IMG/VR virus record: IMGVR_UViG_3300010373_000015
Span: 1-44,158 of that record
Origin: a virus
Direction: 5' to 3' (one strand)
DNA: 44,158 nucleotides
Positions within the stretch are counted from its first letter, which is position 1; each line of letters starts with the position of its first letter. The notes beneath the pieces were generated by a model, which saw nothing but the letters and a program-made list of their open reading frames with translations, ran no database searches and was not told the origin of the DNA. The translations under genes and the position numbers were made by a program. This document shows, piece after piece, positions 1 to 44,158 of this stretch.

Positions 1-123
1 GCGGTGTCCTTGGCGTTCTGCGTCAGTGCCCAGCGCGGGTCAGCCCGCAGCGTGTTCTCGAACTGCCAGATCGGCTGGGCTGTTGGCGTAGTCGTCTTGC
101 CGTCCGTCACGCCGGACGTGCCC
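1..123. repeat. Terminal direct repeat (copy 1), circular closure
   Basis: Positions 1-123 are identical to 44036-44158. The minus-strand tail-lysozyme frame reads through the join and reaches its stop at 43990-43992, so the repeat is an overlap of a circular assembly rather than a duplicated gene. A circular or circularly permuted genome is implied. True packaged ends cannot be read from the sequence. Confidence 0.95.
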
Positions 124-1373
124 TGTAGCGCCTTGCGGATCAGCGGGTCGTTGAGCTTGATCGTGCTGGGATCAATCTCCAGCAGGTTGCCCATCGTCTG
201 CTGATATGGGCTAGCCAGGTCCGAGACGGTCATGCCGCTGTCGATCTGAGACGACAGGCCGGGGAACATGCTCTTGGCCATCGTCTTGTAGTGGTTGGTG
301 TACGTGTCCATCGTGGTCTGACCAGACAGGATGTTCTGGGCGGCCTGGAGCAACCCCTGGGGGGTTGAAGTCTGGCCGTAGCTTCCGCCTATCTGCTGGA
401 GCTGCGCGACGGTGGCTGCCAGTTGACCCGATAGGCCGTTGGTGTTCGTTGCACCGGCAGGATGGATGGTCCCGGCGAGTAGCTTGTCCAGCCACGCCTT
501 GTCAGTCAGGTTGCCACCGAGCAATCCGGCGTGGGCAACCGAGAGAGTCTGGGCTGCGTTCAGGTGAACGCCGAGCTGTCCGGCTTCGGTGTTGACCGTG
601 CGCTCAGCGTCACTGAGCTGCTTCTGGTATTCGGCCGGGTCGTTCAGCGACAGCGCGATGTACTGTCGCGTGGTAGCCGAGTTGGTCTTCCACCACGTGG
701 ACCCCTCAATGGCGTCCTGGAAGTCGCTGACCGAGCCGCCATAGTGCTTACTACCTGGCACGGTGAAGCTTTCAAGAATGCCCTTGAGTTCAGGGATGTG
801 CGACAGCAGGTTCCCCAGGCCGACAATGGCGCTGTAGTCAGCGGTCGTGGGCTTTGTGCTCGCTCCGGCACCTTCGGTCAAAGCTGTACTCCCGGCACTG
901 TCAGGCGAAGCGCCACCGCCCTGATTGCTACTGCCTGCATAGTTGGCAAGGGCAGCGTCACCGCCACTACTGGCGAGCTGGTAGATCTGCTGTGCGTTGT
1001 TCTCGCGCTGCTGGCGAGCAGAGCCGGATGACACTTCGTAGTGAGCGTCCACAACTGCGGCGGCAGCACTGGGATCAGTGGCCTGCTGCAACTGCGACAG
1101 GACGCCCCGATAGTCGGTCGTCAGCTCGTGCCAGGAGAAGTCAAGCTGAGTCTGAAGGTCAGTCTCGGTAGTGCCGCGAGCGGCAGCAAACTGCTGAAGC
1201 GCGGTACGCCTGCCGCCTTCCCAATTGGCAAGACCGACAGCTTGCTCGGCCGCGTTGTACGAGTCGGGGTTATCGCCCGACTCGACCTGGAAGTTGCCAG
1301 CCAGTGCTGCTGCGGCAGCGGCTGGAAGGCCCTTGCCGATGTAGTACTGGTAGATGACCTGAGCGTTACTCAC
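1..1373 (-). CDS. Tail lysozyme / virion-associated murein hydrolase, N-terminal part
   Basis: The gene starts at GTG 1373, overlapping the TGA of the upstream 313-aa gene (GTGA), and is cut by the window end. On the circle it continues at 44035 and stops at 43990, giving 1419 nt and 472 aa. Residues about 1-105 match the phage tail lysozyme family (Phage_lysozyme2): a short helix, GNFQVESG with the probable catalytic Glu31, then VGLANWEGGRR and an FAA motif. The remaining 360 residues are rich in Gln, Ala and Gly and unrecognised. It lies among virion genes, not in the lysis cassette, so it probably travels in the particle and cuts peptidoglycan during DNA entry. The lysozyme assignment is clear from motifs; the role at entry is inferred. 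Confidence 0.85.
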   Translation of the reverse strand, partial: MSNAQVIYQYYIGKGLPAAAAAALAGNFQVESGDNPDSYNAAEQAVGLANWEGGRRTALQQFAAARGTTETDLQTQLDFSWHELTTDYRGVLSQLQQATDPSAAAAVVDAHYEVSSGSARQQRENNAQQIYQLASSGGDAALANYAGSSNQGGGASPDSAGSTALTEGAGASTKPTTADYSAIVGLGNLLSHIPELKGILESFTVPGSKHYGGSVSDFQDAIEGSTWWKTNSATTRQYIALSLNDPAEYQKQLSDAERTVNTEAGQLGVHLNAAQTLSVAHAGLLGGNLTDKAWLDKLLAGTIHPAGATNTNGLSGQLAATVAQLQQIGGSYGQTSTPQGLLQAAQNILSGQTTMDTYTNHYKTMAKSMFPGLSSQIDSGMTVSDLASPYQQTMGNLLEIDPSTIKLNDPLIRKALQGTSGVTDGKTTTPTAQPIWQFENTLRADPRWALTQNAKDT

Positions 1374-2311
1374 TGAGTCTCACCCGCCACTGGCGTGACC
1401 GGCTGAACGTTGCCGCGCTGACTACCGGACGGCAGGAACATGTTCATGAAGCTGTCCATGTAGCCCTGCGCCTGATGGTTGGTGAAGCCCTGCGGGTCAC
1501 TCTGCTGGGCGAACTGGTTCGCCTCGGCCGGCGCACTCATGCCGTCGTAGATGCTGCCAGCCTTGTGCTGGGCATTCGTCTGTGCGGTGTGGAAGTTTGA
1601 GACGAAGGTGTTGAGCTGCTCCTGCGTCATGGTGTGACCAAGGGCTGCCTGCGCAGCCGTCTGAGCCTGGGCCATCAGCTCGGCCGGGTCGGTGAGACTG
1701 ACCGACGAGACACTCCCGCTACCCGAACCGCCCAGGCCGTTGACTGTCCCGTAGCCACCGGCGCCGCCCTGAGCGGCATTGGCGAGGTACTGCTTGAAGC
1801 TGACGGAGACGCCGGCAGACTCGGTGAGCTTGAGGTACTGCGTCATGGCCTTGGCCAGCGCCGTTTCGGTCTGGCTATCAAAGGTGCCCGAAGGCTTCAG
1901 GCCTGAGGCCCAAGGGCCTTGTGCCAGTGCGGCCTGGAGGCCCATGAACTGCGCAGGATCGTTGTAGCTCATGGCAGCGAACTGCTTCATGATGGTCTCG
2001 GCAGAAGCGTTGATGTCGAACGAGTGCGGCTTGTCCACGGCGACGGTCTTGCCAGCGACGGCATCCTGGCCGTTGTTGGTCGTCCTGCTCTGACCGCCAG
2101 TCTGCTTCGTCATTCCGGAGTCCCACCAGAAGACGTGGCCCTTGAGGAACGACGGCAGGTTCCATTCATCGACAGCGCCCGAGCTGTCAACCGGAATGGC
2201 TGCCGAGCCGGTGATGCCACCGAGGTTCAACGAGCCGTCAGGATTGACACTCACACTGCTTGAAGTGTTCGACCCCGACGCCCCGACAAGGCCACCAGTA
2301 GGGCTGGTCAT
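1370..2311 (-). CDS. Putative virion structural protein (313 aa)
   Basis: ATG at 2311 overlaps the stop of the giant upstream gene (ATGA), and the TGA at 1370-1372 overlaps the GTG of the tail-lysozyme gene. The protein is rich in Gly, Ser, Gln and Ala, with low-complexity Gly/Ser stretches at the start and middle and helical Gln/Ala-rich segments towards the C-terminus. I see no enzymatic motif. The gene is sandwiched between two likely internal virion proteins in a tightly coupled run, so it is most likely another internal or tail component. The family is not recognised. Confidence 0.75.
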   Translation of the reverse strand: MTSPTGGLVGASGSNTSSSVSVNPDGSLNLGGITGSAAIPVDSSGAVDEWNLPSFLKGHVFWWDSGMTKQTGGQSRTTNNGQDAVAGKTVAVDKPHSFDINASAETIMKQFAAMSYNDPAQFMGLQAALAQGPWASGLKPSGTFDSQTETALAKAMTQYLKLTESAGVSVSFKQYLANAAQGGAGGYGTVNGLGGSGSGSVSSVSLTDPAELMAQAQTAAQAALGHTMTQEQLNTFVSNFHTAQTNAQHKAGSIYDGMSAPAEANQFAQQSDPQGFTNHQAQGYMDSFMNMFLPSGSQRGNVQPVTPVAGETQ

Positions 2312-5300
2312 GAACCACTCCCGAATGGTGTGAGGTTGACGAGGTTGGTATTCAGGGCGCGAAGCACGCCGTTATACAGATCCATCAGCGGAGTGCCGCT
2401 GATGTTCTGCGTAACCCAGCCGTTGAAGGCTCCGAGCGCAGCGCTGCGGGCCTGAATGCTGGTCTGGTCCTGGCCCTTATGGCTGGCCTGGAAAGCGGCG
2501 TACGTGTCATAGCTCTTGACGAGATTGCCGAGTAGGGGCGCAAGGCCATCGGGCACCTGATTCTTGGCGAGCATGTCCCGTAGGTTGTTGAGTTCCGCCT
2601 TGGCGGTAGCTCGGCTGTCAGGGAAGCTGTCGATCTTCGATCCAAACGCTGCGTTCTGCGCCTTGAAGTCTGTCTCCCACTGAGACTTGGCAGCAGTGAT
2701 CTGCTGCGCCAGAACGGTGTTGCCAGCCGCCTTGGCCTGGGCAATCTGAGCGTCCAGCTTGTCAACGGCCGGGTAGTAGATCGCTTCGGCGTTGCGCACC
2801 GTCACGTCGTTCATGAAGCCTTCCGGCGTCTTGCGCTGGCGCAAGCCAAGCTCGATCTGCATCCGGTAAGCCTGGTCATTGAACGGCTGCTGCGTTGTCG
2901 GCTGCGGCAGGAAGTAGGCAGCCACGCTGCCGTACTTGCTGATGAAGTCGCTGTGGTTGGTCATCCACTTCAGTGCCGCCGTTGTGGGCGGCAGGCTGAC
3001 CTTGGCAGCGGCCATCTGCGTCTGCGCCGTCTCGAACGCCGAGCTAGCTGGCGCGTAAGACTCGTAGCTGCCGTCCGAGTTGAAGACAACCTTGTCCGGG
3101 TGCAACGCCGTGAAGATGGCATTGGCTCGAGCCAGGTCGCCATCAACGTCGTTCAGGATCGTCTTGTACTCGTCGTCCAGGTTGTGGACGCCGCGCTCCT
3201 GGAAGGCGAAGTCGGAATGCGTCTGTGGTGTGTCCTCCAGCGGCTGCGACGGCGAAGCCGGCGCGATGAGGCCGAAGACTGCCCGCAGGAAGAGCTGGTT
3301 GTGAACCTGCGTGCGCAGGTTGTTCAGGAACGCCTGCCGAACGTTGTCCGGTGCATCAGGTGCGGGCACCAAGCCTGAGGCTGCCAGGTTGGCGTACGCG
3401 CCCATCATGGACGACGCCAGAGCAGTGTTCCGGTCACCTTCGGACAGGTTGGCGAAGAACTTGTTCACCGGGGACGGCTCAAGCTGGCTGAACGTCTCGC
3501 CCTGACCAACCGGGCCGTTGAGTGCGCGGTCGATCTGATCGAAGATGATCTGCGCATTTCCAGGCAGGATCTTCTCAACCTCACGGAGCGGGATCATCAC
3601 CATCGGGCCGGCCGACATGCGAAGCGGGTCGTTCGCACCGGGGACGGCCATCAGCACACCGCCAGTCATGCTGGCGCTGACCGGGAAGCGAGCGATGGAC
3701 TCGAAGCCCGGAACCTTGGCAAGCTCTCGCAGCGCCATGTTCATGACGCCCGATCCTGGGTAGACGAACGTCGGCTCGCCATAGGTGTTCGTGTAGACGA
3801 AGCCCGACTGCACTGAGCCCTCGTAGGCCAGCATCATCTTGCGGGCCTTCAGCGGGTCCTGCCACAGGCCACCGCCCCAACGGCGGATCATGGCCTGAGT
3901 TGCTCGTGCGAACGGGAAGATGTTCCGAGTGATGATGTCGAACTGAGCCTTCTGGCCCGGATCGTCAACCAGTCGCTCTGTCTTGATCCACGCCTGCCGG
4001 ATCGACAGCTCCTTGGCCATGTTCTCGGCAGCGGTCTGGCTCAGGCCGCGCTCGACCATTCGGTCCACTGCGGCGTTGAGTCCAACGCGAGCGTCTGCAT
4101 AGTTCGCCAGGAAGACCGGCGACGTAGTGGTGCGCTGAAGCAGCCGCTCCACCATCCACTGGTAACCAGCACCAGTCACGTCCATCAGCGCCTCGGCCGC
4201 ACCGAGAGCGCCGCCGTTGGCGAGAGGCGTTACCTCAGGCGCAAGCGCCGAGTCAGGCAGGTTATCCCGCTTGAGGTTGTTGACGATCCAGTCACTGCTG
4301 GGAGCCTTGCCGTTCTCGTAGATGTGGTCAGCGAGATCCTGCTGGTACTTACCGTTCTGGCCAGTCAGAAGCTTCTTGTAGTCCTTCACGATGTCCGCAG
4401 CTTGCTGCTGCTTACCCATCGCAATCTCATCGGCGGTGTGAGCCGGTACGGCCTTACCTGCCTCATTCGGCCAGAAGCGACTCCCCCAGCCGATCAGGTG
4501 TGCGCTCTGCGCCATTTCTTTTGAGTCAAGCGCGGCAACAATGCCGTCGAGGTTGACGTTCTCCGGGTCATTCAGGTGGTCAATGACAGCCCGTGCAACC
4601 TGCGGAGACGGGTTGACGCGCTGAGCAAGTGCATTGGCGTAACGGTCGGCACCGACAGTGCCGTCCAGGTCGTGCTGTGTCCAGGAGACAGACACGCGCT
4701 CGCCAGGCTTGCGGTCCTTGGCGCGCTGGAAGGCGTGGGCCAGACGAGCTGGCCCCCAGCCAGCCTCGGTCACTGCGGCGGCTTCGTTAGCCGCTCGCTT
4801 GACGCCCAGGTCGCCGAACATCTGGCGGGCAAAGCCCTCCATGCCCTCGCTGAGCTCCTGCGGCCCCATTGTGGCCAGGGCCTTCAGTCGAGCGTCGTCC
4901 ATATAGACGCCGGTCATGTGCCGGTAGGCACGACCGGCCAGGGCAAACGGCATGAAGTCTGCGAGGCGAGTGGACAGCGAGCTGCGCCCGAGGATCTCTC
5001 CGGTAAGCATCGAGCTGTTCTTGATGGCAGTCGCCAGGCTGGTGTTGCCAGCCTCAAGCGCCAGTGCGTGCGCCACGATTGGCTTAGGCCGCAGAGTGGC
5101 TTGAACCTGCTCTTCGTGGGCAAGCTGAGTATTGGCGTCCGCTATCTGGCTCTTAGCCAGCGGGACAACCTTGCCAGTCTCGTCGGTGGTGCCTTCCTTG
5201 ATGAGACGCTGGAGCGTCTCAGTCTGAAGGCGTGAAGCCCGGAACTTGTCCAGATCCTCGACGCCGATGCCTCGGTCCCAGAGTTCCTTGTTCCGAGCGG

Positions 5301-8244
5301 TAGCAAAGGCGCGCGCCTTGATGGCGTCGCCGAAGCCGCCCTCCAGTCCAGTGCGCAGGTACGCCTCAAGCTGGTTACGAGTAACGGTCGCTGGCCGGAA
5401 CAGCCAGCCCATCTTCACCGAGGACATCATCAGGCTTGCCTGATCGGTAGTCAGCGCACGCCCTAGCGTGGCCTCCCAGAGTCCGAGCTTGTTGGCTGCC
5501 TGGTGCAGCTCCTGAAAGCTGGGCAGGTTCCATACGGTGTTCACCTGGCCGACGTGCAATGCAATCGGTCGGCCAGTCTCGTCCAGCAGGCTGTCGCCAG
5601 CCGTGTTGTACGACTCATCGACAGTGCGCCAGGACTTCATCAGGTTGCGCCCTGACTCCGTTGAGGCCAAGCCTGCGGAGTGCGCGATCTGGTCCAGCAT
5701 TCCGGTGATGACAGCCTTGCGCTGCGCACCATCACCGACGATGTACTGCGCACGCAACTGCGAAGCATCGGCGTGGTTCGCATACAGCCGCGTATACGAA
5801 TAGATCTTGTCCGCAGTGCTGGCGTCAGCCAGATCAAACTGGGTGTTCCGAGGCAGCAGGTTAGTAAGGCGAGTAGCCGCCAGGCGCGCTCGCTCTGCGA
5901 CGGCAGAGGGCATCGCCCAGCCGACGATGCGTCCACCGTTCCCGAGTGGACTACCTGTCTTGCGCAGGTTGTAGGCAACCTGTCCGCGTCCGGCTGGCGT
6001 AAGTGCGTAAGCCTTGGCGCGTGCCTGTGAGGGCATAGCGCCAGTGAGTCCACCGGCAGCTTCAGCGTCAGCCGCCAGCTCCGGGTCGGTGGCAACGTGA
6101 GCCGCCAGAAGCGCGTGCGCTTCCTTGACGGCTTCCTCGGCGTCGGCAACCTCACTGGCCGAGGCATCACCGTGCTCGAACTGGTCAGACAGCGCGTTGA
6201 AGCGCTGCTCCATGTCGTCCAGCTTGGAGCGCAGCCCAAGGTCTGTGTTGGCGTGCTCAAGGATGTTCTGTGCGGTGGTCTGCAAGAGCGCCATGTCAGC
6301 TTGCACGATGGCCGTGTGATCAGCCAGTGCCGCGCCAGTCAGGCTATCTACGGCGTCGTCGCCCTTTGCAGAGATCTGCGAGGCGAGCCCTTCGGTAACC
6401 CACTTGTCAGCGATAGCCGGATCGGCTGCCAGTCGGTCAGTGACCTTGGTAGCGTTTTCAGCGTTGCGCACGGCAGCTCGGCCGGCGAGCCAGCCGCTCA
6501 TCTTGCCGCGAATCAAGCGGGCACCCATGCCCGAGACTGCTCCTGGCATATACGGCGAAGACACGGCAGCCTTGCTGCCAGCTAGCCGCAGGGTCGCGCT
6601 CTGCGAGCTGATGTAGTCAGCAAGCTCTGCAAGGTTGGTGATCGGAGCACCCTTGCCGGTGACCGGGTTGGCCGTCAGGACTCCGGTGATCGGGTCCTTC
6701 GTCTCTTCCCAGCGAAGAATCTGATCCTTGCCGAGCACGTCCGCTCGCAGCGGGGAAAGCTCAGGGAACTGAGTCGTGATCTGCGCATCCAGCGAAGCAG
6801 CCTGGCGCACATCGCCGGTCTCGGCGGCTGCGGCCTGCGCGTGAGTCAGATCCAGGAAGTTCTGCGCACGGCGCTGCGTGTTGTTCAGGAAGACGCCCTG
6901 CTTCACCTGACCAACTGCGCCAGCCAGTGATGTGTCACCAGTGGCGGCAGCCTTGGCTGCCATGCCTGCCGGATCAAGGGAGGCGGCGACACGCTCAGCG
7001 TCAGCTACGGTGTCGAGTCCGACCTGGCCCAAGCGCGTCACCTGAACGGCCTTACCAAGTGCCATCGTCGGGTCGATGATGAACGAACCGGCAAGGTTGG
7101 CAACGGCGCTAACCGTTGCGTAAGTGTCGGGGTGCTTGACCGGATCAAGGCCAAGGGCGTGAGCCGTGTCGTTGCCGATGCCGGCAGTGCGGCTGGCGAG
7201 CTGGCGAGTCAGGGATGTGAACTCGGGGCTGCTGACCGCACTGATCTGATCCGCCACTTGCTGTGGCGTCAGGTTGGTGTTCGCCTCAATCGACTTGACG
7301 TAGCTCGTGGGGCTGTTCAGGAACTGTGTCGCCTGGTCAACCTTGTCCTGACCGTACTGATCCACGAGATCAGACGTGTCAGTCTTAGCCTGACCGCTGG
7401 CGTCGTACGCCAGGATGCTGAATGGGTTGCCGGGGTCGTAACCGGCAGCCTTCATCTGGGCGTCCTCGTTGGGACTGGCTCCAGCAATGGAGTTGATGTC
7501 CTGTCCGAGATTGCCCTTGTGGCTGTACGCCGTCGTCGGGTTCGGATCATTGCTGATACCAAGGTCATTGGCGACCTTGCTCAGGCCGGAACCTACGTCA
7601 CCGACCACCGTGTTGGCGACGTTCCAGCCCTTGGTCAGGGCGTTGGTGACGGGGCTGATCGTGTGCAAAGTCGGGTCGATAACGTCGCGCTCTGCCGGCG
7701 CGATGATGTCATTGTGCAGCGTCTGGAACAGACGCCCAATGCCCTTGGCCTTGTACTTGTTATCACCCGACGTGTCATACGCCAGACCGAGGCCGTTAGC
7801 GGTCTTCTGTGCGTTACCGCCATGCGTGCTGATGCTGATGACGTTGCCTGCGGCATCAGTGGCCAGCGTGCCATCACTGTTCAGCTTGGCAGTGAGCGAG
7901 CCACCGCTCTTCTGCTCGATCAGCTTGGCCGTGGCCGTCGCCTGATCGGCCTGCGTGAAGAGCACGTCCTGATAGGGGACGTTCAGGCTCTTGAGCTGGT
8001 CCTGCTGGCTCTGCGAGAGAACGATCGGGTGGTTGGTGGCGCGAGCAAGGTTGACTTGCTTCTCGGCGCTGAGCCCCTGCATGAACTGGTCAATGGCACC
8101 AGCCATCTGCGGCTGGGCCTTGGCCTGCATGAGCGAGTAGACGACGCCAGGCTGATCCTGGAGCATCTTCGTGCCAGTGAGCATTTGGGTGACGGAGCCG
8201 AGAGCGTTGCTCTCGTCCTGCGCCGAAGGGAGTGGCTGAGTCAT
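2308..8244 (-). CDS. Giant virion protein (1978 aa), possible ejection/internal core protein
   Basis: This is by far the longest gene, about 13% of the genome. I chose ATG 8244 because an AGGAG Shine-Dalgarno lies just upstream; a longer frame from 8295 would overlap the preceding gene. The product is mostly helical and rich in Ala, Gln, Asp and Leu, with a coiled-coil-like acidic segment near the middle and long soluble stretches without obvious membrane helices. I found no secure catalytic motif. Short-tailed phages usually carry one or more very large internal proteins that are ejected to form the DNA channel; length, position after the portal and neighbouring tail lysozyme fit that role. 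A large polyvalent protein is an alternative. Confidence 0.8.
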   Translation of the reverse strand: MTQPLPSAQDESNALGSVTQMLTGTKMLQDQPGVVYSLMQAKAQPQMAGAIDQFMQGLSAEKQVNLARATNHPIVLSQSQQDQLKSLNVPYQDVLFTQADQATATAKLIEQKSGGSLTAKLNSDGTLATDAAGNVISISTHGGNAQKTANGLGLAYDTSGDNKYKAKGIGRLFQTLHNDIIAPAERDVIDPTLHTISPVTNALTKGWNVANTVVGDVGSGLSKVANDLGISNDPNPTTAYSHKGNLGQDINSIAGASPNEDAQMKAAGYDPGNPFSILAYDASGQAKTDTSDLVDQYGQDKVDQATQFLNSPTSYVKSIEANTNLTPQQVADQISAVSSPEFTSLTRQLASRTAGIGNDTAHALGLDPVKHPDTYATVSAVANLAGSFIIDPTMALGKAVQVTRLGQVGLDTVADAERVAASLDPAGMAAKAAATGDTSLAGAVGQVKQGVFLNNTQRRAQNFLDLTHAQAAAAETGDVRQAASLDAQITTQFPELSPLRADVLGKDQILRWEETKDPITGVLTANPVTGKGAPITNLAELADYISSQSATLRLAGSKAAVSSPYMPGAVSGMGARLIRGKMSGWLAGRAAVRNAENATKVTDRLAADPAIADKWVTEGLASQISAKGDDAVDSLTGAALADHTAIVQADMALLQTTAQNILEHANTDLGLRSKLDDMEQRFNALSDQFEHGDASASEVADAEEAVKEAHALLAAHVATDPELAADAEAAGGLTGAMPSQARAKAYALTPAGRGQVAYNLRKTGSPLGNGGRIVGWAMPSAVAERARLAATRLTNLLPRNTQFDLADASTADKIYSYTRLYANHADASQLRAQYIVGDGAQRKAVITGMLDQIAHSAGLASTESGRNLMKSWRTVDESYNTAGDSLLDETGRPIALHVGQVNTVWNLPSFQELHQAANKLGLWEATLGRALTTDQASLMMSSVKMGWLFRPATVTRNQLEAYLRTGLEGGFGDAIKARAFATARNKELWDRGIGVEDLDKFRASRLQTETLQRLIKEGTTDETGKVVPLAKSQIADANTQLAHEEQVQATLRPKPIVAHALALEAGNTSLATAIKNSSMLTGEILGRSSLSTRLADFMPFALAGRAYRHMTGVYMDDARLKALATMGPQELSEGMEGFARQMFGDLGVKRAANEAAAVTEAGWGPARLAHAFQRAKDRKPGERVSVSWTQHDLDGTVGADRYANALAQRVNPSPQVARAVIDHLNDPENVNLDGIVAALDSKEMAQSAHLIGWGSRFWPNEAGKAVPAHTADEIAMGKQQQAADIVKDYKKLLTGQNGKYQQDLADHIYENGKAPSSDWIVNNLKRDNLPDSALAPEVTPLANGGALGAAEALMDVTGAGYQWMVERLLQRTTTSPVFLANYADARVGLNAAVDRMVERGLSQTAAENMAKELSIRQAWIKTERLVDDPGQKAQFDIITRNIFPFARATQAMIRRWGGGLWQDPLKARKMMLAYEGSVQSGFVYTNTYGEPTFVYPGSGVMNMALRELAKVPGFESIARFPVSASMTGGVLMAVPGANDPLRMSAGPMVMIPLREVEKILPGNAQIIFDQIDRALNGPVGQGETFSQLEPSPVNKFFANLSEGDRNTALASSMMGAYANLAASGLVPAPDAPDNVRQAFLNNLRTQVHNQLFLRAVFGLIAPASPSQPLEDTPQTHSDFAFQERGVHNLDDEYKTILNDVDGDLARANAIFTALHPDKVVFNSDGSYESYAPASSAFETAQTQMAAAKVSLPPTTAALKWMTNHSDFISKYGSVAAYFLPQPTTQQPFNDQAYRMQIELGLRQRKTPEGFMNDVTVRNAEAIYYPAVDKLDAQIAQAKAAGNTVLAQQITAAKSQWETDFKAQNAAFGSKIDSFPDSRATAKAELNNLRDMLAKNQVPDGLAPLLGNLVKSYDTYAAFQASHKGQDQTSIQARSAALGAFNGWVTQNISGTPLMDLYNGVLRALNTNLVNLTPFGSGS

Positions 8245-8254
8245 TCGACCACTC

Positions 8255-8725
8255 CTAAACTCCGTGGGCTTGTGCGGATGTGAGCAACTTGCCAATGACG
8301 CCCGTGGTATCCACCAGGGCGAGCTGCTGGAGCATGGCGCTCATAGCGCCCGTGCCCTGCTGTGACGGCTGAGCGATAGTGCTCAGAGCTTCCGAGCCAG
8401 CTCCTGGGCCGATGTCCACGCCGGTTGTGATGGGCTCATTGGGTCGAGCACTGGGCGCATTGAATGCACCGCCCTGATACGGCGGTGAGCCGGCCTGCTG
8501 GCCCTGCTGCGCAGCCGCCTGAGCGGCTGGAGCCATAGGTGCTTGTCCGGCCATCGGCGCTACGCGCTGCTGCGCGAGCTGCTGCTTGACCGAGCCGTAA
8601 GGCTGGTCTGGAACGGTGCTCATAACCTGCGCCGCACCGCCATCGGTGCGCTTGGAGAACTTGCCAGGGCCGGAAACGGCGTTCGGGTTCTGGGGCGCGC
8701 GGTAACCGCCGTGGCCGTTACTCAT
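8255..8725 (-). CDS. Conserved actinophage structural protein (156 aa)
   Basis: Starts at ATG 8725, overlapping the stop of the HExxH gene (ATGA). The N-terminus reads MSNGHGGYRAPQNPNAVSGP, a Gly/Pro-rich opening that resembles small virion proteins of many actinobacterial phages. It is followed by Gln/Ala-rich disorder and a short helical C-terminus. No catalytic motif or membrane segment is visible. It lies between the portal region and the giant protein, so a head-associated or internal structural role is likely; the exact function is unknown. Confidence 0.75.
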   Translation of the reverse strand: MSNGHGGYRAPQNPNAVSGPGKFSKRTDGGAAQVMSTVPDQPYGSVKQQLAQQRVAPMAGQAPMAPAAQAAAQQGQQAGSPPYQGGAFNAPSARPNEPITTGVDIGPGAGSEALSTIAQPSQQGTGAMSAMLQQLALVDTTGVIGKLLTSAQAHGV

Positions 8726-9048
8726 TCTCCCGCCCCCTTAGTGAGCAAAAATGTCAACACGGCTGGGTTGTCTTGCAGGACCGCCAGAATCCAGGGCGTA
8801 AGTACGCGCACCATGGTTTCTTCCTGGTCGGTAGACAGATCCGCCACCTGGCGATAGCCGGATTCCCAGACAATGGCGTGGAGAATCTCGTGCAGCAGGG
8901 TGTTCTGCTTCGAGCAGGACGACTGCGCCTTGCGGATGATGATTTCCGTGTCGTCTGGCAGAGTCTCACCCAGTAGTGGGTACTTAGCCTTGTGTCGAAT
9001 CAGGTAATCGGCTGCACCGATGAAGACCACTTCGGGGATTTGAACCAT
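8722..9048 (-). CDS. Small HExxH zinc-metallopeptidase-like protein (108 aa)
   Basis: I chose ATG 9048, just after the portal stop (9053), because the frame upstream is buried in the portal gene. The key feature is the LLHEILHAIVWESG segment at residues 51-64. Its His53, Glu54 and His57 form a classic HExxH zinc site, preceded by a short beta-strand region as in SprT, IrrE or M-like mini-proteases. Its place directly after the portal in the late operon suggests a virion-assembly or virion-borne peptidase rather than an immunity protease. Substrate unknown. A catalytically inactive structural homologue is possible. Confidence 0.7.
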   Translation of the reverse strand: MVQIPEVVFIGAADYLIRHKAKYPLLGETLPDDTEIIIRKAQSSCSKQNTLLHEILHAIVWESGYRQVADLSTDQEETMVRVLTPWILAVLQDNPAVLTFLLTKGAGE

Positions 9049-9052
9049 TGGC

Positions 9053-10906
9053 TTACGCACCAACAGGCTGAGAACTGCGGATCTGATTCTGGAGAACAGG
9101 CCTGTCCGCATCTCCGCGGAAGCCTGTAACCATTTCCTGCATGCTCGGTGGTCCTGCGTCTGGCACGGATACCCCGCCCTGGCCCTGAGAGCCATCCTGC
9201 GGGGCGTTCGGGTCTTGGGGTGCACCTGGGGTACCCCCTGCCGCTTGTGCCTGCATCGCAGCCTGCTGTTGAGCAGCCGCTTGAGCGGCTTGCTGCTGCG
9301 CCTGCTCCATAGCTGCGTACGCCTCGGAGACGGCATCCTCGATCGCCATGCCGTTCTCCAGACCCTGAATGGTCTGGACTGCCATCTTGATGATCGGCGT
9401 GGGGTCTTGCCCCTGCGCCGCCATCTGGCCGGATGCCTGGACCAGGGCGAAGACGCCCTGCTTCAGCGCCTCGCGCGAACCTTCGATGTCGGCCCGCTTC
9501 TGCTCCTGAATGGAGTCGATCGGCATGGGCAGGTTCTCACGAGCCGTGGACTTGGAAATCAGTCCAGCGCCCTCCAATTGCAAGATCGCAATGAGGGACT
9601 GCGAGGGCTCCATGCCCATCGAGAAGCCGTAAGTGACGGTGCAGTCGTAACGGTCCCCGATGTCGACCGAGGGAACGTAGTCAAACTCGTAGGACGAGCC
9701 CGAGATCGTCCCGGTGACGCGCTTGGAGACGTTCGGCCACCACTTGACGTCCATCTCAAAGCAGATGGCCGTGGCCTGCTGGAGAGCTTCCCGCAGCACC
9801 ACCTGACCGCCGCGGATCTGGCTGTCGAATGTGCCCAGCAGGGCCGTGACGCCCTTGCCGGTGATGACAGAGGCATTGACCGAGCCAGTACGTGCGTCCG
9901 GGTAGCGCGAGCCGACTCGCAGCTCCTGATCTAGCACCTGTCCTTCGGCGAAGATGGAACTGGGAAGATCAAGGCCAACCTTGTGGATGTCCTTGGCGTT
10001 GTCGGATTGGAGAATGGCGTGCGGGCCAATGGCCAGCTCGTCCATGTCGCTGGGAACAGCGATCGGAGACTGAACAGCGATCGACGCGGCCTCAAGGGCC
10101 AGCGTTGACATGATCGAGCGTGCAACCTGCACCCACACCACGTCGTCGAACTGACCGCGTGGGTGATCGCCCTCTCCGGGGCGCTCGGCAATCCAGACCG
10201 GACAACGGTCCAGCTTGTGCGCGTAAGCGCTCAGGATGAGTCCGTTGCGGTCGGGAAGAATCAGGGAGACGTAAGTCTCGTCAACCCAACGAACCAGCTC
10301 CAGCTCGGTCTCGCCGCCCACCGCGCGACCCGTCTTCGGGTCATTGCGGATGGTGCCGGCGTACTCCGGGAATTGAGCGCACAAATCGTCTACAGATCGA
10401 CGCCATCTGTGTGCGTATACCTTGCACCGACCCCTGCGATCCAGCTCGTAGTACGAGCCTCGCGGGTCTTCCAGATGCATGTAGGGCTTCTGGGCCTTGA
10501 TGTCCGGTTCGACAAAGATCGGGAACCAGCCGTACGTTACGAAGCGGTCGGCTGCGGACTCCATCTGGAGTTCCAGCCGCGAGTGCGTCCAGTAGTCGTC
10601 ACCGACGCGGTTCTTGCGCTCGGAGCGCTTGAGGTCTGCGTCGGACTTCATCTTGCCCGAAGTACAGGCCAGGGCCGGTAGGGGTGCTAGCCCCTCGGCC
10701 ATGTCGTGCGCAACGATGTCAACGAAGTTGGCAATCGGTGAACCGTTGAAGCTGATAGAGAAGTTCAGCTCTTCGGGGAAGAGTTGGCGAATGTTCCCCT
10801 GGCGAACCTCATGGATCAGCTCTGCGTTGCGCTCGCGCTTGGCAAAGCGCATCTTGAGCCGGCCGTAATGCGCAAGCATCTGGGTATTACGCAGCGGGAT
10901 CGTCAC
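9053..10906 (-). CDS. Portal protein
   Basis: The 617-aa product starts at GTG 10906, overlapping the terminase stop (GTGA). Its length, position right after the large terminase, and a mixed alpha/beta body ending in a Gln/Ala- and Gly/Pro-rich tail (from about residue 540) fit a podovirus-type portal. The portal forms the dodecameric DNA gate of the head. The assignment rests mainly on synteny and general composition, since portals have no short diagnostic motif. The low-complexity tail could be a barrel or a disordered extension. Confidence 0.78.
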   Translation of the reverse strand: MTIPLRNTQMLAHYGRLKMRFAKRERNAELIHEVRQGNIRQLFPEELNFSISFNGSPIANFVDIVAHDMAEGLAPLPALACTSGKMKSDADLKRSERKNRVGDDYWTHSRLELQMESAADRFVTYGWFPIFVEPDIKAQKPYMHLEDPRGSYYELDRRGRCKVYAHRWRRSVDDLCAQFPEYAGTIRNDPKTGRAVGGETELELVRWVDETYVSLILPDRNGLILSAYAHKLDRCPVWIAERPGEGDHPRGQFDDVVWVQVARSIMSTLALEAASIAVQSPIAVPSDMDELAIGPHAILQSDNAKDIHKVGLDLPSSIFAEGQVLDQELRVGSRYPDARTGSVNASVITGKGVTALLGTFDSQIRGGQVVLREALQQATAICFEMDVKWWPNVSKRVTGTISGSSYEFDYVPSVDIGDRYDCTVTYGFSMGMEPSQSLIAILQLEGAGLISKSTARENLPMPIDSIQEQKRADIEGSREALKQGVFALVQASGQMAAQGQDPTPIIKMAVQTIQGLENGMAIEDAVSEAYAAMEQAQQQAAQAAAQQQAAMQAQAAGGTPGAPQDPNAPQDGSQGQGGVSVPDAGPPSMQEMVTGFRGDADRPVLQNQIRSSQPVGA

Positions 10907-12774
10907 ACCGCCTCCATTCGCTCTTGCTTTTCACGCCTAAGCTCGGCCAAGTTGATGACCTGCTGTCTTCCTCGCGCCGCAGGAGTCAGGAACGGTGACC
11001 TCATATGGGTTTCCCTGTTCTGTTTGCGCTGAAGTATTTTTGAGAAGGCCAGGTGGGTAAACCACAGCGCCATGACAAGGTCCGTCTTCGTCTTCTGGGC
11101 CATGCCCGAAGGCGACCAGACGGTCAATTGCTGAATAAGGTCGTTGACCCATTGGTTCTGGCGAGTGCTGGGCAGCTCCATGAGCTGACCCGACGTGGCC
11201 TTGCGCCATCCGTTGGGAGTCTGCTTGTCCTCGATGACACAAGAGTCAAAGAGCGGGGCCATCGTCTGGACGCCCCAGTCGTCATCGAACTTGTTCGCCG
11301 TGGTGTAGTGCGGCGTGATCTTGCAGCCGCGCCCACGAATGAACTGCTCAAGTTCGGGGAGCTGGGTGATGAAGCGCTGGACCGCGTTCTTCTCAATGAC
11401 CCACTCGTGGAGGTTGTAGACCTCGGTGTAGTACTTCAGGGTCTTGATGATCTCGCCGGCTGTGGCGTTCTTGTGGTTCCAGCCGTCCAGGACGTAGCGC
11501 TTGAGGGTTTCGCGGTCGATGGCCGCGATGATGATGGCTGAGTTGCCGGATGCGGCAGGGTCGAAGCCACCCACCAGATACATGCCCGCCATGCCGCCTC
11601 GGCGATGGCCGATCCCTTCGGCCGTCATAGGGCCAGGGAAGCGGAGCATGTTCACCGATGCGTTGACGGCCTCGGCGCGAAAGGTCATGTCGTCGTCAAT
11701 GTCAAGCTGCTGGTAGATCAGGTTCCAGCCAGAGTCGCGCCTTCTGCGCGCCAGTGACTTGCCGTTCCACCGCTCAGGCCAGAGGGTTTCCCAGGTCGAG
11801 CTGTCGCCATCGCCGTAGTCCAGAACGGCTGGCTGGCGGAAGTAGGTCCAGATCCGCTCGTCGTCACCGTCGCGCTCATCCAAGAGCGTGCGGTAGATGT
11901 CCATCGGGGCAACGCGCGTGCCTAGCACGAGCAGAAGACCACCGCCGTCCTGGTGGGCCGGCAGGCGGGAGTCGATGTCCCGGTTGATGAGGCGAAGCTG
12001 GTAGTCGGTCTCACGGGCGTTCGTGGCATCTGCCATGTCATCGATGACCACCAGGTCAGCGCGGCGACCGTAGATCTGCCCCCGCAGGCCCATGGCCTGC
12101 ACCGTGGGGTCCTTCTGGATGCCTTCTTCGTTCTTGCCCTTGACGTAGATCCGGTCCGTGCTCCACGAGCCGTCAGGGTCTTTCCAGCCGCCCTCCGGGG
12201 CAAACCGAAGGTGCATGTCCTGGTAGATCGAGGATGTGAGCTTGAGCTTGATCTCGTAGAGGAAGTCCTTGGCCATCTGCGAGCCCTTGGACACGATGAC
12301 CACTCGGATGTCCGGGTTCTTGTGGATCAGCCAAACGATGTAGTTCACCGTGAAGGTGGTGCTCTTGCCGTGCGACGGTGGCACGTTGATGAGCACTCGA
12401 TCAGAGTAGCCGCGCTCGTAGTTCATCGTCTCGTGCATGTCGCGGGGCTCTCGCCCCTCGATCACGTCGAGCATCCGTAGCTGGTGTGGGAAGAGCGGCT
12501 GCTTGAGCCACTCGCGGCAGAAGGTCTCGAAGTCGGGAACCTCGGGGCGACCCTCGGACTTCTCTTCCTCGCGAGCCGTGCGGACGTTATCGACGGACGC
12601 CTTGAAGGCTTCGTCCGTCTTCCTCCAGGAGCGGTAGGTCTCTTCGGTGCGACCCACCACTGACATAGCCTCGGCAACCTTCAGGCCCTCAGCGATGAGC
12701 TGAAGTACCTTCGCCTTGGCCTCTACGACCGGGATGGACTTCTGGCCCGAACCTCTGGAAAGGTTCGTGGCCAT
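10903..12774 (-). CDS. terL: Terminase large subunit with N-terminal HTH domain
   Basis: The 623-aa packaging motor has Walker A VPPSHGKS (residues 131-138) and Walker B LVVIDD (239-244). An RNase H-like nuclease half opens at GGFDPAASG with a metal-binding Asp. Residues about 15-65 form an extra helical domain of the type found in small terminases (AEGLKVAEAMSVVGRTEETY followed by a basic helix). DNA recognition may therefore be fused onto the motor, and no separate small terminase is recognisable nearby. ATG 12774 has GAGAGG upstream. It translocates DNA into the prohead and cuts it; packaging mode cannot be deduced securely. Confidence 0.93.
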   Translation of the reverse strand: MATNLSRGSGQKSIPVVEAKAKVLQLIAEGLKVAEAMSVVGRTEETYRSWRKTDEAFKASVDNVRTAREEEKSEGRPEVPDFETFCREWLKQPLFPHQLRMLDVIEGREPRDMHETMNYERGYSDRVLINVPPSHGKSTTFTVNYIVWLIHKNPDIRVVIVSKGSQMAKDFLYEIKLKLTSSIYQDMHLRFAPEGGWKDPDGSWSTDRIYVKGKNEEGIQKDPTVQAMGLRGQIYGRRADLVVIDDMADATNARETDYQLRLINRDIDSRLPAHQDGGGLLLVLGTRVAPMDIYRTLLDERDGDDERIWTYFRQPAVLDYGDGDSSTWETLWPERWNGKSLARRRRDSGWNLIYQQLDIDDDMTFRAEAVNASVNMLRFPGPMTAEGIGHRRGGMAGMYLVGGFDPAASGNSAIIIAAIDRETLKRYVLDGWNHKNATAGEIIKTLKYYTEVYNLHEWVIEKNAVQRFITQLPELEQFIRGRGCKITPHYTTANKFDDDWGVQTMAPLFDSCVIEDKQTPNGWRKATSGQLMELPSTRQNQWVNDLIQQLTVWSPSGMAQKTKTDLVMALWFTHLAFSKILQRKQNRETHMRSPFLTPAARGRQQVINLAELRREKQERMEAV

Positions 12775-12789
12775 TGGTGCCTCTCGCTA

Positions 12790-12951
12790 TTACTTGCAGT
12801 CGCAGTCGCGGCCGGGATGCAGATGACCGAACAGGCCTGGGAAAAGATCGTGAACCTCGCGGCCTGTCATACGGCCAGCGACCTCAAGCTCAAGTGCTCT
12901 CATGACGACATCGCTGTAGGCCTTGATGGCCGCTTGCTCGACTTCCGTCAC
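12790..12951 (-). CDS. Small protein upstream of terminase (53 aa)
   Basis: A short frame from GTG 12951, with GAAGGG about seven bases upstream, to TAA 12790-12792, ending 15 bp before the terminase start. The product begins MTEVEQAAIKAYSDVVMRAL, is helical and acidic/amphipathic, and ends in a Cys/His-rich tail HLHPGRDCDC. Coding-like codon use and tight placement support it as the first gene of the late operon. It could be a regulatory or small-terminase-like partner, but no family is recognised. Confidence 0.6.
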   Translation of the reverse strand: MTEVEQAAIKAYSDVVMRALELEVAGRMTGREVHDLFPGLFGHLHPGRDCDCK

Positions 12952-13275
12952 GACATGCCCTTCATTTGATCCCTCATGTTGTCGTGTTCACGTTTATTGC
13001 CCACCACCGCAACAAAAACAACCGAGGAGTTTGTGCGCGTGGACTCTCTGGAGCTACCTCGACAGAGCCAACCCACAGCCTCGATGGGCTGTGAGGTCTA
13101 AAAGATTTTCTTCCGCACCAGTACGTTCAGGATTCCGTCAAGTTCGTGAATCCTGAACACTTACGTCCGAAGCACCAAAGCTTCGGACAGTCACTCAGTC
13201 GCCGTGAGGCTACTGACTTAGCGGATGCGACCTGAGTGGGACCGAAGGTCCAACTACTCAGAGAGCATCCTTACT

Positions 13276-13339
13276 GTCGGCTTCTGTCTGCCGCCCGTCT
13301 CGTTCGGCTTTGGGGCCGAACGTCGGCGGCGAAGCCGAC
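13276..13339. repeat. Long three-tier hairpin
   Basis: Outer arms GTCGGCTTC (13276-13284) and GAAGCCGAC (13331-13339) enclose GCCGCC/GGCGGC (13290-13295, 13325-13330) and an inner GTTCGGC/GCCGAAC (13302-13308, 13315-13321) with a six-base loop. All three stems are perfect, so this can form an extended RNA hairpin or cruciform. No U-run follows on either strand, so it is not a simple terminator. Confidence 0.85.
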
Positions 13340-13501
13340 GTACTTAGTTCGGTCGTTCGGGAATGTAACTACATTCCCTCACTCCCTCACCTTATATAGC
13401 GGGTCTGAAAAGCTCATTTATTCCCGATGATCTTGCTGTACTCAGCAAGCTATCAGCGATCATTTGGTAGAAGCCCTGCAAAGAAGCACCTTACCTATTC
13501 T

Positions 13502-13517
13502 TGTGACGTGCGTCACA
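13502..13517. promoter_or_regulatory. CRP/GlxR-consensus palindrome
   Basis: TGTGACGTGCGTCACA is a perfect palindrome except for its two central bases and matches TGTGA-N6-TCACA, the canonical CRP/GlxR-type site. It also fits the GTG-N6-GNCAC form reported for Streptomyces Crp. A host cAMP-receptor-family regulator could bind here. Binding is inferred from the match only. Confidence 0.55.
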
Positions 13518-13528
13518 GTAGGTACTAG

Positions 13529-13543
13529 TCTCACTATGTGAGA
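13529..13543. promoter_or_regulatory. Operator-like palindrome TCTCAC-TAT-GTGAGA
   Basis: A perfect 6-3-6 palindrome 11 bp after the CRP-like site. Size and symmetry suit a dimeric HTH repressor. No cognate regulator is identified. Confidence 0.45.
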
Positions 13544-13561
13544 TAGACAAGCGTATGAATG

Positions 13562-13573
13562 AGAACCCGTTCT
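13562..13573. promoter_or_regulatory. Operator-like palindrome AGAACCCGTTCT (copy 1)
   Basis: A 12-bp palindrome of the form AGAAC-N2-GTTCT. A second copy lies 45 bp away, centre to centre, at 13607-13618, close to four helical turns. The half-site resembles actinobacterial LexA boxes, but LexA uses a four-base spacer, so a phage repressor is more likely. Confidence 0.45.
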
Positions 13574-13606
13574 ACGTACAGATGTTCGAAGAAACAGCAG
13601 GTTTCT

Positions 13607-13618
13607 AGAACAGGTTCT
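13607..13618. promoter_or_regulatory. Operator-like palindrome AGAACAGGTTCT (copy 2)
   Basis: Second AGAAC-N2-GTTCT palindrome, extended to TAGAAC-AG-GTTCTA by one more base pair on each side. It pairs with the site at 13562-13573. A further palindrome, TTCACT-CTGA-AGTGAA, follows at 13624-13639. Confidence 0.45.
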
Positions 13619-14140
13619 ATCCGTTCACTCTGAAGTGAATCCCTACCCGGTAGTACCCCCCACCTGTTTTGCGGTCCATTCACCCCCTCATACCCCACCC
13701 CTTATTGGTCGCTCAGGCGACCTGTTGCGACAACCAGGAGCGCCGGCAGCTCTCCCCCGTACTACCCGTGTCACCAGAAAAATGAGGGTAGGTAGTACAA
13801 GAAATCAGGCCGCGTGACTAACAACCGCGGGTCAAGTCTTCGGCCTCTGGGCAGGAGACGAGACGATCGAGCACCTGGCACGGCTACAAGGCGAGCACTG
13901 CTCACCGCGAGACTGCCGGCAATCCACTTTGAGGCACGTCTCAAGGCATTGCCCACCAATCGAGTAGGCATCGTGTACTTACGCGTGCTTATTGGGAATG
14001 ATTCCCATTAGTAGTGCGATAGCACGCTCGCCATGCATCTACATGCACACGCATACGTTGAGCGTTCATCCATCCATCCGACTGCATCTCTGGCGTGGCT
14101 TATGGTCACAAGTTGGTAACGATGCTTGCTTGTCCTCTTG

Positions 14141-14190
14141 ACTTGGTTGCAAGCCATAGAGCAACTTGGTCACTGCAAGCCACAGACCAA
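14141..14190 (+). promoter_or_regulatory. Direct repeats upstream of the early operon
   Basis: ACTTGGT followed by GCAAGCCATAGAGCAA (14149-14164) is repeated as ACTTGGT plus GCAAGCCACAGACCAA (14175-14190), a 26-bp period. The repeats lie immediately before the first early ORF and are likely regulator binding sites. A TTGACT at 14138-14143 could be a -35 element, but I see no convincing -10 at normal spacing. Confidence 0.45.
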
Positions 14191-14207
14191 GCGAGAGGAT
14201 GCAAGTG

Positions 14208-14276
14208 ATGACCAAAGCAGAGCGGCGTTATGAGGCCTGGCGCGTGGCGCTTGGCCGAAAGAGTGACGAGCGATGA
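14208..14276 (+). CDS. Leader micro-ORF of early operon (22 aa)
   Basis: ATG 14208 follows GAGAGGA by about nine bases, and its TGA overlaps the next ATG (ATGA at 14273-14276). The peptide is basic and helical (MTKAERRYEAWRVALGRKSD plus two residues). The coupling supports translation; it may serve mainly to start translation of the operon. No family is known to me. Confidence 0.5.
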   Translation: MTKAERRYEAWRVALGRKSDER

Positions 14277-14488
14277 GCGACACAACCATTGACGGCTACC
14301 CGTTCGAGACGGGCATGCGCGTCTGGGATTACGACCTCAACGTTGCCATTGTCGGCGAGCCGCAAAAGAACAGTCACCCCGCCGAGCCGACGTGGTACGA
14401 GATGACCAAGCTGGACGGCTCGCGCAGCTCGTCAATGGACGCAAAGCGCATGTGGCGTCGCCACCCAAGCACGGGGCAGCTCGCATGA
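14273..14488 (+). CDS. Small early protein (71 aa)
   Basis: Coupled to neighbours by ATGA overlaps at both ends. The product is a compact beta-rich acidic/basic mix beginning MSDTTIDGYPFETGMRVWDY, with Trp and Tyr residues typical of small SH3-like phage proteins. I recognise no function. As one of the first early genes it may act on the host. Confidence 0.75.
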   Translation: MSDTTIDGYPFETGMRVWDYDLNVAIVGEPQKNSHPAEPTWYEMTKLDGSRSSSMDAKRMWRRHPSTGQLA

Positions 14489-14655
14489 GCGAGAAATTGG
14501 ATGTGTCAACTCTTGCGCGCAAGATGCAGCGAACCGATGACGTGCGTCGCCTGAGCGAGGCGTGCGCACAGATCCCACTGAGTCACGAGGACCGGGTCGG
14601 CCTTCTGCGGGCTATTGAAATTCTTCGGATGCTGCCACTCAGGGATGAATCATGA
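14485..14655 (+). CDS. Small early protein (56 aa)
   Basis: ATG 14485 overlaps the previous stop and the TGA overlaps the next ATG. A start further upstream (14392) is open but would lie inside the preceding gene. The predicted fold is two or three helices (SEKLDVSTLARKMQRTDDVR, then a Leu/Arg-rich helix). It could be a small protein-binding or DNA-binding helical bundle; no family is recognised. Confidence 0.7.
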   Translation: MSEKLDVSTLARKMQRTDDVRRLSEACAQIPLSHEDRVGLLRAIEILRMLPLRDES

Positions 14656-14837
14656 GAGGCCACCACCGCACCAAAGTGCAAAGCGGTCGGAACCCTGCGA
14701 ATGGCCTGCCGAACTACCGGGCCTATTGCGTCAAGGACTGCGGCTGGGTTGGCCAAGTGGAGCAGTCTCGCGTCGGCGCAGAGCGCGACGGCGAGGACCA
14801 CGAAATCACAATGAGCCGCATTGAGGACGCGTCATGA
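14652..14837 (+). CDS. Small early protein with Cys pair (61 aa)
   Basis: Starts and ends in ATGA overlaps. The N-terminus is basic (MRGHHRTKVQSGRNPANGLP). The middle contains YCVKDCGWVG, a CxxxC pair resembling half a zinc ribbon, followed by an acidic tail. Possibly a small nucleic-acid-binding protein; no family is known to me. Confidence 0.7.
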   Translation: MRGHHRTKVQSGRNPANGLPNYRAYCVKDCGWVGQVEQSRVGAERDGEDHEITMSRIEDAS

Positions 14838-14923
14838 CCGCGCTTGTGGCGTTCGTTCTGGCGCTTCCCGGACTGCTCATCATGGCGACGGGCGTCGCAC
14901 TGCTCAAGGTGCGTGCACTGTGA
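14834..14923 (+). CDS. Single-span membrane peptide (29 aa)
   Basis: ATG 14834 overlaps the previous stop and the TGA overlaps the GTG of the amidoligase gene. The peptide (MTALVAFVLALPGLLIMATG and nine more residues) is almost entirely one hydrophobic helix with a basic C-terminus. It would insert in the host membrane with the tail inside. Its position directly before the amidoligase suggests coupled expression. Function unknown. Confidence 0.6.
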   Translation: MTALVAFVLALPGLLIMATGVALLKVRAL

Positions 14924-16593
14924 CCGCCCCGCAGAGTGCTGGGCTCACTTTCGACTTCGGCCTAGGGGTCGTACCAGCCCATCGGCACGTCAACCCTGAC
15001 GGCACTCAAGGCGGTTGGGTTGCCGATACTGCCTACGTTGCGCCAACGGCGTACGTAGGGCCTGACGCGCGGGTCTCCGGCAGCGCGCGTGTCTACGACA
15101 CCGCGCGTGTCTACGACACCGCGCGTGTCTACGACAACGCGTGGGTCTACGACACCGCGCAGGTCTCCGACACCGCGCAGGTCTCCGGCAACGCGTGGGT
15201 CTACGACAACGCGCGTGTCTACGGCAGCGCGCGGGTCTACGGCAGCGCGTGGGGCGCGTGGGTCTCCGGCAGCGCGCGTGTCTACGGCTACGCGCGGGTC
15301 TTCGACACCGCGCGGGTCTTCGGCAGCGCGCGTGTCTACGGCTACGCGCGGGTCTTCGGCAACGCGCAGGTCTACTGCAGCGCGTGGGTCTCCGGCACCG
15401 CGCGGGTCTCCGGCAGCGCGCGTGTCTACGACACCGCGCGTGTCTACGGCTACGCGTGGGTCTACGGCAACGCGCGGGTCTACGGCAGCGCGCAGGTCTA
15501 CGAATCAATAAACACAACTCCCGAAGTGCAATCGATAGACGAGGCTGTCGCGCTACGCACATGTTCGCGGTGCTACGGCAGATTCAACGAAACATCGGAC
15601 AATTTCTCACAGTCTGGCACTCGTTGGAATGCATGGTGCCGCGCATGTATGCGCACTTACGCGCGAGAGCGTCGCGCGGCTACTCCGCGTGTTACGCGGA
15701 CGCCGGCAAACCGCACGTTCGGAGTAGAGATCGAGTTTCATGGCTCACAAGAGACTCTAGCCCGCGCAATGCGCAACGTCGGCCTGACGTGTGAAGTTGA
15801 GAGCTACAACCACACGATCTACCGAAATGGTGAGTGGAAGGTTATCGGCGATGCATCCGTGGCAAACGGCGGCGAGCTTGTCTCGCCGGTACTGCGGGGC
15901 AGGACAGGCTTTGCCGCTATCCGTAAGGCGTGCCAAGCGCTCCGCGCGGCAGGTTGCACCGTAAGCACGGCCACCGGCCTACATGTCCATCACGGCGTCA
16001 GTGACCTGACTGTCTCCGCTTTCAAGCTGTTGGCTCACAACTGGTACGACACGCAAAGCGCTGTCGATCAAATGGTGAGCGCAAGTCGTCGCGGACGCAG
16101 CACCTACACGGGTCCGTTGCGTCGCGATGACCTCGCCAGCCTGGACTGCATCACGTCCATGACTGCCCGCACCGACAATGGCGCGCGTCAGATCACGGAC
16201 TATATGGACCGTTACCGCGCACTCAACTTCAATGCCTTTGCCAAGTACGGCACGGTTGAGGTTCGCCAGCATCAGGGCACTACCAACGCCGACAAGATCG
16301 TCAACTGGATCAAGTTCGGCCAGGCAGCTATCGCTGCGGCAGTTGCCGGCACTGTCTGCGAGGCAACAACAGGCAGCGACTTGCTCGCACAACTGGCAGA
16401 GCAAGGACACCTCGCCGCTGACGTTGCCGAGTTCCTCAACGGTCGAATTGTCGAACTGTCCAGCGCTTACGGCCAGGATTCCGAATCCGTTGAAGAGCCT
16501 GAATCGGATGACGATGAGGACGACGACGAAAGCCTGTGCATGTGCCACGCATGCGTCAACGACCGCGAAGAAGAATATGCGAGCGCGGCATGA
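14920..16593 (+). CDS. Amidoligase fused to hexapeptide beta-helix and zinc ribbon (557 aa)
   Basis: Starts at GTG 14920 in a GTGA overlap. Residues about 33-195 are some 27 tandem hexapeptides of the form V-[YSF]-[GD]-x-A-[RWQ], a left-handed beta-helix, broken once by a three-residue insertion near residue 112. Residues 215-243 form a Cx2C/Cx2C zinc ribbon. Residues about 267-490 match the glutamine-synthetase-like amidoligase family: FGVEIEF (Glu270, Glu272), GDASV...GELVSPVL (Asp311, Glu319), GLHVHHG (His355, His357) and TVEVRQHQGT. A very acidic linker and a Cx(1)C-His tail follow. Such enzymes join carboxyl and amino groups using ATP. The GAT-like gene downstream is the usual partner. 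The substrate is unknown; the beta-helix may position the enzyme on a surface or polymer. Confidence 0.88.
   Translation: MTAPQSAGLTFDFGLGVVPAHRHVNPDGTQGGWVADTAYVAPTAYVGPDARVSGSARVYDTARVYDTARVYDNAWVYDTAQVSDTAQVSGNAWVYDNARVYGSARVYGSAWGAWVSGSARVYGYARVFDTARVFGSARVYGYARVFGNAQVYCSAWVSGTARVSGSARVYDTARVYGYAWVYGNARVYGSAQVYESINTTPEVQSIDEAVALRTCSRCYGRFNETSDNFSQSGTRWNAWCRACMRTYARERRAATPRVTRTPANRTFGVEIEFHGSQETLARAMRNVGLTCEVESYNHTIYRNGEWKVIGDASVANGGELVSPVLRGRTGFAAIRKACQALRAAGCTVSTATGLHVHHGVSDLTVSAFKLLAHNWYDTQSAVDQMVSASRRGRSTYTGPLRRDDLASLDCITSMTARTDNGARQITDYMDRYRALNFNAFAKYGTVEVRQHQGTTNADKIVNWIKFGQAAIAAAVAGTVCEATTGSDLLAQLAEQGHLAADVAEFLNGRIVELSSAYGQDSESVEEPESDDDEDDDESLCMCHACVNDREEEYASAA
14970..15069. repeat. 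100-bp inverted repeat, copy in amidoligase gene
   Basis: These 100 bases are identical, in reverse complement, to 23196-23295 in the second hexapeptide gene. They encode the shared module PAHRHVNPDGTQGGWVADTA and following residues. Both copies run straight into hexapeptide repeats that also share many short identical units. Confidence 0.95.
15070..15505 (+). repeat. Tandem 18-bp hexapeptide-coding repeats
   Basis: An array of 18-bp units close to GCGCGTGTCTACGGCAGC, about 24 copies with variation mostly at defined codons (Tyr/Ser/Phe, Gly/Asp, Ser/Thr/Asn/Tyr, Arg/Trp/Gln). One nine-base insertion lies near 15252. The array is prone to slippage and unequal recombination. Confidence 0.9.
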
Positions 16594-16841
16594 AACTCAC
16601 CGTGATTTGGCCGGACGGAACCGTGAACACGGGCAAGTCCTGGCAGGACATTGAGAACGCAATACGGTCTGCCCAATGGCAGACGCATGGAGACCGTGCC
16701 GCATTCCGAATGGATATGCGGCACCGCTGCAAGGTCTGGAGCGGAGTACGCCCGGACATTGTGAAAGCCACAAGCGAGGACTTCATCAAAGCACTTGAAG
16801 CGAGCGGCCTTTGCCGCGTCGAGATTGAGGGTACAAAATGA
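16590..16841 (+). CDS. Small protein between amidoligase and GAT genes (83 aa)
   Basis: ATG 16590 overlaps the amidoligase stop and the TGA overlaps the GAT start. The start choice is fixed by this coupling. The sequence opens with a beta-hairpin (MKLTVIWPDGTVNTGKSWQD), then a helix and a basic aromatic middle (RMDMRHRCKVWSG), and ends in alpha/beta. No known domain is evident. Being locked between the two enzymes, it may be an accessory factor or substrate carrier of the amidoligase system. Confidence 0.75.
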   Translation: MKLTVIWPDGTVNTGKSWQDIENAIRSAQWQTHGDRAAFRMDMRHRCKVWSGVRPDIVKATSEDFIKALEASGLCRVEIEGTK

Positions 16842-17827
16842 CCACCACACGTAAGCCGTTCATCCTAGTTCTGGAAGGTCTGTCCGGCGCAGCCGAATGC
16901 GTTGATGAGGCAGGCGGCGAGTCCTACTCCATGACGCCGTTTCTCGGCCGCATGCAGATCATGCACGAGCTATTCGCAGAGGGGTGCGTTGACGGCCTGC
17001 TTCTTACCGGAGGCGGGGACGTTGACCCACGACGGTACGGCCAGACGGCCCACAAGGAGACGTACGGCGTAAGCGAGGACAGGGACACCGTTGAGTTCTC
17101 GGCGGTGCGCCTGGCACGTCGGTACGGCCTGCCGATCATGGGTATCTGTCGCGGCGCGCAAGTGCTCAACGTCGCGCATGGCGGCTCGCTCTGGCAGCAC
17201 TTGCCGGACCGTGGTGGCAAATCTGCCCGCAAGCACAAGAGCGGCACGATGACCGTGGTCACCAAGACTGGCAGTCTGGCGCATGAGGCTATGGGTCACG
17301 GTGCACCAGTGCTCCACTTGCATCATCAGGCCGTGCGCAAGCCTGGCAAGGGCTTGCGTGCTACCGGATGGCATGGCGACGGAACGATTGAAGTCATTGA
17401 GTCCGTTACCGGCGCACCGTGGCGTGTCGGTGTGCAATTCCATCCCGAGTACGCGGCGTACGGCGATCCTGAGCGCGGATTCTTCCGCCAGCTCGTCCTT
17501 GCTGCGGCTAAGGGCGCCGGCCTTCCAATTCCGGCAGAGTGCCCGCCCAAGCCTGTCGTCTCCAATGTCCACACATGGCCGACTGTTATTGGCGGTAAGT
17601 CAGAGTCCAAGCTCTCAGAGCATGGCCAGGCAGTGCTGGACGCATGGAAGGCCGAGTCTGCGGCCGGCTACTGCGCAAAGTGCCAGACCGAGTTCGACTG
17701 GCGAGAGGACTACCTCGACCACCAGCGCATCATTCACGACGACTGGAGCGATTGGGCGGATGAACACGAGTACGCGCCGCTAGTTCGGCGTGCACCGCTA
17801 GCCCTTCCGGGCAGGGTTGAACTGTGA
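16838..17827 (+). CDS. Class-I glutamine amidotransferase / peptidase C26-like protein with zinc finger
   Basis: The 329-aa product carries the class-I GAT fold: LLLTGGGDVDPRRYG (residues 55-68), nucleophile elbow MGICRGAQVLN with Cys104, and GVQFHPEY with His202 and Glu204, a complete catalytic triad of the gamma-glutamyl hydrolase (PuuD-like) group. Residues 279-300 add a C2H2-like finger (Cys279, Cys282, His295, His300), unusual for this family. It is translationally coupled behind the amidoligase. In described amidoligase systems such enzymes either release ammonia for the ligase or trim the amide product. Which applies here is not visible. Confidence 0.87.
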   Translation: MTTTRKPFILVLEGLSGAAECVDEAGGESYSMTPFLGRMQIMHELFAEGCVDGLLLTGGGDVDPRRYGQTAHKETYGVSEDRDTVEFSAVRLARRYGLPIMGICRGAQVLNVAHGGSLWQHLPDRGGKSARKHKSGTMTVVTKTGSLAHEAMGHGAPVLHLHHQAVRKPGKGLRATGWHGDGTIEVIESVTGAPWRVGVQFHPEYAAYGDPERGFFRQLVLAAAKGAGLPIPAECPPKPVVSNVHTWPTVIGGKSESKLSEHGQAVLDAWKAESAAGYCAKCQTEFDWREDYLDHQRIIHDDWSDWADEHEYAPLVRRAPLALPGRVEL

Positions 17828-17964
17828 GGCGGGCAGTGAACTACCTACTGCTCACTCTGTCTCTTCTACGTCGCTCTCAGGCTCGCGAACAGGCACTTGA
17901 GTACGAACCGGAGCGCGCCGAAACATGGCGCGTGATGGTCGAGAACGCGCAGCGTGTCGCATGA
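17824..17964 (+). CDS. Small membrane-associated protein (46 aa)
   Basis: GTG 17824 and TGA 17962-17964 are both in four-base overlaps with neighbours. An N-terminal hydrophobic stretch (NYLLLTLSLL) is followed by an acidic/basic amphipathic helix. It could be a peripheral membrane peptide or a helical adaptor; no family is recognised. Confidence 0.6.
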   Translation: MRRAVNYLLLTLSLLRRSQAREQALEYEPERAETWRVMVENAQRVA

Positions 17965-18143
17965 GTTGGCTTGGCTATGTAGAGCGGTATGTGTCGTCTG
18001 GTCGCGTGGTGGCAACAGACGAGATCCGCATAGCGCGAATCAACGAAGAGATTCACCTGAGTATTGGCCGTCACAACTACGCAATGTCACTCGCGGACTT
18101 CGCGGAGGCAGCCCGTGATGTTATTCCAGAATGGACAAAATAG
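17961..18143 (+). CDS. Small early protein (60 aa)
   Basis: ATG 17961 overlaps the upstream stop. The product (MSWLGYVERYVSSGRVVATD onward) has alternating strands ending with an amphipathic helix (LADFAEAARDVIPEWTK). It overlaps the next gene by 13 bp. Nothing indicates a specific function. Confidence 0.7.
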   Translation: MSWLGYVERYVSSGRVVATDEIRIARINEEIHLSIGRHNYAMSLADFAEAARDVIPEWTK

Positions 18144-18757
18144 TGAGAGCCGAACTGACTTACGCACTGACCGCAGTGTTGCCACACGAGGGAAACCGGA
18201 AGGGAGGTGTCGGACTTACGGTCCGCGAGGGAGAGCTTCTCGCGTACGCGACAGACGGATACACAACCGGACTGGCGCGAGTGACGTGGCCGCAAGTCCC
18301 ACCATTCGACGTGTGCCTGCCGGCAAGCGAAGCGCGCGACCTGATGCGCTTCCTGCGCCCCTCTCGGGTGGACGAGCAGAGCGAAGCCGTCGAGCTGCTG
18401 TCGCAGGACGGCGAATTGCACGTAGCAATTCCAGGTGACTCTCAGGTATTTACTCTGAAAGAGCCAACCTATTCACTGGACGATCTCTTAGCGCTTATGC
18501 GCATGATTCACGGGCTACCGACAGAGTTTAGCGGCTGCCTTTACTCGCCGTTATTGCTTGGCAAGTTCGCTAAAGCGCAGCGCGAGGCGAACGACCGACT
18601 GCGGCTTTATCCGAAGCGCACCAAGAATGGCAAGATAGGCGCTGCGGTATTGACCATCGGCACGCAATTCATCGGCGCGGTGGCCGGCATGGATGACTCT
18701 GTCGAGACCGACTCGGCGCTGTCATCCTTCCTGCAAACAGAGGACAAAGCCGCATGA
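18131..18757 (+). CDS. Possible sliding-clamp-like protein (208 aa)
   Basis: Starts at ATG 18131 within the end of the previous gene. The segment LLAYATDGYTTGLARVTWP resembles the ATDGYRLA signature of DnaN beta-clamp domains, and the surrounding pattern of short strands and one helix per unit fits a clamp half (about two domains instead of three). The C-terminus is not a clean copy of DnaN. If correct it would act as a processivity factor for the host polymerase. An unrelated beta-rich early protein is the alternative. Confidence 0.5.
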   Translation: MDKIVRAELTYALTAVLPHEGNRKGGVGLTVREGELLAYATDGYTTGLARVTWPQVPPFDVCLPASEARDLMRFLRPSRVDEQSEAVELLSQDGELHVAIPGDSQVFTLKEPTYSLDDLLALMRMIHGLPTEFSGCLYSPLLLGKFAKAQREANDRLRLYPKRTKNGKIGAAVLTIGTQFIGAVAGMDDSVETDSALSSFLQTEDKAA

Positions 18758-18825
18758 CAGAGACCATATGGTGCACGAAACACAAGCGCTTCGAGCGCAT
18801 TACCGACTGGCATAAGGACAAGTGA
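18754..18825 (+). CDS. Micro-ORF with Cys/His residues (23 aa)
   Basis: ATG 18754 overlaps the previous stop (ATGA). The peptide MTETIWCTKHKRFERITDWH plus three residues has one Cys and two His. Coupling supports translation; the role is unknown. Confidence 0.5.
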   Translation: MTETIWCTKHKRFERITDWHKDK

Positions 18826-18829
18826 GACC

Positions 18830-19252
18830 ATGACCGAAACGAGCACTCAGATAAGCGTCCACAACGCTTTACTAGACGATAATCCAACCATTCTGGCGAC
18901 AGTCCAGAATGCCACAGGCAACCTGCTGACGCAGGTATTCGCTTTCTCAAACAAGCGTGCATCGGTGGAATACATGCAGGCCATTCGTGCCTTCCTTGAT
19001 GAGCTGGGATTCCAACCGGCTGGCAAGTATGTGTTCCTCAACAAGTCACCTGTCGAGCTGGACAACATCTTCGGTATCCGACCCGAGGGAAGTCTGCTTG
19101 ACGCTCTAACGGAACAGGCGCGTGAGCGCGTAAGTACAACGCTGGACAGTCTGGCAGTTGTCGGCGCACAGATTGCCAACTTCAAGCCGCGCGTGACTTA
19201 CGCGCTGGCGCTGGCAGACCTTGAGGCTGACCTTGAGCGGGTAGCGCCATGA
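18830..19252 (+). CDS. Early protein of unknown function (140 aa)
   Basis: ATG 18830 follows the micro-ORF by four bases and the stop overlaps the next ATG. The sequence is alpha/beta, with a central helix, VEYMQAIRAFLDELGF, and a long C-terminal amphipathic helix with Ala/Leu heptads that may dimerise. No catalytic or metal-binding motif is seen, and I do not recognise the family. Confidence 0.75.
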   Translation: MTETSTQISVHNALLDDNPTILATVQNATGNLLTQVFAFSNKRASVEYMQAIRAFLDELGFQPAGKYVFLNKSPVELDNIFGIRPEGSLLDALTEQARERVSTTLDSLAVVGAQIANFKPRVTYALALADLEADLERVAP

Positions 19253-19329
19253 CCCGGCGAGGCTATGCGCTGCTCTACTGCTCCGCATTCACGTTCGGAG
19301 TCCTTTGGCCTTACGTTTGGAGGCGGTGA
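19249..19329 (+). CDS. Small hydrophobic peptide (26 aa)
   Basis: ATG 19249 overlaps the preceding stop. The peptide MTRRGYALLYCSAFTFGVLW and six more residues has a short hydrophobic core flanked by Arg pairs, as in single-span membrane peptides. The TGA lies four bases before the next gene. Confidence 0.45.
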   Translation: MTRRGYALLYCSAFTFGVLWPYVWRR

Positions 19330-19333
19330 AGTC

Positions 19334-19909
19334 ATGATGCCACCATGCACACAGTGCAACCGGCCGCTAGCTCTATCCCGTTCTGGTCCGATTCCGGAGG
19401 GATACGCACGCCATAAGGCGTTCGGCCTCTGCCGTAACTGCTACGAGCGTGGCTATCGCAAGGTGCACCCGCAAAAGCCTAGGGTGCGCCGTAGTACCAG
19501 ACCGCCATTTCATGCCGTCAGCGTGGACTACAGGCTCGGCAATGGGCAGGTAATAACGCTGCCAAGTGAGCGGGTAGTACTCCGAATGGCTGCTGCTCCA
19601 GACGACGGGATCGTTGATCCGGTAGCAGTCGAGCGAGGCTGGAAGGACTGGACCGCTCCGCGACTTACGGCTCGAGAACTGCTGTGTGTGTTCGCCGAGC
19701 TGGCGACACGAGGTTGGGGCTACGTCCAGATAGCGGAACGGTTCAACGCCACGAACGATGGCGTTCGGCTGGCAATAGGCAGGCATGGACTGCCGGTACC
19801 ACCGGCTAAGTTCGGAGAGGAATACATGTGCCACTTGATTACGCAGCCTGGTATGCGACCGGCTGCTAGCGCTGCGGCGCTGCGAGAGGCGGGAGTGATG
19901 GCAGCATAA
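19334..19909 (+). CDS. Zinc-ribbon/HTH protein (191 aa), putative regulator
   Basis: ATG 19334 follows GGAGG by about eleven bases; earlier in-frame starts overlap upstream genes. The N-terminus has CTQC (residues 5-8) and CRNC spaced like a treble-clef or zinc ribbon. The C-terminal half has a helix-turn-helix-like segment, GYVQIAERFNATNDGVRLAI. It is the last gene of the rightward early operon. A DNA-binding regulator is a reasonable inference; the target is unknown. Confidence 0.65.
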   Translation: MMPPCTQCNRPLALSRSGPIPEGYARHKAFGLCRNCYERGYRKVHPQKPRVRRSTRPPFHAVSVDYRLGNGQVITLPSERVVLRMAAAPDDGIVDPVAVERGWKDWTAPRLTARELLCVFAELATRGWGYVQIAERFNATNDGVRLAIGRHGLPVPPAKFGEEYMCHLITQPGMRPAASAAALREAGVMAA

Positions 19910-19927
19910 GTACACAGACAACAGAAA

Positions 19928-19958
19928 GCCCCGGCCCTCTTAGTGAGGTAACCGGGGC
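19928..19958. terminator. Bidirectional terminator between convergent early operons
   Basis: GCCCCGG (19928-19934) pairs with CCGGGGC (19952-19958), with an inner CCTC/GAGG stem. T-rich tails follow on both sides (GTCTGTTTGTT on plus, TTTCTGTTGTC on minus). It lies between the ends of the two convergent operons at 19909 and 19980. Confidence 0.85.
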
Positions 19959-19979
19959 GTCTGTTTGTTACTGAACTGG

Positions 19980-20294
19980 TTACAACTGTGCCAGCAGTGC
20001 GGCTCTCTGCCTTACGCCACATCCTGCTACGCGCTTGTCTGCCGGTATGTCTGCCCGTTTGAGCATCTTGGCAGTCTTGCCAACTCCCACGAACGGCAGC
20101 GCTCGCAGTAAGTCAGCTATCGGCATAGCTTGAGCGTCCGGATGGTCCAACGCTTCGGCGAACGTAAGTGAGCCATCCGTCAGTCGTGCCTTCAGTGCAG
20201 CTCGTGCACGACGCAGCTCTAGGCTGCGGGCGTAGCCGGCCTGTCGTTGCTCGGCCGTAAGTACTGGGGCAACCTTAGAACTTGTGCTTGGCAT
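19980..20294 (-). CDS. Actinobacterial integration host factor (mIHF)-like protein
   Basis: The 104-aa product matches mIHF in layout. An N-terminal helix carries LTAEQRQAGYARSLELRRAR, then ADLLRALPFVGVGKTAKMLK (the LPGVGK-type DNA-binding HhH element), then ADKRVAGCGVRQRAALL, the RRVRGLG-QR motif. Host mIHF bends DNA and is needed by mycobacteriophage L5 integrase. It is the last gene of the leftward early operon and overlaps the HAD gene by 20 bp. A phage copy may make integration or excision independent of the host factor, or compact replicating DNA. Confidence 0.85.
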   Translation of the reverse strand: MPSTSSKVAPVLTAEQRQAGYARSLELRRARAALKARLTDGSLTFAEALDHPDAQAMPIADLLRALPFVGVGKTAKMLKRADIPADKRVAGCGVRQRAALLAQL

Positions 20295-20718
20295 GGCTTA
20301 CCCCTAACTGGAGTACCTGACCCGTGTTTTCGTCGCTCAGCGTTGAGCTGAGGGCCGTTACGAGGCTCTCCTGATGCGTACCAGCTAGCGCCAGTATGGC
20401 ATTGCGAGGCACCCAGGAAGCCTCAACCTCGTTGATAGCCAAGTCGTCAATGTAAGCCGCACCCAGCGGCTTTCCGCATTGCAGTCTGTCATACGGCACG
20501 TCGTTCTCCCGCAGCCATCGGTGCAATGAGGATTCATCCTCCCATGGCCTAGCCGTGTAGATGAGGATGTACCAGCCGGCGCGCTTCAGCTCGCGCAGCT
20601 TGATGATGTTGACGGGCTTGATAGCGCCGATAGGGCGCTCGTCCGGTCGCTCAGGCGACCAGGCTGCCTCGCAGAGCGTTCCGTCGAAGTCCACGACGAC
20701 CGGGAGTCGGTTAGTCAT
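20275..20718 (-). CDS. HAD-superfamily phosphatase-like protein (147 aa)
   Basis: Motif I is VVDFDGTLCE near the N-terminus with both Asp residues, motif II is YTARPW, and motifs III/IV are GKPLGAAYIDDLA. All are at expected spacing for a small capless HAD enzyme. Such phage proteins act on nucleotides or on 3'-phosphates of nucleic acids. It overlaps the dNTP diphosphohydrolase gene upstream by eight bases, which favours a nucleotide-metabolism role. Substrate not deducible. Confidence 0.8.
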   Translation of the reverse strand: MTNRLPVVVDFDGTLCEAAWSPERPDERPIGAIKPVNIIKLRELKRAGWYILIYTARPWEDESSLHRWLRENDVPYDRLQCGKPLGAAYIDDLAINEVEASWVPRNAILALAGTHQESLVTALSSTLSDENTGQVLQLGVSHAKHKF

Positions 20719-21169
20719 CGGAAGTCAGAGCCCTTGTTTGGTTGCGGTAGTCATGGCCTAGCCTATGCAGTTGAAAGAAGCGCAGAGCGATTGCGTGCCA
20801 CATGACGGCGGTCAGGTGAGAGCTGCCAGTCTCGGGGTCTTCATCCTCGCCCTGAAGGAACGAATGCAAGTGGCGCTGCAATGCTGCGACAGACAGACGC
20901 CAGTCGTAGCCGCGCTGCCAGTTTGGCAAGCCAGTCTCATCGCTCGGGTACTTACTCTCACCCTTGCCGTAGTGCTCGGCCAGCTCCCAGAGTACGTCGG
21001 ACGGGATCATGTCGAAGCGTGCCAGCTTCTGACCCTTGCGGCCTCCGGTCTCAGGGTCTTCGACTGTCTGCTCCGCAGACTTACGGAGCTGCCCTGCTCG
21101 TTCCATTTCGTCAAGCAGCCAGTCTCTCAATGACCTCTCGCCACCTCTAGCGTCCGGATTCGCTTTCAT
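20711..21169 (-). CDS. dATP/dGTP diphosphohydrolase-like protein (DUF5664 type)
   Basis: ATG 21169 overlaps the preceding stop (ATGA). The longer upstream frame is discarded for that reason. The core reads RFDMIPSDVLWELAEHYGKG, then KYPSDETGLPNWQRGYDW, RHLHSFLQGEDEDPETGSSH and LTAVMWHAIALRFF. This is the all-alpha NTP-pyrophosphatase pattern of the DUF5664/MazZ N-terminal group, with the metal-binding GEDxDxETG motif. It would remove pyrophosphate from dNTPs. I see no PurZ gene, so a base-substituted genome is not indicated. Confidence 0.78.
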   Translation of the reverse strand: MKANPDARGGERSLRDWLLDEMERAGQLRKSAEQTVEDPETGGRKGQKLARFDMIPSDVLWELAEHYGKGESKYPSDETGLPNWQRGYDWRLSVAALQRHLHSFLQGEDEDPETGSSHLTAVMWHAIALRFFQLHRLGHDYRNQTRALTSDD

Positions 21170-21306
21170 GCGCTTCTCGCATGGTCGTACTCTTCGTCTG
21201 CATAAGTCCACACGTCGTCTAACGCCTCCATGTATAGGTGGTAACAGCAGTACGGAGCGCCGTCTTCCGTCTGCTCTGTGCATTCCTCGAAGTCACAGCG
21301 GGTCAT
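21166..21306 (-). CDS. Cys-rich small protein (46 aa)
   Basis: I favour ATG 21306 (GGGA upstream) because longer frames run through the neighbouring gene. The product, MTRCDFEECTEQTEDGAPYC followed by CYHLYMEALDDVW, has four Cys and a His in a treble-clef-like order and an acidic tail. Probably a small zinc-binding protein; no function is evident. Confidence 0.6.
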   Translation of the reverse strand: MTRCDFEECTEQTEDGAPYCCYHLYMEALDDVWTYADEEYDHARSA

Positions 21307-21502
21307 CTGCTGATTCCCGCACTGGCACCATTGCTGTTGAGTTGAACAGGATCGCTTGACCTCGATAGTCCCGACAAGGACCAGGACTACAAGCCGAGGC
21401 CTCTTTACAGAGCCAGCAGGGCTCAGCCTTGAGCGCTTTCCATTCCACGTCACAAGCAGAACAGTGGTAAGTCATCATTGGCGGTACGTAGGTGGTGGTC
21501 AC
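21293..21502 (-). CDS. Zinc-ribbon small protein (69 aa)
   Basis: GTG 21502 shares one base with the stop of the sigma-like gene. CSACDVEWKALKAEPCWLC forms two CxxC knuckles 12 residues apart, a compact zinc ribbon, and the rest is unstructured. It overlaps the next gene by 14 bp. Possibly nucleic-acid or RNA-polymerase binding, by analogy with other phage ribbons. Confidence 0.65.
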   Translation of the reverse strand: MTTTYVPPMMTYHCSACDVEWKALKAEPCWLCKEASACSPGPCRDYRGQAILFNSTAMVPVRESADDPL

Positions 21503-22134
21503 TAGCCGGCCTCGGCGCTATCCGTAAGCGCCTTAGCGGTGGCATTCGCCAACACCTTGCGCTTGCCGACGTACGGATTACTACCGCCCAGCCAGTTGAC
21601 TACCGCCTGAACGGCGTCCTCCCAGCGGCCCATGCCGCGCTCTTCGTGCCGGAAGCAATCCGTAACCCATTCAGGCAGCTTGCTCAGCGCTCTGCGAATG
21701 TCGAGCACCATCACTAGGCCGTTGCCAGCCTCGTGCGGTACCTGCTTGGACTTGCGTCCAGACTCCGCACCTTCTGCCGGCATCTCACCGTCGAACGTCT
21801 CGTCCAGCACTAGCGGCATAAGCCCCTCGACAAGTGCGGGGCTGTACCACATCACGTCGTCGGGCTCATAGCCGACACGAGCTGCCTTCTCGGCTTCGCC
21901 GTAGCGAATGCCAGCATCCTCGAAGGACCGGAACAGGCGCGTCGTCTGCTGTGGTGAACTGCGCAGCCACTTGCGTACGCGACGGTCACCCTCGCCGTAC
22001 AGCCAGACGTACATCTCTTGCTGTAAGTCGGCCGTCTCGACGCCGTAGGCGCGGTAGCGCCAGGCGATACGACGAGCCACATGCGGGATCAGTCTGTCCC
22101 GCACATCGTCGTATGTGTAAGCCTCCTGAGTCAC
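21502..22134 (-). CDS. Putative sigma-like or regulatory protein (210 aa)
   Basis: ATG 22134 overlaps the exonuclease stop. The N-terminal helices (LIPHVARRIAWRYRAYGVET followed by ADLQQEMYVWLY) look like region 2 of sigma-70 factors, in which an Asp-Leu-x-Gln-Glu helix contacts core polymerase. The C-terminal helices, near LPEWVTDCFR, are less clearly region 4. If it is a sigma factor it could switch transcription to late or early promoters; a remote structural resemblance only is possible. Confidence 0.45.
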   Translation of the reverse strand: MTQEAYTYDDVRDRLIPHVARRIAWRYRAYGVETADLQQEMYVWLYGEGDRRVRKWLRSSPQQTTRLFRSFEDAGIRYGEAEKAARVGYEPDDVMWYSPALVEGLMPLVLDETFDGEMPAEGAESGRKSKQVPHEAGNGLVMVLDIRRALSKLPEWVTDCFRHEERGMGRWEDAVQAVVNWLGGSNPYVGKRKVLANATAKALTDSAEAG

Positions 22135-22877
22135 GGTGCGACCACCGTGGACTTAGCACGATCGACACTCTTACTGTCGCGGTACCAGCGACCGCAGCAG
22201 TTGCACGAGTACTGCGGGAACGTGGACTGCGCGGTGTGTGCATAGCCACGACGCTGGCGGTCAGTACCGCCACAGGACGGGCAGCCTTCGGCATTGCCCA
22301 GCAGGGCGATGTTCGGCGTTGTGACAAGCCACGGCTGGAGCTTGAGGTAGAGCTGCTCCGTAAGTCGCACATCTTGGATGTTGTACTTACGCATCAACGC
22401 CCAAGCCTTCTCGTCGCCAGCAAGGCACTTGGTCCACAGTCCGTGGCCCTCGTGATGTGTCTTGTTGCCGAGACTAAGCGTCTGACTTACGTAGTCCAGC
22501 TTGTTGCTGGGAAAGCGGAAGCGACGGCGAACCGTCTGCAGCAAGTCAATCTGCTGGAACGGCGACGGTGGCAGTAGGCCGTTCTCGATGAACTCTCGGT
22601 TCAAGTGCGGCACGTCGAACGTGCGTCCGTTGTAGTGAATCATCACGTCGGCCTCGTCGCACATTCTGTGCGCCTGGGCGACCATTTCTTCATGGCTATT
22701 GTGGAACTCGGAATAGAACTCCACCTTCGGCCTGCCAAGCCACTTGGCGGCGAAGCTAATCATGCGAGTGGACTCGCGGAGCTGGTTCAGGGAGACGTTG
22801 ACGTTCCACAAACTCCAAACGTCTGCGATATTCGGCGACGTTTCCACGTCGAGTACGAGTACCTTGGCTTGCGTCAT
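22131..22877 (-). CDS. DEDD-family 3'-5' exonuclease with zinc ribbon
   Basis: The 248-aa product has an RNase H-like exonuclease core with VLVLDVETSP (Exo I Asp and Glu), IHYNGRTFDVPHLN (Exo II) and YNIQDVRLTEQLY (Exo III Asp). The C-terminus adds a four-Cys ribbon CPSCGG...CNCCGRW. It would trim DNA or RNA ends during replication or recombination. The gene is coupled to the sigma-like gene downstream. The ribbon is often seen in actinophage exonucleases of this kind. Confidence 0.83.
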   Translation of the reverse strand: MTQAKVLVLDVETSPNIADVWSLWNVNVSLNQLRESTRMISFAAKWLGRPKVEFYSEFHNSHEEMVAQAHRMCDEADVMIHYNGRTFDVPHLNREFIENGLLPPSPFQQIDLLQTVRRRFRFPSNKLDYVSQTLSLGNKTHHEGHGLWTKCLAGDEKAWALMRKYNIQDVRLTEQLYLKLQPWLVTTPNIALLGNAEGCPSCGGTDRQRRGYAHTAQSTFPQYSCNCCGRWYRDSKSVDRAKSTVVAP

Positions 22878-22969
22878 TTGCTGCTCCGTATCGTGTGTCC
22901 ACTCATATGTGGCTCTGCGGTGTGCCCCGCCGCGCCCCAGGTCAACGCCCTGCCGCTTATACGCGGCAC
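22874..22969 (-). CDS. Possible micro-ORF (31 aa)
   Basis: GTG 22969 follows CAAGGG and the TGA overlaps the exonuclease ATG (ATGA). The peptide starts MPRISGRALTWGAAGHTAEP. Support rests on the overlap and ribosome site only; it could equally be leader sequence. Confidence 0.35.
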   Translation of the reverse strand: MPRISGRALTWGAAGHTAEPHMSGHTIRSSK

Positions 22970-22988
22970 CTGGCCCTTGTCTTGCGAC

Positions 22989-23543
22989 TTACTTCGTCGT
23001 ATATCCGCTGGAAAGTGATCGGCCGGAGACCTGCGCGTTGCCGTAGACCCACGCGTAGCCGTAGACCCGCGCGTAGCCGTAGACACGCGCGCTGCCGTAG
23101 ACCCGCGCGTTGCCGTAGACCCACGCGTAGCCGTAGACACGCGCGGTGCCGTAGACCTGCGCGCTGTTGCAGACCTGCGCGCAGCCGTAGACCCACGCGT
23201 CAGGCCCTACGTACGCCGTTGGCGCAACGTAGGCAGTATCGGCAACCCAACCGCCTTGAGTGCCGTCAGGGTTGACGTGCCGATGGGCTGGTACGGCAGC
23301 ACCAAAACCGAACTGAAAGGTCGTCGGTTCTGGCGCAGAAGCCACCTTCGCTTCGGCCTTCACCTTCGGAACAAGCTCGACCTTGAGCGAGCCACTGTCA
23401 AACAGTCGGTAAATCTGACCGTCCTCAACGTCCTTGACTCTCAGATCTCCGTACTCGCTCTTGGCGTTCACGACAACCAATCGTCGCGTAGCGTCGATCA
23501 GGTCTCCGGCCTTCAGTTCACTCAGGCGCAGTTCAGGCGACAT
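22989..23543 (-). CDS. Hexapeptide beta-helix protein (184 aa), paralogue of amidoligase N-terminus
   Basis: I place the start at ATG 23543, which has a GAGGAAGTGG ribosome site and overlaps the upstream stop by 11 bp. Residues about 1-65 form a small beta-rich domain (SPELRLSELKAGDLIDATRR). The shared module PAHRHVNPDGTQGGWVADTA follows, then about 13 hexapeptides (VYGNAR, VYGSAR, VYGYAW types), ending in a short basic tail. There is no amidoligase or zinc ribbon here. It may be a decoy, partner or scaffold for the amidoligase protein, or a silent donor of repeats. A 100-bp stretch is identical to the other gene. Confidence 0.82.
   Translation of the reverse strand: MSPELRLSELKAGDLIDATRRLVVVNAKSEYGDLRVKDVEDGQIYRLFDSGSLKVELVPKVKAEAKVASAPEPTTFQFGFGAAVPAHRHVNPDGTQGGWVADTAYVAPTAYVGPDAWVYGCAQVCNSAQVYGTARVYGYAWVYGNARVYGSARVYGYARVYGYAWVYGNAQVSGRSLSSGYTTK
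23196..23295. repeat. 100-bp inverted repeat, copy in second hexapeptide gene
   Basis: Identical in reverse complement to 14970-15069; mismatches begin immediately beyond both ends. Hexapeptide-coding units at 23030-23195 extend the similarity imperfectly. Confidence 0.95.
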
Positions 23544-23796
23544 CGGGCACCACTTCCTCAATGGACTGAATGGCAGTGCTGACACTCCATGCGCCCGACT
23601 TATAGATGATCGTCAGATTCCCGCCCACCTTTAGGGTGGACATGACTTCACGGTATGGCTCTGGCTCGTCAAGGAACGTGCCAAGGTCGGCCGCATTGTC
23701 ATGCACACGCTTGCGCGTGACCGTGCCCGCGTTCTGGTCGATCAGATACTCGCTGTGCTTAGTCTTGATCCGCAGCACCGGCAGGGTGGTGGTCAT
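23533..23796 (-). CDS. Small early protein (87 aa)
   Basis: ATG 23796 overlaps the preceding stop (ATGA) and the end overlaps the hexapeptide gene by 11 bp. It opens with two or three beta-strands (TLPVLRIKTKHSEYLIDQNA), has a basic turn, and ends with a beta-hairpin and an acidic tail. The fold resembles a small beta-barrel. No function is recognised. Confidence 0.72.
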   Translation of the reverse strand: MTTTLPVLRIKTKHSEYLIDQNAGTVTRKRVHDNAADLGTFLDEPEPYREVMSTLKVGGNLTIIYKSGAWSVSTAIQSIEEVVPDVA

Positions 23797-24029
23797 TCGG
23801 CCACCGCCGCTTCCGGCTCTTCGGTGAGCTGGTCAGCCAAGACCGAAAGCGGCTCGATGGTGAGCTGACTGACGTGCGATGTGACGCGATCAGTTCCACC
23901 ACCGACCGGGTTGTGCGTGTAGATCAGCGTTCCCTGATCCTCGTCGTAGTGGTCGATTGTGGCGATGATGGCCCGGTTCACGAGAACCCGCTGGCCAACC
24001 AACTCGGTGATGTTCTGGTGCTTGCTCAT
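23793..24029 (-). CDS. Small early protein (78 aa)
   Basis: ATG 24029 has a good GGAAGAG site upstream and lies 14 bp after the TOPRIM gene. The first 60 residues look like an SH3-like beta-barrel (VGQRVLVNRAIIATIDHYDE), and the tail is acidic and Ala-rich. No family is recognised; its place among replication genes is the only clue. Confidence 0.72.
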   Translation of the reverse strand: MSKHQNITELVGQRVLVNRAIIATIDHYDEDQGTLIYTHNPVGGGTDRVTSHVSQLTIEPLSVLADQLTEEPEAAVAE

Positions 24030-24043
24030 TGTCTCTTCCTTCT

Positions 24044-24655
24044 CTACTGAATCAGTGCCAGAAAGGCGTCCGCGCCCTGTTGCGCGATGAAGTAGTTCGC
24101 GTCTTGCATTCCGTCCGGAATATGGATCACTCGTGCGCTATAGCCGACCGACGTAGCCACACGACTAGCCGCCTGCCGGCCCACCTTGTCGGCGTCGGCG
24201 ATGACGACAACCTCTCCGACCCCCTCGAAGCACAGTCGGAAATGCTCCTGGCTCTGCCAGGTACTTACGCCGGGGTAAGCCACGGCCGGAATGCCCGTGT
24301 ACGCCTGGACCGCTACCGCGTCCAGCTCACCCTCAGTGAGCACTACCTTGTCGGCGGTTAGCAGCACGCCTGCGTTGTACAGATGCACACCGCAACCGGG
24401 CTCGTTGAGGTACTTAGGATCCGAGTCGTCCATTGCCCGGTACTTGATAGCCACCACGCCTCCCGGCGTGCGATAGGGCACGGACAGCCGGCCGGCGAAC
24501 TCATCGTCCCCTTCAGGCACACATCCGAGACCGAACAGACCAGCAGCCTCACGGCTGATGCCCCGCTCAAGCAGGTAGTTCACTGCCGGCTCCAGATTCT
24601 GTGCGAAGCTCTCAGCTTTCGCTGAGAGCGCCTGACGGCGAGTCTGCGAAATCAT
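24044..24655 (-). CDS. DnaG-type primase TOPRIM protein (203 aa)
   Basis: It has TOPRIM signatures: VVLTEGELDAVAVQAY with the catalytic Glu, then VVVIADADKVGRQAA with the Asp-x-Asp metal site. Residues before this form the N-terminal part seen in phage primases (LFGLGCVPEG, RLSVPYRTPGGVVAIKYRAM). The zinc finger is encoded separately at 24758-25090, so this is a split primase. The full DnaG RNA-polymerase core is shorter than in bacteria. It works with the DnaB-like ATPase upstream in the operon. Confidence 0.85.
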   Translation of the reverse strand: MISQTRRQALSAKAESFAQNLEPAVNYLLERGISREAAGLFGLGCVPEGDDEFAGRLSVPYRTPGGVVAIKYRAMDDSDPKYLNEPGCGVHLYNAGVLLTADKVVLTEGELDAVAVQAYTGIPAVAYPGVSTWQSQEHFRLCFEGVGEVVVIADADKVGRQAASRVATSVGYSARVIHIPDGMQDANYFIAQQGADAFLALIQ

Positions 24656-24761
24656 TCACTGCCCTTCGTCTTCGTTGTGCCGAGCCCTGGGTTGAATTTC
24701 TGCACGGGCGGCACGTCCTGCGACCGCTCGAAAGAATGATTGGGTTGTCTATTGCGATCAC
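24612..24761 (-). CDS. Small CxxC protein overlapping both primase genes (49 aa)
   Basis: GTG 24761 overlaps the stop of the zinc-finger gene (GTGA), and the frame runs 44 bp into the TOPRIM gene. The product has RTCRPCRNSTQGSAQRRRRA, one CxxC knuckle followed by a strongly basic stretch, typical of nucleic-acid-binding phage mini-proteins. It fills a gap that would otherwise be empty. Moderately supported. Confidence 0.5.
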   Translation of the reverse strand: MIAIDNPIILSSGRRTCRPCRNSTQGSAQRRRRAVNDFADSPSGALSES

Positions 24762-25090
24762 TGGACACTCCTGTCGAGTAGTTCGCTCATGCGACGCTTA
24801 CGCTTGGCTTTCGGCTTTGCGTCACCAGACAAAGACATAGCTCGCTCCTTTGCCTCGATGAAGCCGATACCTAATCGGCTCATCAAGAGCGCGTAGCCGT
24901 CGCCCTTGACCCCGCAGCCTTGACAAGAGAACGCATTCAGTTCGTGGTTCACTGCCGCCGATGCGTGACTGTCCGAGTGGAACGGGCAGCGCATCCGCAC
25001 CCAGCCCATTCCGAAGGGCACGCTCTCTGCTCCAAGCTCCATAAGCACCGGCTCGATCAAACATTCCGGTGCCTTACTGGTTTGCCACAT
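24758..25090 (-). CDS. Primase zinc-binding (CHC2-type) protein (110 aa)
   Basis: The motif MRCPFHSDSHASAAVNHELN followed by AFSCQGCGVKGD is a DnaG CHC2 zinc finger (Cys-x2-His ... Cys-x2-Cys) that reads the template for priming. A helical segment and a very basic tail follow. ATG 25090 lies inside the previous gene (17-bp overlap). It supplies the domain missing from the TOPRIM gene just downstream. Confidence 0.83.
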   Translation of the reverse strand: MWQTSKAPECLIEPVLMELGAESVPFGMGWVRMRCPFHSDSHASAAVNHELNAFSCQGCGVKGDGYALLMSRLGIGFIEAKERAMSLSGDAKPKAKRKRRMSELLDRSVQ

Positions 25091-25355
25091 AGGACGCCAG
25101 GTTGGCTCGGTAGGCCTGAATGGCTGACAGTGGGTCCAGCCCCAACAGGCGGCAGTTCTCCAGCAGGAAGTTGCTGGCGACAGCTACCGCCATGTGCGCA
25201 TCCAGTGCAGTCAGATGCTCGTAGAGCGAAGCTGCTCCGTCACTGTCGCCCTCTATCTGCGCCTGCATTGCGGCGAAGACAACTGCGATAGCGCTAGTAC
25301 GGTCTACATCCTTCTGTGCGGCGCAGACGGCACAACGTCGTCGGTCGATGGTCAC
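25074..25355 (-). CDS. Early protein with Cys pair (93 aa)
   Basis: GTG 25355 overlaps the previous stop (GTGA); longer frames cover another gene. It starts MTIDRRRCAVCAAQKDVDRT with one CxxC, then is all-helical with Ala/Leu-rich segments. Likely a helical-bundle protein with a half zinc knuckle; function unknown. Confidence 0.68.
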   Translation of the reverse strand: MTIDRRRCAVCAAQKDVDRTSAIAVVFAAMQAQIEGDSDGAASLYEHLTALDAHMAVAVASNFLLENCRLLGLDPLSAIQAYRANLASYVANQ

Positions 25356-25522
25356 AGTGCCACCCAGGCATTCAGCTTGTCGCTGAACATTTCCTTGCCG
25401 CCCTTGATCCACGCCTTGCGCTCTGCGTCGTATTCGAGCGTGACGCCCTTGCGTCGCTCGGGGCCGCTCAGGTAGAGCAGGCGAGCCTTCTCGTTGCCCT
25501 GCGCAAGCTCTGCCTCGGTCAC
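25352..25522 (-). CDS. Small early protein (56 aa)
   Basis: GTG 25522 overlaps the resolvase-like stop and the TGA overlaps the next GTG. The product begins MTEAELAQGNEKARLLYLSG and ends with a beta segment containing KAWIKGGKEMFSDKLNAW. Its coding frame fills the space exactly between two genes, which supports it. No family is recognised. Confidence 0.62.
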   Translation of the reverse strand: MTEAELAQGNEKARLLYLSGPERRKGVTLEYDAERKAWIKGGKEMFSDKLNAWVAL

Positions 25523-25860
25523 GAGTTGTCTCCGTAATTCGCGTCACGCAATAGCTGCGTGAAGTCGGTAAGACCCATAACCACCGGCCAGCGCTCTAGC
25601 TTCTCGACGCCGTAGCCTCGCGGTCGATAGACCACGAACGGCAGATCGCCATCTGAATTGGCCCTTGCCTGCGCAAGGGAGCCCGTAAGATCAAGCTTCT
25701 CGGTCGCCTTGACCTCAGGTGCCAGCCCGAGCATCTTGCGGATGTCCCTACCCGGCAAAGCTGCCGGTACGGCTTCGGCTTCTGGCCAGCCGTGCTCTCG
25801 GAACCAGTTCGCCAGGATCTCCTGCGTACGGCGTCCTCTTGCTATGCGTGCGTTGACCAT
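25519..25860 (-). CDS. PD-(D/E)XK nuclease, Holliday-junction-resolvase-like (113 aa)
   Basis: Residues 7-25 form the first helix (ARGRRTQEILANWFREHGWP). Then come Asp39 in PGRDI and Glu49-x-Lys51 in LAPEVKATEK, the metal-binding triad of the restriction-endonuclease fold. The length and lack of extra domains suit phage Holliday-junction resolvases that debranch DNA before packaging. ATG 25860 shares one base with the helicase stop (TAATG). Confidence 0.75.
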   Translation of the reverse strand: MVNARIARGRRTQEILANWFREHGWPEAEAVPAALPGRDIRKMLGLAPEVKATEKLDLTGSLAQARANSDGDLPFVVYRPRGYGVEKLERWPVVMGLTDFTQLLRDANYGDNS

Positions 25861-26636
25861 TACCGATAGCCGCCAATCGTGGCAGACTTGTAACTGATAT
25901 CCATGTACACAGACCCTCCGCTTGGACCGCCGCGATTCTTAGCGATATGCACGTTCAGTCCGTCCGCTCCGCGATGGTTCAGGCCGAGAACTACCTCAGG
26001 GATTTTGCCTAGCTTCCCGAGTAGGTCGCCTAGCCCGATTTCCTGTTGGCCGTCTTCCTTGTTGCCGGTGACGTGGTGCAGTGCCATGACGTGCGCCTGC
26101 TCGATGCGAGCAATGGCTTGCAATTCGCGGCAGGTACCGCGCAGCTCTGCGTACTCGTTCGCCTGATCGGCAACCGTGTTGCTCAGGTTGTCCACCACAA
26201 TCAGCTCAGGTGAATACCCGCGCACTTCCTCGTACGCCTTGAGCCTTAGGGCGATGAACTCGGTGTCAATGTCCGACTGGTAGCACCAGTCAACGTGATT
26301 GGCTTGGCCCAAATGCTCGGCGAACCAGGAATCCCAGGCTTCATCCTCGGAGTTCAGATTCTGTTCGACCGTATCTAGGGGAACGCCAGTCAGGATGGAA
26401 CAGGCGCGTGAGCGCACTGTCCATTCGTCGCTGTCTGCCGACAGGAAGAGGGTCGGCACCTTCATCCGCAGGGCCAGGTTGGTGGCAAAGACGCTCTTCC
26501 CGACTCCCGGCGCAGCCGCGATCATCGAGAATTGGCTTCTCCGGAGCATCACTCCAGCACTGTTCAATACCGAGTTGTGCGTATTGAGTGCCGGCGACAG
26601 TGGTGCGCCTCTGCGAACAGTAGACAGCAGGGACAT
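25860..26636 (-). CDS. DnaB-like RecA-fold ATPase / replicative helicase (258 aa)
   Basis: Walker A is AAPGVGKS (residues 41-48), and Walker B is in ELIVVDNLSN with a preceding hydrophobic strand. A DnaB H3-like MALHHVTGNKEDGQ and H4-like GLNHRGADGLNVHIAKNRGG follow. There is no N-terminal primase-interacting domain, so it is shorter than bacterial DnaB. It probably unwinds the phage fork together with the primase proteins encoded downstream. Confidence 0.83.
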   Translation of the reverse strand: MSLLSTVRRGAPLSPALNTHNSVLNSAGVMLRRSQFSMIAAAPGVGKSVFATNLALRMKVPTLFLSADSDEWTVRSRACSILTGVPLDTVEQNLNSEDEAWDSWFAEHLGQANHVDWCYQSDIDTEFIALRLKAYEEVRGYSPELIVVDNLSNTVADQANEYAELRGTCRELQAIARIEQAHVMALHHVTGNKEDGQQEIGLGDLLGKLGKIPEVVLGLNHRGADGLNVHIAKNRGGPSGGSVYMDISYKSATIGGYR

Positions 26637-26639
26637 GGG

Positions 26640-26846
26640 CTACTTATCCCCTGCCTCAGGGGCAGCGCGGACAGCGCAGTCCTTGGCCTCTAGGAGCTTG
26701 CGGAGGGCACTTGTCAACTCCGCGCCACCTGGAAGAATCCGCGGAAGGCGCTCGGCAAGATCGGCAAACAGTGCCGACGTATCCCGAGGAAGTCCGGCCG
26801 GAAGGTGCGCATAGGTGAACCAGCGCCGTAGGCGATGCTCCAGCAT
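26640..26846 (-). CDS. Small helical protein (68 aa), possible Acb2/Tad1-like fold
   Basis: ATG 26846 shares a base with the preceding stop (TGATG). The sequence reads FTYAHLPAGLPRDTSALFAD, then a helical hairpin ending ALRKLLEAKDCAVRAAPEAG. Phage proteins with an ALxKLxEAxxxAxxA C-terminus after an FAxxL helix are placed, as far as I recall, in the Acb2/Tad1 hairpin group, which sequesters cyclic nucleotide signals of CBASS and Thoeris. The resemblance is short and recalled, not searched, so this is a hypothesis. Confidence 0.5.
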   Translation of the reverse strand: MLEHRLRRWFTYAHLPAGLPRDTSALFADLAERLPRILPGGAELTSALRKLLEAKDCAVRAAPEAGDK

Positions 26847-27361
26847 CAGACATTCACCGCCTTGCAACGAGCGGCATTGCTGGCATCGTTGCCCTTCTGC
26901 CATTCGACTGCGCACTCCCACCGTCGCCACGGCCGACCGCGAGCCATGCTGTCTCGATAGACGCGAGGCCCGTGCACACAGGCCGGTGGTGCGTCGATCG
27001 GGGGGGCGGCTGGCACGATGGCCAGCGCCGGGGCTGTAGTGGCCGCTGACGGCTCAGGAGCCTGCCATGTGGACTCGGGTGTAGGTGCGGCCTCATGGCC
27101 AGGAACGGGCAGTGGCTGGCCGACACTGGAGACCGGCCCGAGAGTCTTTGCGACGGTCGCAATAGCGGCCGAGACGGGCGTCTGCAACGCCTGGGCATAG
27201 ACTTCCTTGACAAAGGCATCCGCAGCCTCGGCACTGCCGAGAACCTGCGCCGCATTGTTCACCAGCTCCGCGTAGCTATCGCCGCGGAGAGTGACCAGCA
27301 GGCCCTCTCTGCCTCCTGCTTTTCCAGTGACCGAGAACGGAGCTTCCGTGCTCATAGACAT
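26846..27361 (-). CDS. Early protein with C-terminal Cys/His module (171 aa)
   Basis: ATG 27361 has AGGGGAAAT upstream. The N-terminal 65 residues are a small alpha/beta domain (LLVTLRGDSYAELVNNAAQV). A Pro/Ala-rich linker follows (residues 80-125), then ACVHGPRVYRDSMARGRPWR with a downstream Cys-rich stretch, a compact Cys/His module seen in actinophage replication-region proteins. It lies between the Cas4-like nuclease and the helicase, so a single-strand binding or recombination-mediator role is possible. Not recognised with certainty. Confidence 0.65.
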   Translation of the reverse strand: MSMSTEAPFSVTGKAGGREGLLVTLRGDSYAELVNNAAQVLGSAEAADAFVKEVYAQALQTPVSAAIATVAKTLGPVSSVGQPLPVPGHEAAPTPESTWQAPEPSAATTAPALAIVPAAPPIDAPPACVHGPRVYRDSMARGRPWRRWECAVEWQKGNDASNAARCKAVNV

Positions 27362-27376
27362 TTCCCCTTTCAGGGG

Positions 27377-28204
27377 CTAGAGAACTGCTTGGGAAAATTG
27401 GCAGTGGGACTCAACGTCACACACCCAGCACGCCTCGCCCGGATTGGGGACGAAGACCTTGGAGGTAATGCCAAGGTCAAGGTTGGCGTAAGTGGATGCC
27501 AGCTTCTCCGCTGACCAGTGACGGACATCAATCGGGGGCGTCAATGACGCCGTGCCAGACTTGAGTCCGTAGATGAAGAACCCGTAAGTCACGGGCCATC
27601 CGAGACCAACCTCAAGTGCGCGGGCGTAAACGCCTAGCTGCTCGTCGGTCTTCGGCTTGCGCCCAGACTTGATGTCCAGGCAGTAGTACCCGTCGAAATC
27701 ATCGACGGTGAATACGCGGTCGATGTAGCCATTCACCTGTACGTCCCCTAGCGGGACAGTAAATGGCACTTCGATGGCGGGGCCGAAGTTCGGGATCTCG
27801 GCCAGCTTCCAATTCGGCTTACTCAAGCGCCAATCCACGTAAGCACCTACGGCGAGCGGAATCCCCTGATCCTCGAACCAGACAAGATCCTCGCCGTTGG
27901 GCTTCTCTTTGGTCGCGCGGCCGAACCGCTTCCAATCTTCCGGCGCGTAGTTCTCACTGAACTCCGCAACAGTCGCATCCCGCGATGCCGCAAGGGCGTC
28001 GGTAGCGATCTGGACCAGCTTCTCGCGGTCATCTATGCCTTCGTAGATCGCATGGTCGATCGGCTCGGTAGCGGTGTGGATCATCACACCGGCTACCTGT
28101 GCAGCGCTGGGGCGCTTTGCTACCCGTTCGATGCGGGCTAAGCGGTATTGCTCTCCGCACTCGCGGTAACCCCGGAGCTGGCTGAAAGACCGAAAGTTGG
28201 GCAC
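27377..28204 (-). CDS. Cas4/AddB-like PD-(D/E)XK exonuclease with Fe-S cysteines (275 aa)
   Basis: FRSFSQLRGYRECGEQYRLA at the N-terminus carries Cys16. The nuclease core has GYIDR with Asp, CLDIKSGRKP (the D-x-K pair) and a motif with Gln-Leu-x-x-Tyr (EQLGVYA). The C-terminus has Cys259, Cys262 and Cys268 with x2 and x5 spacing, exactly the four-Cys 4Fe-4S arrangement of Cas4 and AddB. GTG 28204 lacks a ribosome site, and a promoter sits six bases upstream, so a leaderless message is likely. It probably processes DNA ends in recombination. Confidence 0.85.
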   Translation of the reverse strand: MPNFRSFSQLRGYRECGEQYRLARIERVAKRPSAAQVAGVMIHTATEPIDHAIYEGIDDREKLVQIATDALAASRDATVAEFSENYAPEDWKRFGRATKEKPNGEDLVWFEDQGIPLAVGAYVDWRLSKPNWKLAEIPNFGPAIEVPFTVPLGDVQVNGYIDRVFTVDDFDGYYCLDIKSGRKPKTDEQLGVYARALEVGLGWPVTYGFFIYGLKSGTASLTPPIDVRHWSAEKLASTYANLDLGITSKVFVPNPGEACWVCDVESHCQFSQAVL

Positions 28205-28242
28205 CTACTCATCATGCCTGCTACTTGCATCGGATGCAAGCG
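28205..28242 (-). promoter_or_regulatory. Leaderless promoter with palindromic operator
   Basis: On the minus strand TTGCAT (-35), a 17-bp spacer and CATGAT (-10) end six bases before GTG 28204, which has no Shine-Dalgarno. The 17-bp palindrome CTTGCATCGGATGCAAG (28224-28240) covers the -35 and part of the spacer, so a repressor bound there should block transcription. Confidence 0.55.
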
Positions 28243-28257
28243 AATCACAAGAGCGTT

Positions 28258-28277
28258 ACCAAGTCGTTATACTTGGT
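28258..28277. promoter_or_regulatory. Inverted repeat ACCAAGT-N6-ACTTGGT
   Basis: A perfect 7-6-7 inverted repeat overlapping the end of the 80-aa gene, upstream of the 28204 promoter. ACTTGGT also occurs twice before the other early operon (14141 and 14164) and inverted at 28638, suggesting a shared regulator. Confidence 0.45.
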
Positions 28278-28509
28278 CTCGCTCCAAGAGCCAGACCTCA
28301 CGGCCGGAACGCTCGCGGGAGTAGGTCACCGTCCACTTGCATGCCTCAACGCCTAGCAAGCGCTTGACGGCCTGACCAAGGGACTGCGAGCTGGCGGAAG
28401 CGATGTAGACGTAGACCCGGTCCGGACCGTCTGTTCTGGCCAGCCAGGGGCGATTCCTGATGGATCGCGTTCGGCCAGAAGGGTTTACGCCGAGGATCGG
28501 CTGTGACAC
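28267..28509 (-). CDS. Early protein of unknown function (80 aa)
   Basis: GTG 28509 follows a GGGGGGAAAT ribosome site. The product is basic, with alternating strands and one helix (RVYVYIASASSQSLGQAVKR), ending with a KWTVTYSRERSGREVWLLE hairpin. It resembles small alpha/beta DNA-binding or Arc-like proteins but matches no family I can name. As the first gene of the leftward operon it may act immediately after infection. Confidence 0.65.
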   Translation of the reverse strand: MSQPILGVNPSGRTRSIRNRPWLARTDGPDRVYVYIASASSQSLGQAVKRLLGVEACKWTVTYSRERSGREVWLLERDQV

Positions 28510-28529
28510 GATTTCCCCCCCAGGGGCTA
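28510..28529 (-). promoter_or_regulatory. Leader motif CTAGCCCCTG...GGGGAAAT with masked ribosome site
   Basis: The minus strand here reads CTAGCCCCTG then GGGGGGAAAT before GTG 28509. The same layout occurs at 27362-27380 before ATG 27361, where CCCCT-GAA-AGGGG can pair and hide the Shine-Dalgarno. Two copies before two genes of one operon suggest shared translational control. Confidence 0.4.
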
Positions 28530-28629
28530 GATGTGGTAGGCCTCCCCGAGGGCTGCTCGGACTGTAACAGCAACCTCACATGCTGGCAAGATCTTCCCGG
28601 CCCTAACAATTAGGCGGATGCGGATGTAG

Positions 28630-28838
28630 TTGATGCAACCAAGTGAGGACACGCAAGTGTCGTCGGTTGCAAGCGGTACACTTACGAGCGAAGCGAGTAC
28701 AGTACTTCCGAGCGTAGGCGCTCGGAGCCTGGTCACAGGCGACAGACAAGAGAGCGCCTCGCTGGACGCGAGGAAGTACAAAGAGAACAGAAGCCCAGGC
28801 CGGGGGGCCTGGGCTTCCTTGTACTGTTCTGCTTTTTC
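28630..28838 (+). ncRNA. Candidate structured non-coding RNA (strand uncertain)
   Basis: This 328-bp gene-free gap (28510-28837) holds five stacked hairpins. They are GCAACC/GGTTGC (28635-28670) enclosing GACAC-GCAA-GTGTC with a GNRA loop (28648-28661), then TCCGAGCG-TAGG-CGCTCGGA (28707-28726), GCCTG-GTCA-CAGGC (28727-28740), CCTCGC-N5-GCGAGG (28757-28773), and a long final hairpin at 28790-28817. On the plus strand the run ends with a CTTTTTC tract at 28832-28838, as expected for a terminated small RNA. I see no clear promoter. An antisense or immunity RNA, or a leader, is possible. Confidence 0.5.
28790..28817. terminator. Strong hairpin terminator after the HTH gene
   Basis: GAAGCCCAGGCC-GGGG-GGCCTGGGCTTC, a perfect 12-bp stem. 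It lies 20 bp beyond the stop of the leftward HTH gene and could also end a plus-strand RNA. U-tracts are modest on both sides. Confidence 0.75.
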
Positions 28839-29305
28839 TACTCTTTAAGAGTACTTGCCGCCTCCAAAGGCGGCGATACGTAGTCCCTGTCACCGTCCTT
28901 CGCCGGCTCCATCCAGAAGCCCTCTGGGTCCTGTCGGTCGTAGTGGACCGACAGTCGGACCTTCCAGGGGTTGTCACCTTCCATGAAGGTGATCCATTCA
29001 TCCAGCAGGCGGGCATCACCCGCCGTCAGCGCCAAGCCCTGCTGCCTGCGGCTGTAGCTTCGCAGCCTGCGCGCCAGCGGATCATTCACATGATCGGCGC
29101 GCAACCGCCAGGGCAGGTAGTACGAGTGGTCGTTCCGGCCTGGACCGTTCTTGACTCCCAGCTTCGCCATCGCCAGGCGAACGGCCTCGCTGGTGGTTCC
29201 GTACATCAGGGCGATCTGCTTGTTCGTCAAGCCGTCCTGAACGTGCTTCATGAGCACGTCGCCGTCAGGGAGCTTTTTTCCTGCACGGGCTCTTGGTGCG
29301 TTCAT
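28838..29305 (-). CDS. HTH regulatory protein (155 aa), candidate immunity/lysogeny regulator
   Basis: ATG 29305 follows GGGAGAAAGAG. Residues 25-48 form an HTH (GLTNKQIALMYGTTSEAVRL). The rest carries the YLPWRL...H...A..LR...R..G pattern found in many actinophage HTH proteins. It is monocistronic, with its own promoter facing the integrase operon across the divergent region and its own terminator, a typical arrangement for a lysogeny regulator. No cleavage or oligomerisation domain is recognised, so repressor function is inferred from context. Confidence 0.65.
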   Translation of the reverse strand: MNAPRARAGKKLPDGDVLMKHVQDGLTNKQIALMYGTTSEAVRLAMAKLGVKNGPGRNDHSYYLPWRLRADHVNDPLARRLRSYSRRQQGLALTAGDARLLDEWITFMEGDNPWKVRLSVHYDRQDPEGFWMEPAKDGDRDYVSPPLEAASTLKE

Positions 29306-29381
29306 GCTTCTCTTTCTCCCTTGCCCAGTCTGTCGCTCATCCGACAGGAGTTAGGCACGCGCGGGGGACGCGCGCTTGGGT

Positions 29382-29415
29382 GTAAGTTGCTTGCCAGTCT
29401 AGGGGCAAGTCTTAC
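29382..29415. promoter_or_regulatory. Large inverted repeat between divergent promoters
   Basis: GTAAGTTGCTTGCC and its partner GGCAAGTCTTAC face each other around AGTCTAGG; arms match except for a two-base bulge and one mismatch. It covers the -10 of the leftward promoter, so a bound regulator could autorepress the HTH gene. A transcription attenuator is an alternative. Confidence 0.5.
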
Positions 29416-29465
29416 TCTTGTGCAAGGTTGTCCGTATTGGTTAGATTCCCGATCATGCTAAAGTT

Positions 29466-29556
29466 CCTGCAAAACACCAGCGGGCGTAGCTCAATGGCGC
29501 AAGCCGTACCGTCTTGGAAGCAGCATTTTGCAGGGAAACTTGCATCTGACTTGCAT
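29466..29556. other. tRNA-Gly-like 5' fragment; candidate attP
   Basis: GCGGGCGTAGCTCAATGG (29480-29497) reads like the first third of an actinobacterial tRNA-Gly (acceptor, TA, D-stem), but no anticodon or T arm follows. It is flanked by a perfect inverted repeat CCTGCAAAA (29466-29474) / TTTTGCAGG (29526-29534). Two direct ACTTGCAT words at 29538 and 29549 could be integrase arm sites. Tyrosine integrases often use tRNA genes, and this lies 0.9 kb before the integrase. A decayed phage tRNA is the alternative. Confidence 0.45.
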
Positions 29557-29611
29557 GCGGAACAAAGATGTGCCAGCCTGGTGTTTGCAAGTACGACACC
29601 AAGGAGAGCAC

Positions 29612-29995
29612 ATGGGAATCAGGGTCGTTGTCACAGGCGGTCGGCACTACGCCGACCGGGAGGCCATCTATGCCATCCTCGACGCACTCGATGCGCAGTA
29701 CGGCATAGACGAGCTGGCGCACGGCGCGTGTCCCTACGGAGGTGCTGACATCTTGGCCGAGGATTGGGCCAAGGCTAGAGAGGTTCCCTACCGGGGGTAT
29801 CCGGCCAAGTTCAAGCGGACTGGACAGAAGTCCGCTGGTCCACTCAGGAACATCTTCATGCTGGACGACTTCAAGCCTGACCTAGTAGTCGCACTGCCTG
29901 GCGGCACCGGAACGGCCCACTGCTGCTCGGTGGCTATCCAGCGCGATATTCGCGTCACCGGCCCAGGACAGCCGGCACGGGTGGCAGGTGCCTGA
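29612..29995 (+). CDS. SLOG-family (DUF2493-like) protein (127 aa)
   Basis: ATG 29612 has AAGGAGAG upstream; longer frames lack a ribosome site. The Rossmann-like opening VVVTGGRHYADREAIYAILD, then LAHGACPYGGADILAEDWAK and DLVVALPGGTGTA, match the SLOG/DprA-like DUF2493 group, which binds or processes nucleotides and ADP-ribose derivatives. Its stop shares a base with the NADAR gene, a pairing predicted to act in NAD or ADP-ribose metabolism. It is the first gene of the integrase operon, hence possibly expressed in the lysogen. Confidence 0.82.
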   Translation: MGIRVVVTGGRHYADREAIYAILDALDAQYGIDELAHGACPYGGADILAEDWAKAREVPYRGYPAKFKRTGQKSAGPLRNIFMLDDFKPDLVVALPGGTGTAHCCSVAIQRDIRVTGPGQPARVAGA

Positions 29996-30426
29996 TGATC
30001 GACAGCTTTAGTGGTGAGTACAGCTTCCTCAGTAACTTCTATGCGGTGCCCCCATTTCTAGCCCTGGATGATGGCATCCAGTACCCAACCGTCGAGCACT
30101 ACTTCCAGGCGCACAAAGCCCTCGACCTGGATGTTCGCGCCCTGGTAGCTGCCGCACGGACGGCAGCCCAAGCCAAGTCCCTCGGCCGGAGCCTCCGCCT
30201 CAGGCCTGACTGGGAGGGCGTCAAGCTGGATGTAATGCGGTACGCCCTGGCGCACAAGTTCGCCGAGCGCACTTTCCTGGCGCAGCAACTGTGTCAGACC
30301 GGCGACGCCTACCTCCGTGAAGGCAATTACTGGGGCGACAGATATTGGGGATTCAGCCAAGGCCAGGGCCAGAACTGGCTCGGACACTTACTTATGGCCC
30401 GCCGCGCCGAGCTGGTGAGTACCTGA
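29995..30426 (+). CDS. NADAR-family (YbiA-like) ADP-ribose glycosidase (143 aa)
   Basis: It matches NADAR throughout: FSGEYSFLSNFYAVPPF, then YPTVEHYFQAHKALD, AKSLGRSLRLRPDWEGVKLD, the EGNYWGDRYWGFSQGQGQNW motif and WLGHLLMARRAELV. NADAR enzymes hydrolyse N-glycosidic bonds, including ADP-ribose on guanine made by DarT1-like toxins. Coupled after the SLOG gene by TGATG. A role against host ADP-ribosylation or NAD-depleting defence is likely but inferred. It overlaps the integrase start by one base. Confidence 0.9.
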   Translation: MIDSFSGEYSFLSNFYAVPPFLALDDGIQYPTVEHYFQAHKALDLDVRALVAAARTAAQAKSLGRSLRLRPDWEGVKLDVMRYALAHKFAERTFLAQQLCQTGDAYLREGNYWGDRYWGFSQGQGQNWLGHLLMARRAELVST

Positions 30427-31538
30427 TGCCTCGCCGCAACGAGAACATCCGCCTACTAGATGCAGCCGCTCGCTATCAGGAGCGCATCGAGAACGAGGGG
30501 CAGGCTGCCGCGAGCATCAAGACGGCTCACTACGCACTGCGCCGCATGGCGCGTGCCATGGCGACCACCCGAGAGCCGAACCCTTGGCTGCACCTGATTA
30601 CCGATGCAGACATGGACACGTACTGCTTCGGTCCTGAGGGCATCCGCCGTGGCATCGGCTCGGTGAGCTTCAACCGCTACCGCTCAGTACTCAAGGTGTT
30701 CTTCGAGTACTGCCTTCTCATGCGCTGGATAGACCGGAACCCGATGGATGCCGTTCCTAGAGCCAGAGCCGACACGCCTGTCGCTCCGCTCATGCTGAGC
30801 GCCATCGAACTCACGCAACTGCTAGAGCACGCCGAGACGCCGATGGAGCGCATCGCGCTCAGCGTCGGCATGAACACTGGCCTTCGTTCCAACGACGTTC
30901 GGCACCTGACGGTCTTCGACGCGAACATGGCAACCGGAGAGTTGCAGACTGAGATCCGCAAGACCCACAAGCTGGACATCAAGCCGATCACGATGGAGCT
31001 GCATGCAGAGTTGATGCGCTGGTTCGAGGCGTACGCCCAGTACGCCGGCCTCGATAACGTGGCCGACCTCCCCGGTGACTGGCTGCTCATCCCGAGCTAC
31101 CACTACACACCGCGAGCCATCGGCAAGGGGCGCGTCGATCGGGGCGAGCCCTGCGTCATCCTTCGCCCGCACCAAGTGACTACCAAGCCCTGGCGTCTGG
31201 TCCAGCGCCCGCTGGCCCGAATGGGCTTCCCGACCTATGGCACAGGCTTCCACACCCTGCGTCGGTCCAGCGCTCGTGCGCTGTTCGAGCTACTACGTGC
31301 TGAGGATGACGGCGGCAGGGATCACGCCCTGATGGTCGTGAAGGCGTTCCTGAACCATGCCCACACGTCCCAGACGGAGCATTACCTGAGACTCGACCAG
31401 GAAAGGACGATCAGGGATACGCTTCTGCGTGACCGATCCTTCTTGCCCGCACTAGCCGAAGTCGAGCAAGCCCGGATCGGCAACCAACCTGAACCCGTCG
31501 CTCGCTTGGACGAGCGCCGAAGGGAGCAAAGTGCGTGA
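30426..31538 (+). CDS. int: Tyrosine integrase (370 aa)
   Basis: ATG 30426 is coupled to the NADAR stop (TGATG). The catalytic set is complete: Arg154 in NTGLRSNDV, a beta-hairpin Lys near 179-182, HTLRR with His276 and Arg279, NHAHTS with His311, and Tyr320 in EHYLRL. A core-binding helical domain occupies residues 20-110. The extreme N-terminus is short, so any arm-binding domain is small. It integrates the genome, probably with the phage mIHF homologue as bending partner. The candidate attP lies 0.9 kb upstream. Confidence 0.95.
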   Translation: MPRRNENIRLLDAAARYQERIENEGQAAASIKTAHYALRRMARAMATTREPNPWLHLITDADMDTYCFGPEGIRRGIGSVSFNRYRSVLKVFFEYCLLMRWIDRNPMDAVPRARADTPVAPLMLSAIELTQLLEHAETPMERIALSVGMNTGLRSNDVRHLTVFDANMATGELQTEIRKTHKLDIKPITMELHAELMRWFEAYAQYAGLDNVADLPGDWLLIPSYHYTPRAIGKGRVDRGEPCVILRPHQVTTKPWRLVQRPLARMGFPTYGTGFHTLRRSSARALFELLRAEDDGGRDHALMVVKAFLNHAHTSQTEHYLRLDQERTIRDTLLRDRSFLPALAEVEQARIGNQPEPVARLDERRREQSA

Positions 31539-31731
31539 AGTGCTGATTCGCTGCGACGTGTGCGGCGAGGGCGATACACAGGCATACACCGTAAACTCCC
31601 CCGACGGCAGTTGGTCCAACGATCTGTGCTCCAAGCACGCCGAACCGCTGCGCAAGCTGCAAGCCAAGGGCACACCAATAGGTGAGACCCGCAGTACCGC
31701 CAACTTGGTAGACCGAGTGAGGATCAAGTGA
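31531..31731 (+). CDS. Small zinc-ribbon protein after integrase (66 aa)
   Basis: GTG 31531 has AGGGAG upstream and overlaps the integrase end by eight bases. IRCDVCGEGDTQAY, then LCSKHAEPLRKLQ, provides Cys-x2-Cys and Cys-x2-His, a treble-clef-like zinc site. Its position suggests a recombination directionality factor or a regulator, but excisionases normally show a winged helix, which I do not see. Confidence 0.7.
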   Translation: MREVLIRCDVCGEGDTQAYTVNSPDGSWSNDLCSKHAEPLRKLQAKGTPIGETRSTANLVDRVRIK

Positions 31732-31892
31732 TGATGCAGTTCGCACGCCTGTGGTTCCTGATCGGAACCGGCATTGCCGTAGCTGTGGGGATCGTCCATC
31801 CGCCAGCCTTCGGAGTTATCGAGTTCTTCGCCCTGCTGGGCGGTGTCGTATGGCTGATCGGACGGGTAGGTCTACGCAAGCACAAGACGTAA
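31731..31892 (+). CDS. Small two-span membrane protein (53 aa)
   Basis: ATG 31731 overlaps the previous TGA, with TAA at 31890. The peptide has two hydrophobic spans (WFLIGTGIAVAVGIV and FFALLGGVVWLIG) with a basic tail. In the integrase operon of a prophage such a protein could change the membrane or exclude superinfecting phages; that is a guess. Confidence 0.65.
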   Translation: MMQFARLWFLIGTGIAVAVGIVHPPAFGVIEFFALLGGVVWLIGRVGLRKHKT

Positions 31893-31914
31893 GTAGGCTT
31901 GCAAGTAGAATGCA

Positions 31915-31966
31915 AAAAGAGCCGTCCCAGAGCCTGGGGTATACCCAAGTACCGGGACGGCCTTTT
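31915..31966. terminator. Bidirectional terminator between integrase and late operons
   Basis: GCCGTCCC (31921-31928) pairs with GGGACGGC (31954-31961). CCTTTT follows on plus and TCTTTTTGC on minus, both good U-tracts. It ends the integrase operon and the late operon. The loop contains GGGGTATACCCAAGTACC, which recurs at 42595-42612. A second hairpin, CTCAGA...TCTGAG, follows near 31981-32012. Confidence 0.88.
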
Positions 31967-32049
31967 CGTGCCTCTGCGTGGCTCTCAGACCCCTTTACGG
32001 GGCACTCTGAGCTACCACCACCAGTCGTTCCTCACCATGTTCACCACCC

Positions 32050-32358
32050 TTAGATCGTCACGGACGGATCAGGTGCCAGATCCAAACCGGTTCCAAGCCT
32101 GGCAACCTCGGCGTCTATCAGCGCCTGCACCTTGGCTGATGGTGTGACGAACCGCCGAACGAGGAAGCCGAGTCCTGCAATCAGGACGGCAGTGGCGAAG
32201 CTGATCGTCTGCTGGGCGACAGCGGACGCCTGCGTAGAGCTGATGACGCCGTGCGTCACGAGCAACGTCAGCACGTAGCCGACACTGGCCGCTGCCAGAT
32301 GGGCAGCAATGACGGGCTCAGCCTTCACGAGCGAGTTGCTCGCCGGTGCTGTGCTCAC
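32050..32358 (-). CDS. Putative holin (102 aa)
   Basis: GTG 32358 overlaps the lysin stop (GTGA). Two membrane segments (about residues 20-42, HLAAASVGYVLTLLVTHGVI, and 52-72, ISFATAVLIAGLGFLVRRFV) with a charged C-terminus fit a small class II holin. It is the last gene of the late operon, just before the terminator. Holins permeabilise the membrane to release or activate the lysin. Confidence 0.7.
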   Translation of the reverse strand: MSTAPASNSLVKAEPVIAAHLAAASVGYVLTLLVTHGVISSTQASAVAQQTISFATAVLIAGLGFLVRRFVTPSAKVQALIDAEVARLGTGLDLAPDPSVTI

Positions 32359-33185
32359 TTCGCCGCCAGTTGGATGTGCGCCGCGATCGCCTGAGCGAGC
32401 GCTACCGGGTCGATGCCGCCCGCCTTGACGGAAGCGGCGAGAGTGTCCACCTGGGCACGCAGGGCGTTCAGCCCTTGCCCGATGGAGTGGATGGAGTCCG
32501 GGTGAGTCGCATTGCCCCAGATCTGAATCTGGGCGAGAGTCTGCTCCAGCGCTCCAACTGCGTTCAGCTTGTCGAGAATCCCGATCACTACCGGGTCTTT
32601 TGGGTCAAGTGCCATGTCTGCCCCTTGCTTCCAGGAGCCGATATCGGCCTGGAGTAGTTCGTCAACGTCAGCCCCGTGGCTGAAGACCTGATCGCCGGTC
32701 TGGAAGATGTGGCCGGCCTTGTGTCCGTAGGACCAAGCGGCGGTCGTCCAGCCGTACTGGGCCATGCCGGCCGCTAGCGCTCCGGTGACTACGTAGTAGG
32801 AGCCGTACACGCCCAGGGCGTACCGCCCCGACATTCCGGCCTTGCACCCCTGGAGGTAGCTAGCGACTACGGCAGGGAACTTGCCCACCGTGTCGTAGTC
32901 CACTGAGAAGTAGATGGCGATGCCGCCTGGAGCCTGGAGGGCGGCAGCGGCGTCAGCCGCTGCCTTGCCATCCTTCAGGCCTTGGGCGTAGCCGCCCTGA
33001 GCGTTGGTCGCGTTCTGCTCGAAGTTCAGCAGGATGTCGAGTCCCGCTGCGAAGAGTAAGTCTCGCTCGGTTGCGGTAAGGGCTTTGCCTTGTCCGGTCA
33101 GATACCGGCAGACGCCCGCATAGCCAGCCGCCTTGATGGCGGTAGGGCTAGGGCGGGCAAACGAATAGTCAACCCAGAGAGTCAC
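32355..33185 (-). CDS. Endolysin with Rv2525c-like glycoside-hydrolase domain (DUF1906)
   Basis: GTG 33185 follows the upstream stop by one base. Residues 1-200 match the DUF1906/Rv2525c TIM-barrel: WVDYSFARPSP at the start, AGVCRYLTG, NFEQNATNAQGGYAQG and IYFSVDYD with acidic active-site candidates Asp6, a central Glu and Asp. The C-terminal 70 residues are helical and could target the cell wall. It sits between two membrane proteins in the lysis cassette, so peptidoglycan or arabinogalactan cleavage is likely. Confidence 0.85.
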   Translation of the reverse strand: MTLWVDYSFARPSPTAIKAAGYAGVCRYLTGQGKALTATERDLLFAAGLDILLNFEQNATNAQGGYAQGLKDGKAAADAAAALQAPGGIAIYFSVDYDTVGKFPAVVASYLQGCKAGMSGRYALGVYGSYYVVTGALAAGMAQYGWTTAAWSYGHKAGHIFQTGDQVFSHGADVDELLQADIGSWKQGADMALDPKDPVVIGILDKLNAVGALEQTLAQIQIWGNATHPDSIHSIGQGLNALRAQVDTLAASVKAGGIDPVALAQAIAAHIQLAAK

Positions 33186-33186
33186 G

Positions 33187-33498
33187 TCAGCCGCCGTGCG
33201 TGGAAATGAAGAGCGTTATCACCAGGCCAATGACAGTGGCCAGGGCCACCACGGATGCCCAGAACGCAGACCGGCTACTTACGAGCCGCTGGGCATGGTC
33301 GCCATCTGTCGTTCGTGCTGTCTCCAGGGCGACGATCTTCTGTCCATGCTCGCTCACGGTGTTCCGTAGCTCAGTGAGGCCCTGCGAGTGCAGAGCCTGC
33401 ACGGCCAGGGATGTGTCGAGCTTGCCGTCGATCTTCGTCACTGCTACGAGCAGTGCCGTCATCGGATCGGGACTGATCGGTGAGGAGTCTTCGGACAT
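33187..33498 (-). CDS. XhlA-like membrane protein of lysis cassette (103 aa)
   Basis: I chose ATG 33498; longer frames run antisense to the lipoprotein start. A coiled-coil region (VAVTKIDGKLDTSLAVQALH onward, with LRNTVSEHGQKIVALETA) is followed by one C-terminal membrane span, WASVVALATVIGLVITLFIS. That is the layout of XhlA-type holin partners. It precedes lysin and holin. No Shine-Dalgarno is obvious at this start. Confidence 0.65.
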   Translation of the reverse strand: MSEDSSPISPDPMTALLVAVTKIDGKLDTSLAVQALHSQGLTELRNTVSEHGQKIVALETARTTDGDHAQRLVSSRSAFWASVVALATVIGLVITLFISTHGG

Positions 33499-33529
33499 TG
33501 GGTTGGTATCACTTCCGCTACGTGCGCCG

Positions 33530-33550
33530 CTAGGGCTACACTTGCTTGTA
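33530..33550 (+). promoter_or_regulatory. Leaderless-type promoter of the lipoprotein gene
   Basis: TACACT ends seven bases before ATG 33550 and there is no ribosome site, as in leaderless actinobacterial messages. The -35 is weak (TTCCGC at 18 bp). It faces away from the late operon. Confidence 0.45.
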
Positions 33551-34284
33551 TGCGTAGATTGCTTGCCTTCATGCTTCTGGCCGGTCTGGCCTTGTTTTCT
33601 GGCTGCACAGGCAATGCGCAACCTGCGCCTGTTGCGCCGCCACACACTGCGATTCAGCAGTCAGTGGCCAGCGCTGGATGCACTGCCCAGACGCCGACAA
33701 CAGCCCGTGGTTACACCACACTCTGGAGCAAGCTGCCAGTCACCCAATGGGGCGGGGGCGATGTGTCGATCTCTGTCAAGATCGGCGCTCGCACCGTTTG
33801 GCTGTACGGCGACACTCTCTCCACTGGCCGCTTCGAGCACTCGACGGCGATTGTCCAGACGGCCGGTTGCTTGCACGTCTCGCACGGAGGTGCGCAACTG
33901 CTACCCAACAGCGGCTTGTCGTGGTACTGGATAGCTGCTGCAAGTGCTGACGGACCTACGGACGTGAAGATCCTGGCTGAGTCTGTGCATCGCACAGGTT
34001 CAGGAGTTTGGAGCTTCGCCGTAGGCACGTCGCGCTATGCGCTAGCCAGCCTGAACAGCGCTGGCGACCTGACGTTCAGCCACTGGCTCACCAGTTCAGC
34101 CACACCAGCCAAGCCGGTAGGCACTCTGCTTCGAGTCGGCTATGGCCACCTTGAGTACGGCCAGGTGGTGCACCATGACATCCGCCTAGCGGATGGGCAC
34201 TACTTGCTCACCATCTGCCAGAACTGGGATGACGGAAAGACGCATCCCTTGCAGGCCTACGCGCCGATCTTCGGCGAGGCTTAG
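33550..34284 (+). CDS. Secreted lipoprotein, candidate moron (244 aa)
   Basis: MRRLLAFMLLAGLALFSGCT is a lipoprotein signal with lipobox Cys19. The mature part is beta-rich, with VWLYGDTLSTGRFEHST, a motif resembling WLYGDT in DUF4185/propeller-type glycosidase families, and repeated blade-like strands. It is the only plus-strand gene in the late module and its stop overlaps that of the convergent 97-aa gene. A gene with its own promoter placed against late transcription is typical of lysogenic-conversion morons; superinfection exclusion at the cell surface is a plausible role. No catalytic residues are clear. Confidence 0.72.
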   Translation: MRRLLAFMLLAGLALFSGCTGNAQPAPVAPPHTAIQQSVASAGCTAQTPTTARGYTTLWSKLPVTQWGGGDVSISVKIGARTVWLYGDTLSTGRFEHSTAIVQTAGCLHVSHGGAQLLPNSGLSWYWIAAASADGPTDVKILAESVHRTGSGVWSFAVGTSRYALASLNSAGDLTFSHWLTSSATPAKPVGTLLRVGYGHLEYGQVVHHDIRLADGHYLLTICQNWDDGKTHPLQAYAPIFGEA

Positions 34285-34574
34285 ATCAGGGTTCCCGGCG
34301 ACCATGACGGGTCTGCCGGCGTAAGTGCATGAGCGGTGATATCCGCTATCAAGCTGGCGTCACTTACCTTGGTCGGACGGCTGTAGTACATAACTCCACC
34401 GTCCGGTGAGGGGTCACAGGCACTTACGTCTGGCAGGCTCATGCCTGGGGACAGCACGTTGAACCACGTACCGCCCTGGCGGTAGACCGTGGTGCTTGTC
34501 GGGATCGACACTCGCAGGCCACGACCGGCTATAACGATCACGTTCTGCCACTGCGGCGGACTAAAGATTGTCAC
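34281..34574 (-). CDS. Small tail-region protein (97 aa)
   Basis: ATG 34574 overlaps the stop of the nozzle-like gene (ATGA) and its end overlaps the converging lipoprotein gene. The sequence is beta-rich with VIVIAGRGLRVSIPTSTTVY, suggesting a small tail-tip or fibre-associated beta-sandwich. No family is recognised. Confidence 0.65.
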   Translation of the reverse strand: MTIFSPPQWQNVIVIAGRGLRVSIPTSTTVYRQGGTWFNVLSPGMSLPDVSACDPSPDGGVMYYSRPTKVSDASLIADITAHALTPADPSWSPGTLI

Positions 34575-37132
34575 GCGGTGCTCCGCAGCTTGAACGTGAT
34601 CCAGCCACCGAAGTCATCCTCGATCGTCGGACGAGCGAATGACTGGTATTGGATCTGATCGATGACCACAGCTTCGGAGACGGCACCAAAGTTGGTGAAC
34701 TCCACGAAGGTGACCTCATCCCCGACTGCCTCCATGTCCAGCACGTTCTGGTACCGCTGGCGCGGTTGAACCGGGTCTGTCACTTCGAGACCGAAACGGT
34801 CGATCTCGTCAGTGAAGCAGCTCCCGGTTACCTGGATGATGTGCTGGCGCTTCGGCGCAGGCAGCGCCTTCACCTGATAGCTGTCCAGACTGACGGACGA
34901 ACCGATCAGTGCGAACTGCAACTGAATCCACTCGTGCAGTCCTGCTGGTAGCAGGAACTCTCCGGGATCGTCAGTGCCGGTCAGGAAGCCGTAAGTACCC
35001 AGGTTCTGGTCGCTCACCCCAAAGGGGGTGATGCCCGTTATCTGGATCTCGGCGTTAGACAGGGAGCCGTGCAGGCGACCTCGCTTGAACAGCTTCATCT
35101 CTGCGGTGTCATACCGAATGCGGGACGTGCGCAGCCATGCTGCACCGTCCGAGCCTGGACCGTTGCCCTCGACGTGAATGCCTTCCGGTGTCACGAAGAC
35201 GATCCGGTTAGCCGCTGGCAGGATGGCCAGTCCGGTCACCGCACCCAGTCCGGTCGGTGCCGATGTCGGAGGCCTAAGGTCAGGCGCGTAGGCATTGCGT
35301 CCTGCGGTATCTGTCACCATCGACAGGTCGAGCCGTACGAGGCCAGTCTTTCCGTCAGCCTGTTGGTTCGTGTAGCTGCCATAGACGAAACGATCGCGCG
35401 TTGCTAGCGCAAGCACCGGCTTGCTCGTAGTGACGGACGGCGGGTTCAGAACCAGGGCACCCGTGTAGGTGTCGAAGGTGCCAATGCGAATGCCGCGAGT
35501 AGAGCCGATCGACAGGAACGAGCCGATCACTTCGCCCATCGAGAGCACTAGCTCGCCGGCTGGGAATTGAGCGACCGTCACGCCACCCGACAGGAATGGC
35601 GTACCGCCTGACGTGTCGAGCGTGAAGCTCAGGATCGAGGACTGACCGCCGACGTAGCCTGCGGCGTAGATACCCGTTGGTGCCTCTGTAATGGCCGTCC
35701 AGAGCCAGTTAGCCACTGGGTGGCTATATCTAGGGGTAGGCAGTGCGGTGTGCGCAGTGGCGTTGGCATTCAGCTCGTAGAGCTTGCCCGCAATGCAGCC
35801 GACAAGCCGAGCCTTGGCCCAGCCGGCAATGCCGAGGGCCTGACCGCCAACCGCGACAGGCACGGCGTTGGACGTGCTGAGGTTCGCGGTGCCACTCCAG
35901 GCGTAGGTGTAGCTACTATCCGTTGCCGTTGAGCCGTCGAAGTATGTGCCAACCACGGCACCAACCTCAACCAGCACATCGTCAACGAAGAAGATCTGAC
36001 CAGCGCCAGAGAAGCTGCTATACAGAGCGAAGCTCGTAGATGTGCCCGTAGCCGTGAACGTGCAGCTCAGGCGCTGCCACGAGCCCGTGACGGCAGTAGA
36101 GGTTCCGAACGTGCCGGGACCGAGTGCTTGCACGGTCGGGCAACCGGCATTCAGGTAGACGTACGCAGAGAAGGTGTACGTAAGTCCAGCGACAGTAGTG
36201 ACGCTTATGACGGGACCAGGGAAGCCGCTAGTAAGTGCGCCAGTGCTGGTGACCGACATGGACTTAGCACCGGAATGGAACTGCGCACCGGACTGTGCAA
36301 GTGTCGGCAGTGCTGCGCCCTGCGCCGACCAGCTAGCCGTGCTCGTCTCGAAGTTCGGGTTAGCGCAGAGGTTGGTACGTGGCGAAGCCGTACCCACTCC
36401 GGGCACGTCGTAGATCGGCGTCGGCATGGCAACCGACGTGATCGACCCACTAATGAAGTAGGTCAGGATTCCGGGAACTGAACCGACAGTCGTCAACTGC
36501 AAGACGCCGTAGTAGTGAACGCCATCAGTCGCTAGGGACGTGATGTTGCAGTTCGCCGCACCACCGTAAGTCGGGTCGGTCAGGGCAATGCCAGTGACTG
36601 TAGGTGGCGCATCGGGACCAGCCAGCCATGCTGCCTGATAGAGGTTGCCGTTACCCCCGATGATCGCATAGTCAATGCCGCCCACAGTGGCGGTAACCAT
36701 GCAGGAACTCGTAAAGCCGAAGTTGAAGAACTGAGTATCAGGAAGACGGACTACCGTTCCGGGAGTCCAGACATCGACACCAATGCAGTTGTCGAACCGA
36801 ATGTGGTCGATCTGTTCCTGCTGGTACTGGAACGTGCTTCGCCCGTGCTCCAGGTTGAGCTGACCGGCACCGCCGTGCCAGCTCTCCTGAGACTTGATCC
36901 AGGGAAGCGGCGACAGGCTCTGCTCGCCGGGATCTTGATTGCTGTCAAAGCGCTGAACCGTTGTCGGTTCAGTCTGGCGTACGTACGGAAAGGTCTGGTC
37001 CGTGGCAAGGCGGAAGCCTTGACCGCCGACCATGAAGTCGTAGCCACCTGTATCGACAATGACGGCAGGCTGCTGTCCCGGCTTGCTTACGTACTTAAGC
37101 GGAAGAACAGTAGGAATGGTTGAGATTGGCAT
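34571..37132 (-). CDS. Large tail/nozzle-like protein with inserted carbohydrate-binding-like domain (853 aa)
   Basis: Beta-rich throughout. The first 260 residues and residues about 430-700 contain propeller-like repeats (ATVGGIDYAIIGGNGNLYQA). Between them, residues about 262-420 form a jelly-roll resembling CBM4/9-type modules: NPNFETSTASWSAQG, SYTFSAYVYL-like strands, SWQRLSCTFTATG and IFFVDDVLVEVG. Such tail proteins of short-tailed phages form the nozzle or receptor-binding base. The inserted module probably binds cell-wall glycans. It follows the fibre gene by two bases. Confidence 0.72.
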   Translation of the reverse strand: MPISTIPTVLPLKYVSKPGQQPAVIVDTGGYDFMVGGQGFRLATDQTFPYVRQTEPTTVQRFDSNQDPGEQSLSPLPWIKSQESWHGGAGQLNLEHGRSTFQYQQEQIDHIRFDNCIGVDVWTPGTVVRLPDTQFFNFGFTSSCMVTATVGGIDYAIIGGNGNLYQAAWLAGPDAPPTVTGIALTDPTYGGAANCNITSLATDGVHYYGVLQLTTVGSVPGILTYFISGSITSVAMPTPIYDVPGVGTASPRTNLCANPNFETSTASWSAQGAALPTLAQSGAQFHSGAKSMSVTSTGALTSGFPGPVISVTTVAGLTYTFSAYVYLNAGCPTVQALGPGTFGTSTAVTGSWQRLSCTFTATGTSTSFALYSSFSGAGQIFFVDDVLVEVGAVVGTYFDGSTATDSSYTYAWSGTANLSTSNAVPVAVGGQALGIAGWAKARLVGCIAGKLYELNANATAHTALPTPRYSHPVANWLWTAITEAPTGIYAAGYVGGQSSILSFTLDTSGGTPFLSGGVTVAQFPAGELVLSMGEVIGSFLSIGSTRGIRIGTFDTYTGALVLNPPSVTTSKPVLALATRDRFVYGSYTNQQADGKTGLVRLDLSMVTDTAGRNAYAPDLRPPTSAPTGLGAVTGLAILPAANRIVFVTPEGIHVEGNGPGSDGAAWLRTSRIRYDTAEMKLFKRGRLHGSLSNAEIQITGITPFGVSDQNLGTYGFLTGTDDPGEFLLPAGLHEWIQLQFALIGSSVSLDSYQVKALPAPKRQHIIQVTGSCFTDEIDRFGLEVTDPVQPRQRYQNVLDMEAVGDEVTFVEFTNFGAVSEAVVIDQIQYQSFARPTIEDDFGGWITFKLRSTA

Positions 37133-37134
37133 TA

Positions 37135-38118
37135 TCAGGCCAGGCGTTCGATAGCAATGCTACTGGTGAAGGTGGTCGAGACGTTGGTGTTGATCGCACC
37201 GCCCGAACTCTGGAAGCCCATGACGGACAAAAGATCCCCGGCATTGGCTGCGACAATTACGGTCGCAGTCGGCAAGATGTAGCTACCCGTAACCGATGTG
37301 AAGGGAAGCTGGGCGTACCCGCCCGCCACACCAGCACCATTCAGGCCGATGTCAACGGCACGCTGGCCGGCGGTGTTGCTGGAGAAGAAGACCGTGCCAG
37401 ACACCCTGTATATGCCAGTCGCAGGAACGGCGACTGCTCCAGCGCTAAGGCTCCACGACTCAGGATTTACGACAGCGGTGTCGATGGTGACCACGGTAAA
37501 GGCGCCGTTGGCAAGGCTGCTTACGACGGCCTGCTTGCCATAAAAGAACGCCGTTGAGCGGTTTACGCCAGCCAGGGTCGCCTGGCCAGTAACTGTCAAC
37601 GTGCCGCCGATAGTTTCGTTTCCAGTAACCGCGAGAGCACCACCGACAGTGGCGTTGCCCGTCGTGGAGACGGTGGCCAGGGCGGCAGTCCCCGCTCCGG
37701 TGATTACCGGGGCCGTGATGGCGGGAGTCGTCAGAGTCTTGTTGGTCAGCGTCTGCGCGTCGGTTGTACCGACGACGCTGCCAGAGATTCCATGCACACC
37801 GGTATTAGACGACGTGTGAGCATTGGCCTCATCGAAGTCCTTTGCCACGACGACATGATCGAACGTCGCACCACCGGAGTGAGCGACGCCAGTAGTGCCA
37901 TCCTGGCCACGAACGATCGTGGCAACTGAGCCGACAACGTTGGTGACTGACACAATCTCGGCGTTAGCCGTGCCGATCTCCAGCACTGCGAAGTACGGGA
38001 AGTTGGCCGGCCAACCGGCGAACGTGCCACTTACGGTGGCAGACGTGCCCGAGGATGTCAGCGACACCGACAGGGTGCGCTGGGGCGGCGTATTGGAGTA
38101 GTAGCGCCTTGTCGTCAT
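37135..38118 (-). CDS. Tail fibre/spike with C-terminal C1q/TNF-like domain (327 aa)
   Basis: The N-terminal 95 residues are a beta-domain with IVRGQDGTTGVAHSGG, common to phage fibre attachment regions. Residues 110-190 are collagen-free beta repeats (TTDAQTLTNKTLTTPAITAP, then TVSTTGNATVGGALAVTGNE), a trimeric shaft. The last 130 residues match a C1q/TNF-like trimeric head (VPATGIYRVSGTVFFSSNTA and repeated beta strands). It is a likely receptor-binding protein. Confidence 0.8.
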   Translation of the reverse strand: MTTRRYYSNTPPQRTLSVSLTSSGTSATVSGTFAGWPANFPYFAVLEIGTANAEIVSVTNVVGSVATIVRGQDGTTGVAHSGGATFDHVVVAKDFDEANAHTSSNTGVHGISGSVVGTTDAQTLTNKTLTTPAITAPVITGAGTAALATVSTTGNATVGGALAVTGNETIGGTLTVTGQATLAGVNRSTAFFYGKQAVVSSLANGAFTVVTIDTAVVNPESWSLSAGAVAVPATGIYRVSGTVFFSSNTAGQRAVDIGLNGAGVAGGYAQLPFTSVTGSYILPTATVIVAANAGDLLSVMGFQSSGGAINTNVSTTFTSSIAIERLA

Positions 38119-38122
38119 TGGC

Positions 38123-38998
38123 TCAGAACACCTTCACCATTCGCGGCTTGTACTGGGATCGCAGGGACTTCGCTTCGCTCTGTAGCCGCGTTGCAAACAG
38201 CTTCATAACGTACGAGCTGGCATTGAGGCCGGCATTCGGCGGTACCTGTGTCGATCGAGCGGACTGCTCAACGGACGAGAGCTGGGCTCGGCTGATGTCC
38301 AGGCCGAAGACCTGACGGGCAACTACGCCCAGGATCACCAGCTCGGCACAACTGGACGGAAGGCCAGTGATGCTGAAGTCGCTGGTCTCATCGACCAGGA
38401 GGCTCGGCGGGGTCGTGTAGACCACGCGCAACGGGCGACCACCAAGAGCCCCACCGCCCAGGCGGAACGAACCGTCGAAGGGGTCGATCGTGTAGCTGTC
38501 GCACTTCCACCAGCGACCAAGGGTGTCTTGCCATTGAGCGTCCAGCACTTCGACTGGCGTCGAGACGCCTAAGTCGTACGTGTTGTTCGGCCAGGTCACC
38601 GTTCCGGTGAACGTCTTGACGGCGAACAGGTCCGGGTACAGCGAGTCGATGACCTGGTTCGCCTGCTTGAACATCCAGTTTCGGGGGAACTTAGGGCGAC
38701 TAACCACGCGAGCGCCTGCGGCGTGGGTCGCTGCTGTCGTTCCGTTGTAGCCACGGCCAAAGCCGTTGGCTACGGTGATGATGTTCGTGGTTGAGTCGAT
38801 ATTGACCGCATAGAGCTGCTCGGAGTCAATCTCGATAATGCCCGGTGCGATACCGACAGCCTGACCGAAAGAGAAGTCCACGGTCATCGTTACATCGGTA
38901 GTGCCGATGCTATTGGTTAGCGGGGTAATACGGTCCTGCGTGCTGCCATAGCCGTGAAGCTGGGCAGACATCTCATCCAGCAGTTCGCCTGCGAGCAT
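38123..38998 (-). CDS. Head-to-tail connector / tail adaptor (291 aa)
   Basis: ATG 38998 shares a base with the upstream stop (TAATG). It starts with a helix, then a beta domain, TTDVTMTVDFSFGQAVGIAP, GFGRGYNGTTAATHAAGARV, and ends in a helical C-terminus. Position after the coat gene and before the fibre, size and helix-beta-helix layout fit T7 gp11-like or P22 gp4-like adaptors that dock under the portal. Assigned by layout and synteny. Confidence 0.6.
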   Translation of the reverse strand: MLAGELLDEMSAQLHGYGSTQDRITPLTNSIGTTDVTMTVDFSFGQAVGIAPGIIEIDSEQLYAVNIDSTTNIITVANGFGRGYNGTTAATHAAGARVVSRPKFPRNWMFKQANQVIDSLYPDLFAVKTFTGTVTWPNNTYDLGVSTPVEVLDAQWQDTLGRWWKCDSYTIDPFDGSFRLGGGALGGRPLRVVYTTPPSLLVDETSDFSITGLPSSCAELVILGVVARQVFGLDISRAQLSSVEQSARSTQVPPNAGLNASSYVMKLFATRLQSEAKSLRSQYKPRMVKVF

Positions 38999-39240
38999 TA
39001 CGCATCAGCCCTAAAGGGCACGCCGAGCTTGTCGGTCAACTTCCAAGCGACATCAACGTCAGCCTTGGAAAGCGACGCTGGCTGAATGCCTGCACGACGC
39101 GCCTTGCCGTACTCCTTGATTTCCTGCTCCTGCGCACGGTTGAACTTGTGCGCCTCAACGGGCTGCACTTCCAGGTTCTTCGCGCGCAAACATTCGCCGT
39201 ACGTCCGGTGATTCTGCTGGCGGCAGCCTGTACTGCACAT
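38998..39240 (-). CDS. Small Cys/His protein near coat gene (80 aa)
   Basis: I prefer ATG 39240 (GGAG six bases upstream) over TTG 39246. MCSTGCRQQNHRTYGECLRA contains Cys-x3-Cys, His and another Cys, a probable zinc knuckle, followed by a basic helical region. Small proteins of this type follow the coat gene in many actinophages; role unknown. Confidence 0.7.
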   Translation of the reverse strand: MCSTGCRQQNHRTYGECLRAKNLEVQPVEAHKFNRAQEQEIKEYGKARRAGIQPASLSKADVDVAWKLTDKLGVPFRADA

Positions 39241-39279
39241 GTGCAACTCCGTATCTGGTTGATGCGTTTACGCACACCC

Positions 39280-39319
39280 CAAAGGGGCGCCCCTTGTGAG
39301 GGCGCCCCTGAGGGGCATG
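39280..39319 (-). terminator. GC-rich hairpin after coat gene
   Basis: GGGGCGCCC and GGGCGCCCC form a perfect 9-bp stem around CTTGTGA, just beyond the coat stop (39327). No U-run follows on minus, so partial termination or mRNA 3' protection of the abundant coat message is more likely than a full terminator. Confidence 0.6.
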
Positions 39320-39326
39320 AGAGGGC

Positions 39327-40277
39327 TTACAGCGTGGAAGCGTCAGCCCAGGTGAGGATGCGCTGGCAGGCTTCCTGCCGGAACATCGACCAACCGCCAA
39401 GCCCGAGCCAACCCAGCGGGTTGAAACGCATGAGCTTGTCAACCTTCGGGCCGACCACGACGTGCGGCTCGACCTGAACGGCCTCGACCAGCGCCTCAGC
39501 GCCGAGCACGTAGGTGCGGTACACCGCAGCGCCAGAGGCACCGTCCGAACCCTTGGTGCAGTTCGGGGAGGTAATCCACCGAACACCAAGGTAGGAACCA
39601 AGCTCAGCCTGGTAGATGTTCTGCGTATCCACGTACGAGTGCGGGTTCAGCCAGCCGGTGTCGGACAGCACGTTCGCTGCCACGTCCGGGTGGATGATGC
39701 CCACGAACTGATCCGCACCATCACGCCCATGAGCGTTCCGGCGACGAAGCAGAGTCGTTGCGTCGCGGATACCAGTGCTGGACAGCGAGGACGCCGAGAC
39801 GCCCGTCACGTTCACAGCACCACCCGTGGTCTGCCACGTACCGGCAGCGTTCACGAGCAGGTTGGTGCTGGCGTCAAGCTGGTTCTGCACCAGCTTGTCG
39901 ATGGTCGCAACCATGTTGCGGCCGACCAAGTACGCAAGCGTCGGGTCGGGCGGGGTGAACGCCGTCTCGCGCAGCTTGAAGGTCTCAAGCACGACGTTGC
40001 CGTACTCGTTGAGGGTCACGGTGACACGGGTCGGTGCCGGAGGGGCAACCGAGTCCGGGTCCACGGTCTCAGTGAGGGGCGTGGTCGCAAGACCAGTGAT
40101 CTCAGGGGTGACCGTAAGAGTCACCGAGCTGGACGTGTTGGTTACGTCAACGGGGTGCACGTCCACGAACTGGCGGAAGATCGGCTGGGCGTACAGAGCG
40201 CGACGAAGCTCTCTGTCGTACGCAGCGGCAACCAAGTTCGCATAGACGGTACCCGCATCGGTAAAGACGTTTGGCAC
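39327..40277 (-). CDS. Major capsid protein (316 aa)
   Basis: GTG 40277 has AAGGAAGG upstream. The pattern MPNVFTDAGTVYANLVAAAY, DRELRRALYAQPIFRQFVDV, then VTLNEYGNVVLETFKLRE and the long helix DKLVQNQLDASTNLLVNAAG, plus IIHPDVAANVL and a C-terminal strand region, resembles P22/N4-gp56-type coat proteins used by podoviruses and others with the HK97 fold. It follows a scaffold gene and precedes connectors. Confidence 0.85.
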   Translation of the reverse strand: MPNVFTDAGTVYANLVAAAYDRELRRALYAQPIFRQFVDVHPVDVTNTSSSVTLTVTPEITGLATTPLTETVDPDSVAPPAPTRVTVTLNEYGNVVLETFKLRETAFTPPDPTLAYLVGRNMVATIDKLVQNQLDASTNLLVNAAGTWQTTGGAVNVTGVSASSLSSTGIRDATTLLRRRNAHGRDGADQFVGIIHPDVAANVLSDTGWLNPHSYVDTQNIYQAELGSYLGVRWITSPNCTKGSDGASGAAVYRTYVLGAEALVEAVQVEPHVVVGPKVDKLMRFNPLGWLGLGGWSMFRQEACQRILTWADASTL

Positions 40278-40306
40278 GTCTTACCTTCCTTTTCGTTTGC
40301 GAAGAA

Positions 40307-40528
40307 TCACGCTCGCGGGTCGAACCCGCCGTATTCATTTACGATCTGAACCAGCAACGCCTGAGCCTGTACCTGCGTCATGCTTGCGCCGTTATTGAAC
40401 GACGCAGCCGTTGAGTCCTGGTCTACTTCTGCCTTGACCAGATACCCGCCAACCCCGTCAGTGTCGACGTAGAGCTTGCGAAGGTGATCGACGCGGAAGG
40501 CGTTGCCGTCCTTGTCATAGATGAACAA
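40307..40528 (-). CDS. Small protein between scaffold and coat (73 aa)
   Basis: TTG 40528 has AAAGAGAG upstream. FIYDKDGNAFRVDHLRKLYV begins a two-stranded region, followed by a helix with ASMTQVQAQALLVQIV and FDPRA. It could be a head-decoration or assembly factor; no family is known. Confidence 0.65.
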   Translation of the reverse strand: MFIYDKDGNAFRVDHLRKLYVDTDGVGGYLVKAEVDQDSTAASFNNGASMTQVQAQALLVQIVNEYGGFDPRA

Positions 40529-40576
40529 GTGCGCTCTCTTTCTTTGCGGATGATTTATTGGAAGGCAGACAAATAC

Positions 40577-41089
40577 TTAGCGGGGTTTCTGGTAACCGCC
40601 GATCAGGGTCTTACCTGTCTGCGGTCGTAGAAGTCCTAGCTTGACCAGATCCTCGTCCGAGGCGGTCTGGAAGAGCTTCATTAGCTCCTGCGGATCGCCA
40701 AGCGCGGCGTTAGGGCCGATCGCTTCGGTCACATTGCCAAAGGAGGCGTCAGCTACTCGCTGAGCGGCCTGGGCATTGGGGTCTGGTTGTGCGGCCTGCT
40801 GCGTTGCAGCCTGCCCGCTCACAGCGAACACGTTCTCGTGTTCCTTGAGCCATTTGTCTACCGCGCCTTCGGAGACATCTTCGGCGGTATAGAACGAAGC
40901 TGCACCTTCGGGTGCGCCCTTGGCCTTCAGGAGCGACTTGACGGTCTCCGAGCGATCTCTCGCCTGGAACTTCGCCAGTTCTTCCTTCTGTGCCTTCAGC
41001 GCCTCCAGGGCTTGCTCAAGCTGCTTACGCAGGCCGCCGCCACCCTGTGCATTACCGTTCTCTTCTGCCTCGTTGTACTCTTCGGACAT
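40577..41089 (-). CDS. Putative scaffold protein (170 aa)
   Basis: ATG 41089 has GGGAG. It is acidic and helical. A long coiled coil (LRKQLEQALEALKAQKEELA) is followed by a polar Gln/Ala-rich region and a C-terminal basic tail (GGYQKPR), the arrangement of phage scaffolds that template prohead assembly. It lies directly upstream of the coat gene. Confidence 0.7.
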   Translation of the reverse strand: MSEEYNEAEENGNAQGGGGLRKQLEQALEALKAQKEELAKFQARDRSETVKSLLKAKGAPEGAASFYTAEDVSEGAVDKWLKEHENVFAVSGQAATQQAAQPDPNAQAAQRVADASFGNVTEAIGPNAALGDPQELMKLFQTASDEDLVKLGLLRPQTGKTLIGGYQKPR

Positions 41090-41217
41090 ATTGCACTCCC
41101 TTTGATTGGTTTGCCGCTGTGGCATTCGCAAGCCAAGACGTACCCCAGGGGTTGGGTGCCTCTGCTCTTGCTGTCGGACTTATTTACGAGCTTCAAGGGG
41201 CCGATCGATCCCGAAGC

Positions 41218-41294
41218 TGGCACCGGAGGCAGGAATCGAACCTGCGACGCGCGGTTTTGGAGACCGCTGCTCTACCTAGCTGAGCTACTCCGAT
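41218..41294 (-). tRNA. tRNA-Trp (CCA anticodon)
   Basis: A full cloverleaf can be read on the minus strand: acceptor ATCGGAG/CTCCGGT, D-stem GCTC/GAGC, anticodon stem GCGGT/ACCGC with loop CTCCAAA (anticodon CCA), variable GCGTC, T-arm GCAGG-TTCGATT-CCTGC, discriminator G and encoded CCA; 77 nt. It begins seven bases after the papain-like gene and precedes the scaffold gene, so it is probably processed from the late transcript. Confidence 0.95.
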
Positions 41295-41300
41295 TGAGAA

Positions 41301-41834
41301 CTAACTAATGCGCTCCAAGAGCGCACACCTTCCAAGGTCAGCAGGAGACACTTCACCGGCCATTTGGCCTGGCAATAGGTCCACTCCTGCCGCCTGATAT
41401 GCCCGCACGACGAGTGCTGAGCAGATCATCGACTTACTGCTGGCAATGCGCTTGCCGATGCGCGTCAGCTTTCGGTCATCGGACTGCACGTTCCAGCCGA
41501 TGTCATCGAGCGCGAGCGCCCCGATGTCCAGCCAGGAGTACGGCATCCCGACAAAATCAAGGGCGTGATTCGCTGCAACCTCAGGCCCCCAGGGGCTGAC
41601 ATCCTTGAGGCGATACCAGGCAATCTCTCCGATGCTGTCCGCATCGGAAGTGCAGGCACCATTCGGCTCGGCCTGCACCACCTGGCCGTGGCCGATATGG
41701 ATGGCCGCATGGTTGTACGAGTTGTGCTCAAGGCCGAGCCTCTTGCACTTGAGCCAGTCACCCAGCCGGATCATGGATGCGGCGAAGTTGTGATTGGTGA
41801 CAAGGGCGATGTCACCGGGCCGTAAGTCGGTCAT
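41301..41834 (-). CDS. Papain-like/NlpC-P60-type (YiiX-like) hydrolase (177 aa)
   Basis: ATG 41834 overlaps the ClpP-like stop (ATGA). LRPGDIALVTNHNF starts the fold; NHAAIHIGHGQVVQAEPNGA carries His42 and CSALVVRAY has Cys138, the circularly permuted His-then-Cys order of YiiX/NlpC-type hydrolases. Such enzymes cut amide or peptide links in peptidoglycan or act as acyltransferases. Among virion genes, it is probably a wall-degrading or virion-associated enzyme. Confidence 0.75.
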   Translation of the reverse strand: MTDLRPGDIALVTNHNFAASMIRLGDWLKCKRLGLEHNSYNHAAIHIGHGQVVQAEPNGACTSDADSIGEIAWYRLKDVSPWGPEVAANHALDFVGMPYSWLDIGALALDDIGWNVQSDDRKLTRIGKRIASSKSMICSALVVRAYQAAGVDLLPGQMAGEVSPADLGRCALLERIS

Positions 41835-42550
41835 GCGATTTCGTCAGCGAAGCCAAGCTTGAGCGCTTCGTCAGAGTCCATCCACCAATCGCGCCGCTTC
41901 CACTTGGCGTTGATCTGCGCCTCGGTCAGATTGGTCTTCGCCGCGAAGATCTTCAGGACGCGCTGCGTCAGCATCTTGGCAAAGGCAACCTCGTCCTCAA
42001 CTTCGCCGATCTTGCCGCCAGCTCCGAAGCTGATCTCGTGAACGAGCAGCACCGACTCGGAGCCGATGACTCGCTTGTCGCCAGCCTGCAAGAGGATGCC
42101 GGCCATGCTGGCAGCCATGCCCCGGCAGATCGTGGTCAGGTGGTGACCTTCACGCTTCAGCGTCGCCAGGAAGTCCCAGAGGGCGAATCCGTCGATGACG
42201 GAACCGCCAGGACTGTTGAAGATGATCGTGATGGCACATTCTGGATCGAGGCGCGTCCAGGTGGTCAGCGTTGCAATACAGCTCTTGACGCTGCTCGCCT
42301 GAACTGCACCCTCGAACTGGTACACGTGGTTGTAAAAGTCGCGGGCTTTGTTCTGCTTGTCCGCAAGCTCTTCAGCCTCACGATTAAGGCGGGCAACCAC
42401 TGCGTGGTTCTCGGCCTCTTCGGCAAGCGCAAGCTCCTTGCGCGCCTGAGCCGAACGAAGCTCAGCCAGGGCGGCATGGGCCACCGCATTCGCCTTGGCC
42501 TCTTCGGCCTGGGCGATGTTCAGTTCATCCTCGGTGCTGATAACGCTCAT
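41831..42550 (-). CDS. ClpP-like serine protease with coiled-coil N-terminus (239 aa)
   Basis: ATG 42550 has AGGAGG. Residues 70-239 are a ClpP fold: FNSPGGSVIDG (112-121) as oxyanion strand, GMAASMAG with Ser148, VHEISFGAG with His171, and the C-terminal MDSDEALKLGFADEI signature. Residues 8-65 form an Ala/Glu-rich coiled coil absent from cellular ClpP. Placed shortly before the scaffold and coat genes, it is a good candidate prohead maturation protease. It is not tied to a visible ClpX. Confidence 0.88.
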   Translation of the reverse strand: MSVISTEDELNIAQAEEAKANAVAHAALAELRSAQARKELALAEEAENHAVVARLNREAEELADKQNKARDFYNHVYQFEGAVQASSVKSCIATLTTWTRLDPECAITIIFNSPGGSVIDGFALWDFLATLKREGHHLTTICRGMAASMAGILLQAGDKRVIGSESVLLVHEISFGAGGKIGEVEDEVAFAKMLTQRVLKIFAAKTNLTEAQINAKWKRRDWWMDSDEALKLGFADEIA

Positions 42551-42594
42551 AAGGCCCTCCTGGTGGGCATTGGGATTGAGAGCGGAAAACCGTG

Positions 42595-42612
42595 GGGGTA
42601 TACCGAAGTACC
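42595..42612 (-). repeat. Intergenic element GGGGTATACCGAAGTACC
   Basis: It differs by one base from 31936-31953 in the end-of-operon terminator, and the flanks also align for about 40 bp. On the minus strand it folds into a hairpin with a UUCG tetraloop just before the ClpP-like gene. A short GTCTAGG/CCTAGAC hairpin lies at 42652-42671, at the stop of the upstream gene. Confidence 0.6.
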
Positions 42613-42665
42613 CCGGAGGGGATTTCGGGGCTGTACGTGGCGCTCAGGGCCGTCTAGGGGTATGC

Positions 42666-43601
42666 CTAGACTTCCTGGACTGCGCCCAGCGTGTTAGCGG
42701 TAGCACCGCCGTGGCCCTGGAAGAGCGCCTGCTCTTCGTCGTAGAGCGTCTGGCGCTGCTGGGTATCAGCCGCGTTCCCGAGCAGGACAGAGTTCTCTTC
42801 CTGCTGCTGACCGAATTGCGCGCCGAAACGCTGCGCAATGCTGTTGTCGAACGGCAGCGACTTGGCTATCTGCTGATAGCCCGACTGGGCCTGAGTGGCA
42901 CTTACGCCGGCCTGCTGGAGCTGCTGGGCACGCTGCTGGTTGACGGCTAGCCCCTGCTGGGCGGCGGCACCGCCGATGGCAACCTGAGTACCGCGATCCT
43001 GGATCACCTGAGTGGCGACAGTCGGATCGAGGATGCCAGCGATGGCATCGCCCTTAGTGCCGTAGTACTGGCCCCACAGGGCCTTGGTGGCGGCGGGTGC
43101 AGCCTCGTACTGATCGTGTGCGATCTTGGCCCGAGCATCCAGCTCGGCCGCACTGATGTCCTTGCCGATGAAATCGGTGAAGTCGGACTGCTTGTCGTAG
43201 AAGCCGGCAGGCAGGCCGTAGCTCCGAAGGATGTCCGAGTACTGAGTCTCGGTGGCTACGTACTGCGCAGGCGTAAGCGCCTGCAAACCGTTCTTGATGC
43301 GCGTCTCATTGCCGATAAAGCGCGCCTTATAGGCGGCAGTGTTACTCAATGCCAGCGTCAGCGTGTCTGGTGCAGTGTCGCCCTGAACGATCAGGTTCTT
43401 CAGGTCGCCGTTCAGTGACGCAAGGCCCCAGGCGGCGAGCTGCTGCGCGACGAGATCGAAGGCATTCTGCTGTGTCGGGTTCAGCGCTGGCGCGGCTGGC
43501 TTAGCGACAGGCTTGGGCGCAGTGCTGGTTCCGGCATGGACAGGGGCTGGTGCTGTCGGATGCTTAGTGCCAGTGGTGGGGTTCGTATTCGCGACGCTCA
43601 C
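42666..43601 (-). CDS. Virion protein of actinophage type (311 aa)
   Basis: GTG 43601 overlaps the HNH stop (GTGA). A Pro/Ala/Thr-rich start is followed by a helical domain with LVAQQLAAWGLASLNGDLKN, then YGLPAGFYDKQSDFTDFIGK and ISAAELDARAKIAHDQYEAA, a pattern common in virion proteins of actinobacterial phages. A Gln-rich helical C-terminus follows. It is presumably an internal or tail protein; the biochemical role is unknown. Confidence 0.75.
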   Translation of the reverse strand: MSVANTNPTTGTKHPTAPAPVHAGTSTAPKPVAKPAAPALNPTQQNAFDLVAQQLAAWGLASLNGDLKNLIVQGDTAPDTLTLALSNTAAYKARFIGNETRIKNGLQALTPAQYVATETQYSDILRSYGLPAGFYDKQSDFTDFIGKDISAAELDARAKIAHDQYEAAPAATKALWGQYYGTKGDAIAGILDPTVATQVIQDRGTQVAIGGAAAQQGLAVNQQRAQQLQQAGVSATQAQSGYQQIAKSLPFDNSIAQRFGAQFGQQQEENSVLLGNAADTQQRQTLYDEEQALFQGHGGATANTLGAVQEV

Positions 43602-43990
43602 ATGAAGCTCGCAAGATATTCAGCAGCCGAGTTTATATTGCGTATGTCGTCACCCAGAAGGCCGATTGCCCTATTGCACTTGTCGCATAGCAAGGCTCGC
43701 ACCTTTCCTGTGTTGTGGTCGTGGTCAACGGCTAGACGCTTTGGAGCACCACCCCCACGACTGGGCGTTGTCTCTGGCTGGTGGCATATGGCACACAGAC
43801 CGCCTTGTGCTGCGAGCATTGCATTGTATTGCGCGAGAGAAATTCCATATCGGCACTTGTAGCTGATGTCCATTTGAAGCGCCTTCGCTTCATCTGTCAT
43901 CCACCGCTTTTCGCGTGAGCGCCTACACTTGCAACACTCCGTGCCGTCAAGCTTCACACGTCGACTACATGCGCAAATGCCGTAGCCCAT
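43598..43990 (-). CDS. HNH (recombination endonuclease VII-like) endonuclease (130 aa)
   Basis: ATG 43990 shares a base with the tail-lysozyme stop (TAATG). An N-terminal Cys cluster (residues 6-22) precedes the YGISLAQYNAMLAAQGGLCA segment with Cys66 and Cys69, LAVDHDHNTGKVRALLCDKC (HNH His residues, Cys102, Cys105) and IGLLGDD. This is the endonuclease VII-type HNH fold with a structural zinc. It could be a homing endonuclease inserted between two virion genes, or a resolvase acting in packaging. Confidence 0.9.
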   Translation of the reverse strand: MGYGICACSRRVKLDGTECCKCRRSREKRWMTDEAKALQMDISYKCRYGISLAQYNAMLAAQGGLCAICHQPETTPSRGGGAPKRLAVDHDHNTGKVRALLCDKCNRAIGLLGDDIRNINSAAEYLASFM

Positions 43991-44158
43991 TAGAGGTAGC
44001 CCCAGTCTTGGCCGATCTTCGTCAGTGCAGTAGAGGCGGTGTCCTTGGCGTTCTGCGTCAGTGCCCAGCGCGGGTCAGCCCGCAGCGTGTTCTCGAACTG
44101 CCAGATCGGCTGGGCTGTTGGCGTAGTCGTCTTGCCGTCCGTCACGCCGGACGTGCCC
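43990..44158 (-). CDS. Tail lysozyme, C-terminal end (joins feature at 1-1373)
   Basis: This stretch contains the end of the tail-lysozyme frame: 44036-44158 repeats 1-123, and 44035-43990 holds the last 15 codons (ending in ...KIGQDWGYL) and TAA 43990-43992. Read with 1-1373 it completes one 472-aa protein on the circle. Confidence 0.9.
   Translation of the reverse strand, partial: GTSGVTDGKTTTPTAQPIWQFENTLRADPRWALTQNAKDTASTALTKIGQDWGYL
44036..44158. repeat. Terminal direct repeat (copy 2)
   Basis: Identical to 1-123; see the first copy. The unique circular length is 44,035 bp. Confidence 0.95.

Follow-up and report, generated by a model that had tools for sequence, protein, structure and literature searches.

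A predicted genome-end junction and a tandem hairpin array in the gene-free gap of a temperate tailed phage

What purpose does a long gene-free gap rich in inverted repeats serve between the divergent operons of a temperate tailed phage? We addressed this question in one whole virus record of 44,158 bases, referred to below as the window, in which the gap spans positions 12952 to 14207 and lies between a leftward terminase operon and one that runs rightward from 14208. The sequence-only reading had proposed the gap as a replication origin, a partition site, or a control center with several operators.

The gap and its inverted repeats

The first 123 bases of the record are identical to its last 123, indicating a circularly permuted assembly. 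Recognized genes encode a large terminase, a portal, a capsid-like protein, an integrase, an endolysin, a DnaB-like helicase, a primase-like Toprim protein, and an exonuclease, and the source is a temperate tailed phage from soil. A search with the window found no isolated phages related at the DNA level. The rightward operon is headed by small open reading frames (ORFs) and an amidoligase gene; at positions 14821 to 17827, it encodes an amidoligase with YdcK-type beta-solenoid repeats and then a glutamine amidotransferase/peptidase C26, a cargo that is uncommon for a phage.

The gap is noncoding, with no ORF above 77 amino acids, and we counted 13 perfect dyads in it (arms of at least 6 bp, loops of 3 to 14) compared to 2.6 expected from 100 dinucleotide shuffles (standard deviation, 1.6; maximum, 8). 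Dyads with arms of at least 7 bp numbered seven, against 0.7 expected from such shuffles. These counts bear out the at least twelve perfect dyads reported earlier, and both the hairpin with 11-bp arms (13125 to 13158) and the tiered hairpins (13276 to 13339 and 13223 to 13270) proved to be real. Raw counts are similarly high in GC-rich coding stretches of this genome; the dyad count alone is therefore weak evidence, and comparison with relatives was needed to decide. The distinctive feature is a tandem run of hairpins in the left half of the gap that recurs in relatives. Rather than several separate operators, the dense dyads mostly belong to this single array, which lies in the terminase-operon leader; to the right of the terminus element described below, the gap contains one hairpin with arms of at least 7 bp in 400 nt (0.3 expected) and is not notably dyad-rich.

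The gap has features that could suit an origin or a partition site, being noncoding and rich in dyads, with a GC content of 53.9% versus about 61% and an AT-rich TATATAA stretch. However, iterons and DnaA-type repeats are absent from the gap, in which every direct-repeat family has two copies, the cumulative GC skew reaches its maximum near 20 kb and not at the gap, and the helicase, primase-like, and exonuclease genes are located elsewhere, at 22 to 28 kb. We found nothing in favor of a partition site: no parA or parB was recognized among the proteins searched, a set that covered part of the small ORFs, and the phage carries an integrase. Either function is thus highly improbable.

A predicted terminus element and candidate control sites

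Records of Streptomyces cluster-BF phages contain direct terminal repeats of 253 to 276 bp, and the 253-bp repeat of the FlowerPower group is stated in its genome announcement (PMC9753666). In FlowerPower, Manuel, Dennebes, and Immanuel3, the right edge of the repeat (slash) falls inside CCCC..GGGTTGTTAA..GGAGTG/AGTCCCC..AAATTTCC, upstream of a T7-type terminase; the deposited repeat of Abafar differs, at 396 bp. By this comparison, an element in the gap (Table 1) is shown to be the sequence-level equivalent of the deposited ends of these relatives, with its two blocks spaced by 42 bases compared to 40 in cluster-BF phages. Uncultured relatives also carry the element ahead of terL: with at most 2 mismatches of 13, we detected it there in 32 of 98 loci and in 0 of 98 base shuffles scored alike.

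Table 1. Features of the gap and of the adjoining terminase operon
Feature	Positions	Strand	Basis or remark
Terminase large subunit (terL), T7-like, HTH-like N-terminal stretch	10903-12774	minus	profile matches
53-aa ORF, first reading frame of terminase operon	12790-12951	minus	sequence reading; conserved in L002
Array hairpin 8, interrupted stem	13041-13069	minus	
Array hairpin 7, 7-bp arms	13074-13093	minus	in L002 replaced block-wise, weaker fold
Array hairpin 6, 11-bp arms, 12-nt loop	13125-13158	minus	
Array hairpin 5, 9-bp arms	13165-13188	minus	
Array hairpin 4, interrupted stem	13189-13218	minus	
Array hairpin 3, tiered, inner cUUCGg-type loop	13223-13270	minus	
Array hairpin 2, three-tier (9 + 6 + 7 bp)	13276-13339	minus	
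Array hairpin 1, 8-bp arms	13359-13378	minus	
Promoter-like motif CCCGCTATATAAGGTGAG (CCGCTATATAAGGTGAG) of terminase operon	13386-13403	minus	unique in window; recurs before arrays
Candidate Crp-type operator TGTGACGTGCGTCACA	13502-13517		exact TGTGA-N6-TCACA, single one in window
Predicted genome-terminus (packaging-end) element GACCCgcGGTTGTTAG...GTACTACC...ATTTTTC, 58 bp; GACCCGCGGTTGTTAG...CTTGTACTACCTACCCTCATTTTTCT	13776-13833	minus	comparison with relatives
Recurrent regulator-type repeat CGTTACCAACT	14111-14121	minus	motif recurrence

The terminase of the window is 37% identical to those of its nearest isolated relatives, the Streptomyces cluster-BF phages, and it matched both T7 maturase B (PDB 4bij; E = 7e-8) and the NCBIfam T7-type model NF033889 (E = 4.7e-27, below the curated cutoff). 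Its HTH-like N-terminal stretch matched HTH_23 below the cutoff and may be a small-subunit domain fused to the protein; a small terminase subunit encoded separately was not recognized. The gap appears to be the junction of two genome ends combined with the control region and leader of the late operon (terminase and structural genes), and its end region is a not previously known member of an already known kind of genome end. Most likely, the terminase would cut at or near the element at 13776 to 13833 to generate a short direct terminal repeat. If this is true, a large group of uncultured phages and prophages shares one genome-end element, allowing ends and packaging sites to be called from sequence alone.

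Other observations concern the surroundings of this element. The GGTAGTAC octamer emphasized in the sequence-only reading is partly terminus element; its three copies in the gap were found (13649 and 13791 on the plus strand, 13766 on the minus strand), but two more occur elsewhere in the window, at 19573 and 29116. In the related record L035, bases 1 to 127 are repeated as the last 127 bases and the break is close to the terminus element; this end repeat may come from overlap in the assembly or be a trace left by a real end. Relative to the related locus L002, short blocks at 13936 to 13978 and 14030 to 14066 are exchanged between near-identical flanks, which suggests small-scale recombination.

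In the minus-strand reading, a Crp-type operator lies about 260 bp beyond the terminus element. At 13503, GTGACGTGCGTCAC fits the Streptomyces coelicolor Crp consensus GTG(N)6GNCAC (PMC10033298). This shorter consensus also occurs elsewhere in the window, and the full palindrome only here. Crp-type sites are found in the equivalent interval of cluster-BF phages and of L033, and the site is supported as a candidate Streptomyces-type Crp operator. The promoter-like motif follows, and every other site in the window has at least 5 mismatches to its core. An identical motif or near variant precedes the array in L032, L003, L035, L131, L129, L134, L126, and L184. We infer from these sequences that CCCGCTATATAAGGTGAG may have promoter activity; the region showed no consensus sigma-70 promoter. 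A motif search across viral contigs produced five new matches, apparently by chance, which lacked arrays and were mostly inside open frames.

The repeat CGTTACCAA, present in the window at 14111 and 28254 and upstream of terL in eight related loci, is a candidate operator of a phage regulator. It sometimes occurs as two copies 11 bp apart (sites at 14111 to 14121, 28254 to 28264, and upstream of terL in L004, L126, L129, and L136), and it lies near the gap, near a repressor-like gene, and near the late promoters of relatives. That repressor-like gene (28838 to 29305) gave a weak PHROG match, and beside it, positions 28640 to 28880 form a second dyad-dense stretch with a GAAGCCCAGGCC/GGCCTGGGCTTC hairpin and the strongest plus-strand folding residual of the window. 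The earlier proposal of a control center is supported by this recurrent repeat together with the conserved counterpart of a mapped genome end, the Crp-type operator, and the promoter-like motif found nowhere else in the window.

A recurrent array with changing sequences

Eight consecutive hairpins from 13378 to 13041 on the minus strand fill the leader of the terminase operon between the promoter-like motif and the first ORF. This leader folds with a z of -8.1, within a range of -6.9 to -10.5 for the window, L002, L032, L003, L033, L004, and L035, compared to +0.5 to -3.3 for the leaders of cluster-BF phages. We observed comparable arrays of 4 to 11 hairpins in at least 10 related lineages, including Streptomyces prophages, of which L113 and L114 have dense arrays; in two Streptomyces prophages, 11 hairpins partly overlap open frames. 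The order of terminus element, promoter-like motif, and array is common to L032, L003, L033, L004, L129, L131, L134, and L126, loci with terminase identities of 39 to 67% and unrelated hairpin sequences.

Across eleven lineages, hairpins reached 15.5 per kb between the promoter motif and the first gene (58 observed versus 2.7 expected), compared to 4.4 per kb from terminus to motif, 3.4 on the upstream side of the terminus, and 2.7 in the terL coding sequence. Since landmarks were placed by eye and lineages were mostly chosen after their arrays were seen, the difference among zones is more secure than the size of the excess itself. In an unselected count, 48 of 98 loci and none of the shuffles had 4 or more hairpins within 350 nt, with coding DNA, which has about four times the shuffle rate, included at some loci. 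An array adjoining terL was absent in L126, L037, L135, and L138. In L126, two small genes precede terL and the structured stretch is further upstream, following the promoter motif rather than terL, with only one perfect arm-7 hairpin in the leader. L114 and L095, which are more distant, have hairpins from immediately after the terminus element onward, ahead of any recognized promoter motif.

Between the window and the closely related L002, we found no changes among 211 paired bases and 4 among 95 unpaired bases at 13100 to 13405 (Fisher P = 0.009). The whole leader, including the replaced block at 13074 to 13093, showed no such bias, and the fold was derived from the window's own sequence; the test is thus supporting rather than decisive. 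The replacement sequence of L002 in that block still folds, more weakly. In L131 and L035, a different hairpin stood at the aligned place in 7 of 10 cases and the same hairpin in 1 of 10. Across relatives, it is the array that recurs, whereas the hairpin sequences turn over. A strand test of G-U versus A-C did not separate RNA from DNA selection (its rRNA control was without power), and sense versus antisense folding energies gave no consistent bias.

Possible roles of the array and known systems

We tentatively prefer, at somewhat below an even chance, the reading that the gap, with the anatomy described, is a genome-end junction and late control region in which the array shields the late leader. 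Late transcription would most likely start at the TATATAAG motif near 13390 and run leftward, so that the late mRNA would carry all eight hairpins in its untranslated leader. By pairing as the leader emerges, they would keep it double-stranded and block Rho loading and 5' ribonucleases, enabling the long late operon to be transcribed and its mRNA to persist. Comparison among relatives establishes, as sequence features, the promoter-like motif and a structurally conserved array, and we infer that the array is transcribed and protects the leader. A role in the transcript is favored by the location after the promoter-like motif, and a general effect of pairing by the free replacement of sequence; as unrelated hairpins take each other's place without a change in number or position, the function is probably sequence independent. 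The missing sigma-70 consensus, the single arm-7 hairpin of L126, and the L114 and L095 hairpins that precede any motif speak against this reading.

Position directly after the promoter motif would also suit attenuators or terminators bypassed only with a phage antiterminator or an alternative sigma factor, a role that we consider unlikely. With lambda Q, RNA polymerase reads through a terminator close to the promoter. Just upstream of its array, L003 carries a sigma-70 region 4-like gene, inserted at 575 to 862 of that locus between the terminus element and the terminase-operon promoter motif, and a weak sigma-like match was found at 21502 to 22134 of the window. Hairpin clusters lacking U-tracts have been put forward as terminators in a number of bacteria, high-GC species among them (PMC8355165), and AlpA enables passage of RNA polymerase through a promoter-proximal terminator (PMC9371919). 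However, at least 5 T in the next 9 bases followed only 4 of 90 hairpins in 17 leaders, no part of the array was called as a terminator, and no antiterminator gene was recognized. A dedicated antitermination RNA that binds RNA polymerase, as HK022 put does, is very unlikely: the array is just downstream of a promoter-like motif, as is putL (PMC9378689), and a GTTCG...CGAAC hairpin with an 11- to 12-nt loop is nearest the gene in L032 and L003, differing by one compensatory pair, but arrays share no sequence between lineages, their stems are perfect compared to the bulged pair of put, and an Rfam search found no match in the gap and only a tRNA in the window.

Alternatively, the hairpins may work at the DNA level, forming cruciforms or single-strand fold-backs next to the genome end that aid terminal-repeat duplication or concatemer resolution, an idea resembling the hairpin intermediate proposed for T7. 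The array is beside the terminus element in all lineages, the terminase is of the T7 type, stems are almost purely Watson-Crick, and the L114 and L095 hairpins begin right at the terminus. In the clade of the window, however, hairpin density peaks after the promoter motif and not beside the terminus, and cluster-BF phages, which share the element, carry no more than one to two strong hairpins. We regard a DNA role as unlikely. N4-style hairpin promoters for an injected RNA polymerase were rejected, as the 1995-aa protein has no convincing polymerase motif. This protein (2308 to 8295) had no match in Pfam, PHROGs, or PDB.

The row of hairpins probably has a job not described so far. It is possible, if doubtful, that these loci represent a widespread class of hairpin arrays that evolve fast, are not bound to any sequence, and occupy the late leaders of phages encoding T7-type terminases, with hairpin number under selection and an undescribed cis mechanism in late transcription, mRNA survival, or genome-end processing. 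If this is true, the selected property of the leader is many hairpins rather than sequence, which is unusual for regulatory RNA.

Hairpin arrays in phage late leaders were undescribed in the literature searched, with subscription journals mostly outside its coverage, and to that extent the array is an undescribed variant of structured phage leaders. Like HK022 put, it consists of predicted RNA hairpins close to a phage promoter, here a predicted one. The put sites are about 70 nt with two bulged stem-loops, and putL and putR are similar in sequence (PMC9378689), whereas the arrays have 4 to 11 near-perfect hairpins without shared sequence. The terminase profile places the window with T7, through maturase B and the NCBIfam T7-type model. 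With lambda Q and AlpA, the array shares a structured leader right after the promoter; those systems combine a terminator with its own antiterminator, whereas the array has no T-tracts and no recognized antiterminator. The cluster-BF phages (Beephvirinae: FlowerPower, Manuel, Dennebes, and Immanuel3) resemble the window in having divergent operons separated by a long stretch without genes, the GGTTGTTA terminus element, sites of the Crp type, a TATATA motif, and a T7-like terminase. Their gene-free region is split between two physical genome ends, and they differ from the window in having one to two strong hairpins per leader rather than an array and terminases that are 37 to 40% identical.
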